DNA of 64,000 nucleotides from Telopea speciosissima. Its lineage: Eukaryota > Streptophyta > Magnoliopsida > Proteales > Proteaceae. The stretch spans positions 8,321,307-8,385,306 of the forward strand of contig NC_057920.1 of the NCBI RefSeq assembly GCF_018873765.1, given 5' to 3'. The notes under the pieces were generated by a model, which worked only from the letters and a program-made list of their open reading frames with translations, was not told the origin of the DNA and ran no database searches. Of the stretch, positions 1 to 64,000 are shown piece after piece; within the stretch, counting starts at the first letter, position 1, and every line of letters begins with the position of its first letter. The translations under genes and the position numbers were made by a program.

Positions 1-814
1 TTCGTTTGTAAGGCGTTCATTTCTTCCATCATTGCTGCCTTCCACTTTCCATCTGTAAAAGCTTCCTGCCAATTTTGGAGAATACAAACAGAAGAAAGAG
101 AAGAGACAAACGTACAGAAGGATGGAGAAAGGGAATCATAAGAGACTACATGAGAAATAGGATGCCGAGTACAAGCCCGAATACCTTTGCGATGAGCAAT
201 AGGTAAGTCAGGAGAAGAAGGAGAAGAGATGTTACCTGGAGAACGATCTAGTTCCAAGGCTGGCAACTGGATTGGTACTGGTGCTGCAGTGGATGGTAGC
301 TGCGTGTTTTTGGAATGTCCCCTGTGGTAAGTTTTGAGATTAGAATCATTAATTTTCTTCTGAAATTCCCTAATGGTTTGTTGGACTGGAGTCAACTCCC
401 CCTGAAGGGGATTTCCAACAATAGGATTTTCAGCATCATCTAAGTTCTCCCCCTAGGGAAAATCCTCTCTATCTTCAGTAGGAGGGAGAGGAGGAGCAGA
501 AGGCTCAAGAGGGGTGGGGTCAATATTCGGTTGGTTCTGTACAGGAAGCTCAACCAACACATCTTCCCTGAAAGTCTCCCCTTGAAGAGGTGTAGATGGA
601 TAATAGGAGAGAGCTTCATGAAAGATAACATCCATACTGACCAAGGTACGACGGGTGGGGGGTGGTGGTAACATTTATAACCCTTTTGGGATGGAGAATA
701 TCCCAAGAAAATACAACGGACGCCACAGGGTTCAAGTTTGCCTGGGGATCTGGTATTCCTAGCATAACAGACACAACCAAAAACCTTAGGTGGAACGATA
801 AAGGAGGAATATCC

Positions 815-1165
815 CTATAATAAAGTAGCAGGGGTTTGTGAGTCAAGGACTCGGGTAGGCAGCCTATTAATGAGATAGGCTGCAGTAAGGACAGCATCTC
901 CCCAATATTGGGAAGCAACAGAATGGGCAAACATAATAGCCCGAGACACCTCAAGGAGGTGGCGGTTTTTCCTTTCAGCCACACCATTTTGGGCTGGGGT
1001 ATCGACACAACTGGTCTGATGGAGGATTCCATGGGCAGCAAGAGTAAGGTAGGTAGACCTTGACCACATCAAATAATTAGTCCCATCTAGTTTAGTGGGA
1101 GAAGCAAAAGGAAGGGACTCTGGACGAGCAGATCCATATGAGTCAGCTGAAGTAAGATCAGACAT
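815..1165 (-). pseudogene. Fused gag-integrase reading frame of a deleted copia element
   Basis: One open frame of 116 codons. Residues 1 to about 42 are a copia Gag N-terminus ([13 protein letters not shown] motif). From about residue 42 on they are the end of the integrase catalytic core ([39 protein letters not shown]). In intact elements these parts are separated by most of gag, the protease and the integrase zinc domain, roughly 2 kb. The junction near 1030-1045 keeps the frame and falls on a Leu-Ala-Ala sequence found in both parents, which suggests a deletion at a short homology. No function is claimed; it lacks protease, the zinc-binding region and the first catalytic Asp. Confidence 0.8.
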
Positions 1166-1879
1166 GATGTCGAAAGTGTAGAAGACGCGGGTTTTGTAAT
1201 TCCCACAAATTGAACCGTCAAAATAGGCTCAAACTTGGATCGAATTCTCTACAGGTAGTATGGAATAAGTCCTCAAAAAATCAGCAACTTCTGATGAGTA
1301 AATAAAATTCCCTAGCAGGGCAATTGTCAGAATCGAGCAGAGAACTGGGTTTTGAATTCCAGAAATTCCAGCCGTCAGACTAGGCTGAAACTGAGGTCGA
1401 GGTTCCCTCTTGTAGTAGAGAACAAGTCCTCAAAATATGAGCTGATTCTGATGAGCCAATAAGAAGCCCTAATTTCAGCAAATTGGGCCAAAAAACTGTT
1501 TGGAGAGAAATAGCAGAGCTGAATCTGTCTTTGACTTGATCCAATGTTGCAGTCTTCAAACAGGAAGGGGTGTGTACCAGGAATAGCAGGAACCAAAACA
1601 GAAATCGATCTTCAGCTTTTGGGGGAAGAACACGATCTCCAATGGTGGAGGGAATCTGCCGGCAGTAGGTCACACCTGTAATCTTCAGTCTTCAATGAGG
1701 TGAAGTTGAGGGCAGCATCTAAATCTCCATTAGATCACCTCATAGGTGCTGCCTTGAGTGAAAGAGAGGAGCCGAGAGTGGTGGAGAAGGGAGAAACCAG
1801 AAACCATGGGAAGGGGGAAGAAAAAAAAGAAAAAAAACTTTGAGAACTCCTTCCTAGATCAGATTTTGCTCTGATACCA

Positions 1880-2167
1880 TGTTAGAAGCCCTGTAGAACT
1901 GAATGCTTGAGTGATTAATATGGATCTCCAAGCCCCTTTATTTATATTCAAAGAGTTACAATAACCCTACTAGGAATAGGAAAGCATACTAGGAATACGA
2001 AAGCTTTCCTAATCCTACTAGGAATAGGAAAGCCTACTAGGAATAGGAAAGCTACCCTTGCCAATTCAGACTAGGAATACCTAAATAAGAATCAGCTAAG
2101 GGAACATAAACATAAACATAAAAAAGGACAAGTATACCCCTATCGGGTAGAACTAATTATTCTAACA
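1880..2167 (-). repeat. 5' LTR of copia element (288 bp)
   Basis: Starts TGTTAGAA and ends TTCTAACA on the plus strand, so it has the usual TG...CA ends with an 8 bp terminal inverted repeat. The primer binding site abuts it at 1879. It contains at least four copies of an internal word ACTAGGAATAGGAAAGC between 1968 and 2052. It is unrelated in sequence to the LTRs of the 21909 and 32582 elements. Confidence 0.88.
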
Positions 2168-4170
2168 TTTGGCTTTTTCCACTTGGTATCAAAATTCTCT
2201 CTCATCTAATCACCCTTGTACACTTGGCTATATTGCCATCTATTGGTTGTTACATTTTGCAGCAAGTCATTTGCTCTAGCAAAGGCCTTTTCAAAATCAT
2301 ATTCTGACACTATCCTAATTCCTATAAACTTGAACGTGCCCCAACCTACTGCGGAATCAGGTGTTGGAGAAAGAAATATGTGGCAGATTCAAATATAGAT
2401 TGATAGTGAACAATTAGATGAATAAATCCATTTTTAGGCTTATTGGAATTAAAAACTCCAATTGATCAGGATCGTATCAGATCTGATACCTTTTCTATGC
2501 ATTTCAGGAAGTATCCCTTTTCTCTTCCCAATTGATGACCATAGTAATGAGTCATTAGTGGAGCTTTGGTTCTAAAGGTCTCTGTGAGTTGTAATGTTAT
2601 TGTTGGTGATTTATCTTCATTGTTTCTGAAAAAAAACTGTCACTTCTTGCAAATTCTGATGATTTGAACACGACATTAACACGAAAAGGTAAGATGCCAA
2701 GCAATTAAGAGTTTAGATCCCTTTTAACATTGTTCTTTTTTCTCTCCTCTCACTCTTTAATTTTTTTATACTTTTTTTTTTTTGTTTACCCTGCTGTTGC
2801 TTATGTTTCCCATAAGTTTCCTATTTATTTTCCTTTCTGTTTCCTTTCTATCTTCCTTGTTGTTTTTGATTTCTCAAATAAGGTAATCATTATGAGCAGC
2901 TTCCAATTTCCATTTGTCAAATTGTTTCCGACACCTGGATCACTTTTGTCAACTTTGATTACCCCTAAATTGGAACCATGATAAAGTATATACTTGCCTT
3001 AGAGGATGAGTCTATGTTGTACTCCATCCAAGGGAAGGCTCAATGAGAATTCCATCTCCCTCCCCATTATAAGTAAGCTCTACTCCTATCTTCACCTTTT
3101 TGAATGATCAGCTGAAGATTTCAACAAGAAGGGTGAATGAGGAAGGGGGATGCCTTTTTTAGCTTTGAAGAAACTTCCAAACTGCCATTGGTCATAATAG
3201 AGTAATTGACTCAGCTATTACAGCCCCTGAATTGATTTCTCTGTATGGAGCCAAATCTATTTTTTTCAGAATCTAATGAACCCATAAAAGCTCCTTGAGC
3301 CAGATATATAATACATCTAAAACTATCCTCTGTCACTTTAATTAGATATTAGTGACTTTTAAATCCTTTCACTCAACTTTTCATGAAAACTGCAAGAATC
3401 AAATTTCATTTTAAATTATTTTTCTTTCAATTTTGTTTTGGGAAATACAAAATGGCGATGACCATATTTGGAAACATTTAACCAAAATGGATGATCTTGA
3501 GATAGCACAGCTTGTTTGGCACTATTTTTATATGAAGGATTTACGAAAACAAGTATATTGGCCTCAGATTTTCATAGTTATTGATCTCTGTGAATTATTG
3601 AAAGAGGTAATATTAAGTGATTCATTGTAAAAATGCAAGCGCTTAGTGATTCTTTTCTTCTTATTAGATAAAAATGATTTATGATTCATATGATGTTGTA
3701 TGCACAAAGGATGAATACTAATTTGCTTTGTTTTATAGGCTTACTTCTGTGGTAATTTTTCCATGGTTGCTTGAATGACATATTTGAAGTTTAAACATCT
3801 AAATTAGAGAGATTCTTGATTTGCATTATTGAATTGGCCATCCAGCCTATCCTAAGTCAGATAAAAGAGGGTTTTGTTGGGTAAATAGCTGCCAGGAAAC
3901 CTTCAGTTAAACCCGTTTTAGCATGAATCCTGAAAAGTTGTCATTTTACACTTATATTAGGGTAGATATAGTCCTGGGTAGAGACTGGAATGGTGGAACA
4001 GGATTCTTGTAACTGACCCTCAATAGTAGCAATAAGAGCAATTTTTATGATATCCTATATGATTTGTTTGTAGTTAGCAATCATATAGTTAATTGAACCT
4101 GTTTTTTTTATTTATTAGTATTCACAAAATTAGATAAGACCAGATTGGTAAGCACCAATTTTTATTGTAG
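2168..4170 (+). other. Intron sequence, no gene seen
   Basis: AT-rich sequence between the copia LTR and the first recognisable PYROXD2 exon. I looked for the preceding PYROXD2 exons, which should end in a Gly-Ile-Trp-Ser type sequence, and did not find them, so they are probably left of the window. Poly-T tracts lie near 2761-2784. Confidence 0.6.
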
Positions 4171-7100
4171 ATATGTTGAAGGTGGGATGGGCTCAGTATC
4201 ATTGGCAATAAGTAATGCTGCTAGAGAAGCTGGGGCTCATATTGTAACAAATGCAGAGGTATGTTTGTTCGTTGCTCTTATATCTATTAACTTTTCTTTT
4301 TTAAAATCTTTTTCTTGATAAACTTACTTATAAAAGTGTTTTTTTAAAATCCTGGAAGGAGATGCTTTCCTACAACAAACTCCACATTAACTTGGTTTCA
4401 GATGTGTATGATGTCAAATCTAGTGCTTCTCTAACTTGTTACAACTTACAACAGTCCACTAATTTTGGCAGGTAGAGGTGTGATATAGCCACTTTGACAG
4501 TTGGGTAGAGGGGAATTCTGTGGATTGGCCACATCTCAAAGTTGGTGGCCTATCTTGACTATGTGTCCCACCATGTTCAAGGCTTTTCTGCTTGTTTCTT
4601 TGGTCCTATTTCTTTAGGAGGGAAACACTTTCTCAAAGCATATTTTTGAGATGTGATAATATCAAATTTGACTAAAAATTAACATACATGATTAGATGAT
4701 GATGGTGATGTGTGAACTTAATGTCCACCAAGTTTGTGTGTGCTCACCTAATCACCAATGTAGCTGACATTGCCGGAATGATTTCCACCATGTCAGTTTT
4801 GGAAACCCACCCTAGAATAGAATTATCTTGCATCAATACATTTCTTTTTTTCTTGGGGGAGTGGCTCTTTGATCATAGAAATTTTTAATTTCCATTTTTT
4901 TATTATTAAAATTATTTGAGAGATAATACCAATTCTAAAACATTAGTTGTAAGTTTTTATAATAACTGTCATGTTATGTATCACAATGAATTGGTGTAGA
5001 TAAATTATGCCCGTGTCTCAGATCTCAATCTTCACTGAGGCCTCTTTATTTTTTATAAGCTGTTAATATGGTACTTTCTGAAGTTTATATACCATTATAC
5101 CACTACTTTTTTTTTCCCACTAAGTTACCTACTGCACTACCTTTGACTGTTCATCTTTTATTTGTTTAGGTTCTCCAGTTGATGATTAATGACGAGTCTG
5201 GTGCAACTGAAGGGGTTAGTTGACTCTTTAAGCTGCTCTTGCCAGTGGATTTTGAGGCATGCTTAAAAATAATGAGATATATCCATCCTACGGGAATGTG
5301 CTTGCAACTATCTAGGTTCTACTGGCTGATGGAACTCCGGTGCACTCATCTGTTGTTTTGTCGAATGCAACCCCTTATCGAACCTTCATGGTAAAAATTT
5401 CAACTTATTGCATATTTGTTCAACTGGAAACACATTCACACTTTTCAATCTATTTGTATGTTCTCTTACTCATGAAAAAAGTCTATTTGTATGTTCTCTT
5501 TGAAAGAAAGCTCAAGAATTCCTTTAAACTTTCAACTTGCTACTATCGGAGTTCCACTGGATTGAATTTGATCATGCTTAACACTTTTGATGCAGGAGTT
5601 AGTGCCTCAAAGTTTTCTGCCTGAAGAATTTCACTATGCTATAAAAAATACAGACTATAGCTCTGTAAGATCCTTCTCTGGAACCCACATACACACACAC
5701 ACATGTGTTTGCGACACCGATTTTAAGCTGTGATGCATATACTTCAATAGAAAATTTTACTTTAAACTCAATCTCTAACAAGTGGAGAAGGCTAGAATAT
5801 AATACTTGAAAACTGCATGAAGCACTACTTAAATAGGGGAGATGAGTTTAGAATGTGTACATAAGGTTGTTTTGTTTGCATCTGATTGTACTAATGATTA
5901 ACCGTTAACTGCTCTTTCTAAGGTATTTTGTAAATCCACTACATTATTTATTGCCTCTTGGCATGTGATTTGTGTAATAGAAGAGTCAGTTGATGCATCA
6001 AATTATGACAAAGAAAGAAAGTTGGCAAAGGATACAATGAATGGTGAAGAGAGAAAATTGGGAGACTTGAGATGATGTACAGTTCACTGCTCTCTGAGCC
6101 TTTGTAATTTGTTAATCTTGGAAAATCTGGGCACTTAACTCCAAAGGTGCCAGTATCTCCATGTGATCTTACGAACTTTTGGGCTATCATCAGCCATTCC
6201 ATGTTATATATAATACCCCAGATGGATGGTAAAAGAATCCTTTTACTACCTAGGGGTCTGCCAGTTAGAGGAGAGAGAGAGAACCATCGTTAACTTGTTA
6301 AAGCACCACCCTTCCAGATTCAATTAGCCTGTGTTCTGGCTTTTAGCAGTTTATATTATTCTCTTCGGATCCTCTTGCATGGCATGGATATTCTAACATT
6401 TATGCATTTAATGATGCTGATTTTAGAGGGTTTTATTTCTTCTTGATCCTTAGTGTATGTTGTGTTGTATCTATATTAGTTTCTTTCATAAAAAAGACAT
6501 TAGTTTCTAGTTCAATAAGATAACCCGCTTTACCAAGTTTTATGTGGCTGTCATTTGCTGGAACAGGGAACAACAAAAATTAACTTAGCTGTGAATAGAT
6601 TGCCCCAATTCCAATGCTGCAAGCCATCTCTTGAGGCAGGCCCTCAGCATGTGGGTACCATTCACATTGGTTCTGAAAGGTGTGCTACATGTCCAATAAA
6701 GAAACACATTTTCTTCCTCGATTTTTGTAGCATCGCTGGATGCAGCTGCACTGTTGTACATCTACCTATTGTAACTGTCACTAACAAAATATGTCTCCCA
6801 ATTTTGTCATTGTTGTGATCCCGGTATGCTTCCTGGACCTCTATTGCTTGACATCTAAGATGATCTTATATATTGACTCTTTTTTACTAGTATGGAGGAG
6901 ATTGATTTAGCTTGTCGAGATGCTTGGAATGGCTTACCATCACGGAGACCTCTTATTGAGATGACGATTCCTTCTGTATTGGACAAGACTATTTCTCCTC
7001 CCGGTATTTGAAACTCATCTTCATGATGGATTTGTAATCCCTAATTTTCGTTTTGTTTTGATTTCTCTATCATGTAGAAAAAAAAAAATTACATTATACC

Positions 7101-10100
7101 AGTATGACAATATCACATTTAAAAAGAAAAATAGAAATTAGAACCAATAACTACAAATCAAGGATGTGACCAAAGCTATGGTCAATAACTACAAATCAAG
7201 GATGTGTCTACCAAAGCTATGGTGAACTCTCTCCACTTCTTGACCTATTGTACTGTTCTCTAATTCTTTTGCAAACTCCAGCCTATTAATTTAATTTTTA
7301 AACCTCTAGGATAATTAAATTCTGAATGACACTCAAAAATAGAACCATAACATATGAGAGACAAAATATGTAAACTCGCAGCTCAGGTACCTTCAGATAC
7401 AGAAAGGAAAAATAGTAATAATACTATTATTCTCAGAACTAGGAAATCCTTCTAGTTCAACCCAAGGTTCCAAGTAATACTTCTAGTATGCATTGTACAA
7501 CCTACTGGTACCATGCTTGACGAGAAACTTAACATCCTACATTTTATTGTCACAAGTACTATACCATTTGGTACCTTTGATACATAATGAGGATGATATC
7601 AATTGAATCCAATGGAAAAAAATTGTAAGGTCAGCATAATTAGATTTTTTTAACCATGACATGCAATTTTCTTTTTTAAATCTTTGAAGGATTTATTCCA
7701 TATGAATATGCTTGTAGCAAAACAGGATCTGAAACCAGTACCTGCGAAAGGAAGGAAGAAGAAGAAGAGAGCAAGGAGGAGGAGAAAAGGAGAGAGCATG
7801 GTTCTAAATCTCGGTTGAAACTGGCAGTTTTGACCAAGATATATCTGAGTTTCACAAGAAACCGAGACGAGATTAGCTGCGACTTTAAAAAAATCCCTTA
7901 ACTCGACAGGTTCGACCTATTTCGACTGAGATGTTGGTAATTTCGCAAGTTTCGGCACTTATGCCCATCGAAACATGAGGAAGCCTGGCTCAAAATTAGG
8001 ACATACTTATTTATGCCAGAAACCAGGATAGACACATATTTCATTTACTTAAGATATTATTCATAAATAAACAAATAGCCCCCTATTTGAATCCAACAAA
8101 AATAGTAAAAAAATTAAATTCCAAAAGGTTAAAAAGTCAACCCACCAGTTCAAGAACAAAAACTGGATTTTCGGAGGTAGGTGCAATTTTCAACTTTTAA
8201 ACGCCGGGGGTTTTCTTAAATCTAAAAATTCCATAAATCTTAATATGGTAAAACATTGCTAAAAACCAAAAGTGCAGTAAAATATTTATTTGTTTTGATA
8301 TTTAAAAAAATTATTTTCATTCAGAGCGATTTTGACAACATTCGTGCACACCAAATTAAGTTTGACCGGTACAAACTCCTTCAATATAGATCAGATTTAA
8401 GCAATCTTGGTTTGCGATAAAACAAGTAGGAGGAAAGGGAACAGGTTGCAATTGCAGCAGCCCCTTGCTCAAGGCCTTAAATCGATCAGCGATTTAGGGT
8501 TAAGATGGAAACTCCCAACCCTCTCTTATGCACCCGGAACCAGGCCAGCAGATGGACCAGAAACAAAAACCCTGCAACAAGTCCAGGCGAAAGTTCAAAA
8601 CATGCTTTGATTGTAGGATATGTTCTTCATAGTGGGGTTGGTCTTTGGAATCGACACTCTACGAGTAAGATCGCCTACAGATAGGAAGATTATGGCCAGA
8701 ATTTCAAGCCCGACAGATTAGAGATGAGGGAATTGAAGAACCCCTTTTCAGTCCTGCTGTATTGTAAGTTGCAGGAAAGTAAACAGTGTAGCAGCAATAA
8801 AAACACAGCAGAGGCAGGAGGAGCTTGTAAAGCTTGCGTGTACAAGAGGAAGAGAGATTCAGAACTTCAAACTCCCCCATACAATGGGGATTCAACCTGT
8901 AGAGTTCAGTAGCATCAGTTTACGACAAAAACAGAGGTGTGCTGGTAAGCATAACACCATTCTCCAAAAGAAAGCAACGCATATATCACAGCAAAACAGC
9001 AAGGTACCATCGAAACAGCAGAAACCCTAGTTCTTCTTCACTCTTGATTGACTAGGGTGTCTGGTGTCATATATATATATATGAGAGGATTACTTGGTTG
9101 TCAATAATGACAGAGGCCACCACTTTATTTATAGATGAAGAAGGGATTACAAATATAGAATGTTAGATAAGGATGACTCACAATTCTTATCTAACATATG
9201 GAATATGTGCACAATGTATCTAGACACATACGATGAACCTAGACACTTTGACACACTTTGACACTCCCCTTCAAGTTGGTGCATATATATCACGCATGCC
9301 CAACTTGCATACAATAGGATGAAAAACTTTACAATGTAAACCCTTCGTAAACACGTCAGCCAGCTGATTTTCTCTAGTGACAAAAGGAATGTAGATAGAG
9401 CCTTGCTCAAGCTTTTCCTTGACGAAATGTTTGTCGATCTCAATATGCTTTGTCTAATCATGTTGAACCGGGTTATGAGCAGTAATGATGGAAGCCTTAT
9501 TATCACAGTAAAGACACATAGGTTCTTCAATGGTCATCCCAAGATCACTGAGTAAAAGCTTGAGCTACACAAGTTCACAGACACCCTATGCCATTGCTTG
9601 ATATTCAGCCTCGACACTAGATATAGAGACCACTAATTGTTTCTTACTACTCCAAATAACTAGATTTCCTCCGAGGAATGTGCAATAGCCTGAAGTTGAA
9701 CACCAATCATCTATTGAACCAGCCCAATCAGCATCTGTGAAGGCTTTGAGTTTGAAGTTGCCATTTTTGGAGAATAAGATTCCTTGCCAGGGGCAGAACT
9801 TCAAGTATCTCAGGATTCGATACACTGCCTCAAGATGAGCTGTCTGTGGATTATGAAGAAACCGACTAACAATCCTCGCAACATATGTAATGTCGGGTAG
9901 GATATGAAAAAGAGATCAATCTGCCAACAAGTCTCTGATAGCTTTCTTGGTCAACTGGCTCACCACCATTACTACCAAGATGATGATTTACCTCAATAGG
10001 GGAATTGGGCCAATCAGCAAGGTTTTAGGTCTCGGTTTCGCCAGGCCACGAAACCAAGTTCTGCCGAGATCGACGAGTTGATGTATTTATTCCCATTTTG

Positions 10101-13100
10101 ACTCGGTGGTGTGTTTCAGTGGCCATATGGCCAAGATAGGTCCTGAAACTTGACATCCACCCTATTTTAGGCATGATTTACCTCAATGGGGGAATTGGCC
10201 CACTTGGTGGGGAACAATGGGAAGCAAGGGAAGGATCAGGGAGACGACTAATAGGAGTTTAAAGTCTATAACACTGGAGGGAACCATATTGAGTATTGAT
10301 GAGATAGGCTGCAGTGAGGACAGCATCCCCACAGTAAGATTAAGGACATTCATAGTAAGGAGAAGAGAGCAAGCAACCTTGAGAAGATGACAGTTCTTAC
10401 ACTCAGGGATGCCATTTTGTTCTGGAGTGCACACCCAAGAGGTCTGAAATAGAATACCCTGGGCATCCAGAAACTGACGAAAGTGATGATCAACATATTC
10501 AGTGTCGTTATCACTACGAAGGGCCCGAACCTTAGCATCAAATTGGGTCCGGATCATAGTCAGGTATGATTGAAAACAAGCACATGCCTCTGATTTATGG
10601 CAAAGCAGGTAAACCTAGGTGAGGCTGGTGCAGTTATCTATGAATGAGATAAACCAACAAAAACCATCTCTAAAGACATGTGAGAAGGTCCCCAATCATC
10701 AGAGTGAATAATAGAAAAAGGAAGTTCACTTTTATTAAGAGATGGCAAATAAGATGTCCGGGTATGTTTAGCTAACTCACAAGTTTAACAATGAACTCTT
10801 TGGACTACAATTTTTAAGCAAACTAGGAAACAATAAACGTAAAGAACGAAAAGAGGGGTGACCAAGGTGTCGGTGCCACTGGTGAACATGGTGAAGGAGG
10901 CTATCAGAGCGCAAAGTATGAGCCTAAAAAGGAGGTGCTATATTGGTAGGAGCTGGATCCAGATAATACAGCCTGTCCCACACCCTACCATATCCAATCG
11001 TTGCTCCCATCACCAGATCCTGAAAGACGCAGTGAGTGGAATAAAAAGAGAGACAAAAATTTAATTCCACAGTAAGACGATAGAAAGAAGGTTAGCACAA
11101 AGATTAGGAACATGAAGTACTAATGATAAGGATATAGAAGAGGAACACTTGATAAAACCTTTACCAGAAATGGAGGATAAGGATCCATCAGCCACATGCA
11201 CTTTGTTCTTACCCGAACAAGGAAGGTAAGACCAGAATAAATCGGAGGAATTAGCCATATGATTGGAAGCACCTGAATCGAGCAACCAGGGGAACTAGAA
11301 CCAGAAGAGACATGGAAAATACCTGATTGAGCAAGATGGGAAGTGGGAGCAGAGCTAGGGGTCGATGAAGGAGTCCCCAACTAAGACATCATGCGCTGAA
11401 GAGCCTGTAACTGATCCGTGGAGAAAGGCACTGTAGAAGCTGGTGTAGGCAGAGCACGAGCAAGTAAGGAGCTGTCAACTGTCTCAGAGAGATGAGCCTG
11501 AGAGCGAGTGGAGCCTTGTCTCATTTTAGAGCGACCATACAACTTCCAACATGTCTCACGAGTATGGCGTGGCTGGCCACAATAATCAACACTTAACGGG
11601 CTCGTGGGCAGCAGCAGCTGGTTTAGATGGAGACCGTACTGGTAGGTATGGAAACTAAATCAGAGCAAGGAGGAACCATAGTAGGCATCATAATAGAATG
11701 ACGGTGGTCTTCATGCTGAAGAAGATTATATGCCTGAAGTAATGTAGGGAATGTGTCATGACTGAGGATCTGAATACAGATCTGGTCATATTCCGGATTC
11801 AGACCAGTAAGGAAATCGTACACGTTCCATTTCCCGTTCCTTCTGAAATGTGAGAGCATCAGTAGTGCAGGTCATCAATATGGGATGATAAAAATCCAGC
11901 TGCTGCCAGAGAGCAGTCAATGTAGCATAATAGGCAGTCAATGAGAGTTCCTTCTGAGAGGTGTCGCGAACCTGGCGGCGAAGCTCGTATATCTTAGCAT
12001 AATTGCTAGTCTGGGCATAAATCTGCTTCACAACATCCTAGAGTTCATCAACATAAAACTGGAACTAATGGCAGGTTCCATAGAGTTGAGAAGAAAAGAC
12101 TTGACAAGGGCATCTTGTGCCAACCAGGTGTTCTTGGCAGTAATCTCAGAAGGGATTGGTGTATCACCAGTCAAATAGCCAGGAAAAATTATTATCACGG
12201 ACTGTCAAGAGGTATGCACGTGACCATACCAGATGATTAGTGCCATTCGGTTTTGTGGATCCCGGATGGAGAGTGGGGTGCTGGCCATGAGTCCTAAGAT
12301 GGCTCACGCCACTACCCCCAAGATCTCCCAAAGACTCAGTAGTAACAGGGCTCTCCGTCATAGTGCCGAAATCTCAACCAAACTGAAGGAAAGGTAGAAT
12401 GAAATGAATAATAAGATGTGTGATGGGGCTACCATAGCATGATGACGTAGCAGGCCATAAAGAGGGGCCTGGCGGTGACCAAACAACCCTTTGACAGCAG
12501 CGACGGGGACCTGGGGCAGGGGCTGGGAGGCCGGGGTTATGGCGGCAGGGGCTGGGAAGCCCTGGATGGGGCTTAAAAGCCAGGCAACAGGGGCGGTACT
12601 GCCATAGGGGCAATTAGTGATGGCGGAAATAGCAGTGTACTGAACACCGGTCAGCGAGGGTTAGTGGTACATGGTTCAGTCAACCATGTTTGACAAGAGA
12701 GGCCGGGGCCTTGGGAACTGGCAGTGGGACCTCATTGGTGGTGGTGGAAAAGAAAAAACCAAAAAAATTTTAGGGTATTGAGCTTTGATACCAAGTTGAA
12801 ATATGACAAGATTACTTGGCTTGTCAATAATGACAAAGGCCACCACTTTATTTATATAGCTTTGATACCAAGTTGAAATATGAGAAGATTACTTGGCTTG
12901 TCAATAATGACAAAGGCCACCACTTTATTTATATATGGAGAAGGGATTACAAAGTATGGAATTTTTGCTAAGGATGACTCACAATCCTTATTTAACATAT
13001 GTAACATGTGCACAATGTATCTAGACACATACGATGAACCTAGACACTTTGACACACTTTAACATATATATGTATCTTCTTCTTTCTTCTTCTTTATGGC

Positions 13101-16100
13101 TCTGATACCATGTAGCAAATCCAAGAACCTGAAACCCAGTACCATAAAGTGTAAAAGAGAGAAGAGGGAGAGAGAGCCAGAACACGATAGGAAATGGAAT
13201 AGCTCTATCGTTAAACTAGCCCCGTCCTTATATTACCTAGTATCCTACTAAGAGTCTGAGTCTAATTACAATAAAGACTTAATAACAAAGACTAAAACAA
13301 CTCAACTAACTCCCTCTCTCTCACGATTTAACAAAAATAATGATTCACTCCCCCTCACGGTACTTGTTTAACAACAAAGAAATGAATCTCTTATCTATAC
13401 TGAATGGTGGTTTTGACCTCCTTTTTGCAGGTAAGCATGTTATTAACTTGTTTATACAATACACACCCTATAAATCTTCAGAGGGAAGCTGGGAAGATTC
13501 TGCATTCAGAGTGAGTCTCTCTCTCTCTCTCTCTCTCGCTCACGCACACACACAGAGACACTTGAGGTGTGAACCAATGTTCTGATACGTGTACTTTGTA
13601 AGTTCACCAAATTTAACATTTTTAACCATATGATATGTCAGGAACTTTGAAGTTTGAACCATGTTTTGACTCCTGTTATAAACTCACATGGAGCTTGAAG
13701 TTGACCAATGAGTTGTGTGTGAGATCTTCTGCTACATGGACCTACCTACATCTACTCTTATTTACCACATGGCAATGTTCACTAACCTTTGTGATTATTA
13801 TAATTATCCTATTCAAGCCGTTTAGCATCACAAAATGTTGACTGGTCAACAGGGATTCAGAACTTTAGTGAAGCATATGAATAAAATTTTGGATCCTTAA
13901 ATTGGTTAGGATGATGGGACACAATGTGACCAATCTGGTTCAGCATTTCAACTGTCCATGTTGAAAACTTTTTGACTAGTCATAGGGTTTTGACAAAATG
14001 GGTTGGAGGGTTGATCAACAATTTTGAGGCCCAGCTGATGTGTGAACTGGTTCAATCAGCAAGGTTTGATATCAAACATTGGTCTAAACTCATGGCAATG
14101 TTAACCAATTTAAAGGCTTAGTTTAGGATGGGCCAGACCAAACACCCCCCCTCTGGGAAGTCTTATTAGTGTTTGATCCTGATGCAGATGTTAGTACTCT
14201 TGCTTTTGGTATGCTTACTTTTCCAATATGAGGTTAACTAACAAATGACTGCATGCTCAGGAGTCCTTTGCTCAGAGATGTTTCTCCTTGATAGATGAGT
14301 ATGCACCTGGCTTCAGTTCGTCAATCATTGGATATGACATGTTGACACCACCAGACCTTGAAAGGGAGTTCGGTCTTACAGGTATTCTAATTCATAGTGA
14401 TGGAGACCAATATCAGGAACTTTTCAGCCATAAATTTTGAGTTTTGACTGTTGTTGATTAATTGGAATTTAGCTAAGAGAAGAAGCATGAAGTATGTGAA
14501 ATGAATATGAAATCTTGAATAATTTATTCATCAGATTAAGAACATTAAATCCTCATTGAAAATTCAATATGATATTACGTAGAATTAATTTTTAGTTTCT
14601 TGTTAATCTAGATCCTTAGTATAATATAAATTTACTTTGATGTTCTGGTAACATTTGAACTGTTTTAGATATTTGAAATTGAGAAGAGTTCTCTGTGGGG
14701 GAGCGTGGCCCCTGCATGCGTGCGGGGGCCAATGAGAGCACGTGCGGAGGCATCAACAGGGTGGGCATTTCCGTCTTTCATGGGGCCGGGGCGGTCATTT
14801 CGCCCCTCCCTCTGTGTGGGTGTGAGCGCTACATTCCCCCATAGGAAACATTTCTCCTTTGAAATTATTGGAGTTATTTTACATGGATTTTCTTTGCACT
14901 GTGTCAACTTATGTCTCTTTCTTGAGATTTAATCACTGAGAATTCTGTTAGGTGTTCCATTGATAAAGAAAGATAAAGACGCTTAAGCCATTTATCGCTC
15001 TCAAGTTCAGTAATCTTCCCCCCCCCCCCCTCCCGGGGGTTTCTCCTTACAAAATAAAAAGTAGTTATCTCATCAGGGCATCCAAAAGAAGTATGCATCT
15101 AGTATATCTTTGTCAAAAATCTCTATGCAAACATACTCAAAAAGATGTACATAAAGAAATTAAGCATGTCAAATTGATCACAAATCTTTGGCTTGGTCCA
15201 GCCATAAAATTCCTTAGGAGCACAAGCCATATCTAACAGTAAAAAACCAACATTTGCACCTATATGTGGCCCTCTAGCTTCACCATCAAACTATTCTTCC
15301 AAATCTACTCTTGATAGGCTGATAGCAAAAGGGACCAGAGACCATAAAATCTTGCCACGTGGACTAACTCCATCTCAGGTGAGGAGTTTGAGGAAATTTT
15401 TGTTATTTCTGGAAGCAACTTCAGCTTCCAATAAATAAATAAATAAATCGAATTCAGTGGCCTAAAACCCACCTACTATTCTAGGCAACATTCATCACCG
15501 TAGTCTCATGTTGCAACTCTCCTTATTTCTTGGACAAACACAACTGTGAGAAATTCCAAGAGACAACCCAGGACCCTTAAATGATCCTCACTATACCCCA
15601 TATAGTATCATTGAGTTGTCCTTACATTATCCTTTTTTTGTTAAGCAAAATAGAGATAGAGGAAGCACTGACTAATGCATCCAGTGTCTTGCTCATATCC
15701 CCATCCTTAATCTTCACTTCACTTTACTCCAACAACTTTAGGACCTCTTTAGGCTGCTAATAGAAGCCTCTCTCTGATGAGGTTAACTAGGCTGAATAAA
15801 CAAAGACTAGAAAACCAGAACCGCAGTGAATCAAAACTGAGAAACTTTAGGCAGAAAATGGTGAGAGTAATATCTCACAATCCATTGAAACTAGGTTTGA
15901 ACGAAGGTCCTAATAGGTGGATTATATGTCTAGAATATGAGAATATCAAGGCAAACTGATGGTTAGATTGGAAGAAACAAGGGTGGTCAGAAAATAGAAA
16001 CTTAAGAAAACCAGAATTTCTTAACCCATAGGAGTAACAATAACTCACAATTTTTTATCAGATTTCTATCCAAGTCTAGTCAAAGGTCGTCTGGGTGAGA

Positions 16101-19100
16101 GAGAAGACAATATCAAAAAAAAGAGTTCATCCAATGGCTGGATTGGTAGGACTGAAGGCACAGTTCCTGGAACTAGAATGGAGTAAAACAGGTACCGTAG
16201 GCTAGAAAAAACTGAAGAAAACCTGCAGAAAAGTGAGTAATAGCAGCAGAAATAAAAGATGAATAACACACTGAACGTTTAGAAATCACCCAAGGATAGG
16301 CCACGATAGAAAGAAGGTACTTGCTGGAATCAACTGAACAGTGAAGGGAAAGAAGAAGAAAGGGGTATATGACTTGGTATCAACACCAAGCTTATGGTTA
16401 GTTACACCACCAACCAACCTAGGTTTCACCACCTAGGGTCTGCAACTGAATCACCAGAGCAACATAATCTCACAAGAGAGCATTAGTTCAATCACCAAAA
16501 TCATGGGCAGCATGCCCTCTCCTCTTTATTTATAATAAGCAGCCAACTAACTATAAAAATAGTAACCCTCTTATGCGTGGGTTCTCCTTGGCTGCCAAGT
16601 TAGTTAGGATCTTTTAGAAGATCTAACGCTATTACAAAAAATAGAATCTTGCTAAAATAAAAAAGGACTCTTAGTTTGTATTACTATAACTCAAAGTCTT
16701 CTACAAGAATAGAAACTGAAATCAAATGGAAACTAAATAAAATAGCAACTATGAAGATTGTAGCAGCTCCACGTCTAGCTGTCCTTTTGGGGGGGGGGGG
16801 GGCACCACCAGAAACTTCTAGAAACAAAATAACAACCCAAGCAGGGCCCACGTATGCTAGCATAAGACTGGCCCAAACAGAACCAAATCCATGGCTAAAT
16901 TTATGAGCCAAGTTCTGGTCTAGGGCCTTAGCAAAGGTCTGCTGGCCGTTCTTCCTACGTGTGTATACCCTTAGCTCTGCATCTTTCTCTCTCGGTGTTA
17001 CAAAATGCAATTCATCCCCCTAGTCTAATTTTCAGGGAATAGAATTGGCATAACTGGCTCCTTATAGTAAAAAGAGCTTGAATTTTTTACTCACCTCTAG
17101 CAATTTGTCAGCAGCTATGATGTTTTAGGGCACGGAGTATCTTATGCACCAAACCACCATTATCCAAAAACTGGAACAGGCCTTCATAAATTTAATTGAT
17201 CAGTTATACTTGGCATGTCTGTAAATATCTCCAAAATAGGTAATCCAAGTTCATAATCAAAAGTTAAAGGCAATGTCACTAGAGACTGTTGCTGCCTAGA
17301 TTATGGAAGAGTATTTTCTATCTCTTTCCTCTTTGTATGGTAGGTAATTTATAGCATGTTGATAGTCAAACGAAGGGCAAAACACACAAGTGTATGTATT
17401 TAGGTTTAGTTTATGCATGTTAGTATTGCAAGTAAGGAAACCGTCAACACGAAATTTATGATAGAAAGGAAACATCCAAGACAATATTGAGCTAGATCAA
17501 GACAGAAGACTCTGCAATGTCCAAACAAGTATCTAGCTGTCTCCACTTCTTGATGATCTATTCCCTGGTTCCTAACAGCTGTAAAAGCTATGTGCACACA
17601 CTGTCTATCCCTTGTCAATTAAAAAACATGAAAAAAAAAATCCACCATCCTTGTCACCCCTTGAATTTGGATTCTGGCCTTGGTTGTATGACATTTTTCA
17701 CACTCAAGGGATCATAAGTTGTTTGCCTTGCTTCATTACAATCCACCTTATACCATACCCAAATGGTGCCTTTGTGTGTAATCACTGCTTCTTCCTGTTT
17801 TTGTTGGCTCTCAGCAATTTCCTCTTGAAATGTAAGTCTGTTAAGTTTGTTGTGTTAATAGTCTATAGTAAAAACCAATATTCAATGTACTCTCATACCT
17901 ATTTTCTTAATCGATTCCATTACAAGGTTGACAATCTGACAGTTTGCTTTCTTTGCTTCCAAAACCATGTATCTAATAGTTTGAATTTCCTTTGTCCTCT
18001 TATATTGTTCGCAGTAACTAAAATTCTCCTACTACAGGTATCTGGACCTCTATCTGATATTATCCTCTCATTCCATCTGGCAATTTATTGCATGGCTCAC
18101 TCGAGTAATTTCCTCTTGGCTCTTTCTCTAGTTGCATGTGCTCACTTAAGTTATTCCCCCTCCTGTTGACATGAATGGGCTGGGGTCCATTCTGATGAGG
18201 ATTTAATGCACTCAACAAAAATACCTTTTGCACAAGGAAACTAGGTTCTCCGCTCCGCCAAGTAACATCTCCTTTATGTGGAGGGTAAGATCAGCCAATA
18301 ACCTGGCTGGTGAGTTAACTCAGGGCTGGGATATGTGGACAATGCATAGTTGGGCCATTATCCGATTATTTAATCTTTTCTTTTGCTCTTCTTGGTCCAC
18401 TGAATCCTCTGTTGTTGTTGCTGATGTACTGTACTATTATATGTATGTGCTGCTCCTTTTCCTTGTTTTCCAAACGGTAGTTGTTATATGTTACCATTTC
18501 CGGTTCCAATTCCTCACTGATATCATTTCACAGCTGCCTCTTCCCATCTCCATGTGGCATCAACTGGAGGCTCCTATTCTGAGTGGCATTTTAAGATTTG
18601 AATTCCTCTTCTTCGCCATTACCCCTTCACAAGATCACTATGTTTCTGCAGATGAGTTTTAAGGCGAGTAGCTGAGAATCATTAAAGACCTTTGGATTAG
18701 AATCAGCCATTTATTTGAGCCCTATGATCTCCATCCCGATCTGTGTCCTTGTAGTCCATGGTCATAAAATGAGATTCACACTTGCCTCTCAGCGGGTATG
18801 ATCCCATGCCTCAATCTCTATTCATCTTCCAATGTTGATGAAGCTTCAGACCTTTCAACCACCCTAATTTCAATCATATTCCCTTCAAGCTAAGCCCGTA
18901 ACTTTTGGGGGAATTCAAGGAATGGATTTGTGATTAATAGAAACCTACCTTGTTTTGTGGTGATAAAAGACAGGTGGATGAGGCAGATTGGCAGCTGCTT
19001 GAAATAGCAAAAGCTTCTAACATGGATTCTGAAAATTCATTATTTCAATATGTTTGGTGTTACCCAAAGTGATGTGTAACTGCTATGACTTTAAATAAGT

Positions 19101-22100
19101 TGGAATAGCAAAACGAGATTCATTCACTTGACAGCATTTGGATGGAGTTTTTGAGTATGGCTTGTAATTAACGGCCAAAACACTTCAACCATAAGTTAAT
19201 TGGAAATAAAGCAAGGATTGATTCAAGAGAAGAAGAAGAGATGCACAACTGTATGGGAGAGAATCGTTTTCTCCCCTATATTCTTTACTAACATAAAGAT
19301 GGAATTACATACACCTCCCTATGGAGGTAAAAGGTAAAAAAAGAGAAAAATACAACTTAAGGTGACAATACAATAAACCAGTAACCATAGTACCCCTATT
19401 GCATAAAATTTAACAGCCCCCTCAAGCTAGAGAATAAATGGCATACATTCCCAGCCTGCATTGAAGGGTATTGAATTGGTGAGGGATGAGTCCTTTGGTG
19501 AAAATGTCTGCCAATTGATCACTTGTCCTCACAGAGGGAGTATAAATGTAATAAGAGTCAATCTTCTCTTTGATGAAGTTTCGGTCTACTTCAATGTGCT
19601 TTGTTCAGTCATGTTGCACTAGATTATGAGCAATACTTATAGCATCTTTGTTATCACAATAGAGCTGCATAGGTTCCTTGGTATCAAATCCTAACTCTTG
19701 GGTCAATCGTCTCAACAATATGAGTTCACATACTCCATGAGCAATACTTATAGCATCCTTGTTATCACAATAATTTTGCCTCTGCACTAGACCTAGCCGC
19801 AACGTGTTGTTTTTTGCTTCTCCATGTAACTAGGTTACCACCTACAAATGTACAATAACCTGATGTAGACCCTCTGTCAAAACCTGAACCAGCCCAATCG
19901 GCATTACTGCATTAGTGTAGCCCTCTATCCTCAAATGGTTGTGCCTGACATATAAAACTGCCCACTCTTGGGGGCATGCATAAACGGGCTCATTACCCCA
20001 ACTGCATAGGTGATGTTTGGGCGAGTCAAAGAGAGGTAGATCAACTTTCCCACTAATCTCTAGTACTTTCCTGCATCAATAAGGGATGGACCACAATCTT
20101 CACCAAACTTGTGATTTTGATCAATCGGAGAATTTGTTGGTTTACAACCCATCATCCCTTTTTTCTATCAACAAGTCCAGTATAAACTTCCTATTGCAAA
20201 TATTTATTCTCTCCTTTGATCTTGACACTTCAATCCCCAAGAAGTACTTCAAGGGTCCAAGATCTTTAATCTCAAACTGTTGGGTCAAGTAGGATTTCAA
20301 TCCACTTATCTCAACATTGTCATTCCCAATCACAATAATGTCATCAACATAGACAATAAGAGTTGTGATAGTACCATTCCCTAGGATGACCTATCTAAAC
20401 CGCTCAAACTAAACCTTAGGAGACTGTTTGAGGCCATAAATTGCTTTTTTCTTAGGAAACACACTTTCCCTTCAGCTGAGGAAACTTGAAACCAGGTAGA
20501 GGTTGCATGTACATTTCCTCTTCCAAGTGACCAGGGAGAAAAGCATTCTTCACATCCAACTAATACAATGGCTAGTCTCTATTGGCCGCCACTGATAAGA
20601 GGACTCTTATTGAGTTGTGTTTAGCCACAGGTCAATCCCATACACCTGACTGTACCCTTTGGCAACCAACCAGGCCTTATATCTCTCCACAACACCATCT
20701 GATCAGTACTTAATTGTATAGACCCACCTGCATCCAAGTGGAACTCTCCCCCTAGGGAGATCAACTAGTTTCCGAGTATCATTCTTCTCAAGGGCCTTCA
20801 TTTCCTTAGACATGGCTTCTTTCCACTTTGGGTCAAACATGGCCTCAGTAACATTCTTGGGAATGGAAGAGGAGGAAAGAGTAGTAGAAAAGGCAACACC
20901 TGTAGGAGAGAGAGCATCATAGGAAACAAACTTGGCTATGGGGTTAGTACATGCTCTCTTTCCCTTTCAAATGGCAATGGGAAGCTCTAACTCAGAGAAA
21001 GGAGAAGGAATGTTACCTGACTGAGGAAGGTGGAACTCAGGATGTGGATCCTAAGAGGACTCTTGGCAGGTCTACTTTCCCCTTGTTTTTGTACACAATT
21101 AACTCCTTCTTATTGCTAGACTCAACACCTATATGATTACCAATATCAACAACATCCACTTCTTTGTGTTTCCCAATATCAAGCAGGAATGGAGAGATAG
21201 GAAAAGGTGGGAGAAAAGGTATGACATCAGCAACCTTTTCACTCTCACTAGTCTCCCCCTAAAGAGGATGCTAATGAGGAGTAAAGAAAGGTATAGATTC
21301 AAAGAAGGTGACATCTTTGGAGAGAAGTCGTCTTTAAGAGGGATGGTAGCACTTACACCCCTTCGTAGAGGAGGTATATCCAAGGAAAAGGCATTTGAGT
21401 CTTGGGGTCAAGCTTAGTCCTAGCAGATTTATTAACATGGACATAGCAGACACACCTAAACACATTGGGAGGAAGAGAGAAAGCAAGAACTTGGGGAGAC
21501 AGGGTTTCCAAAGGGGATTTGGAGCCAAGAAGTTTAGTGGACATGCGGTTGGTTAAAAGGCAGCAACAAGAAGGGTATTAGACCAAAAATTCTTAGGGAC
21601 ATGCATGCCAAATAGGAGACTCCTAGTGACTTCCAGCAAATGGCGATTTTCCCTCTCAACTACCCCATTCTATTGGGGTGTGTCAACACAAGCAAGCTGA
21701 TGGATAGTGTCATTGTCAGGTAAAAAAGTTTTGGAGACCACCATACATTTACTCCCCCCCCCCCCCTCTTTATCAAAACTAACAATTTTAATGCGAGTAC
21801 CAAATTGAGTACAAATCAGCTGATAAAAATTTTTAAAGGCATCGTAGACATCACTCTTTTGTTTCATAAAAAAAGTCCAAGTGGACTAGGAATGCACAAT
21901 ATTGAAAGTGTTAGATATATGGCCAGAATACCGTGGGGGTATTCTGGACCTTTTCCTCTTTTTGTTATTTTATTTGTTTTGTATGTGGTTTAGTCCCACA
22001 TTGCTCATGTACATAATTTCACTGTTTCATTAGTCTTATAAATAAAGAGGTGCTTGGGGTGAATAGATCATCCAAGCCGTACCCTAAGTTCAAGTCTCTC

Positions 22101-25100
22101 TACATGGTATCAGAGCAGATTTCGAACTAGGGACTGTTCCCCCCTTCGATTTCAGTTTTTTTTCTCCCTCTCTCTCTCTCTCGATCTTCTTCCCCTCTCT
22201 CTCTTTCTCTCTTCTCCCTTGTTCTCCATCCCCATATAGGGCAGCACTGATGAGGTGATCATGCGATCCAGCTGCTGCCCCCATTACCTCAGTTATGCTT
22301 TATAATTCTGCTCGATAGGAACCAGCCAATTCCTGCCTGCGATATCTGGAGCTTCAGTTTTTTTGGAGATTGCTTCTACTTCAGTTACAAGGAATCAACT
22401 CCTCTTTTTGAAGACCACAACCTGCAGCAGGATTTCCTTCTTATTGGCTCAGGTTCTTATCTCACAGCTTTGTTCACAGATTACAAGACCTCCAAAGATT
22501 GATTTTCACAAAACAGGGTTTTTTTCAAAACCCTGACAATTGTCGATCTAGGAGTTTGTGCACTCTTTTGTTTCTGATTTTTTGAAGACTGATTCTCCAC
22601 TTATAAGGCACCACTCGACTGCAATTTGGGCTTCATCAGTTCAGTTTTTTTTTGAAGACCTCCCTGAGATCGATTCTCCACCATCACAGGGTTTTTTCAA
22701 AACCCTGACACCTATCGATCTTAGGGCTGCTGCTGCTTCTTTGGATCTTATTTTTTGCAGGTGTTTTCCTCCATTATAGAGGCTCCCTCGACTTCAGTTT
22801 TAGTCCGTTCACTGCAGTTTTTTGGCCCCTTGGTTCCATCATCGATTTCAGCAATTCAGGGTTTCTTCAAAACCCTGACAAAATCGATCAGGGATTTTTA
22901 CTTGGTTGCTGGTTCTGTCTTTTGGAGACTTACTTAGTCTCAATACAAGGGGCTTCTCCTCCATATTTCAGCTTATAACTTGGAGGAATTATTGGACTTC
23001 TCTGCTGCTGGTATGGGTGATTCTTCCAATTCTACAGCCACCTTGGATCATGATGGCCACAGCAAGATAGACTACCACAGTTTTCCACCCAACCCTATTA
23101 AACTTGATGGCTCAAATTACCTCCTATGGTCCAGATCTGCCTCCTTTGCTATTCTGGCCATATATCTAACAGAAAGGAACAGTGGATCTATACCATGATA
23201 GGGATAAAAAGAACGACAATGTTAAGCAAAAATACATGGTTCACACTGAAAAACATGAGAAGGAAAAGAAGTAAACAAATGTGGTAATTGTTTTATTATA
23301 ACAACAAAAGAAGGGTGGCCTAACCGTTGATGCCAAAGCATCACAAAATCTATAGTACTACTGTCATTCTGGCCACACACATAGGACTGAGTAGTAGGCA
23401 AAACAGGTGTGCAAGGTTCAAGAAGGTAGAGTCCTTTCTCCTCACATCCACTGCCAATAATCCTCTTCGTCACCAAATCCTAAAAAAGGCAATGAGAAGG
23501 AAAGAAGGTGACACAACAATTCAAAGATTTGATTAGGTGATTCACAGATAATAGATTAGTGGCAAAGTTAGGAACATGAAGAACCAAGTCAAGGGAAATA
23601 GAAGAAGTGACCTAAACACTACCTTTACCAGATATAGAAGAAAGGGAACCATCAACAACTTTAACCTTATCCCTATTAGAGCAAATAGAGTAGGAATCAT
23701 AACACTAAGACATACCAGTCATGTGATCGATGGCACTAGAGTCAATAACCCAAGGACCAATAGAAGGTGCAGATGTATAGACCTACAAGGCTAAGGCTGA
23801 AGAGTCTGACACTGTAGGAGTAGTAGAAGAGCTACACAGCTGGGACATCATCCTGCGGAATGCAGCAATATACTCTCTAGTAAGGGGACCATTATCTGTC
23901 TGTAGTCCTCCTCTACTGCCAAGGGAAATAGAAGAAGTTACCTAGCTCAATCTCAGCCGTCACGGTGTGGGCTCTAGCTCCCCCTCTCCTGCCACCACGC
24001 ATACTAAGGGGACGACCGTGAAGCACCTAACACCTCTCTCTAGTGTGCCCAAATTTCCCACAATAATCACATCTGAGTCTATCTCTGTTATCCCCACGGG
24101 GTGGCCCTAGGCTTCTTCCCCCACCTCGCCAGTCTCTATGGGAACTAGAGGCAAGTGCAGATCTCTCCAGGGATGGTACAATGTTCGTGGCTACTCTTCT
24201 GGTCTCCTCACCCATAAGTAGCTATATACCTCATCTAAAGATGGAAGGGGTGATCGTCCCAAAATTTGCATCCGAATTGGCTCATATTCTGGGTTCAGCC
24301 CGCCAAGTAGAATAAGAACACGCTCCTTCTCAAGTGTCCTATATACCTTTGCCTCATCTTCGGGGTTGGAAAATTGGAGGTCCCTATAATGATCATGCTC
24401 TTCCTAGAAACCAATAAAAATGCAGTAGTATTCAGAAATACTCCTATCACCTTGCTTCATTGTGATGACTTTCTGAAGGAGTTGGTAGACTTTTGCCGAG
24501 TCACCCACTCAGTCAAATGTCTTGGAGACCCTGTCCCTAATATCCTTGGTAGTCTCCTTCCTCATAACCTTCTACCAATCTCAGGATTCATAGAGAAATC
24601 AGCCAAGGCATAACGGTTGAGTTCTTGGTCTCCCATTTCAGATATGTCGGATCATTTGACTTAGGAGCCTTAATAGAACCAGTAATGTACCCCATCTTCC
24701 CTTGACTTCGCAGAGACTACTTCACAGAGTGAGCCCATTCCAAATAGTTGGTGTTGTCCAACTTCACAATGGATATCTGGTATTGGGGTTCTCAAAGATG
24801 GTCATACTAGGGTTGGTACCACCCAAACCACTAGCCAAAGCTTCCACAAGTCCACTGACCTTAGACCCAGACATGATATGTAGACACACTTAGTGGTGAT
24901 ACCTTAATCAAATGGGGAGTACACTCTACCCAAAAATGCAGCAAGCAAACAAACCACAGGTACTTGAAGAAAGTCAAATCAAATGCACCTTTCACAATGT
25001 AGCTTCATTCCATAACAACCAATAAGCCTCACATGATGTAACTCTCCTACCAAGAGCTACTATTCAACACACCACAAGGCATTTCAGACGAAACAAAGAG

Positions 25101-26559
25101 GGAAAACTGAAGCTGGCGGTACCTGTCAAGCTTGGAGAAATGAGTTGTTCTTCCATAGCACATTAATTCAGCAACCGAGGCCCTAGGGAGGTGAAAGCTA
25201 CCTTCTGGGCAATGTTAGCTAGCCCAGCCACACTCCAAATGGTTGCTCGATGAGAGAGAGACATGAACATGAAGGGAGGGCTGGTAGTAACACTGTGTTG
25301 GGTCCCTTGTTCTTCGATCGACTTTCACAAACCCCCAATCTTGCTCCATTGGGTCTTTTAGTTGATGGTAGGACTCCATTAGATCTTCTAAGTGTGTTAT
25401 CATACATGGTATAGCCTTTATTGAAACCCTCTACTTTTCTAGGGTTCCAAAGAGAGGTACAAAGAAGTGTAAGCTTGGATGACTCTCAAACCAAGCTCGG
25501 ATACCAAGTTGAAAATAAAGCAAGGGTTGAGTCGAGAGAAGAAGCAAGAAGGTAAGAGTTGACAAGAGAAGAAGAGATGTGCAACCGTATGGGAGAGAGA
25601 ATCGATTTCACTCCCCTATATTCTTTACTAACACAAAGATGGAATTACATATACCTCCATAGGGAAGTAGAAGGTAAAAAAAAAAAGTAAAGAAGAGAAA
25701 AATTCATCTTAAGGTGACAATACAATAAATCTGTGACCAAAATACCCCTATTACATAAACTCTAACAAAGTTTCCTCTTTTACTATACCTACACTTAACA
25801 TCAAGGTGGATGCAGTTCTTTGCCTTCACAGATGGAAATTACAGTAGTGTACAACTGAGCACCTTGCCTTCTTACCTCTGAATCCAATCTGAGTTTAAAA
25901 TTCTGAAACCCAGGGCAATTCTGTTATAGCTACCAGCCACAGATGCCAACAAGATTCTTTTTTCCTTTAGTCTAGATGTGCCAATCTTCTCTTTTTTGGA
26001 AGTAAATTGAAGTTGAGCATTCCGTAGGTTAGGATCTACTCCAGTACACCCCTTCCAGGACCCTGCAAAAGCAGTACATGAACTTGTTTATGGCCTTTTT
26101 TAATTTAATTTCTGACAGATGATGCCATTGTGGAACTCTAGGACAGTTTATAACAGATAGCTTTTCATGTGGGGATTTTTTGTTGGATTTACCAGATGAC
26201 TTTTCACACATTTTGACCATTTTTTCCTTTGAATTATTTCGACAGGTGGGAATATCTTCCATGGTGCTATGAGCTTGGATTCACTTTTCCTAATGCGACC
26301 TGTTAAAGAATGGTAGTTCTCACAACATAAAGTAGAATCATTTTGTATATACCCTGCTTTTGTGCTTCCTGGGATTTTCTTCAATCATAGGTCTAATGTG
26401 AGACATTTGGAATTTAATGTATACAGGTCAGGTTATAGGACACCACTACGGGGACTGTATCTCTGCGGAAGTGGAACGCACCCTGGGGGTGGCGTGATGG
26501 GAGCGCCTGGACGCAATGCTGCACACGTGGTTCTTCAAGATATGAAGAAATCATCATAA
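4171..26559 (+). CDS. PYROXD2: Pyridine nucleotide-disulfide oxidoreductase domain protein 2 (PYROXD2-like), 3' part
   Basis: FAD-dependent oxidoreductase of the phytoene-desaturase/amine-oxidase fold; the family is reported mitochondrial with an uncertain substrate. Ten exons, all GT-AG: 4171-4258, 5170-5214, 5316-5390, 5596-5664, 6567-6679, 6891-7003, 13431-13510, 14261-14381, 26246-26312, 26427-26559. Together they encode 300 residues and a TAA stop, in register at every junction. Diagnostic stretches are [60 protein letters not shown] and the C-terminal FAD-binding [19 protein letters not shown]. The N-terminal half, with the dinucleotide-binding motif, should lie left of the window. The introns of 6.4 kb (7004-13430) and 11.9 kb (14382-26245) are inflated by antisense copia elements. 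No frame break is visible in the exons, so the gene is probably functional. Confidence 0.9.
5689..5703. repeat. (AC)n microsatellite
   Basis: Short AC run in a PYROXD2 intron, 25 bases after the donor of exon 5596-5664. Confidence 0.8.
7142..7225. repeat. Two-unit tandem repeat, about 40 bp
   Basis: The sequence CAATAACTACAAATCAAGGA and the following CCAAAGCTATGGT occur twice in a row, with a 4-base length difference between units. It lies in PYROXD2 intron sequence and has no coding content. Confidence 0.7.
7713..7797 (-). repeat. Possible remnant of an LTR related to 13111-13333
   Basis: The first 33 bases (TGTAGCAAA, then CTGAAACCAGTACC) resemble the start of the LTR at 13111. If this is the other LTR of the same element, the outer element spans about 7713-13333 and the copia at 9071-13063 is nested in it. 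Similarity is lost where the word repeat begins at about 7798, so this is weak. Confidence 0.35.
7798..7985. repeat. Word-repeat element, hAT-like family, partial copy
   Basis: Begins with CATGGTTCTAAATCTCGG, the same kind of end as the copies at 47638 and 61353, and is rich in short words such as CTCGGTT, ACCGAGAC, TTTCGAC, GTTTCGG and CGAAAC. I found no convincing opposite end or target duplication, so it is probably truncated. Confidence 0.5.
9071..9263 (-). repeat. 3' LTR of the 9071-13063 copia element
   Basis: Matches 12871-13063 over most of its length, for example CCACTTTATTTATA and ATGTATCTAGACACATACGA. Its outer end runs into an (AT)n tract at 9069-9082, which blurs the boundary. 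Confidence 0.75.
10018..10172. mobile_element. One-ended fragment of the hAT-like word-repeat family
   Basis: Starts CAAGGTTTTAGGTCTCGG, the same end as the inverted right end of the copy at 47638-48391, and follows that copy through GGCCATATGGCCAAGAT and TGAAACTTGACAT before stopping inside the element. It is flanked by 30-base direct repeats of copia sequence, 9983-10012 and 10173-10202, with two mismatches. Confidence 0.75.
12781..12934. repeat. 77 bp tandem duplication spanning primer site and LTR end
   Basis: Units 12781-12857 and 12858-12934 differ at one base (ATATGACAAG against ATATGAGAAG). Each unit starts in the leader, crosses the primer binding site complement (GCTTTGATACCA) and ends in the LTR at TTTATAT. 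Confidence 0.9.
12871..13063 (-). repeat. 5' LTR of the 9071-13063 copia element
   Basis: Begins right after the primer binding site complement at 12859-12870 and ends in TTTAACA. Part of its inner end is duplicated to its left together with the primer site. Confidence 0.78.
13111..13333 (-). repeat. LTR of an older copia-type element
   Basis: Starts TGTAGCAAAT and ends TTTAACA on the plus strand. A perfect Met-tRNA primer site complement (GCTCTGATACCA) abuts it at 13099-13110. The leader sequence to its left is interrupted by the copia element at 9071-13063 and seems to continue at about 8400-9070. It lies directly before PYROXD2 exon 13431-13510. Confidence 0.65.
13516..13536. repeat. (TC)n microsatellite after a splice donor
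   Basis: Begins five bases after the end of PYROXD2 exon 13431-13510 (donor GTGAG), so the first part of the intron is a pure pyrimidine repeat. Confidence 0.85.
14681..14857. mobile_element. Mutator-type MITE, GC-rich, 177 bp
   Basis: Perfect 9 bp target duplication TTTGAAATT at 14672-14680 and 14858-14866. The ends are inverted repeats: left GAGAAGAGTTCTCTGTGGGG, right (inverted) GGAGAAATGTTTCCTATGGGG. The interior is GC-rich, far above the AT-rich intron around it, and has no coding potential. A 9 bp duplication is typical of the Mutator superfamily. It lies in the PYROXD2 intron 14382-26245. Confidence 0.85.
14867..19197 (+). other. Intron sequence, no gene seen
   Basis: Part of the 11.9 kb PYROXD2 intron. 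It holds homopolymer tracts (poly-C near 15019-15030, poly-G near 16791-16802) and AT-rich DNA. The open frames here, including 185 codons at 17612-18169, have low-complexity hydrophobic translations with no family resemblance, and I treat them as chance. Confidence 0.6.
19198..19415 (-). repeat. 3' LTR of the 19198-25766 copia element
   Basis: Aligned with 25507-25766 (shared TCCCCTATATTCTTTACTAA and TTAAGGTGACAATACAATAA). It is shorter because the other copy has an expanded GA-rich block. It is followed by a polypurine-tract complement GCCCCCTCAAG. Confidence 0.82.
19605..19802 (-). pseudogene. Copia RNase H remnant with an internal templated duplication
   Basis: The segment encoding [12 protein letters not shown] appears twice, at about 19627-19661 and 19738-19772. 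The second (upstream in the element) replaces the expected AEAEYRAMA region and keeps the frame, joining to GVCEL. It is not a functional enzyme. Confidence 0.75.
21909..22104 (+). repeat. LTR of the aberrant copia insertion (196 bp)
   Basis: Starts TGTTAGATATATGGCCAGAA and ends CTCTACA, directly followed by the primer binding site. It matches the inverted LTRs at 32582 and 37971 in most of its length, including CCGTGGGGGTATTCTGGACC and CCCACATTGCTCATGTACAT. Confidence 0.88.
22514..22877 (+). repeat. Three hairpin repeats in a copia leader, about 170 bp apart
   Basis: Near-perfect inverted repeats at 22514-22535, 22687-22707 and 22857-22877, each of the form CAGGGTTTT, short T/C loop, AAAACCCTG, each followed within 15 bases by ATCGAT. 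Spacings are 173 and 170 bases, and the sequence between them is also loosely similar, so this is an old tandem array. The same hairpin occurs twice, 170 bases apart, in the leader of the 32582-38165 element. Confidence 0.85.
25507..25766 (-). repeat. 5' LTR of the 19198-25766 copia element
   Basis: Lies next to the primer binding site complement and ends CTCTAACA. An internal AGAGAAGAAG-type block is repeated here and not in the 3' LTR. Confidence 0.82.
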
Positions 26560-26567
26560 TTGACTTC

Positions 26568-26595
26568 CCTCTCTCTCTCTCTCTCTCTCTCTCTC
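26568..26595. repeat. (CT)n microsatellite in PYROXD2 3' region
   Basis: Starts nine bases after the PYROXD2 stop codon, so it is almost certainly in the 3' untranslated region. Confidence 0.85.
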
Positions 26596-26740
26596 CACCT
26601 GGGAATCTCAACTTTGTACACTTGTTGGGGTCTCTCTCTCTTTATATATTTATTATTTTTTGTTTGAATTTCTTCTATCCTTGATATGTCGAGACCGCTA
26701 TGGACATTACCAAACGCATAGAAAATGTTACGACTCAAAA

Positions 26741-26765
26741 AAATCGTACAAATTTTGTACGATTT
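26741..26765. repeat. 25-base palindrome downstream of PYROXD2
   Basis: AAATCGTACAAA is followed by TTTTGTACGATTT, which can form a 12 bp hairpin. It could be a transcript end structure or the core of a small palindromic repeat. No target duplication was seen. Confidence 0.6.
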
Positions 26766-27238
26766 CTTTTCCTTTCTGTCATTCCAAACTCAGCCTAAGT
26801 GACATTCTTTGGAAGTATCAATTGTTTCTCCCTATTCTCCTACCACCTTTGTATGTCACTACATGCAAGCATTTGACTGGGGAAAATGTAATGGGATTTA
26901 GTCAGGACTAAGGATAGCCGCAAAACCTTGTTGTGCAGTTGAGACTTGAGACCCTTCATATCATTAATTGACCCCTCATTGTCTATCCAAGAGACTGGGG
27001 AGCCTAGTTAGCTAATTACAAGGTTACTTTGGGGAAGTTGAGATCATCACTTGAGTTGTGGGCGTTGAACTCTTTGCAAAAGGCAGGGACATGGGAGATC
27101 ACCTGTGCGAGCCCAAGTTTTCATTTTTGTTGATTTAGCTCAAGCTTGAATTATGATCAATGTCTGTTGGGTTGTAATTGGAATGAAAAAACTCGAACTT
27201 GTTCAACCTGCTTTTCGTTCAAGATTGTAGCAATTTTT

Positions 27239-28931
27239 TTTTTTTTGGATGAATATAAATTTAAATTATGAAGAAAGGAGGGGGGGGGGGAATATACAAG
27301 CCCGAGGGCCAACAAACCGAAGCTAAAGATTAGCTAGGGCGAAGAATGGCGGTAGGAAGATCCCAGGAGACAACAATCAGCCTGTTCCTAGAGGTATCCA
27401 AAACACTACCCAGGGGGAGGGAAAAAGCTTTAGATGAAACATCAAAGAAGATGGCCTTCCAAATCTTGTCGTAAGAGCGGGAGTTGGAAGTCCATCTTCT
27501 AAGGTTACGTTCCATCCAAATGTGGGAAATAGTAGCACAAAAGGCAAGCTTGCCAACCGTGTCACAAATTGAATTACCATCAAAAGTCATATCAATACAA
27601 ACCCATTCACGGGAAAGGGAGAGGGGAGTTCTCCGAGCCGGCCAGCAGTGAAGAAGAACCCAGTTCCAGATGGAGGCAGCAAAGGGGCAAGAGAAGAACA
27701 GATGGTCTGTATCTTCATGCCCATTCCAACAAAGGCAGCAGCTGGTGGAGACTTGCATGTGACGATGGATGAGAAAAGCTTCGGTTGGGAGGTAGTTAGC
27801 TAGGGCACGCCAAGAGGTAAAGCTCTGCCGAGGGATGTGCCCTTTGAACCAAACCACTTTGTGCTAAGGACAGGGTGTCCCTCTTTGTCTAACCAAGTCC
27901 CAAGCGGAGCTAGAGCTGAAAGTGCCAGAGGTGGAGGGGAGCCACAAGATGGTGTCGCCTCTTCCTCTGTGCCCGGGGGGGATAGGGGGGAGGGAGCTCC
28001 ACAAATCTGCAAGGGGCGGGGGGGAGGGAGGGGGGACCACGAGCCACTGGTAATAATGGAAGCCACAAGGGTAAATCTGTCTAGGGCGGAAGCAAATATG
28101 GCACGGAGACTGACAATGGAGGCAAGGACACCTGAAGGATGCCAGTTGTTGAGCCAAAGGTAGGTCTGGGACCCATCATCTATCCTACAAGAAATAGCTC
28201 CCCTGACTATATGCCTCACTTGCAGAATTCTACGTCAAATTCAGGAAGAGTCAGGGGCAGATCTGACAGTCCATATAGAGTCTCTACAGAGGGGCCCAAC
28301 ATACATCCAAGAAGTCCAGATACTAGATTTGTTGGTGAGGAGCTTCCAGAATAGCTTGATAAAACCTGCCAAGTTGACATCTTTCATCCTTCTGAGCCTA
28401 AGACCTCCTTTAGATTTGGGCAAGCAAGTAGAAGACCAGCTCTTGGGATGAAGGAATTTGGCTGTGTCCACACCTTTCCAAAGGAAAGCACACATAATAG
28501 ACTCGACAGCCTTGATGGTAACCTTGGGAAGGCCAAAAACACCGCTCCAATAGATGTAGCAAGACTGAAGAACCGATTTGATGAGCTCGAGACGCCCTGC
28601 ATAAGATAAAAGTTTGATTTTCCAAAGCTGAAGTCTCTTACGGAGGAGGTCAAGGATAGGGTTACAGTGATGGGCTGAAAGTCTGGCAGTAATGAGGGGC
28701 AGACCAAGGTAGCGGACAGGTAAGATGCCATGGGTAAAGCCAGTGATGGCGGAGAGGGTTGCTTTGGTGGTGTCGGGAACCTCAGCAAGGAAGATTTGGG
28801 ATTTAAGGAGGTTAATGTGAAGACCGGAAAGCCCCTGAAAAAAGTGAAGGGATGACATTATGGACTCAAGGGAATGAGGATTGGCCTTGGAGAATATCAA
28901 GAGGTCATCGGCGAAAGCAAGATGGGTCAGG
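27239..28931 (-). mobile_element. 5'-truncated L1-type LINE
   Basis: Flanked by a 14 bp target duplication TTGTAGCAATTTTT (27225-27238 and 28932-28945), with a poly-A tail (poly-T on the plus strand from about 27234) at its 3' end. The element begins within the reverse transcriptase just before the catalytic FADD motif (complement 28904-28915), continues through the RT thumb region (LGLPL, YAGRLELIKSVL) and ends with the zinc-binding zf-RVT domain (FTSWRALANYLPTEAFL, CCLC...HLFFSC). Three Trp codons have become stops (two near 28225-28240, one near 27862) and there is at least one frameshift near 27960-27990. It lies between PYROXD2 and AP3S. Confidence 0.9.
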
Positions 28932-28945
28932 TTGTAGCAATTTTT

Positions 28946-30580
28946 ATTTTCTTTTCATTACACTTTTCTCCGTCATCCTTTTTGGATGCTGGGCAGCACG
29001 AGGAAATGGGTACTCTCTTTTTTTTTGGTTAAATGAGGAACTGGGTACTTGATGCAAGTATCACTAGTCAAGTGTGGATCATTCAAGGAACTGAACAGCG
29101 CTGTGTGGTTGAAAAAAGGTTTGAGCTTTGAGGGTAAAAGGTAGTTTTAATTTTTAAGAGTATCAGCTGCGAGTTGTACTCATGCAAAATGGTGCAAAGT
29201 AACTGAAATGCAGGCGAGTTTCAAGGAAAGACTCTTTTCGCTTCCATTTTTGCTAGTTAGAGGCTGTAGAAACTATTTCATTGCTCCAAACTAAGTGAAA
29301 TATTCAAGCTGGAACTACAAAATGCTGAAGTGGAAATAGCTATCCCTAAGATTTTTACGAGCCAAACTGATCACTCCATGACAAAATGATGAAGTTTGCT
29401 ATGCTGAAAAGTCAAGACACTAGAAACAACCGCAATGAACCTAAAATCTGAGAAATAAGGGAGAAACTTAATGCGGATAGAACTTGCAAACTATAAATCT
29501 GAGTTATATTAAGAGATATGAGCATGGACAGAAATTAGAAACTAAGGAAAACCAGGAATAGAATCAAGAACTTGAATAACTTTCAATTTGGGTCGAATAT
29601 AGTAAGGGAAGGGAATGACATATAAAAAATCCAACCTAAATTGATGGTTAAATATTACGAAATCACAGATTAAACTTGAGGCTAAGATGTCAAATAAACC
29701 TATATAAGGAGAACTTGGAGGGCAAAATTACTGGATTAATTAAGCACAAAAGAAGTGCAGATATCACCTAATAAAAGACCACAACAGTGAAAAATAGTTG
29801 CAGGAATACCTGCTGGACAGTTATGAAAGAAAGAGAAAAGAAGGGAAGGAGGAGATATGAGCATAGTCTTCACCACCTATGGCCTGTGGGAAAGGCCGCA
29901 CCACCAATCCCAAACCAAGGATTCACCACCATTGATTGCCGCTTGCTTCACCAGTTGACCGATGTCTTAAATCCTTCAATTGTTTACCTGTGACTGACTC
30001 ACCACAAGACACATTCACATAGAGCTGGTTTGTCGAAACATCCAAATCTGTCAAGAATCTTCCCAATGCTGTATTATGGGTTGATGGCCACATTATGGGG
30101 ACAGAATATGGGTCTTCAAGTATGACATGATATGAGCCTTAGATATACCCAGAATATGGACCTGAATACACTTAAATTGATTGGCAGAAAAGAGGCTTCG
30201 CTGGGCTGGTTATATCTTAATACAATAGGACTTATTAGGGGTCTGTTTGGGCTGGCCTTGTACTGCATCACAAAAAGCTGGAGACAAGTCATCCTAAACG
30301 AAACTGTGCCTTCAATATAGCCCATGCAAGGGATGAGGATTTACCATTCATCTGGGAATGAAAATCAAGTTTTTTATTAGATTTCTTTTAACAGAACCGA
30401 AACAATAATCAGTTTAATGGAGTTTACCTTGAAGTATGAAATTAACACTTACAACATCATGGAAAGAAGAAAATCCACAATTTAACAGCTACATTCATGT
30501 ACATGCAAGTAACGAATTGTAATGCACCAGGATAAAATATGCATAAACAAAGTGATCACAGTGGGAAATTTCTGCTTCCG
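28946..30580. other. Intergenic DNA, no gene seen
   Basis: Between the LINE and the AP3S stop codon. AT-rich, with no open frame resembling a protein family. The AP3S 3' untranslated region and terminator should be near its right end. Confidence 0.6.
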
Positions 30581-30944
30581 CTATCGAGCCTGCCAGCCAG
30601 AAACAGACTTTGGAACAAGCGAAATTGTGTTTGAGGCCCTCTCCAACCTACACGAGACAAGAAGGATAAACAGTTACAGCAGAAGGGTTCTCTGAACCTA
30701 CAGCGTTTCCTACGCCCCCTCACAATGGTATATTTTATTAATTTTTCTAAGGAGAGGAAAATAATAAAACTCCTATGTGAAAAGGAATAGGAAATGCCGT
30801 AGATTCAGAGACACTTTTCCCATAGTTAAATAACAGAAATCAAATTCCCTTTGCTCATCCACTTGAGCATGTCTGTGAGTGCAGCGCAGAAAGGATTTAT
30901 TTAATTCAGTTGAGACGAGACTATGACTCGAGAGTATGTGTGGA

Positions 30945-30985
<41 letters not shown>

Positions 30986-33900
30986 ACACTTCGTGATTTC
31001 TTCAACAGCCTTTATGACTTCCGTAGAGCTGGTTTCAAGCACTTGACCACCAAATATGATCTCATCTAAGATAGTATGCATCTGCAAGGAACCAACTGAA
31101 TTTAGATCAATGAGCATTGAGCATGATGAATCTAACAACTGCATCTGTTTCACATATAACCAGGCCAAGTCCCCACCATCCAAGTTCTTCATTAGGGTTT
31201 AAACAAGCTGAGCATTTCACCAGCTTGGATAAGTCAACGAGTCAAGTAGAATTCTATGAGACCATTGTTGACTGCTCAGATGCTAGACAAGGTCAAAGAT
31301 GGATTGGAATGGACGAATGGTGGAACAGGAATTCTATAGTCTGTTGCATGTAGTTAAGATAGATCAAGTCAAGTGACACCTATTTCCAACAATCGTTTTC
31401 TTAGATCTGAAGATTTCATGATGCTACTCTCCCATGATTCTTTTATTCCCATTGACATTCGAGTCAACAAAATGGGAACATATTAATTAAGGAAGACACA
31501 CCCATACAGTCACACACGCACACACACACACACAAACCTTATTAAAATTGAACACAACATCAAGCTCACAGACATTCTTGAAGCATTTATCCAGTGTCTC
31601 GACAAAAACTGAAACCAAAGAGAGATCAATTAAAAAAGCAATCCATGAATTAGCAGCAAACAGTGAAAACAACCATATATGTCATGCTGTCACCTAAGTG
31701 CCGCATAGGTGTCCAGGCTCTTTCTTGGGTCCAAGGCAATAGCACGCCTTGTTGACACTTGACGAGCTTACGTTGATTTATGTTTATTGTTTTGTTTTTT
31801 GATGGACAAGCTTATATATATCCTATGCTTGGTTTATTATATGTCAGTTTTCTCATATGATGTCATTACTAGCATAATTATATCATATTACATTGACATA
31901 ACTTTTATGTTGCATATAAGCATAATTATGTAAAATTGTCACTGCTACATTACATTTAGTCATATACTGCATACTAAAGACACCGAGGCGACACCTGGGC
32001 ATCCTTTCAATGCCTTGGGTGCCATGATAACTAAGAAAACAACAAAAAATCATGTCAAAATAACCAGTACCCAGGCTGGTGCAATCCAGGGTTCGAAAAC
32101 CCTGCTCGGATTGCTTATGGGCCCACCCAAGTGATAGAGTGCAACAATTCATTTATCTAGACCATAAGGCACTGAGCCACCACCCAAAATCAATGGATCA
32201 GACCAACCAAAAGATCTTGATTTGCAAGTCTGGATCCAGAAACTTGGACTACTTGCAAGACTAAGCTAGCTGACCACTAGAAAGATAAGAGAAGTTACTA
32301 ACTCAACTATTAGAAGTATTCAGGTAGAGCAAGCCCCAAGGAAAAGGTAGCCACTGAACAAACAGTATGAATTGATGAGCATCATCCCATGCATGCAAGA
32401 AAGAAAATATTTAGGTTCCAATTACCATGCTGGACAGTATGTCAGTATGAGTTGAGAGTAGCAACCCACAAGAGAAAGAGTAACAAATGTAGGCTATTTT
32501 CAATAAATGGTCAGCTATGCCATAAAACTATAGACTAATACATTATGATCATGAGAGAACAAGATTTTCTTGAGGCAAAGATGTTAAGTGGATCTGAATT
32601 AGAACTCTATGCTTGGATGATTAATTCATCCCAAGCACCTTCTTATTTATAAGAATAATAGAATAGTAAAATATGTACATGAGCAATGTGGGACTAAACC
32701 ACATAATACAAAACTAATTAAATAACAAAGAAAAGGTCCAGAATACCCCCACGGTATTCTGGCCATATATCTAACACTCCCCCTCAAGTTGGAGCATATA
32801 TATCATGCATGCCCAACCTGACTAAGATAGGATGAAACAGCTTGCTACTCAGTCCCTTAGTGAACACATCAGCCAGTTGATCAGTAGACTTCACAAAAGG
32901 AACACAAATGAGGCCGGCCTCAAGCTTCTCCTTGATGAAATGTCGGTCAACCTCCACGTGTTTAGTACGATCATGCTGGACAGGGTTATGAGCAATGCTA
33001 ATGGCTGCTTTATTGTCACAATAAAGCATCATGGGAAGATGGACAGCAACACCGATATCCTGTAATAATCCTCTAAGCCACAGAAGTTCACAAATTCCTT
33101 GGGCCATCGCACGAAACTCAGCTTCAGCACTGGACCTGGCCACAACATTCTGCTTCTTGCTACGCCATGTGACAAGGTTCCCACCAACAAAGGAACAGTA
33201 ACCAGAGATAGATTTCCTGTCAGGAGAACCAGCCCAATCGGCATCAGTATAGGCTTCAATCTTAAGGTGACCCGTGGGAGATAGAAGGATTCCCTTTCCT
33301 GGAGCAGACTTCAAATACCTCAAAATACGACGGACTGCATCCATATGAGAAGAATAGGGATCATGCATGAACTGGCTCACCAAACTCACAGCAACTGCAA
33401 TGTCAGGTCGTGTGTGAGAAAGGTAGATTAACTTGCCCACTAACCGCTGATAAATACCCTTGTCAACAGGCTCACCCTCTTTCTCCCTAAGTTTTGTAGT
33501 AGCTTCCATAGGAGTATCTGAAGGATGACAGCCTAGCAGCCCTGTGTCAGTCAATAGATCAAGGACATATTTTCTTTGAGAAAGAAAGATGCCCTTTGAA
33601 GAGCGAGCAACTTCTATCCCTAGAAAATATTTCAGAGGACCAAGATCTTTGACCTCAAACTCACGGCCAAGGAGGAGCTTCAAATCCCTGATAGCATCAC
33701 CATCATTACCAGTGACCACAATATCATCCACATAGACTATGAGAAGAGTTACCTTGTCACCAACTCGTCTGATAAACAAAGTGTGATCAGCATTACTCTG
33801 CCTATAACCTGCTGAAATCATAGCCTTGTGAAATCTGCCAAACCATGCCCTAGGTGACTGTTTCAGCCCATAAAGTGCACGCTTCAGTCTACAGACCTTG

Positions 33901-36900
33901 CCCTTGGTCCTATCATCAGAGAATCCTGGTGGAATGTCCATATAGACCTCCTCCTCAAGCTCCCCATGGAGGAAGGCATTCTTGACATCTAACTGTTGAA
34001 GATCCCACCCAAGATTTATAGCACAAGATAATAGCACCCGGACAGTGTTGAGCTTCGCCACCGGTGCAAAGGTCTCCTGATAGTCAACTCCATAAGTTTG
34101 AGTGAACCCCTTTGCAACCAGACGTGCCTTATATCGATCCACAGAACCATCAGCCTTCTGTTTGACCACAAAGACCCATCTACATCCAACTGGTTTCTTT
34201 CCCGGAGGAAGAGTCACAAGCTCCCATGTATTATTTTTATGTAGTGCTCTCATTTCTTCCAACATTGCTGCCTTCCACTTTCCATCTGTAGATGCTTCCT
34301 GCCAAGTTTTAGGAATCGAAACAGAAGAAAGAGAAGATACAAAAGCACGAAAAGATGGAGAAAGAGAGCTATAAGAAACAACATGAGATATGGGATGTAA
34401 AGTACAAGTCCTAGTACCTTTGCGGTGAGCAATAGGTAGGTCGGAAGAAGAGGGATTACCAGGAGATGGAGGATCTGGATCTGGAGCCGGCAATTGGATG
34501 GGTATTGGTGCTAAAGGGGATTGCAACTGCCCTCTGTTGGTTCTGCCCCTTGTGTAGGTGAGTATGTTGGAATTGTCAATTCTCTTCTGAAATGCACCAA
34601 TAGTTCTCTGGACTGGAGTCAGCTCCCCCTGAATAGGAACATTAACAACACTATTTTCTATGGTCTCCCCCTGTAAAGGATTCCCATTAGGTGAGGGAGG
34701 AACAGCCGGAGGAGGTTGGACATCATCCAAAGGAGGTTGGACAGCAGCCGTGGGTGCCGTCAAAGGAGGCTGGACAGCAGCCAGAGGAACCTCTAGTGGA
34801 GGAATCTCAAAGGGCACATCTTCACTAGAACTCTCCCCTTGAAGAGGTGGTGAAGAATAATAAGAAAGGGCCTCATGGAAAACAACATCCATACTCACCA
34901 AGGTACGACGGGAAGGGGGATGGTAACACTTATAACCTTTCTGGGTGGGAGAATAACCCAAGAAAATACAACGGAGCCCACGAGGCTCAAGCTTGCCTGG
35001 AGATCTGGTATCCCTAGCATAACACACACACCCAAATACTTTGGGAGGGACAATAAAGGAGGAATGGCCCAGTAAAATATCAGAGGGGGTACGGGAATTA
35101 AGAACCCGAGAAGGGAGCCTATTGATGAGATAGGCGGCAGTAAGAACCGCATCCCCCCAATATTGAGAAGGAACATTCCTCCCAAACATCAAAGCCCGGG
35201 CCATTTCCAACAAATGGCGGTTTTTCCTTTCTGCCACACCATTCAGGCGGGGTATCAACACAACTAGTTTGGTGAATGATGCCATGATTAGCCAAATATG
35301 TTTGAAATTGTGATTCAGTAAACTCGGTTCCATTATCACTTCTCAATATTTGGAGAGTAGCCTGGAACTGAGTTTGAATCATCTTATAAAAATGCTTAAA
35401 ACATGAGAAAACCTGATTTTTAGTGTGCAAAAGATATACCCAAGTGTTCCGAGAATGACAATCAATAAAAGAGACAAACCAGCGATGACCAGAAATAGAG
35501 GGCTTGCGACTAGGGCCCCAAACATCAGAATGTACCAAATGAAAACAAGAAGAACTCCTTTTATTTGAAATAGGATAATTTGAACGTGTCTGTTTGGCCA
35601 GAACACAAGCCTCACAAAAAAAGTCATCCTTAGTATGTAGGGTGACCAAACGAGGAAATAAATGAGCTAAAATTCCGAAAGGGGGGTGACCTAACCGAGA
35701 GTGCCACTGGTAAAGTTCAGAAGAGACCAAGGAGTTTTGATGCAGCGGAGAAGGCAATGGTGGTGGAGAGAAGCGACCGTCATCAAGTAGGTACAAGCCA
35801 CCATGCACTTTACCCAATCCAATCGTCTTCCCAGAGGCCAGATCCTGAAACACACAATGAGATGGAAAAAAAGTGACTTTGCAGTTAAGATCACGAGTAA
35901 TACTACTAATGGAAAGAAGGTTAGTAGTAAAATTAGAAATATGTAAAACAGAAGACAAGGGAAGAGAGGAAGTGCAATTGATGAGTCCTTTTCCAGATAT
36001 TGAAGAAAGGGACCCATCAGCCACTTTGACCTTATCTTTCCCAGAAGTGGGAGAATATCTGTGAAACAGACTAGAGGAACCGGTCATATGATCTGTAGCT
36101 CCAGAATCTATGATCCAAGGATGGGAAGCCACAGAGGCACAATGACCTACAAATGGAATACCTGACCGGGCAAAGTGTGAACCTGAAGGAGCTGAGGAAT
36201 TGGCAGTAGCTGATGTAGTAGAGGCAGCAGCAGCGGAAGTCCTGAGCATACGTAGGAGGGCCTGTAGATCATCCTGGGATAGACCAGTGTCGATGCAGGA
36301 GTTGCGAATGCAGATCTCGATCGATGGGCCTTGGTCTTTGTCTTTATCTTTGTCTTGGCAGCCCTTTTAGCTTCAAAATCAGCCGGTTTCCCATGAAGTT
36401 TCCAGCACTTCTCCTTGGTGTGGTAAGGTTTGTGACGAGTACTCACAAACAACGGACCTGTAGTAGAATCACCAAGAGAAGCAATGCCACTAGGTGCGGG
36501 AGTGGCGGGGCAGCACTGGAGAGCGATCTGTCGAGTAATAGGGGGTGCAACATGGCAGCCCTACGGTTTTCTTCAGAGGAGACTAGGGCATATGACTGTT
36601 CAAGTGTGGGAAAAGGCTTGTGACCCAACACTTGAACCCGAATCTGATCATACTCCACATTTAATCCTGCCAAGAAATCATAAACCCTGATTTTGTCCAT
36701 GTGTTGCTTATAAGAAGTAATATCTGTAGCTGTACTTGGGTGAAAATCAGAAAAATGGTCCAATTGCTGCCAAAGGCTGCGCAAGGTAGCATAGTATTTG
36801 GAGACTGTCAATTCTCCCTGAGTAGTGTGAAGGACCTTCTTCCTGATTTCATATACCTGGGCATCATTGCCAAGCTGTCCATAAGTCTCCTTGCAAGCAG

Positions 36901-39900
36901 CCCAAATTTCTGAGGCTGTATCAAGGAGAAGAAAATTGTGTTGTAGATCTGTAACCATAGAACCAATCAAGTAGGACATAAGAACTCCATTGTTGGCAAG
37001 CCACTTGTCTTGAGCAGCCCCAACCTCAGTAGGCATAGGAGTGGATCCCCTAATATGACCAGTAAGGCCACGGCCAGCAATGGCAAAGGAGGCAGACCTA
37101 GACCAAAGTAGGTAATTGGTGCCATCCAACTTGATTGGATTTGGAGAGAAAGTATGATACTCTGGTTTGCTGTTTCCATCACCAACATAAGTAGCAGTCG
37201 AATCCACAGAGTCACCCATGGAGACAGTGAAGAATCCCAAATCGGAGAAGAGGGCTGTTGTGAAGAGAAAACCAAGAACACCTCCAAGTTAAGGGCTGAA
37301 ACAAGGATGAAAGCCTTCTAATAATGAAGGAATAAGTGTCTCCAAGAATCAGCAACAGCAGCCAGAGAAAACCTTGAGATCGATATTTTCAGGGTTTTGA
37401 AAAAAACCCTGAAATTGCTGAAATCGATAAGATGATGTGAGGCCTGAAAAATGACTGTATGAGGCTGAAATTGCAGGCGAAGGACACTTGAACAGATGTG
37501 AAGCACTCCTCAAAAAATCAGAATTAACTGATAAGTGGAACCCCAAGATCGACAATTGTCAGGGTTTTGAAAAAAACCCTGAAAGTGTGAAGAGATATCG
37601 ATCTTGAGAACTTGATGTAGCTTGATGTAGGTGCTGGAATACTGATCTGCCGCAGGTCTGAAGCTCCAATATAGTGAACAAAATCCTTGTAATATAATGT
37701 GAATCTGTCCAATGAAGGCTGAAGTCTTCAATATTCGCAGCAAAGGAGGACAGCACCTTATCGATCAATTCTTCATATCATGAAGTGAGGTAACAAGGGA
37801 GGGCAGCAGCTGGATCAATAGATCACCTCATCAGTGCTGCCCTATGGGACAAAGAAGAACAATGCAAAACAGAGGAAAGAAGAGGAGAGAAGAGAACAGG
37901 AGAGAGATCGAGAATTAGAGAAGGGGAGGGAATCGTGGATGGTTCTAATTCATAACCCGCTCTGATACCATGTTAAGTGGATCTGAATTAGAACTCTATG
38001 CTTGGATGATTAATTCATCCCAAGCACCTTCTTATTTATAAGAATAATAGAATAGTAAAATATATACATGAGCAATGTGGGACTAAACCACATAATACAA
38101 AACTAATTAAATAACAAAGAAAAGGTCCAGAATACCCCCACGGTATTCTGGCCATATATCTAACAAAAGATTTTGATGTTGTTGGAGATAAGACTAAGAG
38201 ACCTCTAGATGACAGTGAGGTTCCAGCTCATTTTCATGTTTTAATGTTTTTATATCCTCCAACAAAGTCAATAGCATTAGTGGTGGAACAAGATGCTTCA
38301 AATGCCCTTGTATTTAGTTATGGAGATTTTTGCTCAAAGGACTTTCAGATTTTTTTTCTAGGAAACACTTGAGAGGATTATCTTGCTAAAGAGGCCTGGT
38401 CTAACCCTTCTTTAATCATCAGCAGTCATTTTAAAGTCTCCCTAATGAAATCTATTAATTTATATGCCATTGCTGAAAAAATAGGATTTAGAGTTTTGGT
38501 ATGTGTTGATGCATTTTGTGCAGGATTGTGCCAGTACAGATATGGTACTAGTTACCAATTTTACTTTCTTCTTTTTCATATTTATTTTTTTAAAAGGATT
38601 TCCTGTTCTACAGTATTGTTATATAGTGCTGTATAGATTCTACATTTCACAATTTTTTCCCCCAAGGAAAAGGATTGAAGTTGTATACAGTTGAGGAATT
38701 ACTTTTGGAAATAGTCTGTAGTCTCTTGAAGTCAGCTTGATGTCTAGTAAGCATTTTAAATTGTAGAGATATTTTATTCATAAGGTTTAAATGTATGTCG
38801 ACATGAATTGTCTTGTTCCTGAAATGTACCTTGAATAAGATCAAGCATGGCAAGCTCATTTTCAGAACTATCGAACACAAAAACAAAGTAAAGTGTCGCA
38901 AAGTGCTTGTAGACCAGCCTTGTGTCCTACAAGAAAGAAGGAAAAATAGGCATGAAGTTTCTGGCTCTTCAAAAGGTATAATTAGCAAACAAGATGGTTG
39001 ATATCAATCATCTGATTTCCACAGAGAAAGATAAACTAAGAGAAAACTATGTGAATAAAAAAGAAGAAAAAAAAATCCTATAACTGCTTTAATGTCATAA
39101 CTTATGACTAAGATTCTATGAAAACAAGGTAAGCCATTTAAAAGTTCTGACATTCAATATTGTAAGGACAGATGTGAACTGAGTGTGGAACTCACTCTCA
39201 ATTCAAACTTTCGGAACTAAATTTGCATAACAATATTTAAAGAGAACTTATTTAGCATGTTTTGCAAAAGATCATTCTGTTTGGAAACTGGAGGAATTAC
39301 ATGAAACTTCAAGGAGAAAATGGACTACAGTATTGGAGAGGTCGTGGGTTCATCTGCAAATAATACCAGCTTATTTTTTATTTTATTTTATTTTTTTAAA
39401 TTTGTAACTTCAGAGACAATGACTGAAGAAAAGAAGGGTGAGTATTGGGCGATGGGGGAGGGCGAAGAATGCCATACCGGTCCAAAAATAGAATCAGCCT
39501 CAACGAAGTCGCTCACATTTTCAGCTCTACTGCTTAAAACTGATGAGAAAGGAAAGAAAAAACGAATCGAGAGGTTAATCTAGACAATTCTTAAGAAATT
39601 TATGATGCAAATTACTGAAAATTGGCATAGAATCCAAAGCCGTGGATCCGCTTGTAGCCTCATGGTTACAGATTTCAACCATGGATAGGAACTGGGCAAG
39701 GCCCCATAACAAACGGTAGCAAGAGATCCATTCAATGTTTAAGAAAGACACTACAATTTGCAGTAACAAAGAAAAATAAAAAGAAAACGAATAAGAGAAA
39801 CTGTTGATTACAACCTCCAAAAACACTCCGAATCAGCTCCTGCTGCTTCTCAGCGGGCTAACCTTCCAATTCAACTCAAAAGAACAATCCATTATTGCCA

Positions 39901-40111
39901 CATTATTCGTGAATCAAGAAAAGAAAAGAAAAAAAAATCAAATTCGTCATAAATTAAAATTACAATACGGCAAACGATGTCTAAGTGAAGTGGACTGTAT
40001 TGGATAAAGAAGACAGAGGAGATTAAGATTTAAGAAGCAAACCTGAAAATCATAGAATTTGGCAAGGCGGGGCTTGCCCTGTGTGTTCATTACAATCACC
40101 GCTCGTATCAT
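30581..40111 (-). CDS. AP3S: AP-3 adaptor complex subunit sigma
   Basis: Small subunit of the AP-3 vesicle coat adaptor, which sorts cargo from the Golgi/endosome to the vacuole; cytosolic, membrane-associated. Seven exons on the minus strand: 40043-40111, 39815-39857, 39478-39539, 38830-38926, 31538-31608, 30990-31081, 30581-30647. All join in frame to 166 residues and a TAG stop, the normal length of the family. Recognisable segments: [79 protein letters not shown] and the C-terminal SGWQAR. The intron 31609-38829 is 7.2 kb because it contains a young copia element in the same orientation as the gene. The start codon is 397 bp from that of the divergent MTERF2 gene. No defect is visible. 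Confidence 0.95.
30948..30982. repeat. (GA)n microsatellite after a splice donor
   Basis: In AP3S sense it is (TC)n starting seven bases after the donor of exon 30990-31081, whose intron begins GTGTGTCC. Confidence 0.85.
31508..31536. repeat. (CA)n microsatellite after a splice donor
   Basis: In AP3S sense it is a TG repeat that begins within the donor GTTTGTG of exon 31538-31608. Confidence 0.85.
31674..32034. mobile_element. Small hAT-like element with word-repeat ends
   Basis: Flanked by the direct repeat GAAAACAAC (31665-31673 and 32035-32043; 8-9 bp). The two ends carry inverted short words: left GTCACCTAAGTGCC and AGGTGTCCAGGC, right GACACCTGGGCAT and GCCTTGGGTGCCATGATAAC. The AT-rich centre has no coding content. 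It lies in the AP3S intron 31609-38829. Confidence 0.65.
32582..32776 (-). repeat. 3' LTR of the young copia element
   Basis: Begins TGTTAAG and ends CTAACA (plus strand). Differs from the other LTR only at 32675 (G, against A at 38064). Confidence 0.95.
32784..35339 (-). CDS. Copia integrase C-terminus, reverse transcriptase and RNase H
   Basis: 851-codon open frame. It enters after the integrase frame break with [12 protein letters not shown], then has the integrase C-terminal region ([32 protein letters not shown]), a Pro-rich linker, and reverse transcriptase from about residue 350 ([24 protein letters not shown], catalytic YVDD near residue 536, complement 33723-33734). RNase H with [21 protein letters not shown] and [15 protein letters not shown] follows, ending shortly before the polypurine tract. 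No stop interrupts the RT-RNase H part, consistent with a recent insertion. It has no own start and depends on the upstream frame. Confidence 0.92.
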   Translation of the reverse strand: MIMEPSLLNHNFKHIWLIMASFTKLVVLIPRLNGVAERKNRHLLEMARALMFGRNVPSQYWGDAVLTAAYLINRLPSRVLNSRTPSDILLGHSSFIVPPKVFGCVCYARDTRSPGKLEPRGLRCIFLGYSPTQKGYKCYHPPSRRTLVSMDVVFHEALSYYSSPPLQGESSSEDVPFEIPPLEVPLAAVQPPLTAPTAAVQPPLDDVQPPPAVPPSPNGNPLQGETIENSVVNVPIQGELTPVQRTIGAFQKRIDNSNILTYTRGRTNRGQLQSPLAPIPIQLPAPDPDPPSPGNPSSSDLPIAHRKGTRTCTLHPISHVVSYSSLSPSFRAFVSSLSSVSIPKTWQEASTDGKWKAAMLEEMRALHKNNTWELVTLPPGKKPVGCRWVFVVKQKADGSVDRYKARLVAKGFTQTYGVDYQETFAPVAKLNTVRVLLSCAINLGWDLQQLDVKNAFLHGELEEEVYMDIPPGFSDDRTKGKVCRLKRALYGLKQSPRAWFGRFHKAMISAGYRQSNADHTLFIRRVGDKVTLLIVYVDDIVVTGNDGDAIRDLKLLLGREFEVKDLGPLKYFLGIEVARSSKGIFLSQRKYVLDLLTDTGLLGCHPSDTPMEATTKLREKEGEPVDKGIYQRLVGKLIYLSHTRPDIAVAVSLVSQFMHDPYSSHMDAVRRILRYLKSAPGKGILLSPTGHLKIEAYTDADWAGSPDRKSISGYCSFVGGNLVTWRSKKQNVVARSSAEAEFRAMAQGICELLWLRGLLQDIGVAVHLPMMLYCDNKAAISIAHNPVQHDRTKHVEVDRHFIKEKLEAGLICVPFVKSTDQLADVFTKGLSSKLFHPILVRLGMHDIYAPT
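35119..36249 (-). pseudogene. Copia protease and integrase, frameshifted at the 3' end
   Basis: 376 codons. The aspartic protease motif [10 protein letters not shown] is near residue 46. The integrase zinc region ([10 protein letters not shown]...CEAC) is near residues 185-218, the first catalytic Asp is in HSDVWGP, and the second Asp and Glu are in LRSDNGTEF. At about 35240 one base is missing or extra in the conserved [12 protein letters not shown] region, so the ORF runs out in the wrong frame and the rest continues in the ORF at 32784-35339. Confidence 0.88.
36443..37240 (-). pseudogene. Copia gag (frameshifted)
   Basis: The start is probably the Met at 37219 (MGDS) rather than the first Met at 37240, by comparison with the related element at 23013. 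It contains the copia Gag core ([55 protein letters not shown]). After about 36550 the frame shifts and the ORF ends in a meaningless tail. The zinc-knuckle half [11 protein letters not shown] lies in another frame (36147-36452), and its first two Cys are only readable in a third frame (TGT GAG TAC T), next to an apparent extra base near 36436. Confidence 0.85.
37390..37581 (-). repeat. Two leader hairpins 170 bp apart
   Basis: Inverted repeats at 37390-37411 and 37560-37581 (CAGGGTTTTG, A-rich loop, ACCCTG), in the leader between primer site and gag. They are the same as the three hairpins at 22514-22877 on the opposite strand. Confidence 0.83.
37971..38165 (-). repeat. 5' LTR of the young copia element
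   Basis: Lies next to the primer site; same length as the partner LTR and nearly identical to it. Confidence 0.95.
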
Positions 40112-40508
40112 AGTCTGATCACTCTTCGCACCTTACCCTTCTCCTCTCTCCTGTCCACCCCGCTTCGCCGCTCCAAGTCTCAAAACTATCCGCCCTTGGT
40201 TCTGCGTACGCGTTTGCTTCCCCCCTGAATAATCCGTGATCCGTCGACCCTCACGATAGAACCCAAAACCATAAATTGACAGTCTACTCGGTTGATGGAC
40301 TTGTATGGATCCGGTATATATATAAGGGTAAAATTGTAAATGTGGATGAGTTTGAGTTTTTAGAAAATTTATTTTGGACAAGAGAACGCTAACCGGTCGC
40401 TTATGGCAGTATCCTGTCACAAAGCAAAGTTAATCTTCTGAAAACTCGCTCTGTTTGAAGATGTTTTTATCCACTGGATGAGGTGTTAGTTAATCAGTTA
40501 AGGTGAAG
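40112..40508. promoter_or_regulatory. Shared divergent promoter region of AP3S and MTERF2
   Basis: 397 bp separate the start codons of the two head-to-head genes. A TATATATATA run at about 40314-40323 could serve as a TATA element for MTERF2, placing its start of transcription near 40345-40355. The AP3S side (40115-40300) is CT-rich without a clear TATA. Both assignments are inference. Confidence 0.5.
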
Positions 40509-43500
40509 ATGCTGGTTTGCTCACCACACCAGCAGCAGCTGCTTTTGCCCTCTCTCCAATACTCCGTCTCAATCCGTCGTCGCAGGAATTGTAGCACCAA
40601 AACCAATCTACTCTACTTCTTCGTCCCCAACACCACCCCACACCGTAAGCCTTTCCTCCTGCATTCCTCCTCACTCCTCAATCAATCGGCCCAAGTCTCC
40701 GACAATGATAACAACAGAGGAAGCAACCAACAGATTCTCCGAGAGCATAACGCCAGAACCAGAGCTCTCCTTCTGCGCCACTTATCTGATGAACAATCAA
40801 CCACGAGAGACGATGTAGAAGAAGCACAGACCATACCTGAACCACTACAAGAAGAAGAAGATAAAATGACGGAGGAAGAGAAAGTAAACTTGATGGAGAT
40901 GTCTCTTGTCAAAAGAAGATCCCCTCAATTTGCTGGCTCCATCTACTTGCAGTCCCGTGTAGGGCCTGAGGGCAGAAACTCTCCTCCTCCTCTGAACCGT
41001 CTCTTCCGAAGAGGAGCTATCGACATCGATGACGATAAGATGTTAATGCGGGCACTTGAAATCCGACGTAAGGTCACCGTTGAGATTTTCAAGGAGGCAA
41101 TGCGTGCTGGTAGGTTTCGTATTACCTTCTCCACCAATTTGGTCTCTAGGTTGCCCGACTTCATTGACCATATTATGATCCAAGCTGCCTCCTTGAAGCG
41201 CTTACCTGAATTCTCCCATTCCACCTTCAACATTCGCGCCAAGACCGTCATACACAACTCCAATGTCATTCCTCTCATCAGGTACAAAGCTTGTAACTCC
41301 TCCAGGTACTTATTATGTTGATAACACGGAATTCTCGCTCATTTTTCCTTTTCTGTAGGTGCTTGAAGCAAAATTCATTGAAGTATCCCCAGATTGGGAA
41401 GCTCATTTGTATGTCTTGTGAAAATCTCGAGTTGATAAGGCAGAAGATTGAGTGGTTGAAGACTATTCATGTGAAGGGCGAATTTCTTGGTGTCACGCTT
41501 GAAAAGGCAGGAGGGAATATTTTGCAGCGCAGCATCCAAGAGTTGGATGAGGTTGTTTGTTATCTAGAGAGCAATGGAGTCAGAAGAGAATGGATGGGGT
41601 CTGTCGTTAGCCGTTGTCCTCCACTGTTGGGTTACCCCATGGAAGAAATGAAAGCGCGTGTGAATTTCTACTTGGACATGGGCATGGATAAGAAGGATTT
41701 TGGCACCATGGTATTTGATTATCCCAAGGCACTCAGCTTCTTCACTCTGGAAGATATGAACTCTAAGGTATTTACTCATCATCTTCAGTCTGTGTTTATC
41801 AATTATGCTTGGTGCTTGAAAATGGTAGTTATGTTGTGATCCGTTGCTTCATCGTTTTCGTAATCATGGATGGAAATATTTGACTTCTTAGTTCAGGTTC
41901 AATACCTTAGGGAGTTTGGCTTAAGTAATGAAGATGTTGGGCGTTTGTTGGCATTCAAGCCACATTTGATGGGTTGCAGCATTGAGGAAAGATGGAAGCC
42001 CCTTGTAAAGTACTTGTATTACCTTGGGGTTCGGCGAGATGGTATGAGGAGAATTCTTACATTGAAACCAATGGTTTTCTGTGTTGATTTGGAGACAACA
42101 ATTGCACCTAAGGTACACTTTCATTTCAATCTATCTGATTACGTTTGTCATGTATCTTTTTAATGCCAAATGCATATTCTAGTAGATTAATATGTGAATC
42201 ATCTTTTCAATCCTGAAGCCAAAATAGATTTTATTTTATCAAGACTATATTTGTTGCAATATAGCAGTTAGCTAGACTGTCTTTTTACAATTCCCTCTGT
42301 GGAAAATGACTGTTTGGATCATGCCATTGAAATGAAAATTTCCAAAGCTTTAGGGATATTGTCCAAAATTTTTGGAGTTTTTATTTTGTTTTGCTTTTCC
42401 AATTTACTTTTTTGTACAACTTCAAGATTTCATGTATGAAATTCGGATGGGAGTCGGTGGACCTACTAGTTCTGCCCAAGCTTGGTGGAACAGACTATGT
42501 ATCTCTTACTAATATATTCAACTTCAGTCACTTCACCATGTCGCAAAAATAAAACCCAGTTTTGTTTGAAGTTATTTTTGACTTAATTTGGGCCGTTTAA
42601 GATCCAAGGGATAAGACTCAAATACGAAGTGGCCCATACAATCAAGTTGGGGCCTGAAATTTGGCATGTAGCCAATACAGATCATCCTCTATCTGTCCAG
42701 TGGTTGGGTTCGCCAAATCAGCTCTGCATGTGGCCCAAATCAAGCAACCTATACTGCTAGGCCATTCAAAACAACTGTGTGAAAATCTTTTTCTCAGAAA
42801 TAAAATATGAAAATATCAATCAAAAAGATAATTTCATTTATAAAAATAATTAGATAATGCAATGATGTACAGTACCATTGTCCACCTCAGCCTATAAGCA
42901 TACTCTATGGCCTTTTTCTGATTAAATAGAACTCCCAAGATTGAATTCAATTTTTTAAATTCAAATCAGAAAGCAATGGTTTTCTATTGTTGGATGGCTA
43001 AGTGCCACTGGGAGTCTGATGTGCTTCCAACCAGGCCTCCATGTGGAAGATTCATGTATATCCATAGCTTTTTCTCTAGGTGACTGACCAACAACCCCAT
43101 ATTACAAACGTAGACAGACATAGACATGGCTGTTGGTGATGCAGCTGGAATCCTGTAATGACATGATTCTGGCAATGTACAGATGAAGTGGCACTCCAGA
43201 GTCCAGAAATGGTTATGTCTTTTCTCCATGTCACACTCTTTTCACTTGACACAATCTGGACCAGTAGCCCTCTACCATGCAGCAAGAAAATTCCTTTTCT
43301 CAGACTTGCTTTCCCATCCCCCTCTCAAAGAAAAAAATCTGGAATATTGAAGCACTATCACTCATAGAAAAAAAAAAATGTAATACATAGAGGGCAATGG
43401 GGCTGATCTGGGGAATTGTCCCTGTATGCATGGCTAATGAAAGTCTCTGTGATAAGATGAATGTTTTCAAACTGCGATTTTAGCAGTCTACATAGTCACT

Positions 43501-46500
43501 GCTGGTTCACAGGATGGAAGCCTGTAGTTTCTTAACAGAAAAATTATGGCTGGCACACTTGTGTACCCATTCACTGTCTCACTCAGAGATATGGAAACCC
43601 ATATAACGATCTCTATTTACATGGTCAATTTTATTGTAACACTACTCTACTGATACAAAGACTTGTTCTTTCATTGTCAAGGTGCGATTTTTACAGGACA
43701 TAGGTGTTCGTGAAGAAGCAATTGGCAATATGCTAGTCAAATTCCCTCCTTTATTAACATATAGCCTCTACAAGAAAATCCGCCCAGTGGTTTGTTCTAT
43801 TTTTCTTTTTCTTCAATTACTTTTTCTGTTTTAGTTTCTTTGTTCAACCATATACATTGATTAGTAAACCCACAACACCCCCCCCCCCCCAAAAAAAATT
43901 AAATAAAAGAAAAAGAAATATATAAATATAAAGAAACTACATCTGCTGATATATCTTTCAACTTGTGATGTTTCCGTCAACTGAAATTATCATCTATAAA
44001 TGAATCTCTTGGATGATTTGAATGTTGAAGATATGATGTTGAGCTCATAAGTCGATCTTGTAATATCCCATTTCAACAAGGCTTTCAATGAAACTTTCTG
44101 GTGTAACAAAAATCTTAGATGATTTATTTTTCGACTTTTCGTACCATGTGCTTTGATTGTAGCCTGGCTGAACTAAGTCAACTCTAAGATCACAGTTGAG
44201 CTTGATCTTGATAATGCCACATCGAGATTTTACTTATTCTTAAAAGGCTCTTATTCAGTTCAGCTATCAGCTCTCCAAGAAACAAGGAAAATAGTTTATG
44301 CTCCTCTCTACTCTATTTTGGACATTTGGTATTCTCAACAATTGATTGTTGATGACATAATCTCATTGATTCTTTTTATGCTTCTGTTTCTGCTTGATCT
44401 CCTTCTAGTAGAAAACTGGACTGACAGGTTAGAATCACCATATGAAGTTACCTAGCATGAAGTTGTTGATTGTATAACTCAATTGAGTCTAAGGGAAAGG
44501 CTCATGTGATGCTTATATCTCTTTTTGTTTTGGGGTTGTTGATTCTGCAATTTACACCTGAGAGTTTGGTTCAAGACCAACCTCACATAGTCACATTTGC
44601 CAACTTGATTCTAAAATTTTGGCTGGATCTTCTTTACTCCATAATGAAGTTTATCTTGTCAGGTGTCTCATGTGTAACTCTTGTATAGAGGGGATTAATC
44701 AATTGTTTGTGCACTGCTGCTTACTGCTAGTCCGTGTGTTTTCTTCTTCCAAAGGTATATATCCATTTAGCTGTTCGTCACAACCTCACAACCAATGGGA
44801 CCTCATCAACTCATTAAGTATTTGGCAGTTGGAGCTTGCAGCGTGAGAAGGGAGGACATTTACATAATATTTTTTTTGCTTCATATTGGCCATTGTGTAA
44901 AGAAAAGACACTGAATGAGGGCTTAGTACTCTCTTCTATTGGGCCTTGATCCTTAAACAACTAACGGGTTAAATTTTCCTGTTTCTAAGATTGTTGAGGC
45001 AGAAATTCACACATAAGCTATTCTGCTCCTGATTCTCATGTATATGAACGTCTGTACTCCTTTTATAGCATGTCTCATTTCTTTAGTAAATCTATGTATT
45101 AGTTAAGAAGATTTTAACTTCTGTTATATAATTTACTATTGCAAATGAAAAAGCTCTTTACCACTCTGTTGCTTCCCTTGCATATCATTCGTGGGAACAA
45201 GACAACTGTGTGTTTACCTGTGCCTGAGTCTTGTTGGTCCAATCATGGGTATTCGTTTCTGGGCATTCTTATCTGTATCCCTGTGCCTATAGTTTGTATT
45301 TTGGGCAGAACTGTCAATACTTTTTCATCCCTCCCCCCCACTCAACAGAAACTTCCTTTTTCAGAAGAGAGAAAGATATATCTGTCATAATCTGATTGTA
45401 ACCCAGAAAAAAAGAAAGTACCTATATTATTGTATTTGGATTTTTCTTCTAGAAGTGGTTTTCCCTTTTTCTGCTCTCATCTTAGTAAGGATTTGATGGC
45501 TTACACTTTTTCTTTTCTCAATAACCATAAGAGTTCTAGGTGGCAATGCATAAATTATAATTATCTAGGATCTCAGATGCTTTTTCCTGTACCTTATGCA
45601 TATGAGATATATGTTGCTGAAATTATACTAACCATTTCCTGGTGGTGGGTATGCTGTACAGGTTATTTTCTTGATTGCAAAAGCTGGAGTGACCAAGGAA
45701 GATATTGGGAAAGTGATAGCTTTGGGACCTGAACTCTTGGGATGCAGCATCGTTAATAAGCTCGAGATTAATGTGAAGTACTTTCTTTCGCTGGGAATTC
45801 CTCTCCATTTGCTTGGTGAGATGATTGCCGATTTTCCCATGTTGCTAAGATACAGTTTGGATGTCCTCCGACCCAAATACAGTTATTTGAGGAGAACTAT
45901 GGTCAGGCCGTTGCAGGATCTCATTGAATTCCCAAGGTATAACTTTGTTCCTCACGTTTTTCAGCAATCCACAAGTTTCTAATCTCTTGCTCAAATTATA
46001 TAATTGAGCAGCATATAAGTTTTAGTTTTGGTATTCAAACTAGGATCAATATATAGCAGAAGGTATGTTCTGATCATTGTCCATTTTTAGCCTATGGATA
46101 CAAGATATGCATGTTTGCTGAAATTCTAAGCATATCATACTGTTCAGGTGTATTGACCGTATTAGTGTTGATACATATGGTTTATGAATGGATGCATATT
46201 GATCATTTCTGAAACTTAATAGGGTACCCAAGACCAAGAGCCGTGTGTCCTTTCACTTCGTTTGACATTTTACTGTTGTGGTTTCTAACAACAACAACAA
46301 CAACTCAGCCTTATCCCAACTAAATGGGATCGGCTACATGGATCCTTTCAAAAACAAAGTAAGAGGAATGAAGACTAAGAAAAAAAATGAAAAAATGGGA
46401 TAAGAAAAGTAAGTAATGGAAAATGAAAAATGAAAGTAAGAGGAAAGAGGATAGCCTAGGAAAACAGGAAAGAGAATCGGCTACATGGATCCTTTCAAAA

Positions 46501-49500
46501 ACAAAGTAAGAGGAATGAAGATTAAGAAAAAAAATGAAAAAATGGGATAATGGGATAAGAAAAGTAAGTAATGGAAAATGAAAAATGAAAAGTAAGAGGA
46601 AAGAGGATAGCCCAGGAAAACATGAAAAAAGCTTAGAATGTCAAGGTTTGTAGTTTATAATGTCGTTTATACATTTAAGGGGGGAAAAAGCTCAACATTC
46701 CTCAAGTTGCGAAGTCCACCCATAAAACATAAATTAATTGGAAGCATAACTGGATTAAATCAGTTGAAAATTTGGTGAATGTCAAGGTTCAAGGTTTTAG
46801 TTCGGAACCGAAATATTTTGCTAAACCGCGAAATTTTGGTCGAAACCTGGAAGGTTTCGGTTATGATGGTTTCGAGGTCCAAATGGCCAAATTAGTTCCC
46901 AAAACTTCTAGGAAACCCTATTTTAGGCCCTCTAAACATAGTGGAACCCTTAGATTATAAAAAACCACATACAAAATGGTGGTTTGGCTTTAGACCCTAG
47001 GTTGGTAGTGTATGCAGTACGTTGTACGATGCTGTATACATAGAATTAAGTACTAGAACACACATAATTCAATTAAAACAACTAAAATATGCTTTAGGAA
47101 TGAATAAACATAAAGTCAGAAAAAATTTGAGAGATGGCATCAGAAGATGATGTGGACCCTTAACTTGAGCTCTATTAAAGAAAAGATGACTTAAATTGAA
47201 CCATTGAACCACCAGTTCAACTAGAACTTAAAATAAAACAAAAGCAACTTAAACTACAACAAAGTTGACCCGTTGGATTTTCTACGTTGGTACGCCCTTA
47301 ATTTTGCATCATCTATGGAATGCATGGATCATTCTTACTTTAAATTATATGTATCTCCGTTTTAATAATTTTGGAACCATTAAAAATGTAGTGATCATTT
47401 CCCGTTGTAAATTAGAAGTCTATGATTGATTAAAACCTCCATGGAGTATCCTTGATAGCTTATTAAGGCAACTGGTTATGCAAGATATACGACCTTTTTC
47501 ATTAGTCAATTATGCTTTAAAACAAGTGCCTTTATGCCTGTAAGCTTTATAATAAGTTTCCTACTAGCTTCCATGTGTTTCTTAATTTTCCAGCTTTGAA
47601 CATATCCATACATATCTATGGTCTCTTAAAGCTGAACCATAGTTCTAGATCTCGGCGAGATCTCGCTTTTATCTCGGTTTCGTAGCATCTCGAGCCGAGA
47701 TGACAAGCGATACAGAATTAATACCATATCTCGGTGGATCTTGAGTTATCTCTCGTTTCGGTTTGACTCGGTCGAACCAGACCTTATTAAAAGCTCATAA
47801 TACACCATAACTCAATGAGATCTTGACTCGCTCTCGCCTCTCTCTTGCCTGTCTCGCCTCTGTGAAGGGGAAACTCCATCTTTGGGTCATTTTTTTTCTT
47901 TTTTTTTGGCAAATCACACCTCCAACACCTCATCAAAGCTTGATTCATTGAAGATTGAAGCTGCTAATCTCCTCCAAGCTGCATCTTAAGAACCTAAGGT
48001 AACTATTCGTCTCAAAAACTATATTTTTCATTGAAACATGATCTAAACTTGTTTGTTGACTATGAATTTTTCATAGAAACATGGTCTAAACTTGAGTTCT
48101 AAATATTGTGTGGAATAGCCTAGGGTAGACCTCATGCACGCCGTAAACTACCAACTTAGGGTCCGTAGTCAAAGTACCATTTTGGGTTTGAATTTGTAAA
48201 AACTAATGGTTCCACTGTGTTTAGAAGGCCCGAAATAGAGGGAATGTCAAGTTTCAGCCCCCATCTTGGCCATATGGCCACCGAAACCTACCATCGAGTT
48301 CAGGAAAAAAAAAAAAAAATACATGATCTCGCCGAGATCTCAGTTTCGTGGCCTGGCGAAACCAGTGGCAAAACCGAGACCTAAAACCTTGAGCTGAACT
48401 CACTTTGATACCAGCACTTTTCTCGTAAAGTATACATAGACCTAGTAAACTAAACCTACTAAACCTAGCAGCACCCACTCAGCCCACTTCTCGGGTTTGA
48501 GTATCTTTAAAACTTCAGTATGCAGATGGGATCCAAATTTCAAGTATAAAATCCTTTCGTCTTTAAACCACAGTTTCCTTCTTCATCTCTAACAGAGATG
48601 GGTGGTCTTTGTGGGGTAACTTTTCCACCTAGAAGTATGCTTTGGTTATTCTGACCAGTGAATGGATGGGGATTACCTGGATAGGCCACATGTCAAATTT
48701 AGTGGCCTACCTCATCTATATGACCCATTGTTGATGGGGCTTTACCTCTCTTTTTTCAACAGTCCCTGTTCTTCAAATATAAGTGGGTGTTTGAAGCAAT
48801 TTTCAGAAACTTATCCTGACACGTGATGATGTTGGATTGGGTTGAAACCCATGAATAGATGATGACATGGTGCATCCCTGCTCCTAATATAGAATATTTC
48901 GTCTGTAATTTTTATTTGGCCTTTTCCTTCTTTCTTTCCCATTTGCTTTTTGAGTAAATTGAATTATGATTCTAAAAAGCAAAAGAAAATGGCTAACCAT
49001 TTTATATTGTCAGCCATGGAAAGAACAATTGGCGTATGGGGATGATTCAGTATATTGTACTTGTGGTGTCTGAATTGACTTGGAGCTGTAACGAGCTGAC
49101 TCATCACTCTGTGATTGTCACAAGTTGCATGTTAGGGGCCTGACTTACTGGTTGTACATTTGGTTAATCGACATTTTTATGAAGTCAGGTTAAACTCAGC
49201 ATATATATTAGGCTGAATCAGGCAAAGACCATGAAAGAATACACTGCCTATGCATTGGGCAGATTCTGGCCCCAGGCCCAAGTCCATGAGTCCAATAGCC
49301 ATTTTGTGTTCAATTATAAGAAAAATTAGCTGAGCTTGCAAATAAGCCAACTACATTGATTTGGAGTTGCCAAGCATTTTTCCCCTCTCCCTTTTTGGGT
49401 GTACTGAATCGCCAAGTTATTATGGTTAATTCTATGCATCAGAATTGACAGGACATGCAAGTAGATAATTTCAGTTTCTATATTAGACATTACTAGTATT

Positions 49501-49762
49501 TTTTGCATTCTTCGGAATCTGATTAGATAAAGTAAAATTTTGCAGGTTTTTCAGTTATTCCCTAGATGGTAGAATAATTCCAAGGCATAAGGTTTTGGTG
49601 GAAAACCGAATAAATTTCAAACTGCGTTACATGTTAGCAAGCTCTGATGAAGAGTTTAATCAGAGAGTTGTTGCCGCAGTGGAGAGGCGTCGAAAATTTG
49701 AATGTGGTGTGAACAATGATTCTGCTCCAGATTTTCATGCAACTAATTGTTCCACCGAGTGA
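40509..49762 (+). CDS. MTERF2: Organellar mTERF-family protein (MTERF2/EMB2219-like)
   Basis: Mitochondrial transcription termination factor family: helical-repeat nucleic-acid-binding proteins acting in organelle gene expression. The closest match from memory is plant MTERF2 (EMB2219), described as plastid-localised and needed in embryo development. Six exons: 40509-41281, 41359-41767, 41897-42112, 43682-43789, 45662-45936, 49546-49762. They sum to 1998 nt, giving 665 residues and TGA. The ATG at 40509 is chosen because the in-frame codon before it is GTG. Residues 1-75 are Ser/Arg/Asn-rich with few acids, fitting a transit peptide; residues 95-130 are acidic. From about residue 195 on, mTERF repeats follow with the usual L/V-P pattern (FGTMVFDYPKAL, LLAFKPHLMGCSIEERWKPL, MLVKFPPLLTYS, MIADFPMLLRYS). 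Introns 4 and 5 carry repeats but no copia. Confidence 0.93.
46285..46640. repeat. SINE/RTE-type repeat end with a 147 bp tandem duplication
   Basis: An AAC repeat at 46290-46305 precedes CCTTATCCCAACTAAATGGG and ATCGGCTACATGGATCC, a sequence common at the ends of plant SINE/RTE retroelements (from memory). The following 147 bases, from ATCGGCTACATGGATCC at 46329, are repeated from 46476 with few changes. It lies in MTERF2 intron 45937-49545. Confidence 0.6.
46785..47110. mobile_element. hAT-like word-repeat element, partial copy
   Basis: Starts CAAGGTTCAAGGTTTTAG followed by words GTTCGGAACCG, CGAAATTTTGG, TCGAAACC and GTTTCGG. It then follows the inverted sequence of the copy at 61353-62447 through CCTCTAAACATAGTGG, ACCCTAGGTTGGTAGTGTA and ACTAGAACACACATAATTCA. 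The other end is not evident. It lies in an MTERF2 intron. Confidence 0.6.
47638..48391. mobile_element. hAT-like non-autonomous element with word-repeat ends
   Basis: 754 bp with perfect 8 bp target duplication AGCTGAAC (47630-47637 and 48392-48399), typical of hAT transposons. The ends are inverted: left CATAGTTCTAGATCTCGG, right (inverted) CAAGGTTTTAGGTCTCGG. About 150 bases at each end are packed with words such as CTCGG, CCGAGA, GATCTCG and GTTTCG in both orientations. The centre shares CTACCAACTTAGGGTCCG and GGTTCCACTGTGTTTAGA with the copies at 46785 and 61353. No transposase is encoded. It lies in the last MTERF2 intron. Confidence 0.8.
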
Positions 49763-50277
49763 AGCAGATTGTCAAGGAAGGAATGTCTTAACTCTTAACA
49801 CTGGGAGTTGATGCAATAATTCACTTCTCTCAAGATGATAATATGGAGGTGCCTACTGGTTCAGAATGTAAAGCCTTAGGCTTGCCATAGCCGAGACCTG
49901 AGATCGAATCTTGGCTTTGTCATGTGCTGATGTGCACCACCTTTGCGTAATATGCACACCCCTCCCTCTTTCCCTGCACCTGTCTTGTGCACTTTGTATT
50001 CATTGGCAGAGACTTAAGGTGATGCATACAAATAGCAATTTCACCCAGGAAAAAACTGCAAAAACAAGTGAGCTTCTCAGGAACATGCTCCATCAGTCTG
50101 GCAAATGTTCATTGTGCAGAAACTGAGCATTCTCAAGCTCAACGTCTGTAAATCATACGTAATTCTCAAATAAAATAAGTTTGATTTTTCAACTAATGCA
50201 TCATGCATGGAGTCATTCAGTAGCCTGTTTGGATCGATAGACAAGAACATGCACCATTTGGTAACATAAAGTGGGTA
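49763..50277. other. MTERF2 3' flank, no gene seen
   Basis: Contains the probable MTERF2 3' untranslated region. A stretch at about 49872-50020 has a weak tRNA-like B box (GATCGAATCTTGG) and could be an old SINE, but I cannot show ends. Confidence 0.5.
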
Positions 50278-50870
50278 TCATTCTTGGTAGCCCGATAGAT
50301 CGCTTCTATAGTGGGTATGTGGTGCGGTTGGTAGAAGCCTGCTTTCATTCATTGGGGGCAAAAGAATTTGCATAGCAAACCTGATATCAATAGCCAACAA
50401 ATCTTGTAACCAAGAGTTTGATAAAGACCAGTACATTGAGGAATTCAAGACAAGGCCTGCTGAGAAAGGGAGCAGGCAAGATGATTTGCTTGTCGGCGGC
50501 AAGCAGAGAAGTAGCACTCCTCCAAATACAACTTTGAAGTGACCTTTAACCATTATCACTGGACCAAACTCAAAGCTGTTACCCTCATTTGTAGATTTGA
50601 TAGCAGTGATAACTTTGGCAGAGTCAGTCTCCATTAAAATCAAATCCACCCCTTCACTAATAGCACTGAGAGTTTGATGGATTGTGATTGCTTCTGCAAC
50701 TTGAATAGAAGAACAGGGGCAGGGTTCTCAAACCATGAAAATCGCCAAACAATCAAAATTTTCTCAGAAACCCAGCCAATTCCACACTTCTTATCCTCAT
50801 TCTTCCCAGATGCATCATAATTTATCTTCAAGATCCCTTCATTTGGAGGGGACCAATGTGCTGGGTACAA
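50278..50870 (-). pseudogene. LINE-type RNase H (RVT_3) fragment
   Basis: Two overlapping frames (50640-50870 and 50278-50649) together resemble the RNase H domain found at the end of plant LINE reverse transcriptases and in related solitary genes: HWSPPNEGILKINYDAS (first catalytic Asp), then a frameshift near 50645, then LILMETDSAKVITAI with the later Asp. The following FGPVI and hydrophobic tail fit the family loosely. No poly-A tail or target duplication was found. Confidence 0.65.
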
Positions 50871-52101
50871 CTACTTCGGCAGTTTGGCCTCTTTTGATCA
50901 GAGATTGTTGTTATCACATTCGAAAACATTAAAGTCAGCCTGAGCTTTCTCAGCAACTTCTCCAGGGACCTAACTTCCTTAAAGACTGGAGCATCTCTGG
51001 CTTTACATAGTTGCCAGTATATGAATTATGAAAGAAATGAAACTCATAACCTTCCAGCCTTCAGTCTTGTCTTATCCCTTCAACTTCTGCCATGAACAGA
51101 CCCATTCATGAAGAGGCATATCTTTCAGATCTTGAATTATGAGACAAAACACCAAAACCAGACACTTCGAGCAGGACAATAAACTAAAGCATGGAAAGTT
51201 GTTGATACATTTTCACCAAATTCCGTAGCAAGGATCAACATTCATATCTCTATGCATATATGCCTTGCCAACTGCTAAACCTTTTGAGAATAGTACAGGT
51301 GAGCTACAGGAGTGACTCACTTCATTTTTATTGCTCCGCTCCAGCTCGCTAGCGCACATGCCCTCCAAGAAAGGCTTGAACCTTCGGTTATGTTTCAAGA
51401 TTCAAAATGCTTTTCCATATTTCATCAAGGATGCATGCAGAAGACAGCTTGCTCTAGAAGTGGAAGGTCTATTCTGATTTTTCTCCAATTCCAAATTTGA
51501 AGACAGAAGATAAATGCCATCTTAACTAAAAATTTACCAATTCAATCACACCGCCAAACTAAAGTATCTCGTAGCTTGGGAGTAAAAGTGGGATTCACAT
51601 TATTGCTTCCTTTATCTCACCTGGGAATAGATCATCATGCAACTCTTCTTTCCATACCCTATGGTATGTTATGATCAATCAAATCTGATACAAGGGTAAT
51701 GTCACATTTTATTTTATTTTTTTTTTGGGGGGGGGGGGGGGAGAGAGAGAGAGAGAGAGAGTCCTGACAAGTTTATAACCAATCATTACTGTTTATCAGT
51801 TTTATTTATCCACTAATGGCTTTCCAAAATCCAGATCAAAAGAAGAGTATTCGAAGGAAAAATTATAAAACAATGATGTAAACATGAATTGAAGAAAAGA
51901 AGACCAACCCGACTAATTCATTAGTTCCTTTTTTTGGGACATCCCGAATGACAATCATATGAAATCCCTCCAAAAAGCCAGTTGCAACGGCTAGTCGTTG
52001 ATTAAAAAACTATCGAGAAGAAAATGCTTGATCGAACAAGTGTTCCACCCAATGTCCAACTACAATCCTAACAAGGAGATGAGACCCAAGCAGCTTGGGT
52101 T
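50871..52101. other. Intergenic DNA with poly-G and (GA)n tract
   Basis: No gene seen. Poly-T, poly-G (51727-51741) and (GA)n (51741-51761) lie in a row. The bL27m 3' untranslated region is expected just above 52101 on the minus strand. Confidence 0.6.
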
Positions 52102-52713
52102 TTAGGCAGCAGCATTTGTATAAATGGGGTGAAGTACATGTCCTTCTTTGGGCTCAACATGAACCCACTTGCGCCCACTAAGCTTGTGACGTTCAAATTT
52201 GACACATCCTTCTTTGAGAGCATAAAGGGTGTGGTCCTTCCCTATCCCAACATAATTACCAGGATGGAATCGAGTCCCTCGCTGACGAACTATGATGTTT
52301 CCAGGTATCACTCTCTGCAGAGTAAAAGAGTAAACAGTCAAGGTTGTTTTTAGTAACTTCAAGAGGAAAGATCACTTAATTAGAACAATATTGCCCACTA
52401 GATAAAATACCTCCCCTCCAAATTTCTTCACACCCAGATTCTTGGGGTTTGAGTCTCTGCCATTCTTTGTAGATCCAGCTGTCTTTTTTGTGGCCCAACG
52501 CCTGGGAATCAAGCTCAGTCCTCCTCCAGAAGTGTCTAAATTAGAGAGAAACCATCAGATAAATTGCAGCCAACAGGCCAAAATCAAACAGGTGGAATTC
52601 CCTCAAAAGGAGAAAATTTTACCACTTAAGCTAGTGTACACCGGAACATTTGTTACTAGCTCCCTAAGTTTCACTCGTCTGCAAAGTGCGGTGGCAAGGT
52701 TCATCACATTCAT
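52102..52713 (-). CDS. MRPL27: Mitochondrial large-subunit ribosomal protein bL27m
   Basis: Nuclear-encoded bL27 of the mitochondrial ribosome, near the tRNA acceptor ends at the peptidyl-transferase centre. Three coding exons: 52623-52713, 52411-52535 and 52102-52314 (429 nt, 142 residues, TAA). Residues 1-30 ([20 protein letters not shown]) look like a mitochondrial presequence. The L27 core follows: [29 protein letters not shown], then [19 protein letters not shown] and [15 protein letters not shown]. An acceptor TTTTGCAG (complement 52730-52737) 16 bases before the ATG indicates an intron in the 5' untranslated region, matched by a donor near 55117. The ATG at 52713 is preferred over the Met three codons later by homology. 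Confidence 0.93.
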
Positions 52714-52958
52714 CTCTAAATAGAGGGGCCTGCAAAAGATTAATAGGATCAGAGACCGGGGTGGAGGAAAGGGTGTTACAAATCCATATTGAAACTTTGT
52801 ACAAGCCTAAAAGTAAAACATATGATTGATTCTTGAATCTTGACAGAATTTTGGCCTTAATTGGAATCATATGAATTTTCCTCCAAAGGAGCTCTTCCTG
52901 CTTCAAAATTTCAGAGTTCCAAGTTGCTTCTGGTCAACAAAATAAAAATCACAGTAAA

Positions 52959-52988
52959 TTTTTTTTTTTTTTTTTTTTTTTGGGGGGG
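52959..52988. repeat. Poly-T followed by poly-G
   Basis: 23 T then 7 G on the plus strand, in the presumed 5'UTR intron of bL27m. The flanking sequences 52790-52940 and 53020-53150 are diverged copies of each other (shared CAAGTTGCTTCTGGTCAACA). Confidence 0.75.
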
Positions 52989-55116
52989 AAGGGGGGAATG
53001 GGGTGGTGGATAAAAAAGGGTGCTATGAATAAATCTTGAAACTTTCTACTAGCAAACGATAAAAGATATTATCATATGAACTTTCCTCCCAAGCTCTTCC
53101 TGCTCCACAATGTCACAGCACCAAGTTGCTTCTGGTCAACAAACTATCCTTTTAGTTACTCCTTACCTCCTGTTTCTTTCTGCTTCTAGAAAATACAAGC
53201 CGGTAACCAGTAATAAAACAAATTAACACAACTTTGGCCATTCATGCTCAAACTCCAACTTATAATGCAAATAAGCCAGCCCATTGACATATGAAACATA
53301 ACCCCAGAAATGTTCTTCCACTGTAAAACATTTCATTTTCATTCACCCCAAAAAAAATCCATATTTATAATTTTATATTGATATAGGATTAGGGTTCCCA
53401 CAACAAGATGAACCCTCGACTACTGAAATCAGGACCAAATATCCCTGACTGGAATTAGTAAGGGGTACTTTAGGAGCATAGCTGCTGTTTAGGTCTAATT
53501 AAGGGTTTTAGAAAAGTGAAACCAAGGACTTTTGCTTAGCATTTTAAGGGATATATGGCAGTTGTGGAATTATTGCTACCCACTCCCTTAGCTTGATAGA
53601 ATGCAGCTTCATCAAGTCAGATTCTCCCCCCCCCCCCCCAACGCGGTAGGTGAGATATCAAGTCAGATTCTTTACAGGCTTTTGAAACAGGATTGGGTTA
53701 ACTTGCTGGAGATCATATTGAGATCCATGTGCATCATACAATGGTCAGCCTTTCCATCTGACTAGATTTTCAGAATTTCGCTAGTCCTACATAAATTATT
53801 TGGTAGCCTAGCACACCCTTAATTTTTTCATCATCCTGCCGAAGTGTTTGAAGTAGTTCCATAACACGTTCTTTTACTCTTTTATTATAAAGTAAGCAGA
53901 GAGCTCCACGGTGGGCAGACTCCAAAAAATAAGCATTTTCCCCTTATTAAAATGTGGAAAGGTCTGGTCTTTCTTGAATGAAATTTGGTATGTTCCATGA
54001 AAAATCTCTCAGTATTAGTCAAGCATCAGTATGTTACTTTCTTCGAATCGATCATCAGCCCTTTCCAATCACTACAACTTTCTATTAAACCAGGTCATGG
54101 ATTTACCTGGCGTGATTGGTTCCTTTCCAGACTGAGTAGTCATCAGTTATACAAATTTAATCAATGGTAGCAAGATTTCATCTCATCGGCAATCTTAAAA
54201 AAAAAAATTATCATACAATTAATGTCAGTATTACAGGAGAGCTCCACCTGGGGAAGGAACTTTCCTTGAGTTCCTGGTCTGCATCACTTTCTCACTTACC
54301 CACAAGATTTACATAATTTATGACAATGCTATCAAATCTCATGAACCATCAAACTATTGTCAGCAATTTGAAGTTCCAGATTCTAACAGGACTGCAGGGC
54401 ACATGCAACACCCTCAAGCAATCATAAGTTACATTTTTTTTTTAGTGAAAAACTGCCTAGGCAACTTTTAAACGTAAACTGTTGCATGTGGTTTGGTTTT
54501 GAACTATGAACTGTATCCTGGTTTTATTTGCAAGTTGTTTCGTTCAACATCCTGTGCATAATTATCTTCTAAGTTGTGTGTGTGTGTGTGTGTTTGTGTT
54601 GCGCATAAATTGTACATCGAGGGAAATCAGAGGAAATAGAAGCAATATGAGAGAATGAAAGCACACTAATGAATGAGACGAACAAGAAAATCCCAAAGGA
54701 ATTGACAGCAAAAACGAACTAAACATAATTACTAGAAAGAAACCAAATGAAGTGACCTTAAAACGAATCCGCGCACAGCAGCCCCCCTATATTCCACTCA
54801 CCCATGTATCATATTCCGCAGATTTTAAAGAAGCCTCTCTAACTTCACAAAATCTGAAAACCCATTTTCTTCTTCTGCTTCTTCCTGCTCTTACCTCTCT
54901 CTCCCCACATGGAATTAAGAGCTTCAGTGGCCACTCTAATACCTCTGATTTCCAAATCACCATAAAATAAGAGAGGGAAACCCTTCAAACTGAACCCCAC
55001 ACGCACAACCACCATCTCCAATAACAACAAAACCCCTCTTTCGCTAGATTCATTCCTCATATCACATTTTCGGAAGAAAAAGTAGATGAAAGAATCAGGG
55101 GTTGCAGCAGCCATAC

Positions 55117-55245
55117 CTGAAAATCCCGCTTGGTTGCGTTCTCTGATTCGCCTCTGCGCACTGGCTGCTCCACGACCTTCTCCGTCGGCCTGTCGTTTGG
55201 CGGAGCTAACTCCTACTCAGAATCTCGGAGGGCGGCAAGTAGACT
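55117..55245 (-). other. Probable 5'UTR exon and promoter region of bL27m
   Basis: On the minus strand a GC-richer segment ends at a good donor (TTTTCAG then GTATGG, junction 55117/55116), pairing with the acceptor 16 bases before the bL27m ATG. The intron 52730-55116 would be 2.4 kb. The transcript start is not visible. The Pack-MULE end at 55392 lies about 150 bp upstream. Confidence 0.5.
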
Positions 55246-55391
55246 ATAGGAAAGGTCCATAAGGTCTCGTTTGGTATTAGCGATAACAAAACAGAACCAG
55301 CATGGAAATTTTCTTTTTTAATCATTAATCAACATTAATTGCATGGTTAAGTAAAAAAATCAAATTAAATATAATTAACTATATTTTATTA

Positions 55392-55604
55392 GGGGGAATT
55401 TCCTAGATCTACTTAGATTAAAAAAAGATTTACAAAACCAGTAACAGTAAATTATGTTTTATATTCATAAGTTACTTGATTTAAAAAAATTTATCAAACC
55501 CCTATATGAGTGAAAAAAAGTTAAATGAATAATCTAAAATGCCCCAACATCCTTCTCTCTCCTTCTTCTTCTTCTCCCGATGGAACCAACCACTCCCTTA
55601 ATCC
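55392..55604 (+). repeat. Left terminal inverted repeat of the Pack-MULE
   Basis: Pairs with 56949-57159. Shared blocks include GAATTTCCTAGATCTACT, TTCATAAGTTACTTGA, AAGTTAAATGAATAA and GGAACCAACCACTCCCTT. Confidence 0.85.
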
Positions 55605-56449
55605 AAATGGAGCACATCCCCATCAATCTCCATATGTCAAGTTCATTCGATGGAAATATGAAATTGAACGAAAGTGCCCCACCAAGCAACATTGAGGCAT
55701 AACCTTGAACTTCAAAAACAGTGTACAAAGCAGTCCCAGGTACATCAGGATTCTTTGTTGCGGTGGAAGCCCTAGGCACAAAAGTTGCAGCAATCTTTTG
55801 AACAACCTGATATATAATACAAAGTCACGAAGATACAACTTAAAAGAAAATGAATTTCTCACAAGACCCAAGTTCAAATCAAGAAATTCTTAAATCCATA
55901 AAGAAAACAGACGGAATGCCATATGGGCAAAGTAAGAATTTAAATTTGAACAGAATTAAATTACTCCTAAAGCATTCACAATTCACATAGCCAGTGAAAC
56001 TTAAAGCTATCCCTAGATATTGAGAATAATAACTTTCAATGTACGAAGAACTACTTCCAGTGTTAAATAGAATGTGGGTAATTGAGATTGGATGACAAAA
56101 TGTTGCTTTTGGTATGATGCTTTGGAACTATATTTCGTACTCCTCTGAACACACACAGATACACCCGGGATGGTGGGTGATAATAAAAGATAACGATTAA
56201 CCATAAATCATATGAATTGGGTAATGGGTATTTCCCGAAAACAATTTACGGTTCAGGTTCTAACGAAACAACAACCGATTTCAGGAAATAAAGCTTACCT
56301 TTTTTATGTCTTTATCGATTGCCGGAGTAGCAGATGAAGTAGTAGTCGAGGTGGACTCAATACTACTTCTTTTGCTTGGATCTTGGACTCCTCCGTGTTC
56401 TTCAACCGTCTCAAGGCCATCTGACGTTGCCCCGATTTTGAGTTTTCTT
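55605..56449 (-). pseudogene. Captured exons of a probable plastid membrane protein gene
   Basis: Two exons in frame: 56299-56449 and 55605-55806, with a proper donor (AAAAAAG/GTAAGC) and acceptor (ATATCAG/GTTGTT). The first reads RKLKIGATSDGLETVEEHGG and continues Ser/Thr-rich. The second reads VVQKIAATFVPRASTATKNP, then PGTALYTVFEVQGYASMLLG and FIFPSNELDIWRLMG, with a hydrophobic stretch. This composition suggests the end of a plastid transit region followed by a membrane protein; I cannot name the family with confidence. The coding sequence stops exactly where the inverted repeat begins, so the C-terminus is missing. An upstream Lys-rich frame around 56480-56600 may be another captured piece. 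Confidence 0.65.
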
Positions 56450-56948
56450 CTGTAACACTATATAGTGCCGGACTCTTTTATCGAAAAGATGGCGGGAATT
56501 TTGGTTGAGACTAACGCGTACATTTTCAATCTAGTTTTTCCTTTCTTAAAATCCTTCATAAATGATTTGCCATTGGAAGCCGGTGCCGGTGAGGTGGCCA
56601 CACGTCCACAGACAGAGTCACAGAGAGAGAAGCTGGGAGGAGATGATAAAAGTGAGGTCGGATATAAGGAGATTTTTTGTTGAATTATTTGAAATTATAA
56701 ATGATACATTACTCTAGCTAAATCTCACTACTGTTGCATCTTTCCAACCTGCCTTGTCTTGTGATTGTGTTGAACCAGTCCCAATCGAAGCCTCTCCATT
56801 TCTATCTATAAATGCTATTCCAGGTTTGAATCAACCCATTAGGTCCAAGCGATCCCATTGATTGATTTACAGACCATTCCGATTAGAAATTAGAGGGCTG
56901 CTATTGAAAGGAGAAGTATGGGGCGGGATTGCAGCTTGCAGGGGAGGG

Positions 56949-57159
56949 GGATCAAGGGAGTGGTTGGTTCCGTCGAGAGAAGAAGAAGAAGGAGAGAGAT
57001 GGATGTTGGGGCAATTTGGGTTATTCATTTAACTTTTTTTACTTATGTGTGGGTTTGGTAAATCTTTTTAACTCAAGTAACTTATGAATGTAAAACATAA
57101 TTTGCTGCTACTGATTTTGTAAATTTTTTTTTAATCTAGTAGATCTAGGAAATTCTCCC
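56949..57159 (-). repeat. Right terminal inverted repeat of the Pack-MULE
   Basis: Inverse of 55392-55604, with the CCTTCTTCTTCTTCTC and TGCCCCAACATCC blocks toward the inside. Confidence 0.85.
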
Positions 57160-57172
57160 ATTTATTAATCCT

Positions 57173-57347
57173 TGAGGATGAGCCTCAGCGCAGAAATACA
57201 GCTGCTCCTTTGTGATCTAAGTGGCCATGGGTTCGAGTTGAAAAACAGCCTCTACGACTAAGCGGGGGTAAAGCTGTGTACATTATGCTCCCTAGATCTT
57301 GCAGCGATGGAAACCTCGTGCATTAGGTTAGTTTTTTTTTTTTTTTA
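57173..57347 (+). mobile_element. Au-type SINE
   Basis: Begins near GAGCCTCAGCG with a tRNA-like B box (GGGTTCGAGTT) at about 57229-57239, then CAGCCTCT, GGGGTAAAGCTGTGTACA and CCTCGTGCATTAGG, ending in poly-T. The direct repeat ATTAATCCT at 57164-57172 and 57348-57356 marks the insertion. It is just outside the right end of the Pack-MULE. Confidence 0.75.
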
Positions 57348-57460
57348 ATTAATCCTACATGGGCTATATGGGATTCATTAATACCCTTGGACGTCCTCTA
57401 TTCCTCAGATCTTGGTAAGGATAGCTATAGGAGCACATAGAGTTTTACTTCTTTTTATTT

Positions 57461-57614
57461 GGGGGTGTACCTAGTGCATGAAGCTCCCTCTAGGTATGGG
57501 AAGGTCATAATGAACGCAGCCTTACCCCTACTTTAAGGAGAAGATGTTTCCCAACTCAAACCCATGACCACTAGATCGTAATGGAGCAACCTTACTGTTG
57601 CACCGAGGTCCACC
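57461..57614 (-). mobile_element. Au-type SINE
   Basis: On the minus strand: GGTGGACCTCGGTGCAACAG (A-box region), CATGGGTTTGAGTTGGG (B-box region), GGGGTAAGGCTGCGTTCA, then CTTCATGCACTAGGTACACC. This is the same design as 57173-57347 and 62753-62942. No clear target duplication. Confidence 0.75.
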
Positions 57615-57794
57615 CTCTTCAGTGCCTTCCGAAATAATTAAATATAAACTGACTTCAGCTAAGTAAACAACCCTAGTAGAGTTTAGGACACAACAGAATG
57701 GCCAAACACCAACCAAGGTTGCATGCTCTTTTGCTCTCCCACCCCCCCCCCTCCCCCTCCCCCTCAAAAAATTTCTCCATCCCACCACTATGCT

Positions 57795-57975
57795 TGCCAA
57801 TTAGTACCGAGGTTTCAAAAAACAGAATCGATGATCAAATTGGTCAATGTCGATTTCGATCCGAATCAACTAGAATCGATCGAATTTAATCAGAATTAGC
57901 CAACAATAGAGCAAATCGGCAAGAAGGATCTATCATAAATAATTCACTGATCTGATTCCCAATTTTTTAAACCGT
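57795..57975. repeat. Word-repeat element, hAT-like family, AATCGAT variant
   Basis: The ends GAGGTTTCAAAAAAC and (inverted) CACGGTTTAAAAAATT enclose about 165 bases rich in AATCGAT, CGATTTCGAT and GATTCC words. No convincing target duplication, so boundaries are approximate. Confidence 0.45.
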
Positions 57976-58916
57976 GATGGACACCTCTCCTAACAAATTT
58001 AAACACCTTTGTTTTTTCTTTTTCTTTTTGTAAGATAAAAACCTTAATTATTACTAACCTAATAAGGCAAATGTTTTCAGAACATGTCATCCAAATGTCA
58101 TGATTTGATCCAAATATTTTGGGTAAGTAGATCTCAAAGTCTCCTGCCTACATGTCAAATTTCAGTTTATGGAGTAATCATGTGGCAAATAAAGCTTCTA
58201 AAGTCTAGTAACTGTGAGAGGATGCACAAGATATACCAATATACTTGGACAACAACAAAAAAAAATTCAAGAATACATAGATGAACATGAGAGGATAATT
58301 GGAAATTTAAGTAAAAATTTAACACATGGCTAAATTTATAATGTCTACAACCAATTCAACAGTCAATGGTCAGAAACCAATTATCAACATGGCTCAAAAT
58401 GATGGGGCATTCTGATAAAGCTTATAAGAATGACCCTGAAAAATGGAAATTTCTCTCATTTCTTTTTGGGAAATTTGGCATATTTCTTTCATTTCAAAAA
58501 GTTTTTATACTTCAGTAAAATTCATATTTTGGCCAAAATGGAAACCAAACAAATTTTAACTAATGGGACCGCGGTTTATTGGCTTAAGTAGCAATCATAG
58601 CCTGTTTTACAAATTTCTCTTAGCCCATATCTCGAAAGTTATCCCAATTTAAAGTTTAATTCACAAGCCTCGTTCTATACCATTTGAGAGTGCCCACTTC
58701 TTGCCCTATTAAGGTAAATAATCAACAACATTAAATGTGAGGTAACAAAAAAGCAGAACATATAAAAACATGTTTATGAAGCTCCTCCGGACTTCAAAAC
58801 AAAATGTAAAAACACCACCAAAACTCCATGAGATCGCTCCCTCCTTTATTTTCAAACTGGAGAATACTCATGAATCAGCAAATAGGGATAGATAGGGTCG
58901 TAGATTATTGAACTGA
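57976..58916. other. Intergenic DNA, no gene seen
   Basis: AT-rich sequence downstream of NDUFS8 (on its 3' side), with no protein-like frame. Confidence 0.6.
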
Positions 58917-61059
<2,143 letters not shown>

Positions 61060-61352
61060 CTGCAGTTTGTACACAAGAAAGAAGAGTTGAAAAAGAAACT
61101 GAGATGAATAACCCTTATTTTTCTTCACAATATCTATGGCAAGGTAATCAATACTGGCAATTTATTAGAACAGAAGACAAATAGAATTAGCAAGGGTCAA
61201 TGCGCCACATACAACTAGATATATAAGAAAATAACGCACTTGCTATGGGACATGTACATACTCATAGAACTCCCATTACATTCCTTCCACAACGAACAAA
61301 TCTGTTAAAAAACTCTATAGGACTCCACTGGAAATGGTAAGCTCATGAACAA

Positions 61353-62447
61353 CAATGTTCGAACTTTCGGTCAAAATGGCCAAAATTTTGCGAAATGTTT
61401 CGGTTTTAACAAAGGTCGAAATGAAACCAGGTGTGATACCAGTGTCTTACCAAGTTTCAGTCAAAATGTTGCAGTTTCAGGCAAATTTTCGCCTATGTTT
61501 CGGGTTTTGGTATCGTTTCGTTGAAACCATGTGTATAAAATGGATGGGTTCGATCGAAATTTCAACCATGTTTTGGGTTCCAATATCATTCAGCTAAACT
61601 TCCTAGAAAACCTCAATTTTTTTGTGATTTTTGGCCAAATCACTCCCATATCTTTGTAATAAACCATGTATAATATTAATATTTGACATTAAGAGATGAT
61701 TTCCAATTTTATTTTTACTCATTCCTAATGCATATTTTAATTGTTTTAATTGAACTATGTGTGTTCTAGTATTAAAATTTGTGTAGAATATGTTTATTTT
61801 CATGTTTATGGGAAATACATACACGAATTGCTTCTGGATTATAATTGGAAACCCCCTTTTCTGGATCCATCTCACATCAATAACTCGACCCCTTCCACCT
61901 ATATGTAATTTTAGACAAGTTTCCTTTGAAGTGGATACCTAAATGCCCAGTATGGCTAGTAATAATCTATCTTCCGGGGCATACGATAATTCGTTTGTCA
62001 TCTGAGGTGTTAATTTACCTACAAAAATATCACCCGTATCAACCCAAGATCCCAGCATCATAATTCCATTTATGTCTAAATTTCGGAGTAAATGGGCTTC
62101 TAAATGCGGTATTTCATTAATGATCCTTTCCGGACCTTGGCATGTCACATGAATCTGAATTTAATATTTCCATATGTATATTATAACAAGTATACAACAG
62201 CATACAACGTACACTACCAACCTAGGGTCCGAAGCTACACTACTATTTTGGGCGTGTTTTTTTACAATCCAAGGGTTCACTATGTTTAGAGGGCCTAAAA
62301 GAGGGTTTCCCATAGATTTTGGAAACTAATTTGGCCATTTGGCCCTCGAAACCAGTAGCCGAAACATGCAGCAGACCTACCAAGTTTCAATCGAAATTTC
62401 ATAGTAGCGCAAAATATGTCAGTTCCGAGCCAAACTTTGAACCTTGA
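61353..62447. mobile_element. hAT-like word-repeat element carrying plastid DNA
   Basis: 1095 bp with perfect 8 bp target duplication ATGAACAA (61345-61352 and 62448-62455). The ends are CAATGTTCGAACTTTCGG and (inverted) CAAGGTTCAAAGTTTGGC. Both flanking zones are dense in TTTCGG, CGAAAT, GAAACC and GTTTCAG words. The inner part matches the inverted copy at 46785 (CTACCAACCTAGGGTCCG, CACTATGTTTAGAGGGCCTA). In the middle is a 360-base plastid rpoB segment absent from that copy. It lies in a presumed NDUFS8 intron. Confidence 0.82.
61800..62165 (-). pseudogene. rpoB: Nuclear copy of a plastid rpoB fragment
   Basis: On the minus strand it reads as part of the plastid RNA polymerase beta subunit: [86 protein letters not shown]. 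About 110 codons, with a stop and frame change near 61930 and 61850. It is plastid DNA moved to the nucleus. The boundaries are approximate, set by loss of rpoB similarity. Confidence 0.85.
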
Positions 62448-62752
62448 TGAACAATGCCAATCAATAAGCTCTCTAATACACTGAGATGATCTCCATGGGC
62501 CACTACAACTTGTACGAGAACCAGCGAATAAAGTGAATTAGCACTTTGGGACAGAAGACAACAAGATCATGAATGAGAAAGACGAAGAAAAGGCACCATA
62601 AGAACTTTGAACTTGAAGAAGTATTATTGTATATAACAAATATCAATGACAATAAAGGAGAGAAACTAATTAAAAACAAACCAAAGGAAATCACAAATAA
62701 CATGTTATTAAAATAATAGTAAAAAAATGAGATATTAGCACTGATGAAAGAC

Positions 62753-62942
62753 TACGGGGAAAAAAAAGAAGGGAGAAAAGCGCGTCCCAATGCACGAGGC
62801 TCCCGTTATTGTAGGGTCTGGGAGGGGCAGATGTACAGTCTTTTACCCCCTGCTTCGCAGAAGAGGGTGCTTCCAAGTTTCGAACCCATAGCCAACAGGT
62901 TGCAATAGCGCAACTTTACCATTGTGCCAAGGCTCGCCCACT
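62753..62942 (-). mobile_element. Au-type SINE
   Basis: Minus strand: GGGCGAGCCTTGGCACAATGG (start and A box), GGGTTCGAAACTTGG (B box), CAGGGGGTAAAAGACTGTAC, GGGAGCCTCGTGCATTGGG. The imperfect target duplication TGATGAAAGAC (62742-62752) and TGATGGAAGAC (62943-62953) differs at one base. It closely follows the Au-SINE design known from many angiosperms. Confidence 0.85.
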
Positions 62943-62995
62943 TGATGGAAGACAATAAATCACTTCAAAAATATAAAATGATGCAGGACAGGTAA

Positions 62996-63120
62996 GCCCA
63001 AGGTTTTGGTAAGAAGAATCGGACCCAGCCAAATTCCGATCCAATTCACCTCGAATCTGCTTATTACCTTGCAATCAATCCGCTTTTTGGATCGGAATAA
63101 GAATCAGCTAATTATAGAAG
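62996..63120. repeat. Word-repeat element end, AATCGG variant
   Basis: Begins CAAGGTTTTGG and is rich in AATCGGA, ATTCCGATCC and GGATCGGAAT. A complementary end, with AATCGGCTGATTCC and CCGATCCAATTCC, lies at 63925-63986. The two may be ends of one 990 bp element, but no matching 8 bp duplication is seen. Confidence 0.5.
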
Positions 63121-63924
63121 CCTCGCTTTACCAGTGATTGTTGTGATAGCAAGAGAGTTGCAGGAAGAGGACAGTGGTGGAGACCTTGCCTCAGTTATTC
63201 CGAAAGGTGCACATGGTTAACATGTGTTCATCATCAGTTATGTTGCATAATCTGTCTTCATCCAAGGTTACCACGTGTTCATCATTAGTTATGTTGCTGA
63301 ATTGGTCTTTCATCCCACGCGATCATCATCAGCTGATCGAATCAGGTGGAGCGGCTTGTCATGGCCTTGGACCTTTCTAAGCAACCATGCCGGCACTTAG
63401 CACTCTAATTGGCACTAAGTGAGCCTTACTTGACTCTTGAAGGGTCTTGGGAAGAGAACTAGTGAACACAAGAGAGTTTGAATGAAAGAACTTTGTATTG
63501 CACTAGAGCTTGCTTACAAGAGCTTGAATATTTTGCTTGCTTGGAGCCTTGGCCAAATGAGGCCACTTCTATTTATAGGCAACCAAGGACCCAAAGAACG
63601 CCTAAGATCTGCACAAGTGTCCATCCAACGGTGGATAACTTTCTAGCTATAGGGACAAGAACTTTCTCACCTCCTTCATGGAGGATTCTAGAATCCTAGA
63701 GAAGTCTAGAAACCTCTCCCTTTTTTTAGCTATGTTCAAGTTCTCTCCAGAACCTTCTTGCTTCTAGAGGTTTCCCAAGAAATGTCTAGACTACCTACAC
63801 AAGTGTGGAGAATTCTAGACCATGGATCATCCTTAGCCTAAGTGCCTATGTCCATGGGCTAGCAAGCTTGGCACGTGGGCCTTGGTGGCGAGCTGTTACA
63901 GGCCGCTCTGCTTCACATGACTAG
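63121..63924. other. No gene seen
   Basis: Sequence between the two AATCGG word ends. It contains repeated CATGTGTTCATCATCAGTTA-like and TCTAGAA(A/C)-rich stretches but no recognisable coding region. The missing NDUFS8 first exon was not found here. Confidence 0.5.
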
Positions 63925-63986
63925 AATCGGGCATGAATCAGAATCGGCTGATTCCACCGATCCAATTCCAACTCTTCAAACCATGA
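63925..63986. repeat. Word-repeat element end, AATCGG variant (inverted)
   Basis: Inverted it reads CATGGTTTGAAGAGTTGG and then GGATCGGTGG, the same end type as 62996, close to the window edge. Confidence 0.5.
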
Positions 63987-64000
63987 GTTGGCCAGAATAT

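Follow-up and report, generated by a model that had tools for sequence, protein, structure and literature searches.

An insertion with U3 ends at both termini in Telopea speciosissima, probably copied from an aberrant copia cDNA

The window analyzed here, a stretch of 64,000 nucleotides of the Telopea speciosissima genome (contig NC_057920.1, positions 8,321,307 to 8,385,306), contains a copia-derived insertion that both begins and ends with a U3 terminus. We propose, with a probability of roughly 0.6, that it derives from an aberrant linear cDNA bearing U3 at either end, the product of a strand switch before integration, which integrase then inserted into the chromosome. A second insertion of this kind on contig C7 brings the number of cases to two. 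The two natural insertions indicate that a plant copia element can integrate cleanly and in a concerted manner without its U5 end. The relevant features of the window are as follows.

21301..21908, minus strand: host sequence to the left of the insertion, the integrase portion of a decayed copia element (assigned from the appearance of the translation, with no Pfam match)
21904..21908, no strand: left copy of the target site duplication (TSD), GAAAG
21909..23171: whole insertion, 1263 bp, with GAAAG at both flanks
21909..22104, plus strand: complete copia-type LTR, 196 bp, TG..CA, left U3 end at 21909
21921..21950, plus strand: hairpin at the U3 start, GGCCAGAATACC / GGTATTCTGGACC
22052..22077, plus strand: second inverted repeat, immediately 3' of a TATA-like site
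22105..22116, plus strand: primer binding site TGGTATCAGAGC, directly 3' of the LTR, which we take to be iMet-type
22117..23012, plus strand: leader with a 33-nt direct repeat present three times (64-100% alike)
23013..23153, plus strand: start of gag, first 46-47 codons, reading MGDSSNST...SASFAI
23150..23153, plus strand: switch point, TATT of the inverted U3; the gag of sister copies has ATT or TATT as well
23150..23171, minus strand: 22-nt inverted U3 end that forms the right terminus
23172..23176, no strand: right copy of the TSD, GAAAG
23177..23596, minus strand: right part of the host, copia, with a GAG-pre-integrase domain (E 1.4e-10)
32582..38165, minus strand: two-LTR relative used as reference element (LTRs 37971-38165 and 32582-32776; TSD TCTTT)

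The anatomy given in a preliminary description of this DNA is confirmed: a 1263-bp insertion within a perfect, direct 5-bp duplication of GAAAG carries a complete LTR, a primer site, a leader and some 46 gag codons, and its last 22 bases are the inverse of its own LTR start, the arms 21909-21930 and 23150-23171 being 100% complementary. There is no 3' LTR; the right terminus is the inverted U3 and a U5 terminus is lacking. The gag frame starting at 23013, the only frame read in the insertion, passes into this inverted U3 after SASFAI. The U3 22-mer occurs four times in the window, each copy being exact although up to 3 mismatches were permitted, compared with a mean of 0.00 across 100 shuffles. 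When inverted pairs of at least 10 nt, at most 25 kb apart and with a repeated flank of 4-9 bases, were scanned by script, these arms were the sole pair of at least 20 nt combining a 5-base flank with TG/CA ends.

A paralogous host copy at locus L011 aligns without gaps across the insertion site, with two mismatches adjoining it, and joining the host flanks without the insert keeps the reading frame across a conserved-looking copia stretch. Of 185 bases aligned between the insertion's LTR and the 5' LTR of the reference relative, 167 are identical, as are 190 of 195 in the alignment with an LTR at L121 (contig C9). Positions 22990-23153 align at 86-96% identity to 39 other places (40 of 485 candidates scored). 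The relative encodes RVT_2 (E 2.1e-76), and its gag matches below the curated cut-off. Origin from a Ty1/copia LTR retrotransposon is supported by the TG..CA LTR, the primer site, the copia gag and pol of the parent family and the 5-bp duplication. The insertion does not have the two direct LTRs and the one U3 plus one U5 terminus of a canonical LTR insertion, and neither it nor the C7 insertion is a solo LTR, in which the duplications enclose a single LTR with one U3 and one U5 end. TRIM/SMART elements have two short direct LTRs enclosing a short interior and occur in many copies of one structure; both features are absent here, with a single match per junction genome-wide (up to 3 mismatches). 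A single duplication around the whole rearranged unit, as expected for a template switch before integration, is found in both insertions. In the same family, the copy at L076 has an internally inverted leader-gag segment within one GTTAA-flanked insertion, which likewise suggests rearrangement before integration. The junction of its antisense segment has a 4-base overlap (TGTT), which weakens the idea that the segment stops precisely where the minus strand normally does.

The C7 insertion measures 174 bp, has two exact U3 ends and is flanked by its own TSD, TAAAA. Its junction lies at about LTR position 148-151, unlike the gag junction of the window, in its own LTR's counterpart of the repeat 22052..22077, with an overlap of 0-1 base. 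Four paralogous places match the joined flanks and lack the insert, and for a 102-residue stretch at the site all Pfam matches are below the curated cut-offs. Over 148 bases its U3 does not differ from that of living LTRs, which marks the insertion as young. For its right end there are two readings, one point change or the use of a different U3 variant as acceptor; a candidate source, the variant CATGG, is present at L158. This ambiguity and the overlap of 0-1 base speak against the proposed switch.

The variant reading of the C7 right end bears on a less probable alternative: two cDNAs may have been inserted side by side, each by its U3 end, after which the free ends were trimmed and joined by the host at short homology. 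If the right end of C7 stems from the CATGG variant, unlike the left U3, it possibly belonged to a different molecule. Co-insertion would likewise leave both U3 ends exact within a single 5-bp duplication, and the match at the gag junction would suit microhomology joining. However, it requires two cDNAs and a repaired chromosome break at both insertions, and one partner must each time have been cut back to about 22-26 bases. The switch was probably made by reverse transcriptase rather than by end-joining of two cDNAs.

A genome-wide census places both insertions among the U3 ends of the family. Within the 823-Mb genome, the gag junction of the window has one match (up to 3 mismatches in 30 bases) and does not recur, and the C7 junction is likewise matched once (up to 3 mismatches). 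The 200 exact U3 ends listed include 74 pairs of close neighbors on the same strand vs. two outward-facing pairs, namely the window and C7 insertions. Roughly 0.02 outward pairs within 2 kb would be expected by chance, and roughly 2e-5 if the pair must also share a 5-mer. The lists cover 100 of 101 ends from the first search and 100 of 105 from the second, with ends followed by CC outside the search. For 5' LTRs with no listed mate the count rests on the near end, so that U3-U3 copies with one mutated end would escape it. As a point against the proposal, a second subfamily has 33 close same-strand neighbors and no opposite-facing ones (100 of 120 places), and the U3 22-mer is absent from the viral_contigs and genome_contigs collections.

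Several candidates were rejected. Among the four matches with the 22-mer not after G, three are LTRs with a C-to-T change. Eight loci (L007, L040, L117, L135 and L158-L161) are all LTR variants; they are what is left of 8 + 4 matches after subtracting C7, two places on C3 (element 24987872-24999655) and C11:53909298. At C3:24990402-24990424, an apparent third case, pol is joined to an inverted U3 piece followed by foreign DNA, but the junction belongs to the interior of a complete two-LTR element that CCATT flanks at either end. The preliminary description envisaged a recurring class of small elements. One amplified family is rejected on the single genome match per junction (up to 3 mismatches), and the gag junction stands alone, whereas C7, with another junction to an inverted U3 and its own 5-bp duplication, shows that the class recurs as independent events. 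The same single matches bear on the idea of a DNA transposon, with inverted repeats of 22 bp, resembling an LTR element by descent. The inverted ends and the duplication would fit it, but each junction has one copy genome-wide (up to 3 mismatches), and no family sharing ends and interior is seen for either insertion. We regard a DNA transposon as extremely improbable.

The two-U3 cDNA that we propose could arise as follows. Priming at the polypurine tract places the first base of the DNA at the U3 terminus. Such a plus strand, only about 22 nt long, would mis-anneal by its 3' end (..GGCCAGAATA) to the gag sequence (T/C)ATT(G)CTGGCC of another plus strand, which would itself have started at U3, crossed the LTR, the primer site and the leader, and reached gag. 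Each strand would then be copied to the 5' end of the other, giving a double-stranded DNA with U3 at both ends and no tRNA-primed U5 end, and integrase would pair the two U3 ends in a concerted insertion with the normal 5-bp duplication. The strands involved and the enzyme are what we infer here, unlike the anatomy, duplications, empty sites, homology and second case. Template switching in plant copia elements has been published (PMC1950507, PMC2923131), and a copia-type integrase has been assayed in vitro on U3-end DNA (PMC9673352).

The switch point falls where gag and the inverted U3 match in sister copies. The inverted U3 reads TATT-CTGGCC at the junction and the sister gag reads (T/C)ATTGCTGGCC in 16 of 20 fetched copies (7 with T, 9 with C), so that aligning (T/C)ATT-g-CTGGCC with it gives 9-10 matches over 11 positions in these 16 copies and 10 of 11 in seven. 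All 20 copies have ATTG(C/T)TGG(C/T), 16 have the full CTGGCC, eight have TATT and seven have both. The nearest sister copy in sequence has CATT, not TATT, which speaks against the proposed switch. The strict overlap is 3-4 bases because the T may derive from U3 alone. Homology at the junction extends beyond the 4-base overlap TATT noted earlier, with ATT or TATT common to both partners. In each of 300 trials, a shuffled 22-mer reached the score of the reference gag site (7) somewhere inside the element, the mean best score being 8.4; the 22-mer itself is most complementary to pol (score 9), not to the gag site. Complementarity of this size is not rare, and therefore only its coincidence with the switch point counts.

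The same junction can be weighed against a fold-back of a single free cDNA, in which a 3' end in gag or R turns onto its own 5' U3 end and, still before integration, primes synthesis by reverse transcriptase or a host polymerase. This explains the exact ends by the same logic; the U3 start and the region past the TATA-like site form predicted hairpins (-19.5 kcal/mol for positions 1-45 of the relative's LTR), and short inverted templated insertions by fold-back are known from yeast breaks (PMC11724301). Yet in the window the gag 3' end would anneal through ATT or TATT only, with further match on the wrong side, and a folded single strand still requires a second strand, which makes this route unlikely. 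Still harder to accept is a later chromosomal event, either a local inversion or break repair inside a normal insertion. Rearranged copies do occur, as the inverted U3 piece inside another complete element on C3 illustrates, but in two unrelated insertions a break would have had to fall precisely at the boundary between element and duplication, and inversion or chromosomal fold-back would not readily yield an exact U3 terminus followed by a direct 5-bp duplication. An inverted U3 that runs to its exact terminus and then meets a direct GAAAG points to copying off a free DNA end, as chromosomal copying would enter the left flank. For this reason, a two-U3-end DNA made before integration and inserted by integrase, as first suggested from the window, is supported as the best reading.

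Two-U3 insertions represent an error product of cDNA synthesis, one expected to escape LTR finders that rely on direct repeats. Were they common, these inverted-ended products could pass for MITEs or be discarded as decayed copies, and they would offer a countable readout of reverse-transcription errors across genomes. It is conceivable, if rather doubtful, that copia-type integrase routinely takes two plus-strand-primed U3 ends, giving a steady supply of tRNA-primer-independent, inverted-ended mini-elements from LTR retrotransposons. If so, these would form a natural bridge from LTR elements to terminal-inverted-repeat elements, overlooked because annotation programs require two direct LTRs.

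A literature search by title and abstract start, with most subscription journals outside its scope, found no natural two-U3-end insertions. Ty1 artificial transposons, made in vitro, carry U3 bases at both ends; there, too, a copia-type integrase inserts two-U3-end DNA, but these are not natural insertions. TRIM/SMART-like elements are small, non-coding, LTR-derived elements with two direct LTRs that form families; the two-U3 insertions share their small size, LTR origin and non-coding nature, but have neither two direct LTRs nor a family. In HIV-1, proviruses with asymmetric LTRs, for which the sections of PMC9278108 consulted invoke strand misalignment and two packaged RNAs, are like inverted proviruses and the two-U3 insertions defective integrated products, yet those sections describe LTR deletions and inversions as opposed to two U3 termini. 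Template-switch complexes of Angela, Opie and other plant copia elements, with normal outer LTRs and a third LTR gained (Sabot and Schulman, 2007; PMC1950507), resemble the two-U3 insertions in being rearranged before integration, in having one 5-bp duplication and in the abnormal template switching invoked, but retain one U3 and one U5 outer end, whereas the insertions described here have no U5 end.

The 1263-bp retroelement copy at 21909-23171 of the window was earlier described as a complete LTR, primer site, leader and 46 gag codons within a GAAAG duplication, ending in 22 bases of inverted LTR start. This anatomy is borne out, the gag part now comprising 46-47 codons. The window corresponds to contig C5:8321307-8385306, and the copia families point to a plant.

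Insertions with U3 at both termini and the two-LTR reference element
Window 21909-23171: window insertion, 1263 bp, GAAAG on both sides
Window, from 21909: its LTR, 196 bp
Directly after this LTR: its primer site, TGGTATCAGAGC
Its leader: three copies of a 33-nt repeat
Window, from 23013: its gag start, 46-47 codons
Window 32582-38165, minus strand: reference two-LTR relative
C7:54114876-54115049: insertion on contig C7, 174 bp, TAAAA on both sides

The right terminus, TATTCTGGCCATATATCTAACA, is a perfect inverse of the insertion's own first 22 bases (the 22-mer), and a 3' LTR is absent from 21909-23171. The LTR of this insertion agrees with its closest counterpart in the loci compared at 190 of 195 positions. 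The normal layout, with U3 left, U5 right and a 5-bp duplication (TCTTT), is seen in the reference element, whose 195-bp LTRs are about one position apart (99.49% over 196 aligned bases). GAGGGGGAG stands before its 3' LTR, and one frame matches copia reverse transcriptase. Elsewhere in the window, an open frame at 41297-41839 with an mTERF match (E 6.7e-12) probably belongs to a genuine host gene, another at 28241-28954 with an RVT_1 reverse transcriptase match (E 4.7e-07) is probably a non-LTR element, and an inverted repeat pair (46782-47122 and 61700-62447, about 15 kb apart) is 77-85% alike.

The target was a minus-strand copia element, now decayed. GAG-pre-integrase is the domain matched by the right flank, while a Pfam search with the left-flank piece gave no match. 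Joined with a single GAAAG, the flanks read through as an uninterrupted ..RSTVPFNIVHS.. stretch, and a copy of this host element on contig C11 (L011) aligns without gaps across the site, with two mismatches adjoining. The insert plus one GAAAG was thus added to a continuous sequence.

The window's gag-U3 junction has no second copy in the 823-Mb genome (up to three mismatches in 30 bases; the single match is the window itself), and the suggestion of a recurring class therefore fails for this junction; it does hold for an independent case with another junction. There are 210 copies of the 22-mer in the genome. By their outer bases, exact 18-base U3 ends fall into two classes (100 of 101 and 100 of 105 listed). 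Within 12 kb, these 200 listed ends show 74 neighbours on the same strand, a single pair facing inward and two pairs facing outward, namely the window insertion and the C7 insertion. The latter runs from U3 to LTR position ~148-151 and then through inverted U3 up to the exact end. It is young, since it shows no difference over its first 148 bases from the LTRs of four other loci (L137, L112, L093, L031), whereas the window copy's LTR is further from its closest counterpart (190 of 195). Duplication and empty site were likewise found here: the joined flanks (220 bases, one TAAAA) align through query 1-210 or 1-212 at four paralogous places (208-212 bases, 81-82%), which accordingly are without the insert. 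The C7 junction has no second genomic copy either (up to three mismatches in 26 bases; one match, C7 itself). As events, junctions and ages differ, the two insertions have independent origins.

Context was read for all 100 listed first-class ends and for a minority of the second class, which consists chiefly of 3' LTR boundaries. Ninety-five of the 100 first-class ends are in other loci, all within LTR-like sequence; the window, L074 and L075 account for the remaining five. In three of the 100 (window, C7, C3:24990402) the sequence directly inside the inverted U3 end is not LTR. We rejected C3:24990402 as a two-U3-end insertion, as it is internal to a two-LTR element within a CCATT duplication, with pol on one side and foreign DNA on the other. 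In this copia element (L075/L077, C3:24987872-24999655), the inverted U3 adjoining pol is about 22 bases long, and what follows is foreign DNA, along with a nested LTR element; the junction match (reference pol TTCTGGCC, inverted U3 TTCTGGCC) is similar to that in the window. Pattern searches excluding the normal next base after the U3 end gave no further case among the matches examined.

For the gag stretch at the window junction, 40 of 485 candidates were scored, 39 besides the window. Among the best 20 of these 39 places, 16 sister copies carry (T/C)ATTGCTGGCC at the junction (7 T, 9 C) and four differ there by one or two bases. The inverted U3 reads TATT-CTGGCC, so that the match extends beyond the shared TATT of the preliminary description: in the 16 copies, 9 or 10 of 11 positions in gag match, and gag has an additional G that is missing from the window product. 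If a nascent U3 strand ending GGCCAGAATA primed on gag, the match would sit inside the primer, the expected side. Only the coincidence of match and breakpoint is informative, because in 300 of 300 trials a shuffled 22-mer equalled or surpassed this score at some place in the reference element, where the best natural match lies in pol rather than at the gag junction site.

DNA whose synthesis starts at the polypurine tract has the U3 terminus as its physical 5' end, and an event on free cDNA thus explains the exact ends directly. A chromosomal origin of the right end would instead demand, on two occasions, a cut placed exactly where the last element base meets the duplication. The simplest route is template switching of plus strand on plus strand in the particle, where a pair of strands started at U3 would anneal tail to tail and each would be copied as far as its partner's 5' end; integrase would then insert the two U3 termini with its normal 5-bp stagger. 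Artificial DNA bearing U3 bases at either end is inserted by Ty1 integrase. Insertion of two cDNAs by one end each, joined afterwards by the host, fits the observations too, and we consider it rather unlikely.

Related kinds of rearrangement seem to be present in other copies of the family. L076 (C3:19416307-19418066) is a 1.76-kb insertion within one GTTAA duplication, ordered as U3 start, antisense gag and leader to the primer site, pol end, polypurine tract and complete 3' LTR, with junction overlaps of ~1 and ~4 bases. L094 (C5:13547200-13547559) is an LTR with tandem partial units (~positions 30-156), and the bases at the unit joint (..GATGAATTAA|CGGTATTCTGG..) seem to have been taken from the inverse strand of the U3 hairpin. 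In C7, L076 and L094 the breakpoints lie within ~15 bases of each other, at an inverted repeat right after a TATA-like site, where pausing of reverse transcriptase could be expected. In L160 (C3:25497340-25497490), L159 and L161 the U3 hairpin loop differs from that of other copies, being flipped or altered, possibly by micro-inversion between the hairpin arms. The 5' LTRs of L037 (C2:56955579 leftwards) and L043 (C3:23679297 leftwards) are cut short at ~39 and ~101 bases and continue into the leader; R and U5 are lost together with the primer site, of which little or nothing remains.

Template switching is established for plant copia elements (PMC1950507, PMC2923131), and an integrase assay on U3-end DNA has been described (PMC9673352). 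A literature search of titles and abstract starts found no natural two-U3-end insertion. The template-switch insertions of plant copia elements (PMC1950507) are rearranged within intact duplications, but their outer ends are normal. On these two grounds we count the variant as new: template switching itself is known, whereas what we call new is the outer U3-U3 form, shown here twice.
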